Under the pieces are notes generated by a model that was not told the origin of the DNA, did not search any database, and saw only the letters and a list, made by a program, of their open reading frames with translations. From positions 1 to 49,463 of the IMG/VR virus record IMGVR_UViG_3300026077_000007: a stretch of 49,463 nt of DNA. The stretch is one strand, 5' to 3'. Shown one piece after another: positions 1 to 49,463 of this stretch (the first letter of the stretch is position 1; every line of letters begins with the position of its first letter). A program made the translations under genes and the position numbers. This DNA is from a virus.

Positions 1-370
1 CTACAAACATAGCATTGTTAGTTACGGAAGATGGACCCTTTTTCTGCTCCGCATCAAGATCTTTCATCTTCTTGTGAAGATCTGCAAGTTTATCAGTCAT
101 GTCTGCGACGTGTTTCATCGCCGCTACAGCGACTTCATATGCTCTAGGGTGCCCTGACTCCTGTGCAACCTCTAACGCCCCTTGTACTGCCTCCTGACCC
201 TTATCTATGAGTGAGTATAATTCCCCACGGGTATATTCATAATCCTTTTCTCTATCTTCTGTAACATCCTTAAGTTGATCCTTTCTGGTAGCACAACCAC
301 CTTCAGGTACATTAGAGACTTCAGCACTAATGTTAAGCATGTCCTCCATGTTATCTTCTAGGGTACTCAT
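1..370 (-). CDS. gp16: Small terminase subunit (gp16-like), partial, runs off the left edge
   Basis: This reading frame opens with ATG at 370 and stays open for 123 codons to the window edge, so the C-terminus is missing. The small terminase binds phage DNA and regulates the large terminase during headful packaging in the infected cell. The visible protein begins MSTLEDNMEDMLNISAEV. It carries the motif ESGHPRAYEV at residues 71-80, followed by a helical, charged stretch (about residues 85-110). That motif and its place directly after gp15 are, from memory, typical of gp16 in T4-like cyanophages. T4 gp16 is about 164 residues, so roughly three quarters of the gene is probably present. The start overlaps the gp15 stop by 4 nt (ATGA), which indicates translational coupling. 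I translated this region by hand and found no internal stop. Confidence 0.88.
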   Translation of the reverse strand, partial: MSTLEDNMEDMLNISAEVSNVPEGGCATRKDQLKDVTEDREKDYEYTRGELYSLIDKGQEAVQGALEVAQESGHPRAYEVAVAAMKHVADMTDKLADLHKKMKDLDAEQKKGPSSVTNNAMFV

Positions 371-1167
371 AAGAATTCAATTCCTTCATTAAATCCAAAG
401 TCATCACCAGCATCAACTAGTGCATCATCATTAACATCGATGACACCATCTGTGTTGATGTCTGTAGTTGCTTTGGGTGTATAAGTTCTTGTAATAGTTC
501 TACGGTTGACTGCAGCATCACCAAGTGTTTCATGAATGATTGCCTTCTTAATAATATCAGAAGTGCTGTATGGACCATAAAGATAAGACTTCATAGTAAA
601 GTTTAAAGTGTAGATAATATATCTACGCTCATAAAAACTATCATCCCATGCATCTTCATGAGAAATATTATTCAAGACTATTGCAACATCTCTCTTTTCA
701 TTCATATCTGGAATCATATTAAGAGTCACAGAAAATGATGGTTGAAAGTATGGTAATATTTGTTCGGTAATTTGTAAAGCATCATCTTGCGACTTTGCAA
801 TAACTCCTAGTTCAAAACTCATATTGTAAGGAACAGGAACATACTGAACTCTTACTTCATCTTGATTGTCAGCAATAATAGTTTTATATTTTTGAAGAGG
901 AGAAGTCTTACGAGTAGCATCGTAATCAATTCCAATCAACTCAAAATAGATACGTGGCAAAGTAATTGCTACTTTTCTATTAGATGCGTTCTCTTCTAAT
1001 CTAACTATAAATTTTTGCTTAGGACCATATGCTAGAGGAACTTTAATTTCTTCTAGTACAGTACCGTCAGCAGGATCCGTACTCTTTAACGTTAAATTAT
1101 TAAAGAGTGTACCGAATGCAATAATATTCTTACGAACAATCTGATTATAAAAATGTGATCCTAACAT
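367..1167 (-). CDS. gp15: Tail completion and sheath stabiliser protein (gp15-like)
   Basis: A 266-aa protein. In T4, gp15 caps the head-proximal end of the tail tube and sheath and joins the tail to the neck. The N-terminus (MLGSHFYNQIVRKNIIAFGT) and the central segment with RVQYVPVPYNMSFEL are the usual gp15 signature, and the length is close to T4 gp15 (272 aa). The C-terminal tail holds a textbook EF-hand or dockerin-like calcium loop, D236-I-N238-T-D240-G-V-I-D244-V-N-D247, just before the end motif DDFGFNEG. The start shares one base with the gp14 stop (TAATG), and the stop overlaps the gp16 start (ATGA), so gp14-gp15-gp16 are tightly coupled. Calcium binding is an inference from the motif. 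Confidence 0.93.
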   Translation of the reverse strand: MLGSHFYNQIVRKNIIAFGTLFNNLTLKSTDPADGTVLEEIKVPLAYGPKQKFIVRLEENASNRKVAITLPRIYFELIGIDYDATRKTSPLQKYKTIIADNQDEVRVQYVPVPYNMSFELGVIAKSQDDALQITEQILPYFQPSFSVTLNMIPDMNEKRDVAIVLNNISHEDAWDDSFYERRYIIYTLNFTMKSYLYGPYSTSDIIKKAIIHETLGDAAVNRRTITRTYTPKATTDINTDGVIDVNDDALVDAGDDFGFNEGIEFL

Positions 1168-2291
1168 TAGATACTACCTGTAAAATTACCAAATTCGCCA
1201 AATGGATTAGTCTCAGACCAATCTACTATATCATCAGCAGTATCTTCGATCTGTCTATTCTGATCGTAACTGCTGCTGACGTTATTTAGAGTGTCAAATG
1301 TTTCAGGACTCCACTTAGCACCAGAAGTCAGTCCTGTAATGACTTCTGCAGTGGTGAAGGTTCCTGTTCTATTGATGACTGATAGAGCTCTGGTTGTATT
1401 GTCCCATGATTTAACTTCTGCCCTATTGTCTTTAGGTGAATAATCAATGGTGACAATAGGAGCAGATGTGTAACCTGTCCCACCGCTAGTAATAGTAATA
1501 CTATTAACGATACCTGAGCTGCTAACCGTCGCAGTCCCTGTCGCTCCACTACCTCCACCTCCTGTAATAGTCACTGTTGGTGGTGTAGCAACCTTATAGT
1601 GAGCACCACCGTCTGTAATAGTTATTGCACTTACAGCATCACCTGTAATAGTTGATGTAGCTTTTGCTAGGAATTCATCACCAACAACTTCCTCGCCTAC
1701 AGTAAAGTCTCCTGTACCACCAGGATCCATTACAAGTTTAATAGAATTATCAAAGAGTTGTTCTACTGCATCAATCTCTGCGATACCAGTATCAAAGTCA
1801 TCACTACCGACCTCGTAGATCTCAGCAGTGATAGCATAAAACTGGATCTTACCAAACTGGAAGAATGGTTCTTCTTTACCAACAAATTTAATTTCGTAAA
1901 TATCTTGTGTTAATGGGAAGTACAATAAGTCTCCCTCATTAGGTCTGCTATCAACTGTTAATGTAGGATTATTGGCTGCTACTTCTTCATCCCACCTTCT
2001 AGTGGACACACGAAACATTACTTCGTCTGTAATGCGAAGACCGAACTTGCTAATGAACTCTGCGTTGTCTCCAAAACCTGTAACGTTCTGTAAAAGCATT
2101 TCGACTTGGAATTGTTCTTGATACTTAGTGTATCTAACTTCATCCAAAGTGCTGTCTGCTAGGACTGTTTTAGGGATATAATATATATCTGTACCAAACA
2201 ACTTGATTTGTTCATCCACAAGATCCTGTACGAGACCTTGTTCGCCACTGTGACCTTGGTAGTATGTTGGAAAATAGGGACTTGTAGGCAT
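1167..2291 (-). CDS. gp14: Neck protein (gp14-like) with an internal beta-rich insertion
   Basis: A 374-aa protein; T4 gp14 is 256 aa. gp14 and gp13 build the neck between the portal and the tail. Residues 1-180 are recognisable gp14, with a start MPTSPYFPTYYQG and motif FGTDIYYIPKT. The extreme C-terminus (IVDWSETNPFGEFGNF) is also typical of gp14. Between them, at about residues 183-335, lies a glycine- and threonine-rich insertion. It contains two copies of a G-x-G-Y-x3-P-x-V-x-I type unit (near residues 228-243 and 271-284), flanked by sequences of the form F-T-x-G-E-x-V-x-G. The same unit occurs in at least five other virion genes of this window. The gene starts one base after the gp13 stop. 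Confidence 0.92.
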   Translation of the reverse strand: MPTSPYFPTYYQGHSGEQGLVQDLVDEQIKLFGTDIYYIPKTVLADSTLDEVRYTKYQEQFQVEMLLQNVTGFGDNAEFISKFGLRITDEVMFRVSTRRWDEEVAANNPTLTVDSRPNEGDLLYFPLTQDIYEIKFVGKEEPFFQFGKIQFYAITAEIYEVGSDDFDTGIAEIDAVEQLFDNSIKLVMDPGGTGDFTVGEEVVGDEFLAKATSTITGDAVSAITITDGGAHYKVATPPTVTITGGGGSGATGTATVSSSGIVNSITITSGGTGYTSAPIVTIDYSPKDNRAEVKSWDNTTRALSVINRTGTFTTAEVITGLTSGAKWSPETFDTLNNVSSSYDQNRQIEDTADDIVDWSETNPFGEFGNFTGSI

Positions 2292-2292
2292 T

Positions 2293-3093
2293 TTATCCGA
2301 TCATATCCATTGGTGGAATTGCATACTTACTGAGAATTTCGCTTTCGATTTTCTCAATTTCTGCTAATGCGTCTGTATATAATTCTCTTCCATTAAGAGT
2401 AACACCACCAGGTAACTGGACGTTGTTATACTTAATTAGATTCTGACCCCACTGTTTCTTCATTAAAGAAGTAGCATACTTTTTAACAAATAAATCATTA
2501 TTCATTTCAGTAGCATCTGTAGGATCAATCATACGATGTGCTTCAATCAGTAGATACTTATCTGTTGCTAAGAAATCAGCATCCACATCAAGATATAAAC
2601 GATCACGACGCGCTGTAAATCTGAACTGCTGGAATGATCCATTGTTCAGAACCATATCTAGAGTTTCTAGATACTGCTTGGTCATAAAGTAATTGAGGAT
2701 ATCAATTGATCCAAATGCATAGAGATCATTCAAATATAATTGATATTCAACACCAAAGAGATTAGAGCGAATTGAGTTACTTACTAACCCAAAGACTTTA
2801 CTGATACCAGTTACATGTGCTGGAATTGGAATGTAGTTTGTTGCTTCATTCCAATCTGATCCATTAGTTGTAGTGGTTGTAGTAGCTTTGAATCTAGTAA
2901 TATCGTCTTCGGTTAATGAATGTGTTAGATAACATCTCTCCATTCCGTTGTAACAGTTCTCTTGGAAAAACTGATACGTATCATCAATAACGTTATTAAC
3001 TTGCTCATCGTCAATGTTTACTTCCAAGACAGGTTCGCCTAATTGCCTTTTACAATACGTTATGAGATCTGATCTAGAGTTTGGAGATGCCAT
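2293..3093 (-). CDS. gp13: Neck protein (gp13-like)
   Basis: A 266-aa neck protein, partner of gp14 in the head-to-tail connector. The N-terminal SRSDLITYCKRQLGEP motif and the middle DILNYFMTKQYLETLD and RRDRLYLDVD segments are characteristic of gp13 in T4-like cyanophages. I chose ATG at 3093 (MASPNSRSDL) because the longer reading requires a TTG start three codons upstream. The gene follows a strong hairpin terminator directly, and the AAGAAGGGAT arm of that hairpin is the only purine-rich sequence available as a ribosome binding site. A threonine run (six Thr) near residue 75 is unusual but in frame. gp14 follows after a one-base gap, so the pair is co-translated. Confidence 0.92.
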   Translation of the reverse strand: MASPNSRSDLITYCKRQLGEPVLEVNIDDEQVNNVIDDTYQFFQENCYNGMERCYLTHSLTEDDITRFKATTTTTTNGSDWNEATNYIPIPAHVTGISKVFGLVSNSIRSNLFGVEYQLYLNDLYAFGSIDILNYFMTKQYLETLDMVLNNGSFQQFRFTARRDRLYLDVDADFLATDKYLLIEAHRMIDPTDATEMNNDLFVKKYATSLMKKQWGQNLIKYNNVQLPGGVTLNGRELYTDALAEIEKIESEILSKYAIPPMDMIG

Positions 3094-3099
3094 TACACA

Positions 3100-3135
3100 C
3101 AAAAATCCCTTCTTACCTATTTAGGAAGAAGGGAT
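3100..3135 (-). terminator. Rho-independent terminator before gp13
   Basis: On the minus strand a perfect 10-bp stem (ATCCCTTCTT, 3135-3126, paired with AAGAAGGGAT, 3114-3105) is followed at once by a T run (3105-3101). The loop can extend the stem with CCTA/TAGG. It begins 6 nt after the stop codon of the upstream coiled-coil gene (TAG, 3144-3142). The loop itself reads CCTAAATA, a late-promoter-like octamer. Confidence 0.88.
3118..3125 (-). promoter_or_regulatory. Late-promoter-like octamer (CCTAAATA) inside the terminator loop
   Basis: The octamer CCTAAATA differs by one base from the T4-type late consensus NATAAATA and lies 25 nt upstream of the gp13 start. That spacing matches the better consensus sites elsewhere in the window. 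T4 late transcripts start about 6 nt past the octamer, which here is near 3112, inside the 3' arm of the hairpin. Confidence 0.5.
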
Positions 3136-3141
3136 CTAAGA

Positions 3142-3348
3142 CTATATTGCTGGTGTTTCTGAGGGTGCTTCCTCTTCTGCTGGTGGGTTTAGTAGGTTAA
3201 GAGTTTCTAAACCACCAATAAGTTTTAACCTATATTCTTCTGCTTTTGCTAGATTTTCTTTTAAATCTAAAATCTGCTTCTCTGCATTAGCAAGTTGCTT
3301 ATCAAAATTCTCTCTGAGTTGTTCAGGAGTTTGAGGAGTTTGAGTCAT
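3142..3348 (-). CDS. Small coiled-coil protein, function unknown
   Basis: A 68-aa protein beginning MTQTPQTPEQLRENFDKQ. Residues about 10-50 form a predicted helix with heptad-like leucine and isoleucine spacing and many Lys/Glu pairs. The C-terminal 20 residues are acidic and proline-rich (PPAEEEAPSETPAI). I chose ATG at 3348; a GTG nine bases upstream would add three residues. A late-promoter-like ACTAAATA lies 28 nt upstream at 3376-3383, and the gene is followed at once by a terminator, so it closes the fibre-gene transcription unit. Similar short coiled-coil proteins are common beside cyanophage fibre genes, which suggests, without proof, a chaperone or minor virion role. Confidence 0.72.
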   Translation of the reverse strand: MTQTPQTPEQLRENFDKQLANAEKQILDLKENLAKAEEYRLKLIGGLETLNLLNPPAEEEAPSETPAI

Positions 3349-3374
3349 TGTGATCACGTAAAATAGTGTGTGTA

Positions 3375-3587
3375 TTATTTAGTAGTCTTTCTGGGTTTCC
3401 AGATTCCCCATCTACCATCGGGGCATTTAGCATCTTGAAATTGAACTTTTCCTTTTATAAAACATCCACAAAGTTTACACTGTTGTAGTGATTTGCGCAA
3501 ATGTTCACATTCAAGACATGTATCAAACCTTTCCTTACTGACCCTTCTGGGTACCATAAGGAAAGGAAGATGCTCATCAAGTGTCAT
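3375..3587 (-). CDS. Small cysteine-rich, zinc-ribbon-like protein
   Basis: A 70-aa protein (MTLDEHLPFLMVPRRVSK start). It has six cysteines in the pattern C-x2-C, about twelve residues, C-x2-C-x-C, then a further C before PDGRWG. This arrangement is typical of a small zinc-binding fold, and close relatives are common in T4-like cyanophages (I recall a DUF6171-like family, but could not confirm it). The ATG overlaps the stop of the glycine-rich adhesin gene by ATGA (3584-3587), so the two are translationally coupled. The basic C-terminal tail (WKPRKTTK) could bind nucleic acid. A role in fibre assembly or host takeover is equally possible. Confidence 0.75.
   Translation of the reverse strand: MTLDEHLPFLMVPRRVSKERFDTCLECEHLRKSLQQCKLCGCFIKGKVQFQDAKCPDGRWGIWKPRKTTK
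3376..3383 (-). promoter_or_regulatory. Late-promoter-like octamer (ACTAAATA)
   Basis: ACTAAATA on the coding strand overlaps the last codons of the cysteine-rich gene and lies 28 nt upstream of the coiled-coil gene start at 3348. It shares the TAAATA core and spacing with the consensus late promoters in this window but has C where the consensus has A. Confidence 0.4.
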
Positions 3588-4753
3588 TCACTAATCCAAG
3601 TCATTTTAACATATCCAGAACCACCATAACCACCATCAGTACCAGTATTTCCACCAGCAGTAATAGAGTTGTTAGTAGTTGCTGCGTTATATGATCCTCC
3701 ACCACCACCATGGGTGCTATAAGAAGACCACTGTCCTGCTGAACATCCTCCAGTATATCCACCGCCAGCGCCAGGACCAGATAACTGACCTCCACCGCCA
3801 CCGCCAAATCCACCAGAGTTAGCAAGACCTCCAGTAGTATAGCATGTATTTCCTAAACCACCTTCTAATCCATTATTATAACCTTTTCCTCCACCAGCGG
3901 TACTACAGTGTGTTCCACCAGATGCACCATCACTATTATAACCACCACCAGCACCGCCGTGATAGTTACCATTAGCATTTCCACCTTCACCCGTAGATGG
4001 TGCAGAAACAGTGTAGTTACATGTGAAACCTGGTACACCGTTAGTAGATTGCCCTCTTCCAATATTTGTATCTCTAGTACAGTTTGTACCCCATGTGTTA
4101 CCAGCACTTCCACCAGCTCCACCAGCAGCCATCAATAAGGTATTGTTAGTATCATCATACACCCATGTCGCTCCACCGCCACCAGCCTCATTTCCATAAG
4201 GCGAAGAATAGTCACCACCACCAACACCACAAACCATAGTAATTTTCTGATCCTTGTTTAGATAGAAATCACCACTTGCTGATGCACCATACATGATGGT
4301 AACACCTCTATTAGAACATTTTCCTCCTCTTGCTCCACCAATCTCAAATCTATATAATCCGTCTTTAGGAATAGCTACAGTTTGGTAACCTTGATATCCA
4401 GACATATAAAGGAATCTTGAATTACCTGCCCATGCACCAGCGTTGTTTTCATAATTAGACCTCATTGTTGAAGAATCTGGTCCTGTATGTTCACCACGAG
4501 AAACCAAACTCTTAAAGATCATTGAGTTGGTTCCATTATTAGTTGCGTTCTCAATATCCCATAAATCATTACCAGTACCAATGTCAGTTAATCCCCAGTT
4601 ATTAAATGGTCCATAAATCTGAATATAGTTAATATCAGAATTATAAACAATTTGACCTTGTTCTGGAGACAAAGCATTAATCTGTGCTTGTGTTAAGACT
4701 GGGATTTGTAATGCTCCAGTCAACCTAAGTTTTTCTACAGTAATGGTAGACAT
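3584..4753 (-). CDS. Glycine-rich tail-fibre adhesin
   Basis: A 389-aa protein. Residues 1-60 form a short anchoring module (LRLTGALQIPVLTQ, then GQIVYNSDINYIQIYG). A beta-rich middle follows, and from about residue 140 to the end the chain is extremely glycine-rich, with GGGG, GGYGG and GGSG runs and several cysteines. The motif GGGATWVYDD followed by LLMAAGGAGG matches the Gly_rich domain also found in animal ALK-type receptors and in phage fibre tips. T-even gp38 adhesins use glycine-rich segments packed as polyglycine-II helices to bind host receptors, so a receptor-binding tip role is a reasonable inference. A late promoter lies at 4789-4796, and TAAGGA before the ATG is a good ribosome binding site. 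Confidence 0.82.
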   Translation of the reverse strand: MSTITVEKLRLTGALQIPVLTQAQINALSPEQGQIVYNSDINYIQIYGPFNNWGLTDIGTGNDLWDIENATNNGTNSMIFKSLVSRGEHTGPDSSTMRSNYENNAGAWAGNSRFLYMSGYQGYQTVAIPKDGLYRFEIGGARGGKCSNRGVTIMYGASASGDFYLNKDQKITMVCGVGGGDYSSPYGNEAGGGGATWVYDDTNNTLLMAAGGAGGSAGNTWGTNCTRDTNIGRGQSTNGVPGFTCNYTVSAPSTGEGGNANGNYHGGAGGGYNSDGASGGTHCSTAGGGKGYNNGLEGGLGNTCYTTGGLANSGGFGGGGGGQLSGPGAGGGYTGGCSAGQWSSYSTHGGGGGSYNAATTNNSITAGGNTGTDGGYGGSGYVKMTWISE

Positions 4754-4788
4754 ACTATTCCTTAATTACTATTACAACGTTGTTAATT

Positions 4789-4796
4789 TATTTATC
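4789..4796 (-). promoter_or_regulatory. T4-type late promoter (GATAAATA)
   Basis: An exact NATAAATA match on the coding strand. It overlaps the TGA stop of the upstream gene and lies 36 nt before the start of the glycine-rich adhesin gene. Confidence 0.7.
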
Positions 4797-5385
4797 AACC
4801 TACAGACTCGTTAGGATCAATAACCCTATCTGGTAGGTTAAGTGCATCTCTTGGAAATGGACTATCTACATCCAATTTCCATTCTCCTGTCGATTCATCC
4901 CAAGAAAATGTATCCTTAGGTGAACCAGAGACAGCATATGCAGGTGGAGTTGATGATTGTGAATATGGTCCGACTGGAGCAATCCACTGAGTTCCATCCC
5001 ATACCCATGAAGGATACGGTTTATTTGGTCTAGGTACAGCAAACATACTTTCATGAGTTGATTCAAGCATGTCTTCTCCACCAGTAATCACAATCTTATA
5101 AGAATCATTTACATCCCACACAAAATCAAACTCTTCCAAGTATGGAGATTTGTTTGTCTTATGACGGAGTGCTTCTGATACAGGCCAGTTATAGTTTAAC
5201 AACTGTTCCTTTTCACCAGATGCTCTGAAAATTTTAATTCCAAAATTTAATTTCGTGAAATCAAATTCTGATTCGCCACCACGAGTGAAAGCAAAAGATA
5301 CATGGAGATCTCTTGAAGCAGCAACTTCCTTAGTTACTGTCCACTTATTAGTGCTGATATCTTTTATTGCAATAATTTTATTCAT
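4795..5385 (-). CDS. Virion-associated protein with C-terminal aromatic W-D-x-W type repeats
   Basis: A 196-aa protein starting MNKIIAIKDIST. I chose ATG at 5385, 10 nt after the stop of the upstream 71-aa gene. A more distal start at 5448 would overlap that gene by about 50 nt and has no clear advantage. The N-terminal half contains a beta-rich region (DLHVSFAFTRGGESEFDF). The C-terminal third has the pattern YPSWVWDGTQWIAPV followed by FSWDESTGEWKLD, an aromatic repeat I recall as recurrent at the ends of cyanophage structural proteins. Its place between fibre genes suggests a fibre accessory or decoration role. No enzymatic motif is visible. Confidence 0.72.
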   Translation of the reverse strand: MNKIIAIKDISTNKWTVTKEVAASRDLHVSFAFTRGGESEFDFTKLNFGIKIFRASGEKEQLLNYNWPVSEALRHKTNKSPYLEEFDFVWDVNDSYKIVITGGEDMLESTHESMFAVPRPNKPYPSWVWDGTQWIAPVGPYSQSSTPPAYAVSGSPKDTFSWDESTGEWKLDVDSPFPRDALNLPDRVIDPNESVG

Positions 5386-5395
5386 TGTCGTTTTT

Positions 5396-5611
5396 TTAGA
5401 ATTGTACCTGTCTACCAGCTTTAGTGGGAGTCCATTCGACACCATCAAAAAATTCCATGTAACCAGTGGTTGTATTGTAAATCAACGCACCTTTACCAGA
5501 TTGGTCTGGTGAGTTAAAATAATTGTCCCTTTCTGTAGTGGTCATCATCGAGATGACAAGACCACCTGTCAAATTAATTTGATCGACAATAAGTTCAGAT
5601 CCTGCAGTCAT
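5396..5611 (-). CDS. Small protein resembling the N-terminal module of the glycine-rich adhesin
   Basis: A 71-aa protein with the pattern LTGGLVISMMTTTER and then GALIYNTTTGYMEFFDGVEW. The same order (LTGAL-x-IP, about 25 residues, G-x-I-V-Y-N, aromatic, W) makes up residues 10-55 of the 389-aa adhesin encoded two genes downstream. The G-x-L-x-YNT-x-x3-E-x-x-DG-x-W signature is common in phage tail-fibre proteins. It therefore looks like a stand-alone anchoring module, perhaps a fibre-base or adaptor subunit. A consensus late promoter (TATAAATA) sits 26 nt upstream of the ATG, and a 7-bp inverted repeat lies in the leader at 5616-5630. Confidence 0.72.
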   Translation of the reverse strand: MTAGSELIVDQINLTGGLVISMMTTTERDNYFNSPDQSGKGALIYNTTTGYMEFFDGVEWTPTKAGRQVQF

Positions 5612-5636
5612 TGTTAAGATATTATATCTTCACGAT

Positions 5637-5644
5637 TATTTATA
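5637..5644 (-). promoter_or_regulatory. T4-type late promoter (TATAAATA)
   Basis: An exact match to the T4 late consensus TATAAATA. It overlaps the TAA stop codon of the 4317-codon fibre gene and lies 26 nt upstream of the 71-aa gene start. Confidence 0.75.
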
Positions 5645-8600
5645 AGATAGTCCACTTGGCATTATTACCAAAGACAATATCAACACCAGCAGCAACAAAA
5701 ATAGGACCATTAGAGTAACTATTACTATTTGCTTCAAGATCAACATCATATAGAATAGTATCATTGAATGCTTTGATAATACCCTGTGAGTCTTGATATT
5801 GTCTGACTCCACCAATGTAAGTAGTACCAACAACGTTGAAGTCTCCCTCAACATCTAATGCATATTGAGGATCCTTATCGGTACTGAAACCAATACCAAC
5901 TTTAGATGCTCTGTAAATGTCAGTACCATTAGGAGATTCTGTCCATCTAGAAGTAACGAATTCAGAGTTGTTTTGATATAGTTGACCATTAATGTTAATG
6001 TCACCACCAACGTTAAGAATATATTCTCTTAATTGGTTATTTGCTTCAGGGTCATTACCTTGGAAAGTGGTAGTGTTAATACCAACTCTAGCATTTGATC
6101 CGTCAAAACTACCAGCAAAAATAGTTCCACCACCAAAGGTGTTACCACCAGCAGCAGTAGAGTATTCAATAGAAAATACACCATCAGCAACATAGTTGTT
6201 ACCAACTCTGAAGTTTCTAAATCCAGTTGCACCTAGTAGTGAAAGACCAGCACCAGCATTATCACTGTTATCACCAGCAACAAAGCTTGACTTAGTTTGA
6301 ATATCATTATCTACAATCAGTCCTTTATTAGTACCACTGTTTTCAATTAATACACCACCATCACCTTGGATGATTAATTTATTACTACTGTTATTACGGA
6401 AGATAAAGTCTCTATCTCTTGCTCTACCATTAAAGATCCAGTGTGCTCCTTCTCCTGGTTTGACGGCAGCACCGCCATTACCAGATGTTAGGAACATCAT
6501 TGCATGTTCTGTATCATCAAAGTATTCATCCTTACCAGCATCAAAGTACATCTTATGACTTTGATTATCATGTCCTTGTAGACGTATGGCACCAACTGTT
6601 CCACCTAAGATATCTAATGTTAGACCAGCAACTAGAGTTGTTCCTACATTAACACCAATGTTGTTCTGTGATACATCAACAAAGAGTACACCGCTATCAA
6701 CATTGAAATCTCCAGTAACATCTAGAGTAGCAAGGAAGTCAACGTCACCAGAGACTGATAGACCTTGTGTAGAAGCAGAACCAGTACCGATGGTTAGACC
6801 ACCAGTCATTGTGTCTCCTTCCTTAAGAACGTTAAGTGAAGCAGCACCAATTAGTTCAGCACCACCAGCAGTGTCAAGAGTAATAGTTCCAGCAGAGAAT
6901 CCACCATTACCATCACGCTTAACTGCAGTATCTGCAACATTTGTTGACTGGAACTCAATATTACCTGCGTTCCATATAGTAGATCCATTCTGAGTAAATG
7001 CATCTGCATTTTCTACCTGAACGTTAAGTGAACCAGAACCATCAGTTGAAGTACCACCAGAAGCAACTATTGCAGAATTATAATTTGCAGTTAGTGCAGA
7101 AGAACTAAAGTAAATACCTGGTGAGGAAGCAGTACCATCCTTTCTACCAAGACTTAATTTTGCAGTAGATCCATCACTCTCAAGAGTAGCAACGTTAATT
7201 GTGTTACCAATATCAATTGTAAAGTCTTGGAATTCTTTTCTATCAGATGCTGTACCAAGTGTTTCAGCACCAATAAAGTTACCAGTTGTTAATCTACCAA
7301 TAATAATTGTGTAGTCATTTGCATTATCCGAATCATTATTAATAACAATGTTATCAATTTCAATAACACCAGTACCCTGACCGTTAGCATTATAAAGATT
7401 AATTGCGTTACCTGGAGTAAATGGTGAAGCATTTAGAATTTGACCTGAGACATAGATCTTATAGCGACTATCACCATTATATGATCTAATTTCAACTTTA
7501 TCTTTAAATGCAGTCTGATCAATCCAGTCAGGTAGTCTATTATCAGATAAAGTTCCGTCATTAATATTAAGAGCATTCTGATACCAAGTACCTTCTCTGT
7601 TATCAAGTTTGTCAGCATCTAGGCCAGATCCAATACCATCGTTAAGTGAGTTCCACATTAACGCCCATGAACCAAATGTAGTTACACCAGTTCCAGAACC
7701 ACGCAACCACATGTTGTTATTATCTGTGAATGCAAGTTGTCTTACACCACCAAATGAAGCATCAAAACTTGTACCACCAGATCTGATGGTCATTACTAAG
7801 TTCTTAGCACCACCATCATCTAACTGGTTGGAACTGTTATTAACAGTGTTAGCAACAATACCACCAACGAAGTTATCAGGAGATGGGTTAGAAGTTGGGT
7901 TGTTAGTACCAGTTTCAAGTCTTAGTGAGTTACCAGCAGAACCAGAAACACTAATGTTATATGTACCAGCGAGTCGGTCAGTTGGTAGAGTACCAGCATT
8001 CTGGTTACCAGAGTTTAGATAGAACGCACCTTGAGCACCGTCTAGAAGGTCAGCATCAAGACCTGAATCAGCACCAACGTTTAGATCAACAGAACCATTA
8101 CCTGATACACCAATAGTAAACTGAGACTTCTTAAATCTCGCAACACCAATCGTACCATATAGGTCAGAAGAAATAGTAAGATCAGAAACTCTCTGAACGT
8201 CTACCGCAACGTTTGCATACTGTCTATTAACAGTGCTGACCTTAGCAAGTAAAACTAGACCAGATCCAGCACCAATTTCAGTTGGTGGTTGACTGATGTT
8301 AAAGTCAGCATCAAATCCACTACCACCATCAGTAACAGTTAGTTCTGAAACAGCACCACCAGCAATAACTAAGTTACACTTAAGTCCTGTACCAGTACCA
8401 CCAACTAAGTCAATATCGAAGTATTGACCGTTAGTAAATCCAGTACCACCGTTAGAAATAACAATGGTATCAACAAAGTTACCTTGAGTGTAAGTAGAAT
8501 CAAAGATGACTGGTGATTCACCACGTTCAAATTCGATAACAGTACCAGCACTAATTGATGAAGTACATGGGTTGTTAACTGAGATAGTTGTAGAACCACC

Positions 8601-11600
8601 AGTTGTTAGAACACCAACAATGTTAGTATTAGGTTGAATACCAACAATGTTGTTTAGAATCTCATGACCAACTAGTGCTTCAGGTAGAGTGGAGAATACC
8701 ATCTCACTAGAACCACTGTTAAAGTTCTGAGTTAGTTTTGCAAAGTATCTCTTCTCAGCACCCTTGATAGACTGAACCGCTAGTGCAAAGTTTTGGTCAC
8801 CACGTAAGAATGTGAATGAGTTTGCAGCACCACCAGATGCCAATCTATCAGTTTCAACAACACCAGATACAATGTCAGATGCAGAGATCTGATTGGAAGA
8901 TAGTGATACCCAGTTATTAGCATCACTAGCAGATGTGTTAACTGCTCTATCAATATCAATAGTAACAGAAGGAACATCACTAGAATCAAATTGATCAGTA
9001 TCTTCTAGTTTAATTCTGTTTACAATATCACCATATAATCTAGATTCTATTAGGGCAACTGCTGATGCTTGAGTACCAGTACCTTGTGGAGCAGCAATTG
9101 TTACAGTAGGAGGAACAGTGTATCCTTTACCACCTTTAAATCCGTTGAATTTAACTATGTCAATTGCAACAACCTCACCATTTGCTATAACTGCTTCTGC
9201 TTTCGCTTCAACTGAACCAGACTGAGGAGTACCACCACTAACAGTAATAGTTGGAGCAGTTGCGTAACCAGAACCACCATCATTAATATTGATTCTGAAT
9301 ACAACACCTTGTCTGTATTCAGTAGCCTGCATACGACCACCAGATACACTACCAGTAAAGATGTCACCCAGAGTAAACTGTAGTGAAGTATCAACACTGA
9401 ATCCTAAGAATTGACTATCTAAATCATTGTTAAGAATAAATGATGTTGATGTGTCTTGTTCAATAGCAATGTCACCAGCAAGTGCTCCTTCAATTGCAAG
9501 TCTTTCTGTTTGGTTAGCAATAGTGAAGACTTCAAATGGTCTAAGTGCTGGAATCTGATCAACAGATATCTTACCTGAATCTGTTAATTCAACCAATGCT
9601 CTAGGAACAGCGTTAGTAGAGTATGGTTTATTGATGTAAGGTCCTAAGTTATTAGTGATGTAGTCTCTAACTGCCTTCTGTGTAGGTAGTTTAGAGTCAC
9701 TAGAGTTAGCACCACCCAATGTGTTAGATGCGTCGAAACCAGTAACAACAGTGTCTCCACCTTTTAGTTTCAAGAATTCAACTTCAGAGATGGTAACAGT
9801 ACCAGTAAAGGTAATAGCACCAGTTCTGTTCTCGATCTGTGCGAATGTACCAACCTTGAAGTCTCCAAGTTCGTCAGTACCTGAGCAGTAAACTCGACCA
9901 TAGTTCTGAGATACTTGCTCGTTAGCAACAACCTTAGTACCACCGTTCTCAGGTAGTGCTAGGTAGTTAGTACCAGATCCAGCAAATTCCCAAGTGTGTG
10001 ATGAGGAGTTAACGATAGATGGTCTGTGTAGATTAATTGTTTCTCCAATCAATGATCCAGGAGAGATCTGCTGACCATTAGCAATGTTAGTTACATCAAC
10101 TGGATCTCCAGTACCATTATCAATAGTTAATTGTGCAGAGAAAGGAGGACCAACGGTAACAGCACCAACAGTATCAACAAAGAATTCGATATCTGGGTTG
10201 GTATTATAGTGACCATCAATCTTAATAACGTAATGTTCTAGTGGTTCTCTACCAAGGTTACCAACAGTAAAGATGGTTCTACCAGTAGGAGTAGAAGAAA
10301 CGTTTGTAATTGTACCAATGTCAAAGATATATGGTTCATCTCTGTATCCAGTAGCACGTAAAGCGTAAATACCAAAGTTAGTAGCAGAGTTAGTGATAGA
10401 TGCATAACCACCAGTCTCAGCAACAACACCATCAGCACAGAAGATAACGAACACAGACACCAACTGAACATAACCATCATTGCTAATCTTGTAACCTGTA
10501 CCACCAAAGGACACAATCGTGAATGCAGATGCAACCATCGATTTACCCTGATTCGGGAAGGTAGCAGTACCATCAAGTTCTAAGCCAGGGAATGGGCAGT
10601 TAGGTTGCTTAACTTTAGATCCATCAACTAGAGCACCACCACCTCCTAAGAAGGAGATAACAGAAGAGTTCTGTGTATAAGGAGATGCCTCAATGATAGG
10701 ATAATCATCGTAACTACCACGAATTGCAAGTCTCTGGTTATTAGCATCATAGATGGTGTTATCTGGATATGTAATAAGAGCAGAGGTATCAAATAGAGTT
10801 CCATATGTCTTAGTAAGAGATCCAGGTTCAATTGATGAAGTAGAATCAGGATTAGCAGCATACTCTAGAATACCATCTACAATCTCCATCTCAGTAGAGA
10901 TGCTAGATTCTACGTTTGCACATAGAGGAGCAGATCCTGGTGCATATACACTAATTGATTCATTCTGAGTATATCTAAAGGAATGACCTGCTTGTGGAAG
11001 ATGCTTAACTGCATTAGTAACTGCACTAACAAATGTATGTGGAGCACGAGGTTCAAACTTAATAGCGTTAGTTGATGCACCCTTAAAGAGGTGATCGACA
11101 CCACCTATTCCAGCAGCATTTACATTAATTCTAATCCATCCAGTCTGTCTTGAAATTGCATTTGCTGCAGCACTTACAAATGTATGGTTACCAGTGTAAG
11201 AAGAAGTTCCAACATTAATCTTAAATGTGTTTGTAGTTACAGCAGAAATAGGAATCCAACGACCAGAAACATAATCAAATCCTGCACGAGGATATGGTTT
11301 ACCAGCACTTGCCTTACCAACATTAACTGTAAGAGTATTAGAAGTATATGCTACAACTTCTAATGCTGTATTGTATGCAGGGTCAGTTGCTCTAGGATAG
11401 GTATGGACTGTACCATTATCATCCCTATCACAAGTAAATGCAAGAGAATCAGGAGCAAGTCTAATACTTACACCTATCTTTCTTATACTATTAGCAAGAC
11501 CACTTACAAATGTATGTGTATCTGTGTTAGTAGAAGGTGTAGAATCTAATACTTGGATATCAATGGTATTAGAAGTTTTTGCAAGAACTTCGATCTCCTT

Positions 11601-14600
11601 ACCACTTACAGGGTCAGAAGCACGTGGATAAGCAGTTCCTGTAGAACTAACACCAACATTAACAGTGACTGTATTAGTGCTTACACTGTCAATAGTAATT
11701 TGTTTTCCTGCAAATGGGTCAGTCTCACGTGGATATGCATAAGTTGTACCAAAGTTATCTGCACTACACTTGAATTTTAAAGCACCATTTTTAATTTGTA
11801 TTGTATCAGAAGTTGTTAATTCATGAGCACTACCAGCACGATTAGACTTCTGAAGAGTCATCTGTAAAACACCTGTTGTAGCAGTATAATCAGCATCAGT
11901 AACAGTATATACATTACCGTTTTGATCAATAACTTTATCTACACCATCATCAGGTTCAGATTCACCACCAACGTAATTATGTGTACCAGCACCATATCCA
12001 CAACTGAATGTTACAGCACCATCTTCTAACTTAATCTTATCACCAACTTCAAGACCATGAGCAACAGTTGTTGTTATACTCATAATACCCGTTGTTGGGT
12101 TGTATGTTGTACCAGAAGTAGGTGTAAAAGTGGTGCCTCCAGTTAGACCATGTGAACCTGAAGTAGTTAATACCAATTCACCTGTCTCAGGATTATAATC
12201 AGCATCAGCAACATCATGAGTTACTGCAGGTGATGAACCTACGTTTACAGTAAATGTATTTTGTGTAACTGCAGATATACTGAGGGTTGCACCAGAAGCA
12301 GGATCATCAGGTCTAGGATAAGTCTTCTGAGTTGCATTACCATCCATTGCACAAGTTAATGTTAGTGCATTGTCAGCAATAAAGATTGTATTAGATGTAG
12401 ATAATCCATGACTATTAGAGGTGATAACCATATCACCTGAGGATGCAGTATATTGTACGTTAGTAACTGCATTAGGTAAGTTACCAACATTAGATGTAAC
12501 TCCGTTTGCTACAGCAGATACAAATGAGTGTGCGTAGTTACCACCTGATATTACTGCATTGCTTGCAGTACCACCAACATAAGTATGAACACCAGCACCA
12601 CCTAAAACACAAGAATACTGTAGAGAGTTATCTGCTATCTTAATATAATCACCATTACTAAATCCGTGATTAGCAACTGTAAATGTTATCTCACCAGTTA
12701 CTGCATCATATGGTGCATTGGTTGGTGTATGTGTACTCTTCTCAACTTCAGTAATAGCAATAGATTTACTAGCCCAAGGATCAGTACCAGGACGAGGATA
12801 GGTATGATCAGTAGCATAATTGTCTTGATCACAAGCAAAGGTTAATGAATTATTCTCTAGAACAATATTACGTCCTACACCTAAACCATGCTGACCGATA
12901 TAGAAATCTAAGTCACCAGTAGTTGCTTTGTAATATGCCCATGTTGGTGTAAAGTATTTGTTAGGAGGAGCAATACCAATATTAACACTAACTGTTGTCT
13001 CAGTAACAGATTGAACAGGGATTGATCTCTCACCATATGGATCGATTCCAGGACGTGGATACGTCTTCTGAGAATCATTGTTGTCCATTGTACAAGTGAA
13101 TGTCAATGAATTAGGTTCAATGATAATTCCTATGCCTGGAGTTAATCCATGATTTTCACCAAGAGTTAATGTTAAGATACCAGTTGAAGGTTCGTATGAT
13201 GAATCAGTTGGAGTCCACTGTTGATCAGGACCAGAAGCACCAACATTAACTGTGTAAGTATCTGTAGTTGTAGCAGTTATTTGTAATGCATTTCCATATG
13301 CACTTTGACCTGCTGCTGGTAAAAGATGCTCACTAAAATTACTATCCATGTCGCAACTGAATGCGAATGATTCTGGTGCAATACGGATTGTGTTAGATGT
13401 AGATAATCCATGACTAGGAACAGTAACTGTGAAGTCACCATTGGCAGGATTGTAAGTAGCAGTTGATGGTGTGTGAACTGCAATAGCAGCAGATCCAGTA
13501 GAATCAGTTAAAGTATTCCAATCTTCAAACTGAGGAATTGGAGTAGTTAAAATAACTGGGTTGTAAATGATAAGAGTTGCATTTGTTAGAGCACTAACGA
13601 ATGCGTGAGTAGAACCAGATGCAGTGCCTCCTATACCAACATTACATGTTACAGTAGTAACTCCAGCACTAGATGAAACAGCAGTAATAGGAAGACTCTT
13701 ACCGTATGATGGGTCACTTGGTCTTGGATATGCATGTTCTGTAGCATCACCATCTTGATCACAAGTAAATGTTACTGCACCCTCTTGGAATGCAATTCTG
13801 TCATTAGTTGTAATTGCTTGAGTTGGATCTGGGAAGTTAACAACAATATTTCCATTAGATGCATCATAAGTTGAGAATGATGGAGTAGTTTGAATGACGT
13901 CACCACCAGACCAGTTACGCATTGCTGCCTTAGCGTAAAATTCAGCTCTTTCAAAAGCATATCTAGTCTGTGCTAAGTATGCGTAATCAATACCAGTTAG
14001 TGCAGCACCTGTGTAATACAATTCTGAACTAGTAACAATACCAGAGTTACCACCAAGTGTAAGGTCTCTTATTAGACCACGAAGCATTAATCTAATATCT
14101 CTACGACACTTTCTTTGATGTACATCATCCAAATTCATTGTTGGATATGTACTTTCAGTATCTGCAAGTGCTTGCTCAGCAATAGCATCCTTGTTTCTTG
14201 AAATTAAGTAAGCAGCATCTAGATATGTGGCAGATGTGTTATTTGCCATAACATCTACCCATAGATACGCTAAACTATCAATAGCAGCTCTTACATCATC
14301 ACAAGCAACACCTTGTGCGTTTGGAGCAGTTGTGTTAATGATAGTATCATCAAAGTATCTTGGTAGAGATGAGTATACAGGAGTGTAGATAGGATCACTA
14401 GGAACACCGTTTTCGGTCCTCCAGTTTCTCATACAAGTGATTGCTAATTGTCTGGTATATTCAACTGCACGAACAGTTTGGATGATCTCATTCTCAACAA
14501 ATCCAATCTTAGCACCAACGATATATTTTTGAGCACCTTCAATAACATTATGGTTAGAACCAAATTCAAGGTCTCTAATTAGAGCATTAATGAAGTGAAC

Positions 14601-17600
14601 AATATCTTGACGACACTGATCATCACCTAAACGAATATTAAATGCTGGATATTTCTTTTCTCCTTTAGAACAAGATACAGTAATGTCATTAATCTCAACA
14701 ACTGAATCTTCTGCTAAATTTGGAATTGGAGCAGATGTTGTAATTGTTGCAGCACCTGTAACAGTATTATCGTAAGTAAAATTACTAATGACGTATTGTT
14801 GTCCACCAAAGTCTACAGTACCACCACTTACATAAGTGTGTATATCATCAGTAGGTCCAAGATAAATCTTAAAGTCAGAACCACCAGTGCTTAATGCATT
14901 AGTAGCTGCTCTTCTGAAGACGTGTGCAGATTGTGGTAAATGCTTAACAGCACCTGTCGAAGCACCAGCAAACGTATGTGGAGATTGTGGTAGATGCTTA
15001 ATAGCACTATTAGATGCTGTAATAAATGTATGGTTATACTGATTAGCAGGATTAGAATCAAAACCAACATTAACTGTGATAGTTCCAGTCTGTCTCTGTA
15101 ATGAATTAGCAACAGCACTTACAAATGTATGGTTACCAGTGTAAGAAGAAGTTCCAACATTAATTTCAAATGTATTTGCAGTCTTATTATTGATTTCAAG
15201 CCAACGACCACTTGATCTATCCATACCTGCTCTAGGATATGAATGGTTATCAGCATTACCATTTAGATCACAAGTATATGTAAGAGCATCGTCATCAAGT
15301 TTAACGAAATCTCCATTAGAGAATCCATGACCATTAACAGTAATTTCAATAACACCAGTTGCTGCATCATATACAGCATCAGTTGGAGTATGAGTTGTGT
15401 TTCCTACTGCAAGAATGTCAAGAGACTTATTATATGCAGGGTCAGTTGATCTAGGATAAGTATGCTGAGTAGAATCACCATCCTTATCACAAGTAAATGT
15501 TAATGAGTTATCATTAATAACAATATTCCTACCAACACCAAGACCATGCTGTCCAATGGTAAGAACCATTTCACCAGTTGCAGCATTGTAATTAGCACCA
15601 GTTGGAGTGAAATACTGATCAGCTTTAGGTGCTCCAATATTCAAGGAGATTGTAGTATCTGTAATTGCAGTTATAGGTACTGACCTTTCTGCATATGGAT
15701 CAATTCCAGGACGTGGATATGTCTTGACGGAAGAATTACCGTCCATGTTACAAGTGAACTGTAATGAATTTGGTGCAAACACCATACCTTCACCTACAGC
15801 AAGTCCATGACCTGCTCCAATAGTCAACGTCATGATACCTGTTGAAGGATCATAGACTGCATTAGATGGTGTAAATTCTTGGTTAGTCTTTGTCTTACCT
15901 ACGTAAACTGTAAAGGTATCCTGTGTTTTAGATAAGATAGGTAGAGACTTACCTTGAGAATAATGATGAATTTGTGGGTTAGAATGCTCTGTCCTGTAAC
16001 CATCCATGGCACAGACAAATACAATAGAATCGTCAGCGACTCTAACACCATCACCAAGATCTAATCCATGACTGTTGACTGTAAATGTAAGTAAACCTGA
16101 GAATGGATCATATTCAGCATTAGTTGGTGTAAACTGATTAGTTGGTGTACCACCAATATCATATACTGCATAATGCTTTTTACTAAATTCATCATTAATT
16201 CTACCAACAACTTCATCCGCAATAAAATCTCTATTGTTACGTAGTAACAAACATGCGTCTTGATATCTTCTGTCTACAGGAGTAGATAAAGGGAATGTGT
16301 TTGGAGAGTTAAGTAATGATAATGTAACAGACTTAGAGTAAGACTTTACAAGTGCATTTTGTCCAGGATCAAAGTTTGCATTTGTAACCCCTGGCATCTT
16401 CTTGGGGATAACAAAACGCCTTGCACGACCATCAGCATCCTCTAGAACCTTATAGATCCTCTGCTTACCATTAAGGGCTGATAAATCTGGTGCAGCTGTT
16501 GAAAGACCTTCAATAAGAATTTCTTGACCTGCTTTAAATTCATGGAAGTTATCTCTACCAACAAGGTCATTGGTGTAGAATATAATACCACCAATATCTT
16601 CTGCATTACCAAACTGTTCATTTTGGAAACCATCTTGAGTAATACTTGCATCTCCTTGTAGAGAGAAGTCAATTCTTTGAATAGGTAATTCTGAAATAAT
16701 ATCATTATCAACAGATACAACTTCACCTTCTGCTCTAATTGATTGAAGAGATGTAGTATCAATTCTTTCTTCAACAATATTTGCTGATGATATATCAATA
16801 TTTGCTGTTCTAGTGCTATCCCACTCAGGAGAATCTAGGATAGGTACAAATTCTACTATCCAGAAATTAGGAGAATCATCATCATTGATTTCCTTAACTT
16901 CATAGAAACCATTAGTGAAATCAACATCATCATTATCATCAATATAAACGTATGTACCTGGTGGAATATCTGTAGATGGATCAGAAGTTAGTTTTAACTT
17001 CATTTCACCAGCAGTCTCAGTTACAGTAAGTCCAAGATCTGTTCCTGCAGAACCTGTAACGATGTAATTAAAACTTTCACCCTCTAGGAAAGAACCACTG
17101 GTTAAGGTAACATCCAAACTACCAGTTAAGAACGATCCAACACCAATTGTTTGATCAAAATTAACACCAATAATTTGTGCTCTAGAACCAGTGTTAAGAC
17201 CAATAACCTCTTGACCAGTTTGTAGATTTGATAAACCAGTGTTCTCTTGGAATCTAACACGGAACTGATCAGGTCCAAAGATCTGGTGACCAACTGGGAA
17301 ACTAACACCAGCATCTCCGTTGGCGTCTTGATCGATGATAATTCTTTGCTTATCGTCAAAGACCATAGCAAAGTCCCAAGTAGAAACTGGATCTCCAATT
17401 GAGTCAACTTTATCTCTATAGGTAACACCAATCACATAGTTCTTATCACCAAACTTAACCATGTGTTTACCAGGGTTAGCTGGTCTGACAATTACCAAAC
17501 GTAAGTTGTCACCAACGATTGATGCATCAGGAGGTAATGAAATTGGGTTATCTTCTACATAATCACCACCAGAAACAATAATAGTTTCTTTGACGCCAGG

Positions 17601-18593
17601 AGTCATCCAGGCTAATTGTGCTGCTTTCTTAATAGTTCTAACTGGGTTTACAGCAGAACGACCATCATTTTCGTCACTACCAATCTGCTGTGAAACATAA
17701 ACACGACCACCAACGTCATTCGTTGCTAGGTTGAGGACGTATTCTGTAGTTGCAATTTTATTTGATCTATCACCTAGTAGAGGTGTTACTGAACGAGGGA
17801 AAATACCATCATCGCCTGTTTGATTATGGGCAAATGAATTCTCGTCTTGGACGCGGAAACCAATGTGTTGGAATTGAACTTCTCCGTTTAATTCTACACC
17901 ATCGATGTGTGTAGGAGCATTTTCCGCATCAGTCTTACCAGTATTAAGTGCCTGATAGAGATTAGCACCAAAATATCTGTATGAATCCTTTTGGATAATA
18001 ACATTTCCACTCCAAGGAATACCAGTATTATTCTGGAAATTCTTTAAATATGGTGCGCGGAAATTAGCATCAGGAGTAATAAAGTTATCAATATCAAGGT
18101 TTAGAATTCTAGCAGTATCAGAAATGATAGATGTAGATGTTCTAATAGCACCGTTGATGTCAAGTTCGTAATCAACAGTATCAAGGAAAGCTTCTCCTGT
18201 TGCACCTACACCAGTTTCGCTTGTTATTGATACAGAGGGAGCGGTAGTATATCCAGAACCAGGATTATTAATAGCAATATTAACAACTTCACCATTGAAT
18301 ATAAAGGCAGAGGCAAGGGCTTGTATTCCACCTGCTACGTTAGGTGGTCCAATAATAACACTAGGCGGTGTCTGAAAACCAGCGCCTGGCGTTAGAATTT
18401 GAATGTTGTTAACTCTTTGACCAGTTCGGTTAATACCGACACGTGGTAATCCAGTGGTAGCATCAAGTTGAGTACGTAAAATCTCACGTTCAGATGATCC
18501 TGTACCACCTCTAATGGTAAGTTCGTTATCACCGATGAGTTTGGGATCACCTCCCCTGATAAACTCTTTGTCGGAATTGATATTAAAACTCAT
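5640..18593 (-). CDS. Giant repeat-rich tail fibre protein (4317 aa)
   Basis: The largest gene in the window. Residues 1-150 contain PGAGFQTPPSVIIGPP and GSGYTTAPSVSIT units. Around residues 290-370 there is a right-handed beta-helix-type domain (GSDENDGRSAVNPVRTIKKA, then a GGDY segment). From about 775 to 2590 a helical backbone unit (N-x-D-F-I-A-x-E, C-x-R/Q-D-I, D-L-x-x-G-x-N, MRNW, C-x-x-V) occurs twice. Each unit is interrupted by an array of roughly 60-90-residue repeats with F-T-C-x-x-D-G-N and YPR motifs. After residue 2600 come a second beta-rich region and then GLDADLLDG-type fibre repeats. The last 700 residues resemble multi-domain fibre shafts (SGSLNVQVENAD, GVDIVFGNNAKW end). 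I saw no S74 peptidase or other self-cleaving domain. It probably forms a long host-contact fibre or baseplate appendage. A GCTAAATA element at 18630-18637 may drive it. Confidence 0.85.
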   Translation of the reverse strand: MSFNINSDKEFIRGGDPKLIGDNELTIRGGTGSSEREILRTQLDATTGLPRVGINRTGQRVNNIQILTPGAGFQTPPSVIIGPPNVAGGIQALASAFIFNGEVVNIAINNPGSGYTTAPSVSITSETGVGATGEAFLDTVDYELDINGAIRTSTSIISDTARILNLDIDNFITPDANFRAPYLKNFQNNTGIPWSGNVIIQKDSYRYFGANLYQALNTGKTDAENAPTHIDGVELNGEVQFQHIGFRVQDENSFAHNQTGDDGIFPRSVTPLLGDRSNKIATTEYVLNLATNDVGGRVYVSQQIGSDENDGRSAVNPVRTIKKAAQLAWMTPGVKETIIVSGGDYVEDNPISLPPDASIVGDNLRLVIVRPANPGKHMVKFGDKNYVIGVTYRDKVDSIGDPVSTWDFAMVFDDKQRIIIDQDANGDAGVSFPVGHQIFGPDQFRVRFQENTGLSNLQTGQEVIGLNTGSRAQIIGVNFDQTIGVGSFLTGSLDVTLTSGSFLEGESFNYIVTGSAGTDLGLTVTETAGEMKLKLTSDPSTDIPPGTYVYIDDNDDVDFTNGFYEVKEINDDDSPNFWIVEFVPILDSPEWDSTRTANIDISSANIVEERIDTTSLQSIRAEGEVVSVDNDIISELPIQRIDFSLQGDASITQDGFQNEQFGNAEDIGGIIFYTNDLVGRDNFHEFKAGQEILIEGLSTAAPDLSALNGKQRIYKVLEDADGRARRFVIPKKMPGVTNANFDPGQNALVKSYSKSVTLSLLNSPNTFPLSTPVDRRYQDACLLLRNNRDFIADEVVGRINDEFSKKHYAVYDIGGTPTNQFTPTNAEYDPFSGLLTFTVNSHGLDLGDGVRVADDSIVFVCAMDGYRTEHSNPQIHHYSQGKSLPILSKTQDTFTVYVGKTKTNQEFTPSNAVYDPSTGIMTLTIGAGHGLAVGEGMVFAPNSLQFTCNMDGNSSVKTYPRPGIDPYAERSVPITAITDTTISLNIGAPKADQYFTPTGANYNAATGEMVLTIGQHGLGVGRNIVINDNSLTFTCDKDGDSTQHTYPRSTDPAYNKSLDILAVGNTTHTPTDAVYDAATGVIEITVNGHGFSNGDFVKLDDDALTYTCDLNGNADNHSYPRAGMDRSSGRWLEINNKTANTFEINVGTSSYTGNHTFVSAVANSLQRQTGTITVNVGFDSNPANQYNHTFITASNSAIKHLPQSPHTFAGASTGAVKHLPQSAHVFRRAATNALSTGGSDFKIYLGPTDDIHTYVSGGTVDFGGQQYVISNFTYDNTVTGAATITTSAPIPNLAEDSVVEINDITVSCSKGEKKYPAFNIRLGDDQCRQDIVHFINALIRDLEFGSNHNVIEGAQKYIVGAKIGFVENEIIQTVRAVEYTRQLAITCMRNWRTENGVPSDPIYTPVYSSLPRYFDDTIINTTAPNAQGVACDDVRAAIDSLAYLWVDVMANNTSATYLDAAYLISRNKDAIAEQALADTESTYPTMNLDDVHQRKCRRDIRLMLRGLIRDLTLGGNSGIVTSSELYYTGAALTGIDYAYLAQTRYAFERAEFYAKAAMRNWSGGDVIQTTPSFSTYDASNGNIVVNFPDPTQAITTNDRIAFQEGAVTFTCDQDGDATEHAYPRPSDPSYGKSLPITAVSSSAGVTTVTCNVGIGGTASGSTHAFVSALTNATLIIYNPVILTTPIPQFEDWNTLTDSTGSAAIAVHTPSTATYNPANGDFTVTVPSHGLSTSNTIRIAPESFAFSCDMDSNFSEHLLPAAGQSAYGNALQITATTTDTYTVNVGASGPDQQWTPTDSSYEPSTGILTLTLGENHGLTPGIGIIIEPNSLTFTCTMDNNDSQKTYPRPGIDPYGERSIPVQSVTETTVSVNIGIAPPNKYFTPTWAYYKATTGDLDFYIGQHGLGVGRNIVLENNSLTFACDQDNYATDHTYPRPGTDPWASKSIAITEVEKSTHTPTNAPYDAVTGEITFTVANHGFSNGDYIKIADNSLQYSCVLGGAGVHTYVGGTASNAVISGGNYAHSFVSAVANGVTSNVGNLPNAVTNVQYTASSGDMVITSNSHGLSTSNTIFIADNALTLTCAMDGNATQKTYPRPDDPASGATLSISAVTQNTFTVNVGSSPAVTHDVADADYNPETGELVLTTSGSHGLTGGTTFTPTSGTTYNPTTGIMSITTTVAHGLEVGDKIKLEDGAVTFSCGYGAGTHNYVGGESEPDDGVDKVIDQNGNVYTVTDADYTATTGVLQMTLQKSNRAGSAHELTTSDTIQIKNGALKFKCSADNFGTTYAYPRETDPFAGKQITIDSVSTNTVTVNVGVSSTGTAYPRASDPVSGKEIEVLAKTSNTIDIQVLDSTPSTNTDTHTFVSGLANSIRKIGVSIRLAPDSLAFTCDRDDNGTVHTYPRATDPAYNTALEVVAYTSNTLTVNVGKASAGKPYPRAGFDYVSGRWIPISAVTTNTFKINVGTSSYTGNHTFVSAAANAISRQTGWIRINVNAAGIGGVDHLFKGASTNAIKFEPRAPHTFVSAVTNAVKHLPQAGHSFRYTQNESISVYAPGSAPLCANVESSISTEMEIVDGILEYAANPDSTSSIEPGSLTKTYGTLFDTSALITYPDNTIYDANNQRLAIRGSYDDYPIIEASPYTQNSSVISFLGGGGALVDGSKVKQPNCPFPGLELDGTATFPNQGKSMVASAFTIVSFGGTGYKISNDGYVQLVSVFVIFCADGVVAETGGYASITNSATNFGIYALRATGYRDEPYIFDIGTITNVSSTPTGRTIFTVGNLGREPLEHYVIKIDGHYNTNPDIEFFVDTVGAVTVGPPFSAQLTIDNGTGDPVDVTNIANGQQISPGSLIGETINLHRPSIVNSSSHTWEFAGSGTNYLALPENGGTKVVANEQVSQNYGRVYCSGTDELGDFKVGTFAQIENRTGAITFTGTVTISEVEFLKLKGGDTVVTGFDASNTLGGANSSDSKLPTQKAVRDYITNNLGPYINKPYSTNAVPRALVELTDSGKISVDQIPALRPFEVFTIANQTERLAIEGALAGDIAIEQDTSTSFILNNDLDSQFLGFSVDTSLQFTLGDIFTGSVSGGRMQATEYRQGVVFRININDGGSGYATAPTITVSGGTPQSGSVEAKAEAVIANGEVVAIDIVKFNGFKGGKGYTVPPTVTIAAPQGTGTQASAVALIESRLYGDIVNRIKLEDTDQFDSSDVPSVTIDIDRAVNTSASDANNWVSLSSNQISASDIVSGVVETDRLASGGAANSFTFLRGDQNFALAVQSIKGAEKRYFAKLTQNFNSGSSEMVFSTLPEALVGHEILNNIVGIQPNTNIVGVLTTGGSTTISVNNPCTSSISAGTVIEFERGESPVIFDSTYTQGNFVDTIVISNGGTGFTNGQYFDIDLVGGTGTGLKCNLVIAGGAVSELTVTDGGSGFDADFNISQPPTEIGAGSGLVLLAKVSTVNRQYANVAVDVQRVSDLTISSDLYGTIGVARFKKSQFTIGVSGNGSVDLNVGADSGLDADLLDGAQGAFYLNSGNQNAGTLPTDRLAGTYNISVSGSAGNSLRLETGTNNPTSNPSPDNFVGGIVANTVNNSSNQLDDGGAKNLVMTIRSGGTSFDASFGGVRQLAFTDNNNMWLRGSGTGVTTFGSWALMWNSLNDGIGSGLDADKLDNREGTWYQNALNINDGTLSDNRLPDWIDQTAFKDKVEIRSYNGDSRYKIYVSGQILNASPFTPGNAINLYNANGQGTGVIEIDNIVINNDSDNANDYTIIIGRLTTGNFIGAETLGTASDRKEFQDFTIDIGNTINVATLESDGSTAKLSLGRKDGTASSPGIYFSSSALTANYNSAIVASGGTSTDGSGSLNVQVENADAFTQNGSTIWNAGNIEFQSTNVADTAVKRDGNGGFSAGTITLDTAGGAELIGAASLNVLKEGDTMTGGLTIGTGSASTQGLSVSGDVDFLATLDVTGDFNVDSGVLFVDVSQNNIGVNVGTTLVAGLTLDILGGTVGAIRLQGHDNQSHKMYFDAGKDEYFDDTEHAMMFLTSGNGGAAVKPGEGAHWIFNGRARDRDFIFRNNSSNKLIIQGDGGVLIENSGTNKGLIVDNDIQTKSSFVAGDNSDNAGAGLSLLGATGFRNFRVGNNYVADGVFSIEYSTAAGGNTFGGGTIFAGSFDGSNARVGINTTTFQGNDPEANNQLREYILNVGGDININGQLYQNNSEFVTSRWTESPNGTDIYRASKVGIGFSTDKDPQYALDVEGDFNVVGTTYIGGVRQYQDSQGIIKAFNDTILYDVDLEANSNSYSNGPIFVAAGVDIVFGNNAKWTIL
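10960..13900 (-). repeat. Repeat array 2 inside the giant fibre gene
   Basis: Boundaries are approximate; it covers protein residues about 1561-2545. Units share the order YDPxTGxMxLTI, HGL, a loop, then a short strand with F-T-C-x-x-D-G-N, H-x-YPR, DP, and a closing T-x-x-x-NVG. The array ends with a cassette of H-T-F-V-S-A and KHLPQ motifs, the same ending as array 1. It separates the MRNW segment from the C-A-N-V segment of the second helical unit. Confidence 0.75.
11168..11219 (-). repeat. 52-nt direct repeat, copy 1
   Basis: These 52 bases are identical to 15113-15164, read by eye. They encode INVGTSSYTGNHTFVSA at the end of repeat array 2. The identity at DNA level contrasts with the diverged sequence on both sides. 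Confidence 0.85.
14657..16170 (-). repeat. Repeat array 1 inside the giant fibre gene
   Basis: Boundaries are approximate; it covers residues about 809-1314. It holds four clear F-x-C-x-x-D/N-G-x units with a following YPR or degenerate motif, then the HTFVSA and KHLPQ end cassette. It interrupts a helical unit between K-K-H-Y808 and K-K-Y1315-P-A-F-N. Removing it would restore the spacing seen in the uninterrupted second unit (residues about 1455-1520). Confidence 0.75.
15113..15164 (-). repeat. 52-nt direct repeat, copy 2
   Basis: Identical to 11168-11219 over 52 bases. It encodes INVGTSSYTGNHTFVSA in the end cassette of repeat array 1, about 3.9 kb from the other copy in the same orientation. 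Confidence 0.85.
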
Positions 18594-18629
18594 GGTGCTT
18601 CGTTGGCTCCGCCTATTTTTCCTCTGCTT

Positions 18630-18637
18630 TATTTAGC
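18630..18637 (-). promoter_or_regulatory. Late-promoter-like octamer (GCTAAATA)
   Basis: GCTAAATA lies directly after the TAA stop of the 166-aa gene and 37 nt upstream of the giant fibre start. It has the same spacing as the exact TATAAATA site before gp8, with one mismatch from the consensus. Confidence 0.45.
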
Positions 18638-19138
18638 TTACTGCCATTCAATTGCTATAACTTGAGTACAAACAACCCACTTAATAACATTGGTAGTACC
18701 TGCTCTAGTTGTGCTGTAGCTAAATCTATTAAGAGATCCAATAGGTGCAATAGACCATGTTTGTCCTGTTGGTACATCATCTTTAATTACAGTTGTCATA
18801 GAAGACAAACATGTGACAACGCCAGCAGCATTTGCATGTACAGTAGATTCAATCTTTGCTGTGTATACAACACCTTGAGGATTTACACCAAGAATATTTC
18901 CAGTAATGAAATTAACAGTGTTTGGAGCAATTGTTATTTGAGTTCCAACATCATCAAGTGCTAGTACAGCAGTATTAGTACCTCTAAGAATGAAAGTATG
19001 AATCTTACTGTCACTAAAATGGCGATTTCTTATTTCAAGTGTATTGAAATCTTTACCATTTCTATCTTCATCGACTACAACTGTTTTATCAATTGAAAAT
19101 CCACCAACTGAGTCGAGCTTCTCTTTAATAGATGCCAT
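18638..19138 (-). CDS. Probable virion structural protein, unknown family
   Basis: A 166-aa protein beginning MASIKEKLDSVGGFSIDK. The sequence alternates hydrophobic and polar residues with many Thr and Val, as expected for a beta-rich fold (for example HTFILRGTNTAVLALDDVG and the C-terminal VIKWVVCTQVIAIEWQ). There is no signal peptide, membrane segment or catalytic motif. It starts 2 nt after the stop of the 1609-aa gene and is followed by the 4317-aa fibre gene, so it lies in the fibre operon. A fibre connector or decoration role is plausible, but nothing in the sequence decides it. Confidence 0.68.
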   Translation of the reverse strand: MASIKEKLDSVGGFSIDKTVVVDEDRNGKDFNTLEIRNRHFSDSKIHTFILRGTNTAVLALDDVGTQITIAPNTVNFITGNILGVNPQGVVYTAKIESTVHANAAGVVTCLSSMTTVIKDDVPTGQTWSIAPIGSLNRFSYSTTRAGTTNVIKWVVCTQVIAIEWQ

Positions 19139-19140
19139 TT

Positions 19141-22100
19141 TTATTTCTTAGTAACGTGTGAAACTACCGTGATATTAACAGTTTGGGTATCTGCCACACC
19201 ACTACCTACGTTGATATTTAGACGTACTTCGTCATTTTCAGTGTATACGAAACTAGGAGTGACTAAACTAATGTCTGTACGAATATTTCCATACTCAGTA
19301 AAGATAACATCAGTCCCATCATCAAGAACTCCAAACTCAATAAACTCTTTATCTCCTGTAGTTGGGTTATGTGCAGTAACTATAACCTTAGCAGAAAGTT
19401 CAGTTGAAGTTGTATAGATGACTGCACCTGTAACATCTGTAGTTCCTTTAACTACATTCAAATCTCTTGTGGTAGTTCTAATATCTGTTAGTTCTGTAGA
19501 CTTAAGTTCTTTATCATAGAGTTTAACTCCATTAAACACACCAGAACCAAATCCTATGTTAAATGTAAGATCTCCCTGATTGTCTAAACGTAAAACTGGA
19601 TCAACAGTCAAACCAGCAGAAATACCAATGTCAAAGAATTGCTTTGCAGAATGTAAGAAAGTATTAGTTGCTGAAGTGTTATCTAGAGTAGTTGCTGCAG
19701 CATCTATAGTAAGTAAAGATGCAGTTAATTCAAACTCATCACTAGTTTCAGATTTTACTGTATCGATTGTATCAAAGATAAGTTCATTTGTAGTTAATCT
19801 TAAAGTATTATTGTTATCATTAAAGAAGTATAGAATATTCTCATTAGCACCTGGTGAAGTTTCTGGAATGATATAAGTATTCTGATCAACATCTTTAACA
19901 CCACCAAGAGAACCCCAGTTAGTTCCGTCATAACCTTCAAATTGTGAGGAATCTGTATTAAATCTTACAGAACCTTGAATTGAAACACCTCTTTCATTGT
20001 CAGTACCAACAGGAATTCCCAAAGAAGTAGCAGCATCAATAACAACCTTCTTACCAGAATTAGGTCTTACAATAAGATCATTAACATCTGTTGAAATAGT
20101 ATTGTCTGCAAATCTTAAATCTCCATTAATTGATACAGGAAGATCACCTGTAGGTCCAATCCTCAATTCTTCAATCTCACTGAAGATTAGAGGTCCAACT
20201 GCAATATGAGTCCACCTTAATTCTGCAGTACCATTAACAAACTGAGTACCAGTAAGATCTGTAGGAGGACTACCACTAGTAGCAGTAGTACCAGCAACCA
20301 TTACCTCAAAAAGGTTATTACCATACTTAAGATACAAACCAACAGTAACTGCTACGTTAGCAACCCAATTCTGATAATTTGGAGCAGCAGTATTTGAAGA
20401 TCTTATTGTCTTAGCATTTTCAAATGATAACCAATCCTTAGTAAACTTCACAGAGTTTATGTTATCATTCATAAACCATAATGTGTTATCATTTGCACCA
20501 ATAGATTCTTCTGCAAGAATTGTAGTATTACCATCTAAGTCTCTAATACCACCAAGAGAAGACCACGTTTGAGTATCTTCACTATATCCTTCATATTGTT
20601 TGGTATCAGTGTTAAATCTAATAGCACCATCTTGTGCGTCGTCATTTATCGGTCTTTCGGTATCACCACCACAAGGAATGACAAGTGCAGTATTATTAGT
20701 AACTTTAACAAGTCTTCCAGTAAATGCTGTTAATACAAGGTCATCAGTTGAAGTAGTAGAAACAACGTTTTCTGCAAGTCTTAACTTATCATTTACATTG
20801 AATCTAGTAGTAGATTTAATTTCACCACTGGTTTGAATAACACCAGTAACATGACTCAATGTAATCAAATCATTAATATTGATTGAACCTTGGAAAATTG
20901 TTGAAGAACTAGCAAAGGTGAGACCACCAACATCATTAGTACCTTCAATTAAAGGAGTCTTGATACGAGCAGTTCCTTCTACAACTGAACCAGTTCCAGA
21001 AGTAAAGTTTAAAGTTCCAATTGTTCCTGCTGTTGATTGTACATCACTTAATGTGATAGTTCCAGTTTCAACATCATTTACTATAGTATCAACTTGAGTA
21101 ACTTGAGCAACGATAAATTCAGCATCAGAACCAAATGTCCTAGGATTGTTCTGATCAACAGTCATTTGGACTTCATTACCATCTGTTCCACCTTCATCAG
21201 CATGACCAGAACTAACCGCTTTACAGTAGTAGTAAAGTGGACTTGGAGTATCAGCTGATGGTCTAAATCTAACTATATTACCAATTCTTTCAACACCATT
21301 GGTATATTCAACACCACGGAAGGTACATGTACAAGTACCAGCGATAAGAGCAGGGGTGTCTAATGTAATAGCAGTTGAACTATCTACAGATGCAACTTTA
21401 GTTCCAGCAACAATTCCTTGTCCTACAGTAACGATAACTTCCATTCCTGCTAAGATACCAGTTGTGCTAGGAACACTAATAGCAACTGAAGATGCTGCTG
21501 TAGTTACAGCAACATCATCTACTCTACTTGGACCATAAGGACCATCTGGGAAAGCACTGAATGAAAATGTGTGACCACTATTACTATCATTAGATACATC
21601 CCAATCATAAGTATCACCAGTATACATGGTGATTGTTGGTTCTAACTGATTGTCAATTAAATATCTGTACCCAGGTAAAATTGTATTTGCTGTATAACCA
21701 ACACCCGTTCTACTAACAGCAATAGTATCAGTTGTTTGGAACTGACCATCCTGAACTAAAACATAATCAACATTTCCACCAATACTATTTTTAAAAATAA
21801 TTGTTGCTGTTTCTGAACCATTATCTAAGGTATCACCAACAACCATTGAAGAATCAGCAATTGTGGTAGTAAAATCTATTTTCTGAGTATCAATATTAGT
21901 TACAATAAATCCCTGTGGAGCAACCAAAGAAATTGGGTTAATGGATAGAACATCTTGGAATTCATAACCATTACCTGGATTATTAATAGTTGCAGCATCA
22001 ATAACACCTAGAGTTCCAACTTCAATCTCCCAATCTGTAGATGGGTTTGCACCATATTGAGGAGTAAAGCTTGCTGTAGCAGTGCCTGGTTCTGATGAAT

Positions 22101-23970
22101 CTTCAGACATCGTAATAATGTTGTTTACTCTATCAACTTCATCCACAAGAGTCTGACCAGCACCAAGTGATGCAGTACCAGAAGTGAATGTGATAATCAT
22201 TCCCTTGTAGATACCAACAGTGCTGTTTACCTCAAGTTGATCAGCAGGATCGATAGTTGCAAAAGTTACAACAGAAGTACCATCTAGAGTTGGTGCAGCA
22301 GATACTATGATAGTCGTACCATTGACAATAGAAACAATAGTTTCAGTTCCTTCAAAATCAATAGAACCAGTAAATCCCATACCAACACTCAAGTTGGCAG
22401 TGCTACTAACACTAACTGTAGTAGAACCTGCTACATAGTTGATTTCTAGAGCAATTTCACCATTAACTGTACAAGTAATACCTGTTGTTTCATCAGGTAG
22501 TTTTAAATCATCTCCTGTCTGATATCCAGTTCCTTTGGATACAAAAGCAAAGTTATCAACAGAACCAGGTTGTGTTGAAACTGTACATTGGAAATTTGAT
22601 CCACCTTTATTACCAATATCAGAATCGTTAACAGTTAATGTATCGTTTTTATTATATCCACTACCATCATCATTGAAAGTAATATCAGTTACAATACCTT
22701 GGTATACAGGATTTCCTATAGTATATTCAAATCCACTACCACCAGCAATATCTGCAGATACAACGTCGTTTTGATTATAATCTTCACCAATATTTACAAT
22801 CTCAAATCCAGTAACTGTATTGCCTGAACCAACTGTAACGTTTGCAGTCATTCCATGACCATAGAATCCAGTTGTTCCACTCTGAACAGTAATAGTGTTA
22901 CCCATGCCAGCATGAAGTTGACAGGCATATTCAATATCTCCATCAGGAGCATCTTCCTTAATAACCAAATCAACAAAGGTTCCACCAGCAGGTGCTATTA
23001 TTTGGAAATAATCTGAGTCAACATTAGAAGCATTTGTTGTTTGGAAGATGAATGGATGACCACTCATAGATGAATCTGAAATATCAAATCTATATGTGTT
23101 TCCTTTATCAAGAGTCAGTGCAGGATTGTCTGATCCATTTAATTGATATATGCTATTGGGTGGAGGAGTACCAGGATTGGATACAGAAGTAACAACATAT
23201 GTTGCTGTTGGACTTGCTGCTATTACTACTTGATCAGTATATGTTGATTCAGTTTCACCTGCAAGAAGATCATAACCAGAACCATTGTTGGTTATACTAC
23301 CTCCATAGTTGATTGTACCGCCTACAATAACCGTAGCAGTCTCACCGCTACCAGAAGAACTTACGTTCTGTACAGGGACACTGGTGTACGTACCAGGTAG
23401 ATATCCAGTACCACCGTTAGTAACAGTTGCTTCTACACCTTTTACTTCAAAGTCAATTGAGGCGTCATCATTACCTGAACCACCTTCTAGACCTGCTTCA
23501 TTGAATTGACCATAGTTATAACCAGCACCATTACTAGTTTGATTAAAGATATATGCCGTAACATTAATATTAGCAGTTGCATCTTCACCAGTACCACCAA
23601 GTAATTGTACGTCAGTAAATGATCCTGCATCGTAGAGAGAACCAGGATTACTGGTAACAAGATCAGAAATAATATTTTTCTGACAGATAGAATCCTTAAA
23701 GGAATAAAATCCATCATTAGTAAAGTTTACTAATTTTTTACCAGTAGATGTAATACCTAAGGTTTTATTATCTGGTCTAAAGAAACCTAAACCAGGTTCA
23801 TTCGTAAATGATAATGATGGTGAAGTAAGACTTCCATCACCAAGTTTTAAAACACCTGTTGATAGGTCAGACCCACCAGCAGAGATTGAAAATATTTGGG
23901 TTGCAATTGTATTGATTTTAATCCTTTGTTGTTCAAAGGTATCAGTACGTGCGACGTTAACTGCTGGCAT
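19141..23970 (-). CDS. Large virion protein with cupredoxin-like domains (1609 aa)
   Basis: The N-terminus (MPAVNVARTDTFEQQRIKIN) is of a type seen in cyanophage fibre proteins. The chain contains glycine-rich G-T-G-Y units. At about residues 255-367 there is a domain whose ends match small blue copper proteins: a strand TYRFDISDSS, H305 in SGHPF, and the C-terminal loop C350-x2-H353-x2-M356 (YACQLHAGMG). A second, altered copy has SGH800 and C916 but lacks the methionine and is split by a GMxV-type insertion. The C-terminal half has repeated V-R-F-N-T-D, F-E-G-Y and W-x-S-L-G-G segments of fibre type (residues about 1110-1370). The start overlaps the preceding 68-aa gene by 14 nt. Copper binding is inference; the fold may be purely structural. 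Confidence 0.8.
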   Translation of the reverse strand: MPAVNVARTDTFEQQRIKINTIATQIFSISAGGSDLSTGVLKLGDGSLTSPSLSFTNEPGLGFFRPDNKTLGITSTGKKLVNFTNDGFYSFKDSICQKNIISDLVTSNPGSLYDAGSFTDVQLLGGTGEDATANINVTAYIFNQTSNGAGYNYGQFNEAGLEGGSGNDDASIDFEVKGVEATVTNGGTGYLPGTYTSVPVQNVSSSGSGETATVIVGGTINYGGSITNNGSGYDLLAGETESTYTDQVVIAASPTATYVVTSVSNPGTPPPNSIYQLNGSDNPALTLDKGNTYRFDISDSSMSGHPFIFQTTNASNVDSDYFQIIAPAGGTFVDLVIKEDAPDGDIEYACQLHAGMGNTITVQSGTTGFYGHGMTANVTVGSGNTVTGFEIVNIGEDYNQNDVVSADIAGGSGFEYTIGNPVYQGIVTDITFNDDGSGYNKNDTLTVNDSDIGNKGGSNFQCTVSTQPGSVDNFAFVSKGTGYQTGDDLKLPDETTGITCTVNGEIALEINYVAGSTTVSVSSTANLSVGMGFTGSIDFEGTETIVSIVNGTTIIVSAAPTLDGTSVVTFATIDPADQLEVNSTVGIYKGMIITFTSGTASLGAGQTLVDEVDRVNNIITMSEDSSEPGTATASFTPQYGANPSTDWEIEVGTLGVIDAATINNPGNGYEFQDVLSINPISLVAPQGFIVTNIDTQKIDFTTTIADSSMVVGDTLDNGSETATIIFKNSIGGNVDYVLVQDGQFQTTDTIAVSRTGVGYTANTILPGYRYLIDNQLEPTITMYTGDTYDWDVSNDSNSGHTFSFSAFPDGPYGPSRVDDVAVTTAASSVAISVPSTTGILAGMEVIVTVGQGIVAGTKVASVDSSTAITLDTPALIAGTCTCTFRGVEYTNGVERIGNIVRFRPSADTPSPLYYYCKAVSSGHADEGGTDGNEVQMTVDQNNPRTFGSDAEFIVAQVTQVDTIVNDVETGTITLSDVQSTAGTIGTLNFTSGTGSVVEGTARIKTPLIEGTNDVGGLTFASSSTIFQGSININDLITLSHVTGVIQTSGEIKSTTRFNVNDKLRLAENVVSTTSTDDLVLTAFTGRLVKVTNNTALVIPCGGDTERPINDDAQDGAIRFNTDTKQYEGYSEDTQTWSSLGGIRDLDGNTTILAEESIGANDNTLWFMNDNINSVKFTKDWLSFENAKTIRSSNTAAPNYQNWVANVAVTVGLYLKYGNNLFEVMVAGTTATSGSPPTDLTGTQFVNGTAELRWTHIAVGPLIFSEIEELRIGPTGDLPVSINGDLRFADNTISTDVNDLIVRPNSGKKVVIDAATSLGIPVGTDNERGVSIQGSVRFNTDSSQFEGYDGTNWGSLGGVKDVDQNTYIIPETSPGANENILYFFNDNNNTLRLTTNELIFDTIDTVKSETSDEFELTASLLTIDAAATTLDNTSATNTFLHSAKQFFDIGISAGLTVDPVLRLDNQGDLTFNIGFGSGVFNGVKLYDKELKSTELTDIRTTTRDLNVVKGTTDVTGAVIYTTSTELSAKVIVTAHNPTTGDKEFIEFGVLDDGTDVIFTEYGNIRTDISLVTPSFVYTENDEVRLNINVGSGVADTQTVNITVVSHVTKK

Positions 23971-24163
23971 TTTTGATTAACTCTTTCAGTAGGGACTTAA
24001 TATCAGAGATTTCATTCTTCAACATATTTATGTCTTCTAACGCGGAACTTAATCCCCGCGCCTTACGTCTGGCCTCTATAGCCGATTGGTTCAAATTGAT
24101 GATGGCACCTGTGTTTTTGTCCCTCACGAGACCGTCATGTCCCTCAACCTTAATATAGTCCAT
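23957..24163 (-). CDS. Small conserved protein with C-terminal coiled coil
   Basis: A 68-aa protein. The N-terminal half reads VEGHDGLVRDKNTGAIINLN, a pattern I recall in short proteins beside structural genes of many T4-like phages. Residues about 41-65 form an amphipathic helix with heptad leucine and isoleucine positions (ALEDINMLKNEISDIKSLL). It starts 8 nt after the stop of the DUF4815 gene and overlaps the next gene by 14 nt, so the three are co-translated. The function is unknown; a minor virion or assembly protein fits the context. Confidence 0.78.
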   Translation of the reverse strand: MDYIKVEGHDGLVRDKNTGAIINLNQSAIEARRKARGLSSALEDINMLKNEISDIKSLLKELIKNASS

Positions 24164-24171
24164 ATGCGGAA

Positions 24172-27100
24172 TTAGAATGCAGCTACTGCACGAATGTCTT
24201 GAATCTTAGGTACATATGCTGGATCGTTACTTCTCATTACAATTTTAACAGCAAATGAGGAGAACTCAGGAAGACCAGACGCGGAATATGTAATGTCCTG
24301 ATAGGAGGATTGTTTCTCAACGACACTAGATATAGTGTTCTCAGGAGTAGCAATATCACTAACATCTGGGTGACCATTACCATTAAAGAATTCCCAATCA
24401 ATATCATCAAAGTTTTCTTGAGTAGATGCCTTTTTATACTTGAATAGAACTTTAACGTTTGCAAGATCCTTAGTATTCATTGTTAGATGAACATTAAGTG
24501 CAGTTGCTGGATTACTGATTGAAACTTCCTTACTTACATACTTAGCAATAGCAGAAGTATTCTTAGAAGTATTTTCTGGTACAAAATAGATACCATCTGT
24601 ATATTTAATACTTCCAATTTCCCAGAAACGAGCTTCATCATCTGGTTGATTTGGATACTTAATAAAATCACCAACTCTAAAGATATCACTCAATTGATCT
24701 GCAACAACAGAATTTCTATTATAAAACATTCCATCTTCAATTCTATCAGTGAAGGAATCATTGATAGGATGAACATCAGTTCTGAGAGTTAACTCTTGAG
24801 TCTTATTATTCCAGATAACTGCTTTACCTGTAATCTTATTAGTATATGTTTCAGTAATTGTTGATGGATTTCTTGCTTCAATAGTAGCAGAATCTGCAAT
24901 ATCAACAAACTCTTGAATTAGGTTTGTATCAACAACTGCTGCTGGAACCTCAACATCAACTCCATCCACAGTAATAGTTGTAACTACACCAGGTTGATTA
25001 CCAAGAGACATTCTTTCGCCTCTTATGAATAGTTGAGATGTTTTAACTCTTACATAAACAGTTAGTCCATCAACTTTTGCAATAGTACCAACTGCCTTAG
25101 AAGTATATCCTTCAACTGCTTGATCAGTTTGAATCTCTGTACCACCCATACCTGTTAATTGGAATTTATAAACAGGATAGAATTCAACAATTTGATCTCT
25201 TCTACCAAATCTATCTTCCATACCTTCTGCTTGTTCAACCCTGTTAGTTACAGTCTTGACGCTGGTAGTTCCTAAGTCTACAACTGGACTCAAATGAGAC
25301 ACAGTAGAACTGAGTGATAATTTATATACTAATGAATTATCAATACTATTCAAAGTTTCATTGATATTAGAAGCAATCATTTTTTGATTACTAAAGTAAT
25401 GAGGTTCATTTAAGAATGTTTTCTCAAACTCAGTTTGACTATATGATGGGAATGTAGTATCAGTAGAGTCTACTGATTGTACATTTGTAGTTTTAACTTC
25501 TGATAGTAGTTTTGTACTAGTGAATGTTAAGTATTGAACTTGTGGATAAAGAAGTTCAAACTTTCTATTATATGAAGCATATGCTAATTCACCACCACCA
25601 ATTCCAGAACCCGAAGATGGAATAGATGAAATAATATTATAAGAATCAATACCAGAATTTTTAACTTGGAATAGTGAACTATTCAAAATATCAGATGTTA
25701 CTCCACCAGTTTCCACTGCTTGTTTAAAGAACACATAAGATTTACCAGAAGTTTCAAATCCATGATCCTTATGCTTAACATTAACTATTGAATTGTTATT
25801 ACCAAATAACTTAGATGTTGCCTGAGTATTAGCACTAGCATTAGTCTCAAATGGATTCTTACTTAAAAGATCATAACCAAGTGGTTCATTTGTTAATTCT
25901 AGACTTGCAGTTCTAGAAATATCAAATTCAGCACGATATAAAGTAAACTTCAGATCTTCAAAGTTATCTTCTGTCCAGTTGTCAACATTTTGTGAACGGT
26001 ATACCGAACCTAATGATGGTTGAGTTGTAATGACCGTACTTGTCGAAATATCAATTTCACCAAGTTTTGATGCCCATAGTTCATAGTCAGTTGAATCAGT
26101 TTCAACAGCAAGTGCATATTCAGTATTATTCTGTAGATATACAGGATGATCAAACTCAAAGAATGATGGGATTGTAGAATTGGTAAGACCTTCTTGATCA
26201 GTTGCAACACCCATTCTAACAGCAGGTGCATCAATCTCAATTTCAGTTTCAAGAACAGCACCACCGCTACCATTACCAATTCCTTTGATAACTACAGAAG
26301 GTGGTTCTGTATATCCGAAACCAGGAAGTGAAACCTCAGCATTGTAGATCTTTCCTTCGGAAACTTCAATTCTAGTTGTAGCAACAGAACCGCCAGGTAA
26401 TTGTGGACTCTCAATAGTAACAATTGCATTTTCGTAGTTATTACCAACATTTGAAATCTTAATAGCAGAAACTTTACCACTATCTTTAGCAAGAGTTAAT
26501 CTTCCAGCAGTACCTTCAGTATTATTTGCTAAAGTAATTGATGGCACAATTAGATCTTCGTTCTGATTAAATGAACGACCATTATGATTACTAAGAACTA
26601 AAGTATATACTTGTTCATTAGTAAGAAGGAACTTACCAGAAGAAGATGCTACTAGATCAACACCATTTTTATCAATAATTTTATCAACAGGACCACTGGC
26701 AGCAGAAGTTGCTCCAGTTACCATTTCACCTTTGGTTACATATACGTTACCATTAGAATAGAACTTAAGGAATGTAGATGGAGAAAGAACTTTCTCTGTA
26801 CCAGGAATAATGTTTTTACCAGGTTTGTCAGATTCTACATTTGTAAGATATACTTTTACAGGAATACTGCTACTCTTCTTACTGACATAAAGATCAACAC
26901 CAGTAGTAAAGACACCACCATCAAAGTTCTCAATCTTAAATGTTTGAGCAAGTGGATTAGGTCTTACTGGGTTATCAGTATTACTATCAACAAACTGAAC
27001 ACCTTCATTTGCTTTGAAGAATGATGGTTTTGTTGAAATAATGCTGGAAGGATTCTCAGGAAGAACACCAGTTGCATAATACTTAACCTCAGCATAAGTA

Positions 27101-30100
27101 TCAACTGTTAATTTATCTGCATCAGTTGCACTAGATGTAAATCTGAAAGTCTTAATACCAGTAGAAACTCTAAGTTCTTCTGCAGTATCATCATAGTCTA
27201 CTGTGTTTACATCACCAGTCCAAGTAGCATTTTCTAATGGTGGCATACCAGCAGGTAGTACAATTGTACCACTAGCATTACCATCAGAGTCAGTAGTTAC
27301 TTTTCCATTAAACACAGAAGGTGAATTACCTGCAACTCCAGTAAAACGAATATCAGGATTTACCCAACGACTAATATCTCTACCTTCTAAGAATACAGAG
27401 ACAGTAGTATTTGGCTTCATCCTCTTAACAACAAACTTGATAGGTACACTTCTAGCAAAGAATTGTAATGCAGAAGAAACACTATTTCCTCTTACAGTTT
27501 TAGACTGAACACCCTTAGCAACATCATTATTTTGTGGACTAATATTAGAAGAACTATTAACTGCTGCAGCAACTACAGAAGTCTTTGCTGCTTCTCTATT
27601 CTCCTCACCAAGTGAATTAATAGATGTAAATGATGGAGAAGAACCAACCCAGTTTACAACAAATGAATTATGTAAAGAAGAGAAACTTTCTTTTACATCA
27701 ACTTTTGCTAAGAAGATCTTATAAAGATCAGTATTAGTATCAACAACTAGAGGTTCTGTATGTTGATCATACCATTGATCAATACTTGGAGAAATACTAG
27801 CATCACCAACATATTGCAAAACAACAAATGGATTTGGATTAAGTGTCTTTGATGCAGCAGTATTACCCAATAGATTTAGGTTGGTAAATGGTAGTGTAAC
27901 AACACCATTTGAATTTCTATATCCAGAAACAAATCTCTGATCATCTCTAACATTGATCTCTTTAAGGAATAATGAATCTTCTCTAGACTGTGGACGTAAT
28001 ACTGACTGTTGTGAATCAATAGAACATTGATAATCTAGTGATGCTAAGTTACCACTTCTATGTGCTTCAAAATTATCAACTAGGAATCCAGACTTAAATC
28101 TGTCTAGACCAATATCATCCTTAACTTGCATGTTAAGTGCTTGTTGTTCTAGGATACTAAGAGTAGTATAGTATTCTAATCTCTCAATACGTTTCTCCAA
28201 CTTACCAATGTCACGCATTGTGTAACGACGATTATCTACTGGAGTAATCCTTACATCTTTACTATCACTAGTGAATGCTGGAATATACGCATAGAATAAA
28301 GGAATTGCATCATCAACTGGATCTGGTTTAGATGGGTTGAGAGATGAATTACCTTCTTTAACAATAAACTTACCATTCTTATTAAGAAATACACCATCAA
28401 TTCTATCAAGATATTGAATCTGACTAAATGCGAGAGTATACTCTAAGTTAGAATCAGATGCAGGTGATGCAGCAACAATAGAACCAGCACCAGCAAAACT
28501 ACTGGTAGTAACAGATAATGAAGACTTATCTTGGAAACCAGCTATAGTTGTATTACTATCTACTTTTGGTCTAAAATCAATAACGTTCTTAAGGTTAACT
28601 CTTCCAAGTACAGATGAATCAAATGAACCAATTTCACTTTCTGAGACACCTGCTTCATGTAAGTAACTATCAATAGTACAGAAATCACCTTGAGAATGTT
28701 CAAAGTAATCAAATGCAATAACTAATTGACCAGATGTTTGAGTTGCACCTGGTTTAAGAACAAGTCTGGATACATCATATACAGTATCTCTTTGACCACT
28801 ATCAAATGTAAATCTATCAGTAACATCAGTACCTTCAATTAGATTACCTGCAGTATCAACATTAGGTGGTCTAGTTGCACTACCTTCATAAACATAGAGT
28901 AGTTTGTATGCATCAGAATATGATAGAACTTCTACAACGTCAGTATCATAGTTTGATCCTCTAAATGGGATAACTCTATCACCAGAAGAAGTAACAACGA
29001 TTCTTCTCCTCTCAATAGCAGTTTTAATTCTTGGTTTTGCATTCTCAACTTCTAAAGTTGCAGTCAACTTAAGTTTAGGGAATGTTCCATTAGTAGGAAT
29101 AGTACCAAAATAAGTTGATGGTAACTCCAAACTAATAGAACCAGCAGTTAATCCACTAGCAGTATCAGTAGAAGATGAAATAGTTACTGCATCTTTATCG
29201 ATGTATACGATATCACCTTTAACAATATTAGGTGCATCACCTGCATCTAAAACTGTAATGATATAATTCTCTTCACTAAATGCAGCAAATCTTTGTGTAC
29301 CAAATGATAGTTGTGCAGCAAAGGTAATAATACCACCAGAAGTTGCTGCTGTAGTTACAAAATCTCTACGGAAGAAATACTTGATACCAGTTTCTTCAGC
29401 ATTCTTAGAAATTCTCTTAATCTGACGACTACCTGTTGGGAACAATAATGTTCCTTGGTTTGAATTTTCAACTCTAGGACGTAATCTAGTAATACTGGTG
29501 TTTACAACATCACCAGGTAATACACTGTCCAAATAAACTCTAGTCTTAGATGTTCCTTCCTTTATTGTTGCATATTGAACAACAGAAGTTACAATTTGAT
29601 TATCTGAAGTAGCGAACTGAACAACATCTCCCTGTTGTAGTAATAGACTTGCATCAGCATTGAAACTTGTAGATTCAATAAAGTTATATCCTCTATTTCC
29701 AAAGAATGTGAAGTCAGTAACAGACTTAAGTTCTGCAAATTCTTGATCATTGGTGACAACATCAGCAGTGAAAACATTCTCCTTAGCAGAACCATACTCA
29801 GCACCAAGTGACTTAACATTCTGTGGTACATATGTTGTTACAGCATTTCTTACCATTACAGGTAAAATAACAGCAGCAGCTGAAGGACTTGAAGAACCAG
29901 TAGGAATTTTAACTGTAACTGCAGGTGGTTCTGCATATTCTGTTGCAGAAAGAGCACTCTTATTATTAACTAAGCATTGATAAAATGCTCCACTACCCAA
30001 CTTAAATAATTCAACAACTGAAGTATCATACTCAACACCATTAACAAGTAGGGTAGAATTATCTGGATACCCTAAACCACGATTCTGAACAATAAAATGA

Positions 30101-32307
30101 GATATAGTATTATCTTTAGCAATCTTTGAAGTTACAGAATCTTCATCTCTAATTGTCTCACCAGACTTAAATCTTCCAGATAAAGTTTTAACATATAAGA
30201 TTTTACCTACAGAGTATACACCTGAAGGACCACCTTCTACTACACCATATGCACCACTGTCTAAACCAAAGACATATTTACCAATACCAAATCCACCTGC
30301 AGCAGGTGGTGCATCTAGAATAATTTTAGTAAAGAATTCTGGATCAAAATACGATAAACCAAAGATACCATTGTATGCATCATCACCACCAGCAAGGCGA
30401 CCACGTGAGAGAATAATATCTCTATCTGAATTAAAACCAGATGGTCTCTTCTTAAGGAAGAAGTTATTTGGTTTTGCTCTACCAACCAAAGGTGTTATTG
30501 TTTCACCATAATCTACAATATAACCATATGAATTATTATCTGAAGACGCATCTGCATCTGTTAAGAATAATCTTCTTTGCTTACCAGCATCTCCAAGATC
30601 ATATTCAATCATTAAATTCTCTAGATCATCCTTCTTACCAGAGATGGTTAGTTCTAGATACTGATAACTTAGACTAGAATTAAGAAGAGGTTTATTTACC
30701 TTAGCATATGCCAGTGACTTAACTGTCCCAACAGATGTTGCAGTACCAGCATCGTTTCTAGTCTTTACGAAATATAAAGTACCAAGAAGAGTCTCAAAAT
30801 TAGAATCAGTGAGACCAGCAAGAACATTAGTAAGATTGTCAATATCCAGTGTAATAGTCTTTACTGCGTCATCAGAAGAGAAAATTTCACCTCTTCTACT
30901 AATAGTCTGACGATGAGCACTCGCATCTTCAGTATTATTACTACCAATAGAACCATCATTAGCAACAGAATACAAATTAACATACGGATACGCAGTAAGA
31001 TCTGCACCCTCTTTGTTTAGAGGAACACTACCATATACATTGGTAATTGCATATGTTGGAAGAGATTTTGTTTTGACCCTTATATTCTCACTACTTAGAC
31101 TTTCTCTTGCTTTATTAATTTCAATATACTTTGTCTCTTTATTAACAATTTCATACCCTCTAATATATGCTTTACCTGAACCAAGGCTAGCAATCATCTT
31201 TCTATCTGCTTCACCTTCTGTCAATCCATTATATAGACCAAACTCATCTTCTTTGTACAATCCACCATTACGATCTTTCTGTGCATACTCTCTGATATCA
31301 ACAGAGAAATTATCCACAACATAATCACCACTTTCATCAAATGTTCTTCTAGCAAGAGTAGATTCAATCAAACTATAATTAGTTGGACTGACTTTCTTTT
31401 GTACAGAACCTCTATAAGTTGTAATAAGTTGAATAAAATTCTTATCAGTTTTCTCTCCTACAGCAAATTTCTTAAGTTTGAGTGAAATATTTAATCTGTG
31501 TGCACCTGGAGCAGTATGATTGGAAGAACCAATAGAATTATCATATAAACTAGCGTCTTCTTCTGGTGTTACAATCTTTTCAGTGATTGTGAAACCAACA
31601 TTAGCGGAAGGTATATTATAATAGTCGTCAATGACAAGTAATTGCTTATCGTTACGAACGAAGAAACCATTAACAAAATAGATGCCTTCTTCTACTTTAA
31701 CAGCAGAAGCATAACCCATTGCTGGACTTTCAATTGAAGTTACGTCTCCAGTATCAGGATTAGTTAATTGAATACTGGTGGGGAGTACGCTACCATCAGT
31801 ACCAACAACTAATAAAGGTGTGTTAACACCATCAACAACTTCTAGGGTTTCACCCTGTCTAAAAGTAGTGTCTGTATTAGAATCACCACTATTCAAATAG
31901 TTAACATAAAGTGTATCGGCAGATGCATCTGTTAAAACCTTAGTATCTAAGACAGTAGCAGTAACACCAGAAGATAAACCTCTCAATTCAGTTCCTACTA
32001 ATTGAGAAATGTCATATTTCTTGTATACAATATTCTGTCCGTCATTAATTGCAACTTCTGAAACAGAAGACAACTTAACATAGTCTAATTTAGTATTCAG
32101 ACCAACTTCGCCAGGAACAACTAAATCTCCTTGCTTGAAGGCATACTTACCAAAACTCTCAATCTGATTCTGTAGAATAGATTGTAGTTGTGTTAACTCT
32201 CTCGTTTGGATAGAATATCCTGGACGAAAAAGTATTTTATAAAAATTCTTACTTCGGTCGAAATCCTCATAATAAGGATTTACGTTTAGATTTGTCTTCT
32301 GGGGCAT
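24172..32307 (-). CDS. DUF4815 domain baseplate or fibre protein (2711 aa), gp9/gp10 position
   Basis: The N-terminus (NPYYEDFDRSKNFYKILFRP followed by RELTQLQSILQNQIE) is the DUF4815 signature known from tail proteins of cyanophages and related marine myophages. The domain probably spans the first several hundred residues. The central part has beta-sandwich features and the motif MRDIGKLEKRIERLEYYTTL (near residue 1360). Near residue 2000 there are GFGYTEPPSVVIKG-type units, followed by NNTEYALAVETDS. T4 has gp9 and gp10 at this point of the order, so a peripheral baseplate or fibre-attachment role is inferred from position. The ATG at 32307 has a strong GGAG ribosome binding site five bases away. 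A terminator and two late-promoter-like octamers lie upstream. Confidence 0.85.
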   Translation of the reverse strand: MPQKTNLNVNPYYEDFDRSKNFYKILFRPGYSIQTRELTQLQSILQNQIESFGKYAFKQGDLVVPGEVGLNTKLDYVKLSSVSEVAINDGQNIVYKKYDISQLVGTELRGLSSGVTATVLDTKVLTDASADTLYVNYLNSGDSNTDTTFRQGETLEVVDGVNTPLLVVGTDGSVLPTSIQLTNPDTGDVTSIESPAMGYASAVKVEEGIYFVNGFFVRNDKQLLVIDDYYNIPSANVGFTITEKIVTPEEDASLYDNSIGSSNHTAPGAHRLNISLKLKKFAVGEKTDKNFIQLITTYRGSVQKKVSPTNYSLIESTLARRTFDESGDYVVDNFSVDIREYAQKDRNGGLYKEDEFGLYNGLTEGEADRKMIASLGSGKAYIRGYEIVNKETKYIEINKARESLSSENIRVKTKSLPTYAITNVYGSVPLNKEGADLTAYPYVNLYSVANDGSIGSNNTEDASAHRQTISRRGEIFSSDDAVKTITLDIDNLTNVLAGLTDSNFETLLGTLYFVKTRNDAGTATSVGTVKSLAYAKVNKPLLNSSLSYQYLELTISGKKDDLENLMIEYDLGDAGKQRRLFLTDADASSDNNSYGYIVDYGETITPLVGRAKPNNFFLKKRPSGFNSDRDIILSRGRLAGGDDAYNGIFGLSYFDPEFFTKIILDAPPAAGGFGIGKYVFGLDSGAYGVVEGGPSGVYSVGKILYVKTLSGRFKSGETIRDEDSVTSKIAKDNTISHFIVQNRGLGYPDNSTLLVNGVEYDTSVVELFKLGSGAFYQCLVNNKSALSATEYAEPPAVTVKIPTGSSSPSAAAVILPVMVRNAVTTYVPQNVKSLGAEYGSAKENVFTADVVTNDQEFAELKSVTDFTFFGNRGYNFIESTSFNADASLLLQQGDVVQFATSDNQIVTSVVQYATIKEGTSKTRVYLDSVLPGDVVNTSITRLRPRVENSNQGTLLFPTGSRQIKRISKNAEETGIKYFFRRDFVTTAATSGGIITFAAQLSFGTQRFAAFSEENYIITVLDAGDAPNIVKGDIVYIDKDAVTISSSTDTASGLTAGSISLELPSTYFGTIPTNGTFPKLKLTATLEVENAKPRIKTAIERRRIVVTSSGDRVIPFRGSNYDTDVVEVLSYSDAYKLLYVYEGSATRPPNVDTAGNLIEGTDVTDRFTFDSGQRDTVYDVSRLVLKPGATQTSGQLVIAFDYFEHSQGDFCTIDSYLHEAGVSESEIGSFDSSVLGRVNLKNVIDFRPKVDSNTTIAGFQDKSSLSVTTSSFAGAGSIVAASPASDSNLEYTLAFSQIQYLDRIDGVFLNKNGKFIVKEGNSSLNPSKPDPVDDAIPLFYAYIPAFTSDSKDVRITPVDNRRYTMRDIGKLEKRIERLEYYTTLSILEQQALNMQVKDDIGLDRFKSGFLVDNFEAHRSGNLASLDYQCSIDSQQSVLRPQSREDSLFLKEINVRDDQRFVSGYRNSNGVVTLPFTNLNLLGNTAASKTLNPNPFVVLQYVGDASISPSIDQWYDQHTEPLVVDTNTDLYKIFLAKVDVKESFSSLHNSFVVNWVGSSPSFTSINSLGEENREAAKTSVVAAAVNSSSNISPQNNDVAKGVQSKTVRGNSVSSALQFFARSVPIKFVVKRMKPNTTVSVFLEGRDISRWVNPDIRFTGVAGNSPSVFNGKVTTDSDGNASGTIVLPAGMPPLENATWTGDVNTVDYDDTAEELRVSTGIKTFRFTSSATDADKLTVDTYAEVKYYATGVLPENPSSIISTKPSFFKANEGVQFVDSNTDNPVRPNPLAQTFKIENFDGGVFTTGVDLYVSKKSSSIPVKVYLTNVESDKPGKNIIPGTEKVLSPSTFLKFYSNGNVYVTKGEMVTGATSAASGPVDKIIDKNGVDLVASSSGKFLLTNEQVYTLVLSNHNGRSFNQNEDLIVPSITLANNTEGTAGRLTLAKDSGKVSAIKISNVGNNYENAIVTIESPQLPGGSVATTRIEVSEGKIYNAEVSLPGFGYTEPPSVVIKGIGNGSGGAVLETEIEIDAPAVRMGVATDQEGLTNSTIPSFFEFDHPVYLQNNTEYALAVETDSTDYELWASKLGEIDISTSTVITTQPSLGSVYRSQNVDNWTEDNFEDLKFTLYRAEFDISRTASLELTNEPLGYDLLSKNPFETNASANTQATSKLFGNNNSIVNVKHKDHGFETSGKSYVFFKQAVETGGVTSDILNSSLFQVKNSGIDSYNIISSIPSSGSGIGGGELAYASYNRKFELLYPQVQYLTFTSTKLLSEVKTTNVQSVDSTDTTFPSYSQTEFEKTFLNEPHYFSNQKMIASNINETLNSIDNSLVYKLSLSSTVSHLSPVVDLGTTSVKTVTNRVEQAEGMEDRFGRRDQIVEFYPVYKFQLTGMGGTEIQTDQAVEGYTSKAVGTIAKVDGLTVYVRVKTSQLFIRGERMSLGNQPGVVTTITVDGVDVEVPAAVVDTNLIQEFVDIADSATIEARNPSTITETYTNKITGKAVIWNNKTQELTLRTDVHPINDSFTDRIEDGMFYNRNSVVADQLSDIFRVGDFIKYPNQPDDEARFWEIGSIKYTDGIYFVPENTSKNTSAIAKYVSKEVSISNPATALNVHLTMNTKDLANVKVLFKYKKASTQENFDDIDWEFFNGNGHPDVSDIATPENTISSVVEKQSSYQDITYSASGLPEFSSFAVKIVMRSNDPAYVPKIQDIRAVAAF

Positions 32308-32341
32308 CGTACTCCGCCAAACACTAGCATCTTGTCTCTAA

Positions 32342-32349
32342 TATTTAGC
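32342..32349 (-). promoter_or_regulatory. Late-promoter-like octamer (GCTAAATA)
   Basis: GCTAAATA lies on the coding strand 35 nt upstream of the DUF4815 gene start and just downstream of a terminator. The same octamer precedes the 4317-aa fibre gene. Confidence 0.5.
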
Positions 32350-32355
32350 ACAGAT

Positions 32356-32383
32356 AAAAAAAATCCCCTGATTTCTCAGGGGA
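32356..32383 (-). terminator. Rho-independent terminator after gp8
   Basis: On the minus strand a perfect 8-bp stem (TCCCCTGA paired with TCAGGGGA) with a GAAA tetraloop is followed directly by eight T residues (32363-32356). It begins 24 nt after the gp8 stop. This is a textbook intrinsic terminator and should end the gp8 transcript. Confidence 0.93.
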
Positions 32384-32387
32384 CTTG

Positions 32388-32395
32388 TATTTATT
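32388..32395 (-). promoter_or_regulatory. T4-type late promoter match (AATAAATA) just before a terminator
   Basis: An exact NATAAATA match, 81 nt upstream of the DUF4815 gene. A transcript would start near the first stem base of the terminator at 32356-32383, so the site may be silent, may give a very short RNA, or may be chance in AT-rich DNA. Confidence 0.35.
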
Positions 32396-32407
32396 AATAT
32401 CTTTAAC

Positions 32408-34213
32408 TTAGAACTCGATAACAAGTTTGATATCTTCAATCTGGTCAGGAGCACGAGTGATTAGTCGTCTGTTCTCAACGTAGATGATGTCACCAGAGTT
32501 AGGTTCGATCTCAGGAGTAGCAAGTCCAGAAGAGAAGGATGAACCAAGAAGAGTACCAGAGTAACCAGTTTCAACGTTACCAGCCGCTGCGGAAGAACCA
32601 CCAGAAAGTTGGTTAGAACCATTACTTTCAAAGTCTCTTACAACACCTTGATCTGTGTGTGCATCAACAGTTTGAACATACTTAAGAACACCAGCAGTTG
32701 TAGAACCTTGATCCAAAGTCCAAGAAACTACTGTTCCTTTTGCAGTACCACCAGTTACAGTCTGCTCAAATTGCTCATCAGGGATGAAGTCAGCATTTGC
32801 ACCAGTAACCTTAATTGCCTTAAGACCAGAACGGGTGTCAGCAGTACAAGGAGTAGTAGTACCGAAGTTAAGAGGATCCTTAATAATACCGATTCTACGG
32901 AAGTCGTTGTCAACAGGGAAATCACCAGAACCTTCAGCGTAAGTCAAGCGGATGTTAGTCATCACACGCTTACCATTCAATTCTAGTTCATGATCTGAAC
33001 CATGACCACCTTGAGGAGGAAGAACAACTTCAATAGCACCAACTGCGTTAGCAGGAGTAGCAATAGGAGTAGTTAAACCTGCATCTTGGAATAGATTACC
33101 GTTAGTTAAAAGAACATTAGCGTAGGTATAACCTGATCCACGTGTTTCAACTGTTGCTGCAGTAATTGTACCACTACCATCAGCTTCAATCTTAAGTACA
33201 CCACTTGTACCATCTCCTTTGATGCTAGTGTAGGTAGTACCAGAAGGAAGGTTAGCACCAGCGTTCTCTATTAGAGCAACGTCAATTGAACCTGCAACTG
33301 CAATACCTTCCACTGCCTGACGGGTAGAACCTGCAGTAGAAAGAGTGATAGGCATGAAGTCTGAAGAAAGGAATCTTAGAACGTCATCAGTAGGCATCTG
33401 GTACATAAACTTCCAGATATAACCTGCAGAAGCACTTTCAGTGTAGATACCAGTAGCAGCATTGTAGTTACCAGATGAAGTCTTAGGCTCTTCAGTAGCA
33501 TCCTGACCAGTAAGGTTACCAGGACCTTCACCGTTGTAAAGGCACTTGAACACTTCGTAATCAGAGTTCATAACATAGAACTTAGCATTAGCGATAGCGT
33601 CAGCACCAGTTGCTGTTTGCTTACCTACTTGACCACCACCTGCAGGTGTTGCAGAGTAGTCAGGCTTCCACATATCAAATCTTGGGTTGGCAACAGTGTC
33701 CCAGTTGTAACGACGGATTACTGTACGTGCATATGCATTACCGATACGCTTTGCTGCGATGATCTCGTCATAAACACTAAGTTTTTCTGTCTGGTTGTCT
33801 AGAGGAAGAGGTGGAATCTCTTCAGTTGCATAACGGTAAACACCAGCAGAGGCAGTAACACCAGTTGTTGTACTTCCACCATCAGCAGTTTCCTGAATGG
33901 TTTGTCCTAGTGTAGGAGTTGAAGTAGTATTTGGGAAAACGTCGGAAAGAAGAAGTGCAGTATCATAGACTCCAGCAATAGTGGCACGGAATGCTGTGGA
34001 TCCATAAGTCCCAACGTATATTTCGTTTCCTACTGTGAAGTTTCCTCCCGATTGTCCGTAGACTTCTAGATATGCCTTCCACGGTTGTGGGCGTCCCACA
34101 AAGAAGTACATTCTAGTTCTTTCAGCGCTAGTATCTGTAGCGCCTTCAGTCAGCGATTCTAAGAATTGCTTCGCATTAAAAATTCTAAATTTATCTGAGA
34201 TAATAGCAGCCAT
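32408..34213 (-). CDS. gp8: Baseplate wedge protein (gp8-like)
   Basis: A 601-aa protein; T4 gp8 is 334 aa. gp8 is part of the baseplate wedge with gp6, gp7, gp10 and gp53. The N-terminus (SDKFRIFNAKQFLESL, then RTRMYFFVGRPQPW) is the well-conserved gp8 start in cyanophages, and the middle has YIWKFMYQMPTDDVLRFLS. Extra length comes from beta-rich insertions, for example F-T-V-G-N-E-I-Y-V near residue 57 and an R-G-S-G-Y unit near residue 355. The C-terminus (LITRAPDQIEDIKLVIEF) is also typical. A perfect TATAAATA late promoter lies 37 nt upstream, and an intrinsic terminator follows the stop. Confidence 0.9.
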   Translation of the reverse strand: MAAIISDKFRIFNAKQFLESLTEGATDTSAERTRMYFFVGRPQPWKAYLEVYGQSGGNFTVGNEIYVGTYGSTAFRATIAGVYDTALLLSDVFPNTTSTPTLGQTIQETADGGSTTTGVTASAGVYRYATEEIPPLPLDNQTEKLSVYDEIIAAKRIGNAYARTVIRRYNWDTVANPRFDMWKPDYSATPAGGGQVGKQTATGADAIANAKFYVMNSDYEVFKCLYNGEGPGNLTGQDATEEPKTSSGNYNAATGIYTESASAGYIWKFMYQMPTDDVLRFLSSDFMPITLSTAGSTRQAVEGIAVAGSIDVALIENAGANLPSGTTYTSIKGDGTSGVLKIEADGSGTITAATVETRGSGYTYANVLLTNGNLFQDAGLTTPIATPANAVGAIEVVLPPQGGHGSDHELELNGKRVMTNIRLTYAEGSGDFPVDNDFRRIGIIKDPLNFGTTTPCTADTRSGLKAIKVTGANADFIPDEQFEQTVTGGTAKGTVVSWTLDQGSTTAGVLKYVQTVDAHTDQGVVRDFESNGSNQLSGGSSAAAGNVETGYSGTLLGSSFSSGLATPEIEPNSGDIIYVENRRLITRAPDQIEDIKLVIEF

Positions 34214-34249
34214 TGGTTTTCTTTTCCGACGTAGTGTTTGTGCCTGATT

Positions 34250-34257
34250 TATTTATA
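34250..34257 (-). promoter_or_regulatory. T4-type late promoter (TATAAATA)
   Basis: A perfect match to the T4 late consensus in the 51-nt gap before gp8. An additional ACTAAATA octamer (34262-34269) lies just upstream across the stop codon of the preceding gene. Confidence 0.8.
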
Positions 34258-34264
34258 CGTTTAT

Positions 34265-37200
34265 TTAGTCAATTGTGAACGGTACGATCTCCGCACCAGC
34301 TCCAATTTGAGTGCTTCCTCGGTACTGAACGCATCCAGTAAAGGTATTAGCAGTCTTTCCAGTGTACTCAATCACTCCCGTGTCAGTGCCGTCAGCATGG
34401 AACAGGTAACCAGCATCAGGGAAGTTTACGGTACTATTGACTACAATATCTAGCGCATTTACTCCAGCAGTACCTAAAGGTTGCGTGGAAGAAGATATCG
34501 CTAATGGATTCTGAATAGAAGGTGTGGAAAGGTTGAAGTAATCACCAGCAGTAGTGAAACTAGAATCTGCTCTTGCAACAAAATCGTTGATAGTAAGAGA
34601 AGGATATAGTCTTTGTAGACTTTCTAGAGTAAATCCAGAAACATTTGCTGTACCATCGTCGAATGAAACATAGTCCCAAGATCCTATAGTAGGACCAGCA
34701 TTGGTCTTAGCATATCGACCAATGTATCCAGTATCTGCACCATAAACAGAGTTGATTGGGTAAATGATAGTACCATCACGCTTTATGACTGGATATGTGT
34801 TAGGATCAAGATCTACAAATCCATTGAATCTTGTCTCTATAGGATCTGTTAAGAATACAGTTTCTTCATAACCATCAATTGCTCCAGTAGGAGGTGGAAT
34901 GATCAACAACTCCATTGCATCACGTTGAACAGATATTTCAGTGATGATCTTCTGAAGTTCTCCTCTAACAATAGTTATGTTATGCTTAGTTTCTTCAGTA
35001 GTAGCAGTGTATTCAGAAGGAGCAGTCTTGATAGCTTCAACAGTTACATCCTTGATTGAATCAATAACATCAATGATCTGAAGATCAGCTTCAATGTCTT
35101 TGGTTATTTGCTGAATTGTAATTATAGGTTCTATCTGAACCTGTTGAGTTGCAACAGTAGCATTATACTGTAAAGTACCTGGTGTTACATTAACAGCGAA
35201 TGTTTCAAGTTTATAGTTAACTTGAGTTTCAAGCGCGGAAATAGAGTCTATTGCAATATCTTGGTTAAGTCTAACTTCAACTTGCTTCTCAACACGGGCT
35301 TTCGTAACATCAGGTGTTATGACCTGTGTAGTTCTATTTCTGTCCTGTCCAGTCTCACTGCCGCCGCCAAGACCGCTTGCTATACCTCCCATCTCAACGG
35401 TGGCCGCTTGAGACTCAACCTTAGCAATACCACCGTATGCAACAGTTACAGAAGGATCAGGAATCTGTCTTAGATATGTGCCAGCATTCCAGTTCTTTTC
35501 AGTAGTTCCGTCTTGTGCTCTCTGTACACTAATGAAACGATCAGTACCCTTGCGGAGATATCTAACAACTTCATCACCAATAAGAAGATATCCATTGGAT
35601 TTGAACTTGGAAGTGTCTGCAACATATGCAATAGTATCTCCAATATCAAGAGGAACATTGAGGAACGCAGCATTTTCATACTGGTTGACATTATCAAGAG
35701 AAGTGTTATAGATTTCTGACTGTATAGAAGTTGTAATAACCTTATTAACATCCAAGTAGTATATGCTAGAACCACTTCTGATATCAACAATCTCACCCAT
35801 ATCAATGAATCCATTGATTTCAGTGAAGTTATGGAATACGTCTATAATAGGTACGTTTCTTCCTTCTCTTGAATCGGTAATTTTGTATAGAGGTAGAGCA
35901 AGTGAGATATCTAAATCTTCATTTGCTGCCTGATCTTCTGGCCATATATGACAAGTAATATCTTTAACTTCATCAACTGGACTTCTAAAGAAAATAGAAG
36001 ATAGAGTATTGATACCAGAGACCTGATTTGCAAGTAGATCAATGGTAGAACTCATGTTCAAACTCATTGTAACGACTGCGTTAATCTTCAAATCTATTAG
36101 AGATACACCAATATCATTCTCTTTTTCAACTTGATACTTTCTAGCAACAATAACCTTAGGTGCTTCAGTATATCCAGATCCACCATTAGTTAAGTCTACA
36201 CTGAGAACTTGACCTTTGCTAACAATAACCTTTGCTCTTGCACCACCACCTTCACCATTTGTGGGTATAAAGTTTAATACAGGTGGTGTATAATACTGAT
36301 ATGCTGTAGGTTGAGTAACAGGATCGTAACTACGCTGGTTCCAAGTTAGTTTGGTAACACTACCATTTTCAATAGTCGCAACAACTGAAAGACCTTCTCC
36401 TCTTGTTACACCATTATATGCTTCTACATTAACAAAACCATAATAAGAATTAGAAACTTGATTACCAACTCTTCCTTCAGAAGTTTTTAATACAGAAGGA
36501 AGTTCCTTAATTCTTCTAAAAGCGTTTTCACCATCTACTTTAATCTTAGAATTGTTAGAAAGGTTAATAAATGGATTCTTATAAGACTTCCTAATAACCG
36601 TTCCTCTCCATGCCTGATCATTACCTCTTATAGTCAATTCATTATTTTCATCTTTTTCATAGACAAGACTAGAGTTGCTAACATCAATATTCAATTCAAT
36701 CTCATATTGATATTTTCTAGCAATACAGAAGTAAAGTGATGAATTTTGTAGTTCTGCCTCGTTACCACTTACCTCAAAGGTAAAGTCTGCTTCACCACCA
36801 CCTAGATCATTAACAAATAAGTTATTAACATTACCTATCCACATCTTTGTATTATCAGGTTTTAACTGATAACACTGAAGTGGATAACCCTTGAAAATAT
36901 CTAACCAATCACCTTTAACAAACTCAGCAACATTAGATGTACATCTAAACGATGCCATTGCTTGTGCATAGTATAAATCTGGGTTGTAGTTATAAAGGTT
37001 TAATATCTGCCCAACATCTCTACCATAGAGATATCTCATATCAACCTTCATCTGATCCGTGATTGGGAATTCAAATGAAATGTTTGGACCTGATACAGTA
37101 TATGACTTACCATACTTCTGTAAAACACCATTAATAAAGACAAAGAGATTATCTTCAGATTCAATATTCTGTACTGTTTTATCTTCTAGATCTAAAATGA

Positions 37201-40200
37201 GGAAAGGACCACTTCTTTGATTGTTAACAAGGTTTTCATCAATCGATAATCTCTTATAGTTACCAACACCAACTATAGCAACTTTTTCAACTGCAGTTGG
37301 TTCTCCTAATGTTTTAGCACCAGCATCTTGATCCCAAATAGGAGCAACATCAAAAACAACTCTGTTTGGAACAACTGTTCTATCAATATGGTATGCATCA
37401 CCACCAGGATGTGTGGCAGTAAACTTAGTCTGCTGTAATACAGCATTGCTAGTTACAAAGAACCTTTCATCTTCTTCTGTGATAACTGGTGATCCATCTT
37501 CCCAAAGTAAATCAAACTCTTTGTTTACACCATCAATGAAATCTGGAATTGTCTTATCAACAGCAGTACCACCAATAACCTCACTTAGATTATCATGTAA
37601 ACTATCAATAGCAGATACAACGTTGTTACACTCAATAAATGGTAGTTGATCATCACCAATAATATTATAATTGGAATATGTTGTTAATGGAGTCCAATTA
37701 CCTTCTTTATTACTATTCTCTTTTGTAATCTCAACAACACCAACACCTCTATTAAAGATATCTTCTATAATATCAATGTAAGCATTAAGTGTAGTCTCAA
37801 CTTCAACACAATATGGGAATTGACTATCAGCAGCAACAGTAGCATCAACAAATGGACTAATACTAGTGTAAGTACCAGCACCAAGAGTATTTCTCATTGC
37901 TTCGATCATAAGATCCTTAGCATAGTTAAATGCTGCAAGACTTTCAACCTTTTCGTCACCAATACCAGTTAGTAGTTCTCTATTAGGATAAGATGCCTTA
38001 GTCCAATAGAGTTGTGCCATCTCAACAATCTTTTCATTACCACCATAACGAAGGTGATAGACAATCCTATCGACAAGGAATCCAAGATCCCTCATACACT
38101 TACCTTCATTCTCATTCCAAGGTACACTTGGGTATGTTGCTTGTGCCCAACCAACAGTTTCTTCTTTAATATACTCTTTATTACCAGCAATTAGATTAGA
38201 AGCATCAACAAAAGTACCACTGTTGATTGCACTCAAATAGAAAGTAGCACTTTCAATACCAGAGAATGATAGAGGAATAATTAAGTCGTCACCTGGTTGT
38301 ACAGAGAATTGATCTCCTAGATCTACTCTACCAGTATTTGTAGGTAGGTTAAGATCTCCACTTGTTGTTCCACTTAAACTGGTAATTCCATCTGGAGCAC
38401 CACCAACACCAACACCAGAGTTTTGTAGTGCAGGTGCAGATAGTGTGACACTTGTAGAACTGTCTATTGAAACAATCTTAGTTCCTAATGCAAAACCACG
38501 ACCAGAACTAACATGCATACCAACAACTAGTCTAGAAGAATCTTCGACAGTCATTGTTTTAGAACCAGTAATGTATTGAACTGATTGTAATGATAGATCC
38601 CAGTTTCTAATAGCAAGGTTTGCTAGTTTCTTAGCATAATCAAAAATATCAATAGATTCAGTCTTGTAATCACTGATATACTTTGATTTCTTAAAGATCT
38701 CTGCATAATCAACTGTCTTTGTATTTCCACCAAATCTGATGTCATGAGTATAAGCATCTAGTGCATATCCAAGATCTATAGTATAATCATCTAATTTTGT
38801 ACTCCAGTCTAGAGATGGATGCTTTTCTCTACCATAACCTACTGCTTCTTGAACAATAAACTCTTTATTTTGTTCAATTTGATTTGCAGCATCTATCCAT
38901 AGACCTCCACGTTGGAAAATATTTCTTGCTTTCTTGAGGTATCTGTTATTGTACTGAGAATCCTTAAAGAAGAAAGTTCTACCAATAAAGGTTACACCCT
39001 TATAAGGACTCTTTGCATTAGTTGATTGACCAGTTAATTTCTCGTTATCACCTAGAGGTGGTTGTGTGAAATTGATTTTATCTCCAGATACAGTATATGA
39101 TTTAAGTGGTTCTTGAATAATACCATCAAGAGTAATAAAACAACTTTCTGCACTAACTGGATTGAATGGATTATTATCCATATCTCTTAGTTGGAACTGA
39201 GTTGTTCCTTGTAACCTTCCATCATTATCAAAATATCCATCAAATGCATTCTTCATCCACCATGGTTTACCAGCATTAATAATGTCATCATAATAACCAA
39301 CAGTCATGTTATAGATTCTAAACTCAAATGCCTGAGTCTCATTGAAGTTAAACTCTGATGTTGCAACAGAACCAGCACCTTCTCTTAGTTTGTAATCATT
39401 AACAGATTGAATTGACTGAGTTGTTACTTGCTTAGTGCTTTCAACTGTAATCCTGTTCTTTGCAGGATCCCATAATTGAAGAATAGTAAAGGAATCAGAT
39501 TTAGTCTGACCCTTTGGCATTTCAACTGGAGCATTAGTCTCAACATCAACCTGACCAAATAATTGGAATCCAGCAGGGTGTGTAGTAGACTTAATAAGGT
39601 CTCTCCACTCTTCAATAGAAGTTTTAGACTTAACAACGTAAGAATAATCCTGATAGAAGTAACTATCAATCAATCTTTGGTTAGCAGCACCAAGTCTACC
39701 TCTATCAGAGTTGTAGTATCCTTGATTGTCAAAGAAAGTTGTAATATCTTCAGTAAAATTAGAAACAAATACTGCTTTTACCTTTGCAGTTGATTTGGAG
39801 ACAAATCCTTCTAAATCTACACCTTCTCTAAGAATACCATGAATATCTTTTAGTTTTACTAGGTTTAAACCTTTTCTAAATTCAGAAATCTTAGCGGATA
39901 AAACTTCAACACCATTTACAGTCTGTGTAACCTTTTCACCAGATTGGAAAGCAAGGTCATCAGATACTACAATAGATGCAACAACTTGAGAAGTAAGATT
40001 AGATGATACAGTCTTATCTAAATGGTATGCACCACCATTTCTAATAATATTAACACTCTGTGGTACACCAATAGAAGAACTCATTGGGAACAATTTAGTA
40101 TCTGTCTCAATAATCTTAATCTTAGGTGCATAGGTATAGTTCTTACCAATACTTCTAATAGTAACAGAGAAGATCTTACCATTTCTCTGTGTTACATCAA

Positions 40201-43200
40201 ATAAAGCATCCTGTCCATCACCTTCTACAATAATAGCAGCAGGTTTAGAGAAATTAGAACCTAGGTTATCAAGTCTTACTGAAGTAATAGCACCAAGATT
40301 TGCATCATAAAGAACAGTTGCTTCTGCTCTAAATTCTTCTGATGGATCAACACCAATAATTTCTGGAGTCTTTTTATAATTCTCACCATAATTGGTTACA
40401 GAAATTTCATTAATTTTACCCGTTGCAAATTGACCTCTGGTAGTATACGAAATTTGACCTGAGCCATCCCATAGTGGTTCTGTGGGTACATCATAAACAA
40501 ATCTATTTGGAGTGACATATCCAAGTGTCTTTACACCCTGTAAAGGGTCAGTTACAATTTTAAAGTATGAACCTTCAGAATTTACCTTATCATTCCTATC
40601 AAAATAGTAAAAGTATGTGAAATTCGTGCCTACTTTATTAGTGTAATCATTTTCTTCAATTCTAGGACCGAATCCAAACTTAACTTCAGTATATGATCCA
40701 ACATTACCAGGCAATACATTACTTTCAAGTTTTTCTAGAGTTATGATATTAAAACTCTTACTAGGACTTATATCAAAGTTAGTTCCCTGTAATGAAGTAT
40801 GTGATGTATCAAACTTATACCTATAAAACTCTTGTAAATCTATATTTGGATTTGGTACAAATGTACTATTGTCTTCTGAGAATTCAAATTTGAACTCTAA
40901 GTCAGACACAGACTCCATTGATACCAGTCTTTGTGGAGAAGAAGAATCAAAGAAAGTTGTACTATTGATAAGTTCATCAGCACTTATCTTATCAATATCA
41001 TAATCATATATTATTGTAATAGTTTGAGTATCACGGTCATATGATTGAATAGTACCAGAACCTATTAAATTACTAATACTAAATCCAACATCAAAATTAT
41101 AAGTTGGTTTGTATAGAGTAACCAAACCATTATTATAATGATCTACTCTTTCTGTTCCTTCCAATTCTCTTGTTACTGATAAATCGCTACCATTAATAGC
41201 AACAATTTGCATAATCTCACTACCAACCTGTATCTTATCATTTACAGCAAATCCTTTAGGATCTGCAACTCTAATAGCAGTAGAAGTACGAGATACACCA
41301 GAGTGGTCAACATATAGTGTCAACCTAGCAGTGCTCTGAGAAGCACCAGACCTTCCTAGTTCGTCATCATCTACTGAAAGGTAATCTCCTCTCTGATAAT
41401 CAGATCCACCATCAGATAGTTGAACATCTGATACAATACCTGCTGCAGAAACAGTAATGTTTGCAGTTGCTGCTGTACCAGATCCACTAGTAAGAGGAAC
41501 ATTAGTATATGTTCCTTCAGTATAATCAGCACCACCATTAAGGATAGTAAATCTACCAATACCATTATATGCAATGGTACTTGAATTACTTGGTTCTCTA
41601 ATAACTGCAGTCTGATATAATCTTTTTCTTACATAATAGTCTTTAGTCTTAGTTGCATCATTGGGACGGATATCAATAGTTACTTCATCACCAATAGCAA
41701 GACCATGATCAGCATCAGTCTCTACTAAAGCAACACTTTGATTTACATCAAATGGTTCTAGTCCATCACTCATTGATACAAGTGAAACTACCTTAGAACC
41801 AGATGTGTTGAATAGGTTGCTTGACTGGATGAAATAATCATCATTAATTTCCCAAGTTCCAGTAAGAACCTTTATCTTAACAGTATTCTGCTTACTGGTA
41901 GACTCTAGAACTTCACCAGTTGCATATGGTGCATTGACACCATCAGTGAGTCGTAGAACTGCACCAATCGTGTAGTTACTATCCTGATCTACAGTGATAG
42001 TAAAGGTTTTAATATCTGCAGAGAAAGTTCCTGTGTTATTGAATGTTCCAACAACATTACGAAGAACAATAACATTATCTCCTTTAACTGTACCAACAAT
42101 ACTACCAGAAGCACCAGAGGCTGGTTGTCTTAAAGTATCATCAGAAAAGAGATATGCACTTTGTATGGTTGTTAACTTAACAACTCTATCTTCTTTACAT
42201 TCAAGGTATTGAACATTCTCACCAGTCACAGATGAGACTAATGCTTCTGCACTGTCACCTTCAGTTCCTGTGTTGTCAAAATATAATTTGTTGTTAATAG
42301 AGAAATTATTATGTGAATCCTGAATCTCTATGCTATCAAGAATACCTGAAGATACAGCACCAATTTCTGCAATCAGACCTTCACCATTACCTTGCATTCC
42401 AGCAACATGAAGTCTCTTTGATTTCTTAGGAATATCATTTTGACTTATATCGGAATTGTAGTTACTGTCTACAGGTAGTGAATAGAATGTGTCTCCTACA
42501 ACGTAGGGGAATTGCGGTACTTGATTGCTATTAACAGTAAGGAAATAAACATAAGTTCCCTCTGGAAATTCTGGGGTAACGCAAAATCGTCCATTGTTTT
42601 CATCCAATGATCCAGTTCTATGATTATACTTATAATCATCAATGAATGAACCTAATGGGTAATCTGTTTCACTAGGACCAAGATCCCTGTCACCACGTAA
42701 AGAATAACTAGAAGTCATCCTTATAGGTGTTGATGTAGCATCTAGTGGATCACCGTAACCAAATGGACCATATATGGGGTTACCATCATAAGCAAAACCA
42801 ATGATAGGTGAGTGAGTCTTAATTGTTGGTTCTGAATCAGCACTGTCTAAGTTATCACCTAGTTCAACTCTAAGTTTCTTAGGGTTTGCTAATTGAGCAT
42901 AACCGTTTTCTAATGAAATGTTTGAGTTAGGGAAAAGATAACCATACTGAGTATCCATAACTCCCTTATACTTCTCAAACCTGTTCTTTATCCATTCTTT
43001 AAGTAGAGGTGTTGCTTCTCCATCTGAACCAACAGGAATAATATCAACTTTAATATTATTTTGTGAATACAGTGTACCACCAGCAACTTTATTAATAGAT
43101 GTAATCTGACCAGCAGTGTTAACCTCAGTAGTATACTCAGCAAAACGTCCTTTACCTGCTAAGTCTACAATTCTAACTGTAGGAGGTGCTGAATAAAACT

Positions 43201-45064
43201 TACCAGGATCATCAAGAGTAATACTAGTAACTTCACCACCTGTGACAACAGCAGTTGCCTTACCACCTCTACCAGAGGTTATTTCTATTGTTGGTGTCTG
43301 TGGAAAAATATCTGTGGTATCTACTTCGATACGATCAATAACATTACCAATAAGGAATGCATTTGCTCTATTAGGTAAACCATCAACTAATACAAAAGGA
43401 GGAACAGTATAGTTTCTTCCTTTGTTATCAACTCTAATAGACTCAAGTACACCAAAGCGAATAGATTCAGGATCCTTATAACCGTAGATAGGTACACCGT
43501 TTATAAGTATTCCAACATCTCTCGTTGGAGTCTTATAGATCTCAGTAGTTGAGATTGGTCTCTTACGAAGGATTCTAAGTTGCTTCTGATCCTTAACTGG
43601 TTTATCAACTTCTAGAACATCTAAAATGTTATAAGAAGGATATGAAGAACTAGCAATGTAATAATATTGGTCATCTTCTAAAATAGCAGAAACATTGGTA
43701 GATACACCGCTGAGATCCGTTGCTATGACTGGGTTTGTAGAGACTGATACTGGTCCTAAATTATTAAGTTTCCATCTTACCTGATTTGTATTAATATCAA
43801 TAATACGTGGATCTGCAGTTTGGAAACCAGAAACAGACTCCTGTACCTTATCACCAACAACTGAATATGGTTCACTAGTAACAGGTGCTATATTATACAC
43901 CATGCCCAGTGTAAGCAATGTTACACCGTCACCAAGAATCAAAGAAGGTTTATATACCTCCTTATCTTCTAGGAATGTTAATGGATATGAACCTCTCTTC
44001 TTAATAACAAACTGTGATATATTCTTATCACTAAATTCAATAACCTCTTCTCCAATAAGAACAGAACCAATATTGTCCCATCCTATAGTAGATGCAACAT
44101 TGATTCTATCTCCTTCTGTAGCACCATCGGTTAAGGTGGCAGTTAATTTTGTTTTGGTTGAGATATTAAACTCACCAGTTACAGTCTCTGGTGCAAGTAC
44201 AATATTCCAAACTCTTTCACCATCAGCATTACTGTCTTCAAATACGTTATCTACAGTTGCCTGAACAAAAGGATCACTCTGATGGATTACTTTACCAACT
44301 AAACTCTTTGGATCACCAGAGACGACCTTAACCTTAAGTGAATAGATGTTAATCCAGTCAGACTCAGATGCCTTGTATGTAAAATCTCTTGGTTTGTATA
44401 TTTCTGGTTTATCATCAATATCCTTAGCAACAATAGTATTGAAGATAAACTTAATGGAAGAAGTAGTACCTTTTGACTTGTAGAACTTCTGAATGTTCTT
44501 AATAAGGGTTCTCTTGTCTACTTCACCCTTAAGATACTTCTCAGGGAATGATCCTAGGTACTGACTCTCAAAATTCTTTACAAATGCATATAAGAAGAGG
44601 TTACTAACATTATGTACCTTCTTACCTCCACTGTGTGCTGCTGCATCAGTGCTGACAAAGTTAGAAGACTCATATAGGTCTCCTAGGGAGGTATTACCAC
44701 TAACACCCCTTACACACCCTTCTAGGGTGGTATTAGTGCGAGTGTCATAAAAGATTATTTCATCATCAATTTTAACATAACCATTCTGCTCAGGAAATGA
44801 AGAGGCATCCTCTAGAACAATGGTTGTGTCACTATCTGAGATATTAGATACTAGAACATCATTCTGCTTAAGAAGATTCTGTTCATAGTAATCAATGTCT
44901 GCATACTTCTGGATATTACTGATTACATCTAGGGTACCGCCTTGTACCTCCTGAGCTTCATAATACTTCTGTAAGAACTTACTGAAAAGTTCATACTCGG
45001 TAGTGATGAATTCTGGAAGTTGTGTCTCAATAAGAGTTGAAATTCTCTTTGTCTTGACGGTCAT
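34265..45064 (-). CDS. Giant baseplate wedge protein with YHYH-type domain (3599 aa), gp7 position
   Basis: It lies between gp6 and gp8, the T4 gp7 position; T4 gp7 is 1032 aa. The N-terminus (RISTLIETQLPEFITTEY, then FLQKYYEAQE) is the usual start of this cyanophage protein. Near residue 751 the motif HSPIIGFAYDGNPIYGPFGY marks a YHYH-type domain, followed by TYVYFLTV. Several G-x-x-Y-x3-P-x-V-x-I units are spread through the chain. At about residues 2060-2160 and 2290-2490 two helical units occur (NKEFI, D-x-RFGGN, AIRNW; NKEYI, CMRDL, LRYGGN, AMRN). The same units occur in the 4317-aa fibre. The first 60 residues probably bind gp6, and the rest likely forms peripheral baseplate structures. 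It starts 4 nt after the gp6 stop, with AAAGAG as ribosome binding site. Confidence 0.85.
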   Translation of the reverse strand: MTVKTKRISTLIETQLPEFITTEYELFSKFLQKYYEAQEVQGGTLDVISNIQKYADIDYYEQNLLKQNDVLVSNISDSDTTIVLEDASSFPEQNGYVKIDDEIIFYDTRTNTTLEGCVRGVSGNTSLGDLYESSNFVSTDAAAHSGGKKVHNVSNLFLYAFVKNFESQYLGSFPEKYLKGEVDKRTLIKNIQKFYKSKGTTSSIKFIFNTIVAKDIDDKPEIYKPRDFTYKASESDWINIYSLKVKVVSGDPKSLVGKVIHQSDPFVQATVDNVFEDSNADGERVWNIVLAPETVTGEFNISTKTKLTATLTDGATEGDRINVASTIGWDNIGSVLIGEEVIEFSDKNISQFVIKKRGSYPLTFLEDKEVYKPSLILGDGVTLLTLGMVYNIAPVTSEPYSVVGDKVQESVSGFQTADPRIIDINTNQVRWKLNNLGPVSVSTNPVIATDLSGVSTNVSAILEDDQYYYIASSSYPSYNILDVLEVDKPVKDQKQLRILRKRPISTTEIYKTPTRDVGILINGVPIYGYKDPESIRFGVLESIRVDNKGRNYTVPPFVLVDGLPNRANAFLIGNVIDRIEVDTTDIFPQTPTIEITSGRGGKATAVVTGGEVTSITLDDPGKFYSAPPTVRIVDLAGKGRFAEYTTEVNTAGQITSINKVAGGTLYSQNNIKVDIIPVGSDGEATPLLKEWIKNRFEKYKGVMDTQYGYLFPNSNISLENGYAQLANPKKLRVELGDNLDSADSEPTIKTHSPIIGFAYDGNPIYGPFGYGDPLDATSTPIRMTSSYSLRGDRDLGPSETDYPLGSFIDDYKYNHRTGSLDENNGRFCVTPEFPEGTYVYFLTVNSNQVPQFPYVVGDTFYSLPVDSNYNSDISQNDIPKKSKRLHVAGMQGNGEGLIAEIGAVSSGILDSIEIQDSHNNFSINNKLYFDNTGTEGDSAEALVSSVTGENVQYLECKEDRVVKLTTIQSAYLFSDDTLRQPASGASGSIVGTVKGDNVIVLRNVVGTFNNTGTFSADIKTFTITVDQDSNYTIGAVLRLTDGVNAPYATGEVLESTSKQNTVKIKVLTGTWEINDDYFIQSSNLFNTSGSKVVSLVSMSDGLEPFDVNQSVALVETDADHGLAIGDEVTIDIRPNDATKTKDYYVRKRLYQTAVIREPSNSSTIAYNGIGRFTILNGGADYTEGTYTNVPLTSGSGTAATANITVSAAGIVSDVQLSDGGSDYQRGDYLSVDDDELGRSGASQSTARLTLYVDHSGVSRTSTAIRVADPKGFAVNDKIQVGSEIMQIVAINGSDLSVTRELEGTERVDHYNNGLVTLYKPTYNFDVGFSISNLIGSGTIQSYDRDTQTITIIYDYDIDKISADELINSTTFFDSSSPQRLVSMESVSDLEFKFEFSEDNSTFVPNPNIDLQEFYRYKFDTSHTSLQGTNFDISPSKSFNIITLEKLESNVLPGNVGSYTEVKFGFGPRIEENDYTNKVGTNFTYFYYFDRNDKVNSEGSYFKIVTDPLQGVKTLGYVTPNRFVYDVPTEPLWDGSGQISYTTRGQFATGKINEISVTNYGENYKKTPEIIGVDPSEEFRAEATVLYDANLGAITSVRLDNLGSNFSKPAAIIVEGDGQDALFDVTQRNGKIFSVTIRSIGKNYTYAPKIKIIETDTKLFPMSSSIGVPQSVNIIRNGGAYHLDKTVSSNLTSQVVASIVVSDDLAFQSGEKVTQTVNGVEVLSAKISEFRKGLNLVKLKDIHGILREGVDLEGFVSKSTAKVKAVFVSNFTEDITTFFDNQGYYNSDRGRLGAANQRLIDSYFYQDYSYVVKSKTSIEEWRDLIKSTTHPAGFQLFGQVDVETNAPVEMPKGQTKSDSFTILQLWDPAKNRITVESTKQVTTQSIQSVNDYKLREGAGSVATSEFNFNETQAFEFRIYNMTVGYYDDIINAGKPWWMKNAFDGYFDNDGRLQGTTQFQLRDMDNNPFNPVSAESCFITLDGIIQEPLKSYTVSGDKINFTQPPLGDNEKLTGQSTNAKSPYKGVTFIGRTFFFKDSQYNNRYLKKARNIFQRGGLWIDAANQIEQNKEFIVQEAVGYGREKHPSLDWSTKLDDYTIDLGYALDAYTHDIRFGGNTKTVDYAEIFKKSKYISDYKTESIDIFDYAKKLANLAIRNWDLSLQSVQYITGSKTMTVEDSSRLVVGMHVSSGRGFALGTKIVSIDSSTSVTLSAPALQNSGVGVGGAPDGITSLSGTTSGDLNLPTNTGRVDLGDQFSVQPGDDLIIPLSFSGIESATFYLSAINSGTFVDASNLIAGNKEYIKEETVGWAQATYPSVPWNENEGKCMRDLGFLVDRIVYHLRYGGNEKIVEMAQLYWTKASYPNRELLTGIGDEKVESLAAFNYAKDLMIEAMRNTLGAGTYTSISPFVDATVAADSQFPYCVEVETTLNAYIDIIEDIFNRGVGVVEITKENSNKEGNWTPLTTYSNYNIIGDDQLPFIECNNVVSAIDSLHDNLSEVIGGTAVDKTIPDFIDGVNKEFDLLWEDGSPVITEEDERFFVTSNAVLQQTKFTATHPGGDAYHIDRTVVPNRVVFDVAPIWDQDAGAKTLGEPTAVEKVAIVGVGNYKRLSIDENLVNNQRSGPFLILDLEDKTVQNIESEDNLFVFINGVLQKYGKSYTVSGPNISFEFPITDQMKVDMRYLYGRDVGQILNLYNYNPDLYYAQAMASFRCTSNVAEFVKGDWLDIFKGYPLQCYQLKPDNTKMWIGNVNNLFVNDLGGGEADFTFEVSGNEAELQNSSLYFCIARKYQYEIELNIDVSNSSLVYEKDENNELTIRGNDQAWRGTVIRKSYKNPFINLSNNSKIKVDGENAFRRIKELPSVLKTSEGRVGNQVSNSYYGFVNVEAYNGVTRGEGLSVVATIENGSVTKLTWNQRSYDPVTQPTAYQYYTPPVLNFIPTNGEGGGARAKVIVSKGQVLSVDLTNGGSGYTEAPKVIVARKYQVEKENDIGVSLIDLKINAVVTMSLNMSSTIDLLANQVSGINTLSSIFFRSPVDEVKDITCHIWPEDQAANEDLDISLALPLYKITDSREGRNVPIIDVFHNFTEINGFIDMGEIVDIRSGSSIYYLDVNKVITTSIQSEIYNTSLDNVNQYENAAFLNVPLDIGDTIAYVADTSKFKSNGYLLIGDEVVRYLRKGTDRFISVQRAQDGTTEKNWNAGTYLRQIPDPSVTVAYGGIAKVESQAATVEMGGIASGLGGGSETGQDRNRTTQVITPDVTKARVEKQVEVRLNQDIAIDSISALETQVNYKLETFAVNVTPGTLQYNATVATQQVQIEPIITIQQITKDIEADLQIIDVIDSIKDVTVEAIKTAPSEYTATTEETKHNITIVRGELQKIITEISVQRDAMELLIIPPPTGAIDGYEETVFLTDPIETRFNGFVDLDPNTYPVIKRDGTIIYPINSVYGADTGYIGRYAKTNAGPTIGSWDYVSFDDGTANVSGFTLESLQRLYPSLTINDFVARADSSFTTAGDYFNLSTPSIQNPLAISSSTQPLGTAGVNALDIVVNSTVNFPDAGYLFHADGTDTGVIEYTGKTANTFTGCVQYRGSTQIGAGAEIVPFTID

Positions 45065-45068
45065 TTAA

Positions 45069-46865
45069 CTACTCTTTATATGCAGTGAACGAGGAATTGG
45101 CAACGTCTACATCTAAGTAAACTTCACGGAGTGCCTTAACGTCTTTTGACCTAGGCTTTACTCTTACTGAAATACGATTATCAAAATATGATCCTAAGAT
45201 GATTGTCATATCATATAGTTGAAGTTCACCTTTTTCATAATTAATGTCTCCAACATTATCGTCTAGGACTACTTTTTCGCCAGTAGAAGAGTCTAGTCTA
45301 TATAGGACAATTTTGTCATTTCTGTCTTCAATATAAACATCAAAATTAGGATACTCAGTGACTCTAAACTTAGTTGACGACAGGACAGGTTCATCACACT
45401 CTAAATCAAATGCGTTCTGGAAACAAATCTCATAATAGTATGTTGAGTTGAGTTGAGGATAGAAATCCTTTCTCATTGTAACCTCAGTAAGGTTAGAGTT
45501 GATTGAACGATCTGTATCATCAATCACACCAGCAACTTTACTATGTCTGAACTTACCGTTGAACTTTTCTGTGTCAGAAGTGTCAAGGTATGACTGTACA
45601 GAACCAATAACCTTGTCTCTAATCTGTGCTGGTGTAGCATCTGTAATTAAACTATTGTAATAAACCTTGCTATTGAGTTCGATAAACAATATTGAAGGGT
45701 CAACTATTACTGGTTCTACAGATGCAACAACATACTTCTTAAGGTCTGCAATGATTTGCTTCTTAGTAACTGACGTTAAGTATGCTGCATCAGTTGGTTT
45801 CAATGAAATGAATACCTTACCATACATAGGTGGTTCTTGTTCCTCTCCACCAAATACAATAATGTCACTAGTAGCAGGATAGACATTACGTACAATGGCA
45901 CCGTAATCATCAGCAGTCACTGCTCTATCTTGTGCCCCGTAAGACTTAGGTGCATTAAATTTGATTTTTGATGTACTCTCTTGCTCTTCCCCTCCAGACG
46001 CTGCAATAACATTTGTGATAGAAGTGGTAAAAGCAGGTGGTGTGACCCCTTCTGGGTTCTCTAAGACACCACTGAAGACAAATGTACGTACACTGTTAGA
46101 TGCAGGACCATTTGTTACAAGATATGATACCTCCATATTGGCACCATTCTCTAATTTCTTACCTAAAGTGCCATCACCCATGATAATTTCATATCTGTCA
46201 TCATCAATTTCATCAAGGAAGAAGACTTTTGAATTACCATCAACGTTTAAAATGTTATCTGCTACCAAATATGGTTCATTAAATGAACTACCAGTAGGAA
46301 ATACCTTTACCTGAACTGTATTGCTATCGATATTTGGGTTATCAAGAATGAATCTCTGATTCTTTGAAGCACTATTAATAGTATAAGTGTCTGTAATCAA
46401 TGCACCTTCCTTAACAGGTACATCAGTAAAATTTGCAACACCATTAGCTACTTGCCCTGTTGCATCGTTTAGGGCAACGTATCTGTATAGAGTGTTATCA
46501 TAATTGGCAACAAAACCAGTTCCTTTCTTCAGGAGGAGTTCTTTATCGTTTGTTGCTTGAGAATAATTTACATCAAAAGAGATATATGCTGTAGGTGCAG
46601 TCTTTGATTTGGGTCTGTACCCTAACTGCTTCGCAATCGCTACTACATTGTCCCTTAAGGTGGCAGAATCAATGAATAGTTCATTGACTACCATATTAGT
46701 GTTAAACGCCGTATAATAGGTATTATAGGCAAGTGTGTCTATGATGGTACTTAAAGCAGAACCTTCAAAGTCATAGTCACTAAAGTCCGACTGTGCTCTT
46801 AAGTAATCTTTAAGAGATGCTTTGATATCTTCAAAGTCTAAGTTGGCAACCTGTGTATAAGGCAT
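45069..46865 (-). CDS. gp6: Baseplate wedge protein (gp6-like)
   Basis: A 598-aa protein; T4 gp6 is 660 aa. gp6 dimers form the inner iris of the baseplate and transmit the conformational change at tail contraction. The N-terminal segment (ANLDFEDIKASLKDYLR, then DYDFEGSALSTIIDTLAYNT) and the following N-x-N-M-V-V-N-E-L-F motif are diagnostic of gp6 and related baseplate J-like proteins. GAQDRAVTADDYGAIVRNVYP near residue 310 is also typical. The start codon shares one base with the gp25 stop (TAATG), and the 3599-aa wedge gene follows after 4 nt. These genes therefore form one late transcription unit with coupled translation. Confidence 0.95.
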   Translation of the reverse strand: MPYTQVANLDFEDIKASLKDYLRAQSDFSDYDFEGSALSTIIDTLAYNTYYTAFNTNMVVNELFIDSATLRDNVVAIAKQLGYRPKSKTAPTAYISFDVNYSQATNDKELLLKKGTGFVANYDNTLYRYVALNDATGQVANGVANFTDVPVKEGALITDTYTINSASKNQRFILDNPNIDSNTVQVKVFPTGSSFNEPYLVADNILNVDGNSKVFFLDEIDDDRYEIIMGDGTLGKKLENGANMEVSYLVTNGPASNSVRTFVFSGVLENPEGVTPPAFTTSITNVIAASGGEEQESTSKIKFNAPKSYGAQDRAVTADDYGAIVRNVYPATSDIIVFGGEEQEPPMYGKVFISLKPTDAAYLTSVTKKQIIADLKKYVVASVEPVIVDPSILFIELNSKVYYNSLITDATPAQIRDKVIGSVQSYLDTSDTEKFNGKFRHSKVAGVIDDTDRSINSNLTEVTMRKDFYPQLNSTYYYEICFQNAFDLECDEPVLSSTKFRVTEYPNFDVYIEDRNDKIVLYRLDSSTGEKVVLDDNVGDINYEKGELQLYDMTIILGSYFDNRISVRVKPRSKDVKALREVYLDVDVANSSFTAYKE

Positions 46866-47257
46866 TATCGTGTACGCTCTAAGAAGAATTCTACTGCCTC
46901 TGGTGTATCATCTCTTCCTACAATAGTAAAGAAGATCTCTACATTGTATCCATTGTTTAAATCATCAGGTTCAACTATTACATTATCAAGAGAGATTCTT
47001 GGTTCGTATCTATTAATACAATCAATAACCTGTCCTCTGATTAAACCACCAGTTGCATAATCCAATGGTTCAAATAATGATTCTCTAATGCCAGACCCCA
47101 AATCAGGTTTGAATGGTCTTTCCCCTTTATTAGTCATAAGCAAGGCAGTTATCGATTGAAAGATAGCTGCCTTATCTTTCACCTGTACTAGATCATCTGA
47201 TACAGGATGTTTCTTAAACGTAATACTCAGATCTTTAAATGTCTGAAAGGTGGGCAT
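46865..47257 (-). CDS. gp25: Baseplate wedge protein (gp25-like)
   Basis: A 130-aa protein, almost the same length as T4 gp25 (132 aa). gp25 links the wedge core bundle (gp6, gp53) to the first sheath ring and nucleates sheath assembly. The motif TNKGERPFKPDLGSGIRESLFEP is the strongly conserved gp25 (GPW_gp25) signature, and the protein ends EAVEFFLERTR as expected. An exact GATAAATA late promoter lies 24 nt upstream of the ATG. Between them is a small hairpin (ACAGC/GCTGT), and no clear Shine-Dalgarno sequence is visible. The stop overlaps the gp6 start. Confidence 0.96.
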   Translation of the reverse strand: MPTFQTFKDLSITFKKHPVSDDLVQVKDKAAIFQSITALLMTNKGERPFKPDLGSGIRESLFEPLDYATGGLIRGQVIDCINRYEPRISLDNVIVEPDDLNNGYNVEIFFTIVGRDDTPEAVEFFLERTR

Positions 47258-47280
47258 TTAGACACAGCATTGGCTGTTTC

Positions 47281-47288
47281 TATTTATC
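47281..47288 (-). promoter_or_regulatory. T4-type late promoter (GATAAATA)
   Basis: An exact NATAAATA match, 24 nt upstream of gp25 and just after the stop of the 59-aa gene. It is the likely late promoter for gp25, gp6 and the 3599-aa wedge gene. Confidence 0.75.
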
Positions 47289-47289
47289 A

Positions 47290-47469
47290 CTAGTCGTGAA
47301 AGCCTGGTATAAACTCACCTTCGCAATAATCTTCTTTGTCAAAGAGTTCTTGTTCTTGTACGTCTTTTCTTTTTCCTTGCTTCCGCATATAGCGGTCACT
47401 CTGAACTTCAGTGATAAGAGTTTTACCACTTTTGATAAAGCCTTCTGACTTGTCCACTTTAATCACCAT
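47290..47469 (-). CDS. Small charged protein, function unknown (59 aa)
   Basis: An ORF of 60 codons including the stop, read by hand from ATG at 47469 to TAG at 47292-47290. It begins MVIKVDKSEGFIKSGKTL. A basic centre (RYMRKQGKRKD) is followed by an acidic tail (EQELFDKEDYCEGEFIP). It lies in the only space between DUF2470 and gp25, and the high Lys/Glu content and good codon pattern support real coding. An ATTAAATA element (47490-47497) lies 21 nt upstream, and an AAAAAAG run precedes the ATG. No family is recognised. It may belong to the cassette driven by the sigma70-like promoter at 47883-47911. Confidence 0.7.
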   Translation of the reverse strand: MVIKVDKSEGFIKSGKTLITEVQSDRYMRKQGKRKDVQEQELFDKEDYCEGEFIPGFHD

Positions 47470-47488
47470 TGCTTTTTTAAAGGATGTA

Positions 47489-47710
47489 CTATTTAATCAT
47501 ACTAACTAATGTCTTCTTAGCATCCGAACAGTCTTGCAAGACATGATCAAATGGAACCACTACTGTTATCTCCATTGAATTAGGAGTTAACTTAGTCATC
47601 TTTGCAGATGTACCATAGTTCTTTACATAAGAGTCAACTGCATCTTGATGATCATCATTCATATGATTACATATTCTTGCACTTGACTCTGGAGTGATAG
47701 GTTCACTCAT
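47489..47710 (-). CDS. DUF2470 family protein (heme/iron-associated family)
   Basis: A 73-aa stand-alone DUF2470 domain. The conserved HMNDDHQDAVDSYVK stretch lies at residues 16-30. The following segments (AKMTKLTPNSMEITV, VPFDHVLQDCSDAKKTL) complete the short fold. In cellular organisms this domain is attached to split-barrel proteins of the HugZ heme-utilisation type, in which a histidine of this region takes part in heme handling. Stand-alone forms occur in cyanobacteria and cyanophages. A host-metabolic role linked to heme or tetrapyrrole is an inference. It starts 4 nt inside the previous gene (ATGA) with a strong AAGGAAGG ribosome binding site. It sits among virion genes but follows a sigma70-like promoter, so it may be expressed early. 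Confidence 0.85.
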   Translation of the reverse strand: MSEPITPESSARICNHMNDDHQDAVDSYVKNYGTSAKMTKLTPNSMEITVVVPFDHVLQDCSDAKKTLVSMIK

Positions 47711-47859
47711 GACCTTCCTTGACCACGATATCTCTTTCTTCTTGCATTACGTGATGTTGCACTCAATTTTGTGTGCATACTAGACCCTTGACGAGTCTTT
47801 TTTGGTTTTGACTCTATAAAGTCACCACCACTAATACCCACTTTTACTGTTTTTGCCAT
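47707..47859 (-). CDS. Small basic protein conserved in cyanophages (50 aa)
   Basis: Read by hand from ATG at 47859 to TGA at 47709-47707. The protein starts MAKTVKVGISGGDFIESK. Its second half is strongly basic (KKTRQGSSMHTKLSATSR, then ARRKRYRGQGRS). Proteins with this KTRQG / SRN-x-RRKRYRGQG ending are, from memory, widespread in T4-like cyanophages, but no function is known to me. The basic, ribosomal-protein-like tail suggests nucleic acid binding. It is the first gene after the extended -10 promoter and overlaps the DUF2470 start by ATGA, so the two are coupled. Confidence 0.8.
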   Translation of the reverse strand: MAKTVKVGISGGDFIESKPKKTRQGSSMHTKLSATSRNARRKRYRGQGRS

Positions 47860-47882
47860 GTTTTAATCGATTTGACTCCAAT

Positions 47883-47911
47883 ATTATAGCATAAAATCTC
47901 TTATCCTGCAA
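47883..47911 (-). promoter_or_regulatory. Sigma70-like promoter with extended -10
   Basis: The coding strand has a perfect TATAAT -10 (47888-47883) preceded by TG one base away (TGCTATAAT, an extended -10). TTGCAG (47911-47906) lies at an optimal 17-nt spacing as -35. It overlaps the end of the PAAR gene and lies about 24 nt upstream of the basic 50-aa gene. This is the only gap over 20 nt in the window without a TAAATA-type late element. Confidence 0.7.
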
Positions 47912-48191
47912 AAACGTTCCATGATCCACCTGCCATGGTGCCACCAGGTGTTAAAGAATCACCTAAACGCATTGCTCCAGTCCCATTTATTAGTACAGTT
48001 GAACTACCACTAGTAGCAACATCACTATGAACATCAGTTCCACAACTATGAGGTGTAAATGTATCTCCTACTTTATGTGCAAAACGTCCATTTATCTTTA
48101 CATTAGGAGATGCTGACACACCAATGACAGGTGAATAGCATCCATGCCCTGTTGTCATGTCGCCTTGACGACTCATTCCCTTAAACGACAT
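47901..48191 (-). CDS. PAAR-repeat spike tip protein (T4 gp5.4-like)
   Basis: A 96-aa PAAR protein. PAAR proteins form the sharp cone at the tip of the central spike of contractile tails and type VI secretion systems, and help the spike pierce the outer membrane. The pattern is typical: RQGDMTTGHG near the start, VKINGRFAHKVGD, FTPHSCG in the middle, and VLINGTGAMRLGDSL then GGSWNVFAG at the end. H16, H39, H48 and C50 are candidate zinc ligands. The start lies 11 nt inside the preceding 306-aa gene. T4 gp5.4 has the same role and size (97 aa). It should sit on the gp5-type spike, which is outside this window. Confidence 0.92.
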   Translation of the reverse strand: MSFKGMSRQGDMTTGHGCYSPVIGVSASPNVKINGRFAHKVGDTFTPHSCGTDVHSDVATSGSSTVLINGTGAMRLGDSLTPGGTMAGGSWNVFAG

Positions 48192-49101
48192 CTAAAAATC
48201 CCTTTTGTTGCTGTATATAGTATTCTAATCTGGATCCATGGGGTGACCAATTGTTCTGAACCTCCATACTACCCTGAAATGTTGTTGTAAATGGTGGACA
48301 AGTGTGTGTTACAACAACACAAAAGTAATATTTCATGGTTTGAATGTAGGAAGGACGCCATTTCACCCATGTGGAACACTCACCTATAGAACTTTGTAAG
48401 AAATCTGTACCAGTTGTGGCAACACCACTCAAATTATCGGGCATAACATCGTCTAAAAGTATAGGAGTACCTGCTCCAGTAAACAAATTGTTACCAATTT
48501 CTTGTACATCACTACCTATTTCACTAAAATTTATCGTTTGCTTCCCTTTTAACAGGTTCATAGAGGTTAACCGATTCGTTCGCGTCGGAGAAGTCGGCGC
48601 CTTCCCGCTAATAGGGTCAAATTCTGGTGAGTCTCTATAGAAGGATGCGTAGATATACTCAGAGTCATAGAAATACTTTTCCCCATAAAAACCCTGCAGA
48701 GGTGTTGTTAAGGTTTTCGTAATACTTGGTGTCCCTGCAATAGAACCATACGACATGTAAGGTTCATCAAACACAGGTAAATTATACTCTGGTAAATTAT
48801 TCACCGTACCGTCAGCAATAGACGACATGCCCATGATAGAACAACCAGTGCCACTGTTGGGAGATTGTCCAGGGAATATCGCAACACTCGTAATTAAATT
48901 CGGAAATAACAAAGGAGGACACATCTGAGCATCAGACTGTGCAATGATTGTCAGTGACGGTGAAATCGTCTCATATAGTATAGGGTTCTGTGCAGTTCTC
49001 GGTTCAGTCGAGTACAACGGCACAGTCGGGACAGGTTTCAACACAAAGGGACCTGTCGGGGGTGTAATACATTCGGGGGTAGCAACTAAGGTAATCGGCA
49101 T
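48181..49101 (-). CDS. Probable virion protein of unknown family (306 aa)
   Basis: A 306-aa protein beginning MPITLVATPECITPPTGPF. The first third is rich in proline and short hydrophobic segments, the middle has many aromatic residues (GEKYFYDSEYIYASFYR), and the C-terminal part has several cysteines (SSIGECSTWVKWRPS, then YYFCVVVTHTCPPF). No signal peptide or membrane helix stands out. It begins directly at the end of the upstream gene (TAA-ATG) and overlaps the PAAR gene by 11 nt, so it is translationally linked to the spike tip. A baseplate hub or spike-associated role is a guess from that context. Confidence 0.75.
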   Translation of the reverse strand: MPITLVATPECITPPTGPFVLKPVPTVPLYSTEPRTAQNPILYETISPSLTIIAQSDAQMCPPLLFPNLITSVAIFPGQSPNSGTGCSIMGMSSIADGTVNNLPEYNLPVFDEPYMSYGSIAGTPSITKTLTTPLQGFYGEKYFYDSEYIYASFYRDSPEFDPISGKAPTSPTRTNRLTSMNLLKGKQTINFSEIGSDVQEIGNNLFTGAGTPILLDDVMPDNLSGVATTGTDFLQSSIGECSTWVKWRPSYIQTMKYYFCVVVTHTCPPFTTTFQGSMEVQNNWSPHGSRLEYYIQQQKGFLDVV

Positions 49102-49332
49102 TTAAACTGAAGTGGCAATTCTTCCTAAGTCCTTCTTAAGTCCCTCGACGTTATTGTGCAGAAAATCCAGAGTGTCTGAGAGAGACTCATGATCAGATGA
49201 GTGGGGACGACGATACATCAACGTAGGGCGTTCCAACGCTGCCACTCGTTGCTCCAGGCTCGTCAACCTCTCGGACAGCTTCAGGAGTACCCTCTCCATG
49301 TTCTGCGGCGGCTTGTTGGACTCTTCCATCAT
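49102..49332 (-). CDS. Coiled-coil protein encoded in an overlapping frame (76 aa)
   Basis: The reading frame opens further upstream, but I place the start at ATG 49332 (MMEESNKPPQ; a second ATG follows at 49329). It is preceded by a nearly ideal Shine-Dalgarno sequence, GAGGTGATC (49344-49336). Residues 15-32 (VLLKLSERLTSLEQRVAA) form strict heptads, so a coiled coil is very likely. The C-terminus (HNNVEGLKKDLGRIATSV) is helical too. Its first 140 nt overlap the 83-aa ORF in another frame. The 306-aa gene starts immediately after its stop. The function is unknown; small coiled-coil proteins beside the hub genes of T4-like phages are often assembly chaperones. Confidence 0.68.
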   Translation of the reverse strand: MMEESNKPPQNMERVLLKLSERLTSLEQRVAALERPTLMYRRPHSSDHESLSDTLDFLHNNVEGLKKDLGRIATSV

Positions 49333-49444
49333 TTTGATCACCTCTTTGATATGATTCGGATGCCCTTGACTCAAACTCGTCGCAGAAGGCGTCGAAGTTA
49401 TCAAGGATCTGGTCGTAGTTTTTAAAATCGACTTTTTCAGGCAT
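49193..49444 (-). CDS. Small acidic ORF overlapping the coiled-coil gene (83 aa)
   Basis: Begins MPEKVDFKNYDQILDNFDAF at ATG 49444. The first 37 codons are not overlapped and look like real protein (acidic, helical: FCDEFESRASESYQRG). From codon 38 on it shares DNA with the coiled-coil gene in another frame. Its C-terminal half is low-complexity (AAAEHGEGTPEAVREVDEP) but has a codon pattern rich in G at first positions, as real genes do. It could be a true overprinted gene, or the N-terminal part of a protein joined to the coiled-coil frame by a +1 shift. The upstream sequence available (19 nt) shows no strong ribosome binding site. Confidence 0.55.
   Translation of the reverse strand: MPEKVDFKNYDQILDNFDAFCDEFESRASESYQRGDQNDGRVQQAAAEHGEGTPEAVREVDEPGATSGSVGTPYVDVSSSPLI
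49336..49344 (-). promoter_or_regulatory. Near-perfect Shine-Dalgarno sequence inside the 83-aa ORF
   Basis: GAGGTGATC matches nine consecutive bases of the anti-Shine-Dalgarno complement. It lies 3 nt before ATG 49332 (8 nt counted from GAGG). It decides the internal start of the coiled-coil gene and could also stimulate frameshifting. Confidence 0.75.
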
Positions 49445-49463
49445 TTTTTTACTGGGAAATTTT

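Follow-up and report, generated by a model that had tools for sequence, protein, structure and literature searches.

A late promoter nested within a terminator-like hairpin before gp13 in a T4-like cyanophage and its relatives

The locus and the hairpin before gp13

The stretch of DNA analysed here (the window) is a 49,463-base piece of a T4-like cyanophage; its late genes lie on the minus strand, where very long fibre-type genes are followed by small genes and then by gp13, gp14 and gp15. The very long reading frames on this strand (5640-18593, 4317 aa; 24172-32307, 2711 aa; 34265-45064, 3599 aa) probably encode fibre or other virion proteins. The neck proteins of ACG-2014e, ACG-2014h, S-CAM4 and S-RSM4 are 82-84% identical to the window gp13 (tblastn). 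The features around the gap before gp13 are as follows:

3376..3382, minus strand: CTAAATA late promoter of the upstream small gene, a likely source of RNA reaching the hairpin
3142..3348, minus strand: small gene upstream of the hairpin, phrog_580, function unknown; stop codon 6 nt before the hairpin
3126..3135, minus strand: 5' arm ATCCCTTCTT, expected solely in read-through RNA coming from upstream
3118..3125, minus strand: late-promoter octamer CCTAAATA at the hairpin tip, core TAAATA at 3118-3123; kept in 80/80 close relatives
3112 (plausibly 3110-3114), minus strand: predicted late transcription start, with the octamer at -13 to -6 by the T4 rule (PMC1524935)
3105..3114, minus strand: 3' arm AAGAAGGGAT, which would become the 5' leader of late-initiated RNA
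3101..3105, minus strand: U tract TTTTT at the stem end, an intrinsic-terminator signature in the sequence
2293..3093, minus strand: gp13, neck protein / head-tail adaptor Ad2 (ATG 3093-3091; phrog_211, E 9e-45; tblastn to annotated neck proteins)

Read on the minus strand, window positions 3135-3101 are ATCCCTTCTT CCTAAATAGG T AAGAAGGGAT TTTT, standing 12 nt before the gp13 start codon, and the gap before gp13 runs ATCCCTTCTT CCTAAATAGG T AAGAAGGGAT TTTTGTGTGTA ATG. The two arms (3126-3135 and 3105-3114) are complementary at 10/10 positions across a spacing of 11 nt, and the hairpin has an energy of -16.7 kcal/mol in isolation; when it is folded in context, 0/200 dinucleotide shuffles are as good on the plus strand (z -3.9) and 3/200 on the minus strand (z -2.4). 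The minimum-energy fold contains a CCU-AGG pairing, a 4-nt AAAU loop and one bulged U. The initial annotation had the octamer lying exactly in the loop: TAAATA is indeed at the hairpin tip, but CCTAAATA is not exactly the loop, the CCU-AGG pair leaving AAAU. As in intrinsic terminators, a stable G+C-containing stem is followed directly by a U tract, although a simple terminator scanner missed this hairpin (10-bp arms with an 11-nt gap, or the bulged U). Membership of an Rfam family was considered and rejected, since none of the Rfam 15 covariance models matched, the sole hit being a sub-threshold one to ROSE_3 on the other strand and elsewhere.

The late promoter

The late promoter of cyanophages has been described as NATAAATA (PMC2984593), and the late core in phage Aeh1 is CTAAATA (PMC1524935). 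Within the window TAAATA is rarer than expected (25 seen, 63 expected), and at ten genes it precedes the start codon by 20-54 nt, as expected of late promoters. The octamer before gp13 has this core, close before late genes and ending at -6 under the T4 rule, while its first two letters (CC) are unlike TATAAATA. Since that rule puts the late octamer at -13 to -6 relative to the start (PMC1524935), we infer a late start at about 3112, inside the 3' arm; because such a start would leave out the whole 5' arm, the late RNA would be incapable of forming the hairpin. Predicted openness over positions -20 to +3 is 0.19 in read-through RNA, as against about 0.43 in late RNA. Elsewhere in the window, two TAAATA cores lying 12 nt apart before a 601-aa gene (34250-34267, minus strand) are a possible double late promoter.

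Conservation in close relatives and cyanophages

Altogether 286 gp13 upstream regions were compared, of which 129 are unique, the loci having been collected by similarity to gp13 queries already carrying the element; for uncultured contigs the start codon assigned was whichever in-frame ATG or GTG lay nearest. The element is found near letter-for-letter in all 80 of the closest viral contigs (L028 having mismatches in the 5' arm). Over the 62 distinct sequences of close relatives, the mean major-base frequency is 0.982 for the element and leader and 0.742 for the end of the preceding gene, the figures for gp13 codon positions 1-3 being 0.918, 0.949 and 0.758; even the best 43-nt stretch of gp13 (at most 0.940) falls below the element.

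Where gp13 is only about 50% identical (S-PM2, Syn1, S-RIM32), the letters of the stem differ and TAAATA stays in the loop, which in most cyanophage relatives is exactly [A/C]TAAATA. Across the cyanophages TAAATA is kept inside a covarying stem in 62/84 unique regions; because the gp13 queries already carried the element, this and the other nested fractions reported here are no census of all T4-like phages, and because of shared ancestry the unique regions are not independent events. A U tract is present in 61 of the 62 nested cyanophage elements, as for instance behind those of S-PM2 (tccctatctgATAAATAcaggtaggga), Syn1 (tccctgcctgATAAATAcaggtaggga), the L113 type (tccctgcttcCTAAATAgaagtaggga) and the L152 type (tccctacatgCTAAATAcatgtaggga). 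In a set of 14 diverse elements, 95.2% of cells are paired and 17 cells have changed on both sides, compared with a shuffled mean of 5.9 (0/500); the covariation score is 0.338, compared with at most 0.116 for slid partners, and swapping the arms weakens the pairing (-19.3 kcal/mol for own arms, -12.7 for swapped; 0/2000 permutations).

The hairpin, U tract, TAAATA core and covariation together support the proposal, made in the initial annotation, that a terminator and a late promoter are nested before gp13. Relatives that keep the stem and lose TAAATA, which it had named as telling against this, were sought and none was found among the 286 regions (129 unique), the stems changing with compensation instead; the same nested layout, which it had suggested looking for in relatives, turned up before gp13 in cyanophages, in the L307-type group and in jumbo phages (see below).

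Not every cyanophage arrangement is of this form. In another nested layout before gp13, TATAAATACCCTTAGGAAACTAGGGGTATTTTTTTATG (L160-L172, L379, L380, L383), the promoter forms part of the 5' arm; S-BM3 and the L148 type have a tandem layout, a separate terminator and then a promoter; and in L134, L144 and L376 the promoter is present and the matching 5' arm has been lost. Despite that loss, L144 and L376 retain the 3' arm (AGGGATTTTG or AGGGACTTTG) along with the promoter, as though this arm did something by itself in the late leader. Neither terminator nor promoter occurs before gp13 in the P-SSM4/Syn10 group, and the claim is limited by absence of the element at this position in P-SSM4, Syn10, S-CAM3, ACG-2014f, Melnitz-3, phiN3 and PhaxI.

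Specificity of the nesting

The frequency of nesting was surveyed in 12 phage genomes together with the window, the other 14 A4T2 hexamers serving as controls. TAAATA lies in a hairpin closely followed by an ORF start in 13/1863 cases, against 35/38806 for the controls (OR 7.8, p 2e-7), and where a U tract is required as well the counts are 7/1863 and 6/38806 (OR 24, p 6e-7); for a hairpin alone, with neither start codon nor U tract required, there is slight enrichment (22/1863 against 261/38806). TAAATA is a short A+T-rich word, and one might suppose that an ordinary terminator merely happens to hold it in its loop, but the enrichment over 14 control words, the covariation and the recurrence at gp13 refute this explanation, to which we attach next to no credence.

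Among start-proximal TAAATA sites in the genomes surveyed, 13/652 (about 2%) are nested, on which ground the idea that late promoters are generally nested was rejected; set against so rare a genome background, the frequency of nesting before gp13 is striking. The tandem layout is commoner genome-wide, TAAATA following the stem 25 times and lying within it 7 times. The window itself provides an example at 32342-32393 (minus strand), where a strong terminator CCCCTGAGAAATCAGGGGATTTTTTTT precedes the 2711-aa gene, with one TAAATA at the terminator's 5' boundary and a CTAAATA immediately beyond it; this is a tandem terminator-promoter, in contrast to the nested element at gp13. With only some 50 nt of intergenic space available, the overlap of terminator and promoter might do no more than save space, each part working alone and the nesting having no regulatory meaning, and the existence of tandem layouts (in the window, S-BM3 and L148) and their greater number genome-wide fit such a reading; yet nesting outlasts the replacement of stem letters in several groups, and nested elements without a U tract, which are unlikely terminators, also occur. 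We regard this explanation as quite improbable.

Nested terminator-like late promoters are also found at other loci, namely in Syn1 (GU071105, 143045), S-BM3 (OQ319121, 68079) and S-CAM3 (KU686198, 165816 and 177850), two of these sites following mazG where a block of replication-type genes ends. In Syn9 (DQ149023, 113916) and Syn10 (HQ634191, 36129) a hairpin without a U tract, TTACCCTGATAAATAGATCAGGGTAA, surrounds the late promoter that precedes gp20, the portal gene.

Distant groups: the L307 type and jumbo phages

An uncultured T4-like group (L307 type), reached by pattern scan, carries a gp13-family protein (phrog_211, shown for L301) far from cyanophage gp13, and its nearest named relatives are jumbo phages. 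Here 41/45 unique upstream regions are nested by score and 45/45 by eye, the hairpin around TAAATA having a longer loop in the four that fail the score. The stems are highly varied, own arms pairing at -17.9 versus -9.9 kcal/mol for swapped ones. The U tract is mostly missing (present in 13/41 elements), and AGGA stands 7-9 nt before the ATG in 30/41, compared with about 1/62 cyanophage elements; in those 30 the 3' arm does hold an SD at normal spacing. In the jumbo phages GAP32, XaC1 and Munch and related contigs, the hairpin takes TAAATA into its 5' arm and loop, and its 3' arm has AGGGG or AGAGG about 8 nt before the gp13 ATG; the hairpin before gp13 of Agrobacterium phage Atu_ph07 is weak, which limits the claim.

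Termination or hiding of the ribosome binding site

It had been suggested that the 3' arm of the window hairpin contains the gp13 ribosome binding site, but this part of the earlier proposal fares poorly: the arm has no SD at normal spacing, the nearest SD-like AAGG ending 14-15 nt from the ATG. Most window genes lack an SD, and the cyanophage relatives have none at useful spacing before gp13. A mainly translational switch like that of T4 gene e or I-TevI, in which the gp13 site would be hidden in read-through RNA and termination would be minor or absent, fits the AGGA and sparse U tracts of the L307 type, the AGGGG of the jumbo phages, and also the retention of AGGGA in L144 and L376 after loss of the 5' arm. 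It is less easily reconciled with the position of AAGG in the window, the scarcity of SDs among window genes, and the U tract that nearly all cyanophage elements have and that a purely translational switch does not need, and for the window we consider it unlikely. Hiding of the ribosome binding site thus appears well supported in other phage groups only and weak in the window phage. Because of the U tract and the lack of an SD at normal spacing, termination is better supported as the output in cyanophages, and the window element is more likely to work at the level of transcription than of translation. On these sequence grounds we favour the reading, which we think probable, that it serves the fibre-side genes as an intrinsic terminator and that its tip houses the late promoter of gp13.

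On this terminator-promoter reading, RNA arriving from upstream would carry both arms, the hairpin would fold and the transcript would be released at the U tract; in any RNA that did read through, the region before the gp13 start would stay folded. Polymerase carrying a late sigma factor (gp55 type) would start at about 3112, inside the 3' arm, to give a late gp13 RNA with no 5' arm, and hence no hairpin and an open leader. In this way gp13 and the neck genes behind it would be expressed only from their own late start. The insulating logic put forward in the initial annotation is supported as well, although the need for insulation is not obvious, because both flanking gene sets are late-type in the window phage. 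The start point, actual termination and any effect on translation are what we infer from the observed hairpin, promoter core, U tract, covariation and conserved nesting.

Across the groups it is nesting that seems to be the common feature, with an output that, to judge from sequence, would be termination in the window clade, site hiding in the L307 type and possibly both in jumbo phages. A more general proposition is that a start-site-dependent gp13 switch is widely kept in T4-related phages, as one nested architecture with two interchangeable outputs (termination in cyanophages, ribosome-site hiding elsewhere, jumbo phages possibly having both); we see this as evenly balanced between right and wrong.

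Relation to known systems

Hairpins that enclose a late promoter and hide a ribosome binding site are known from the leaders of T4 gene e (lysozyme), soc, gene 49 and I-TevI/II/III, the nested mechanism being established for gene e and I-TevII (PMC3014915, PMC2988022), both of which were recovered by the same nesting scan. T4 itself lacks a TAAATA late promoter a short way upstream of gp13, and the open-licence literature searched yielded no description of gp13 being preceded by a late promoter that lies within a terminator or hairpin, which is weak evidence. The nested logic is thus known from T4, while its location at gp13, its depth and its terminator form appear to be undescribed. The significance of these elements is that a textbook T4 trick, so far described for only a few genes, is extended to an essential morphogenesis gene in cyanophages, uncultured T4-like phages and jumbo phages, in a form of nested hairpin that is probably a terminator. 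Such a hairpin would be a compact part that restricts a gene's expression to transcripts begun at its own promoter, and it yields precise, cheap predictions for existing RNA-seq data.

The window element resembles the T4 leaders in having the TAAATA core in or beside the loop, and, as in the T4-type nested switch, the promoter lies inside the hairpin so that late RNA (given the predicted start position) would lack the 5' arm while read-through RNA folds. It differs from them in that its gene is gp13, its U tract is conserved and it lacks an SD at normal spacing; the L307-type elements, with AGGA near the ATG and the U tract mostly missing, are closer to T4 e and I-TevI. With T4-type late promoters it shares the core sequence and the position before structural genes, as seen at ten window genes, though ordinary late promoters lie outside hairpins (only the 13/652 start-proximal sites noted above being nested). 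With intrinsic (rho-independent) terminators it shares a G+C-containing stem, a short loop, a U tract and a position directly after the upstream stop codon; unlike them, it has as its loop the promoter of the next gene.
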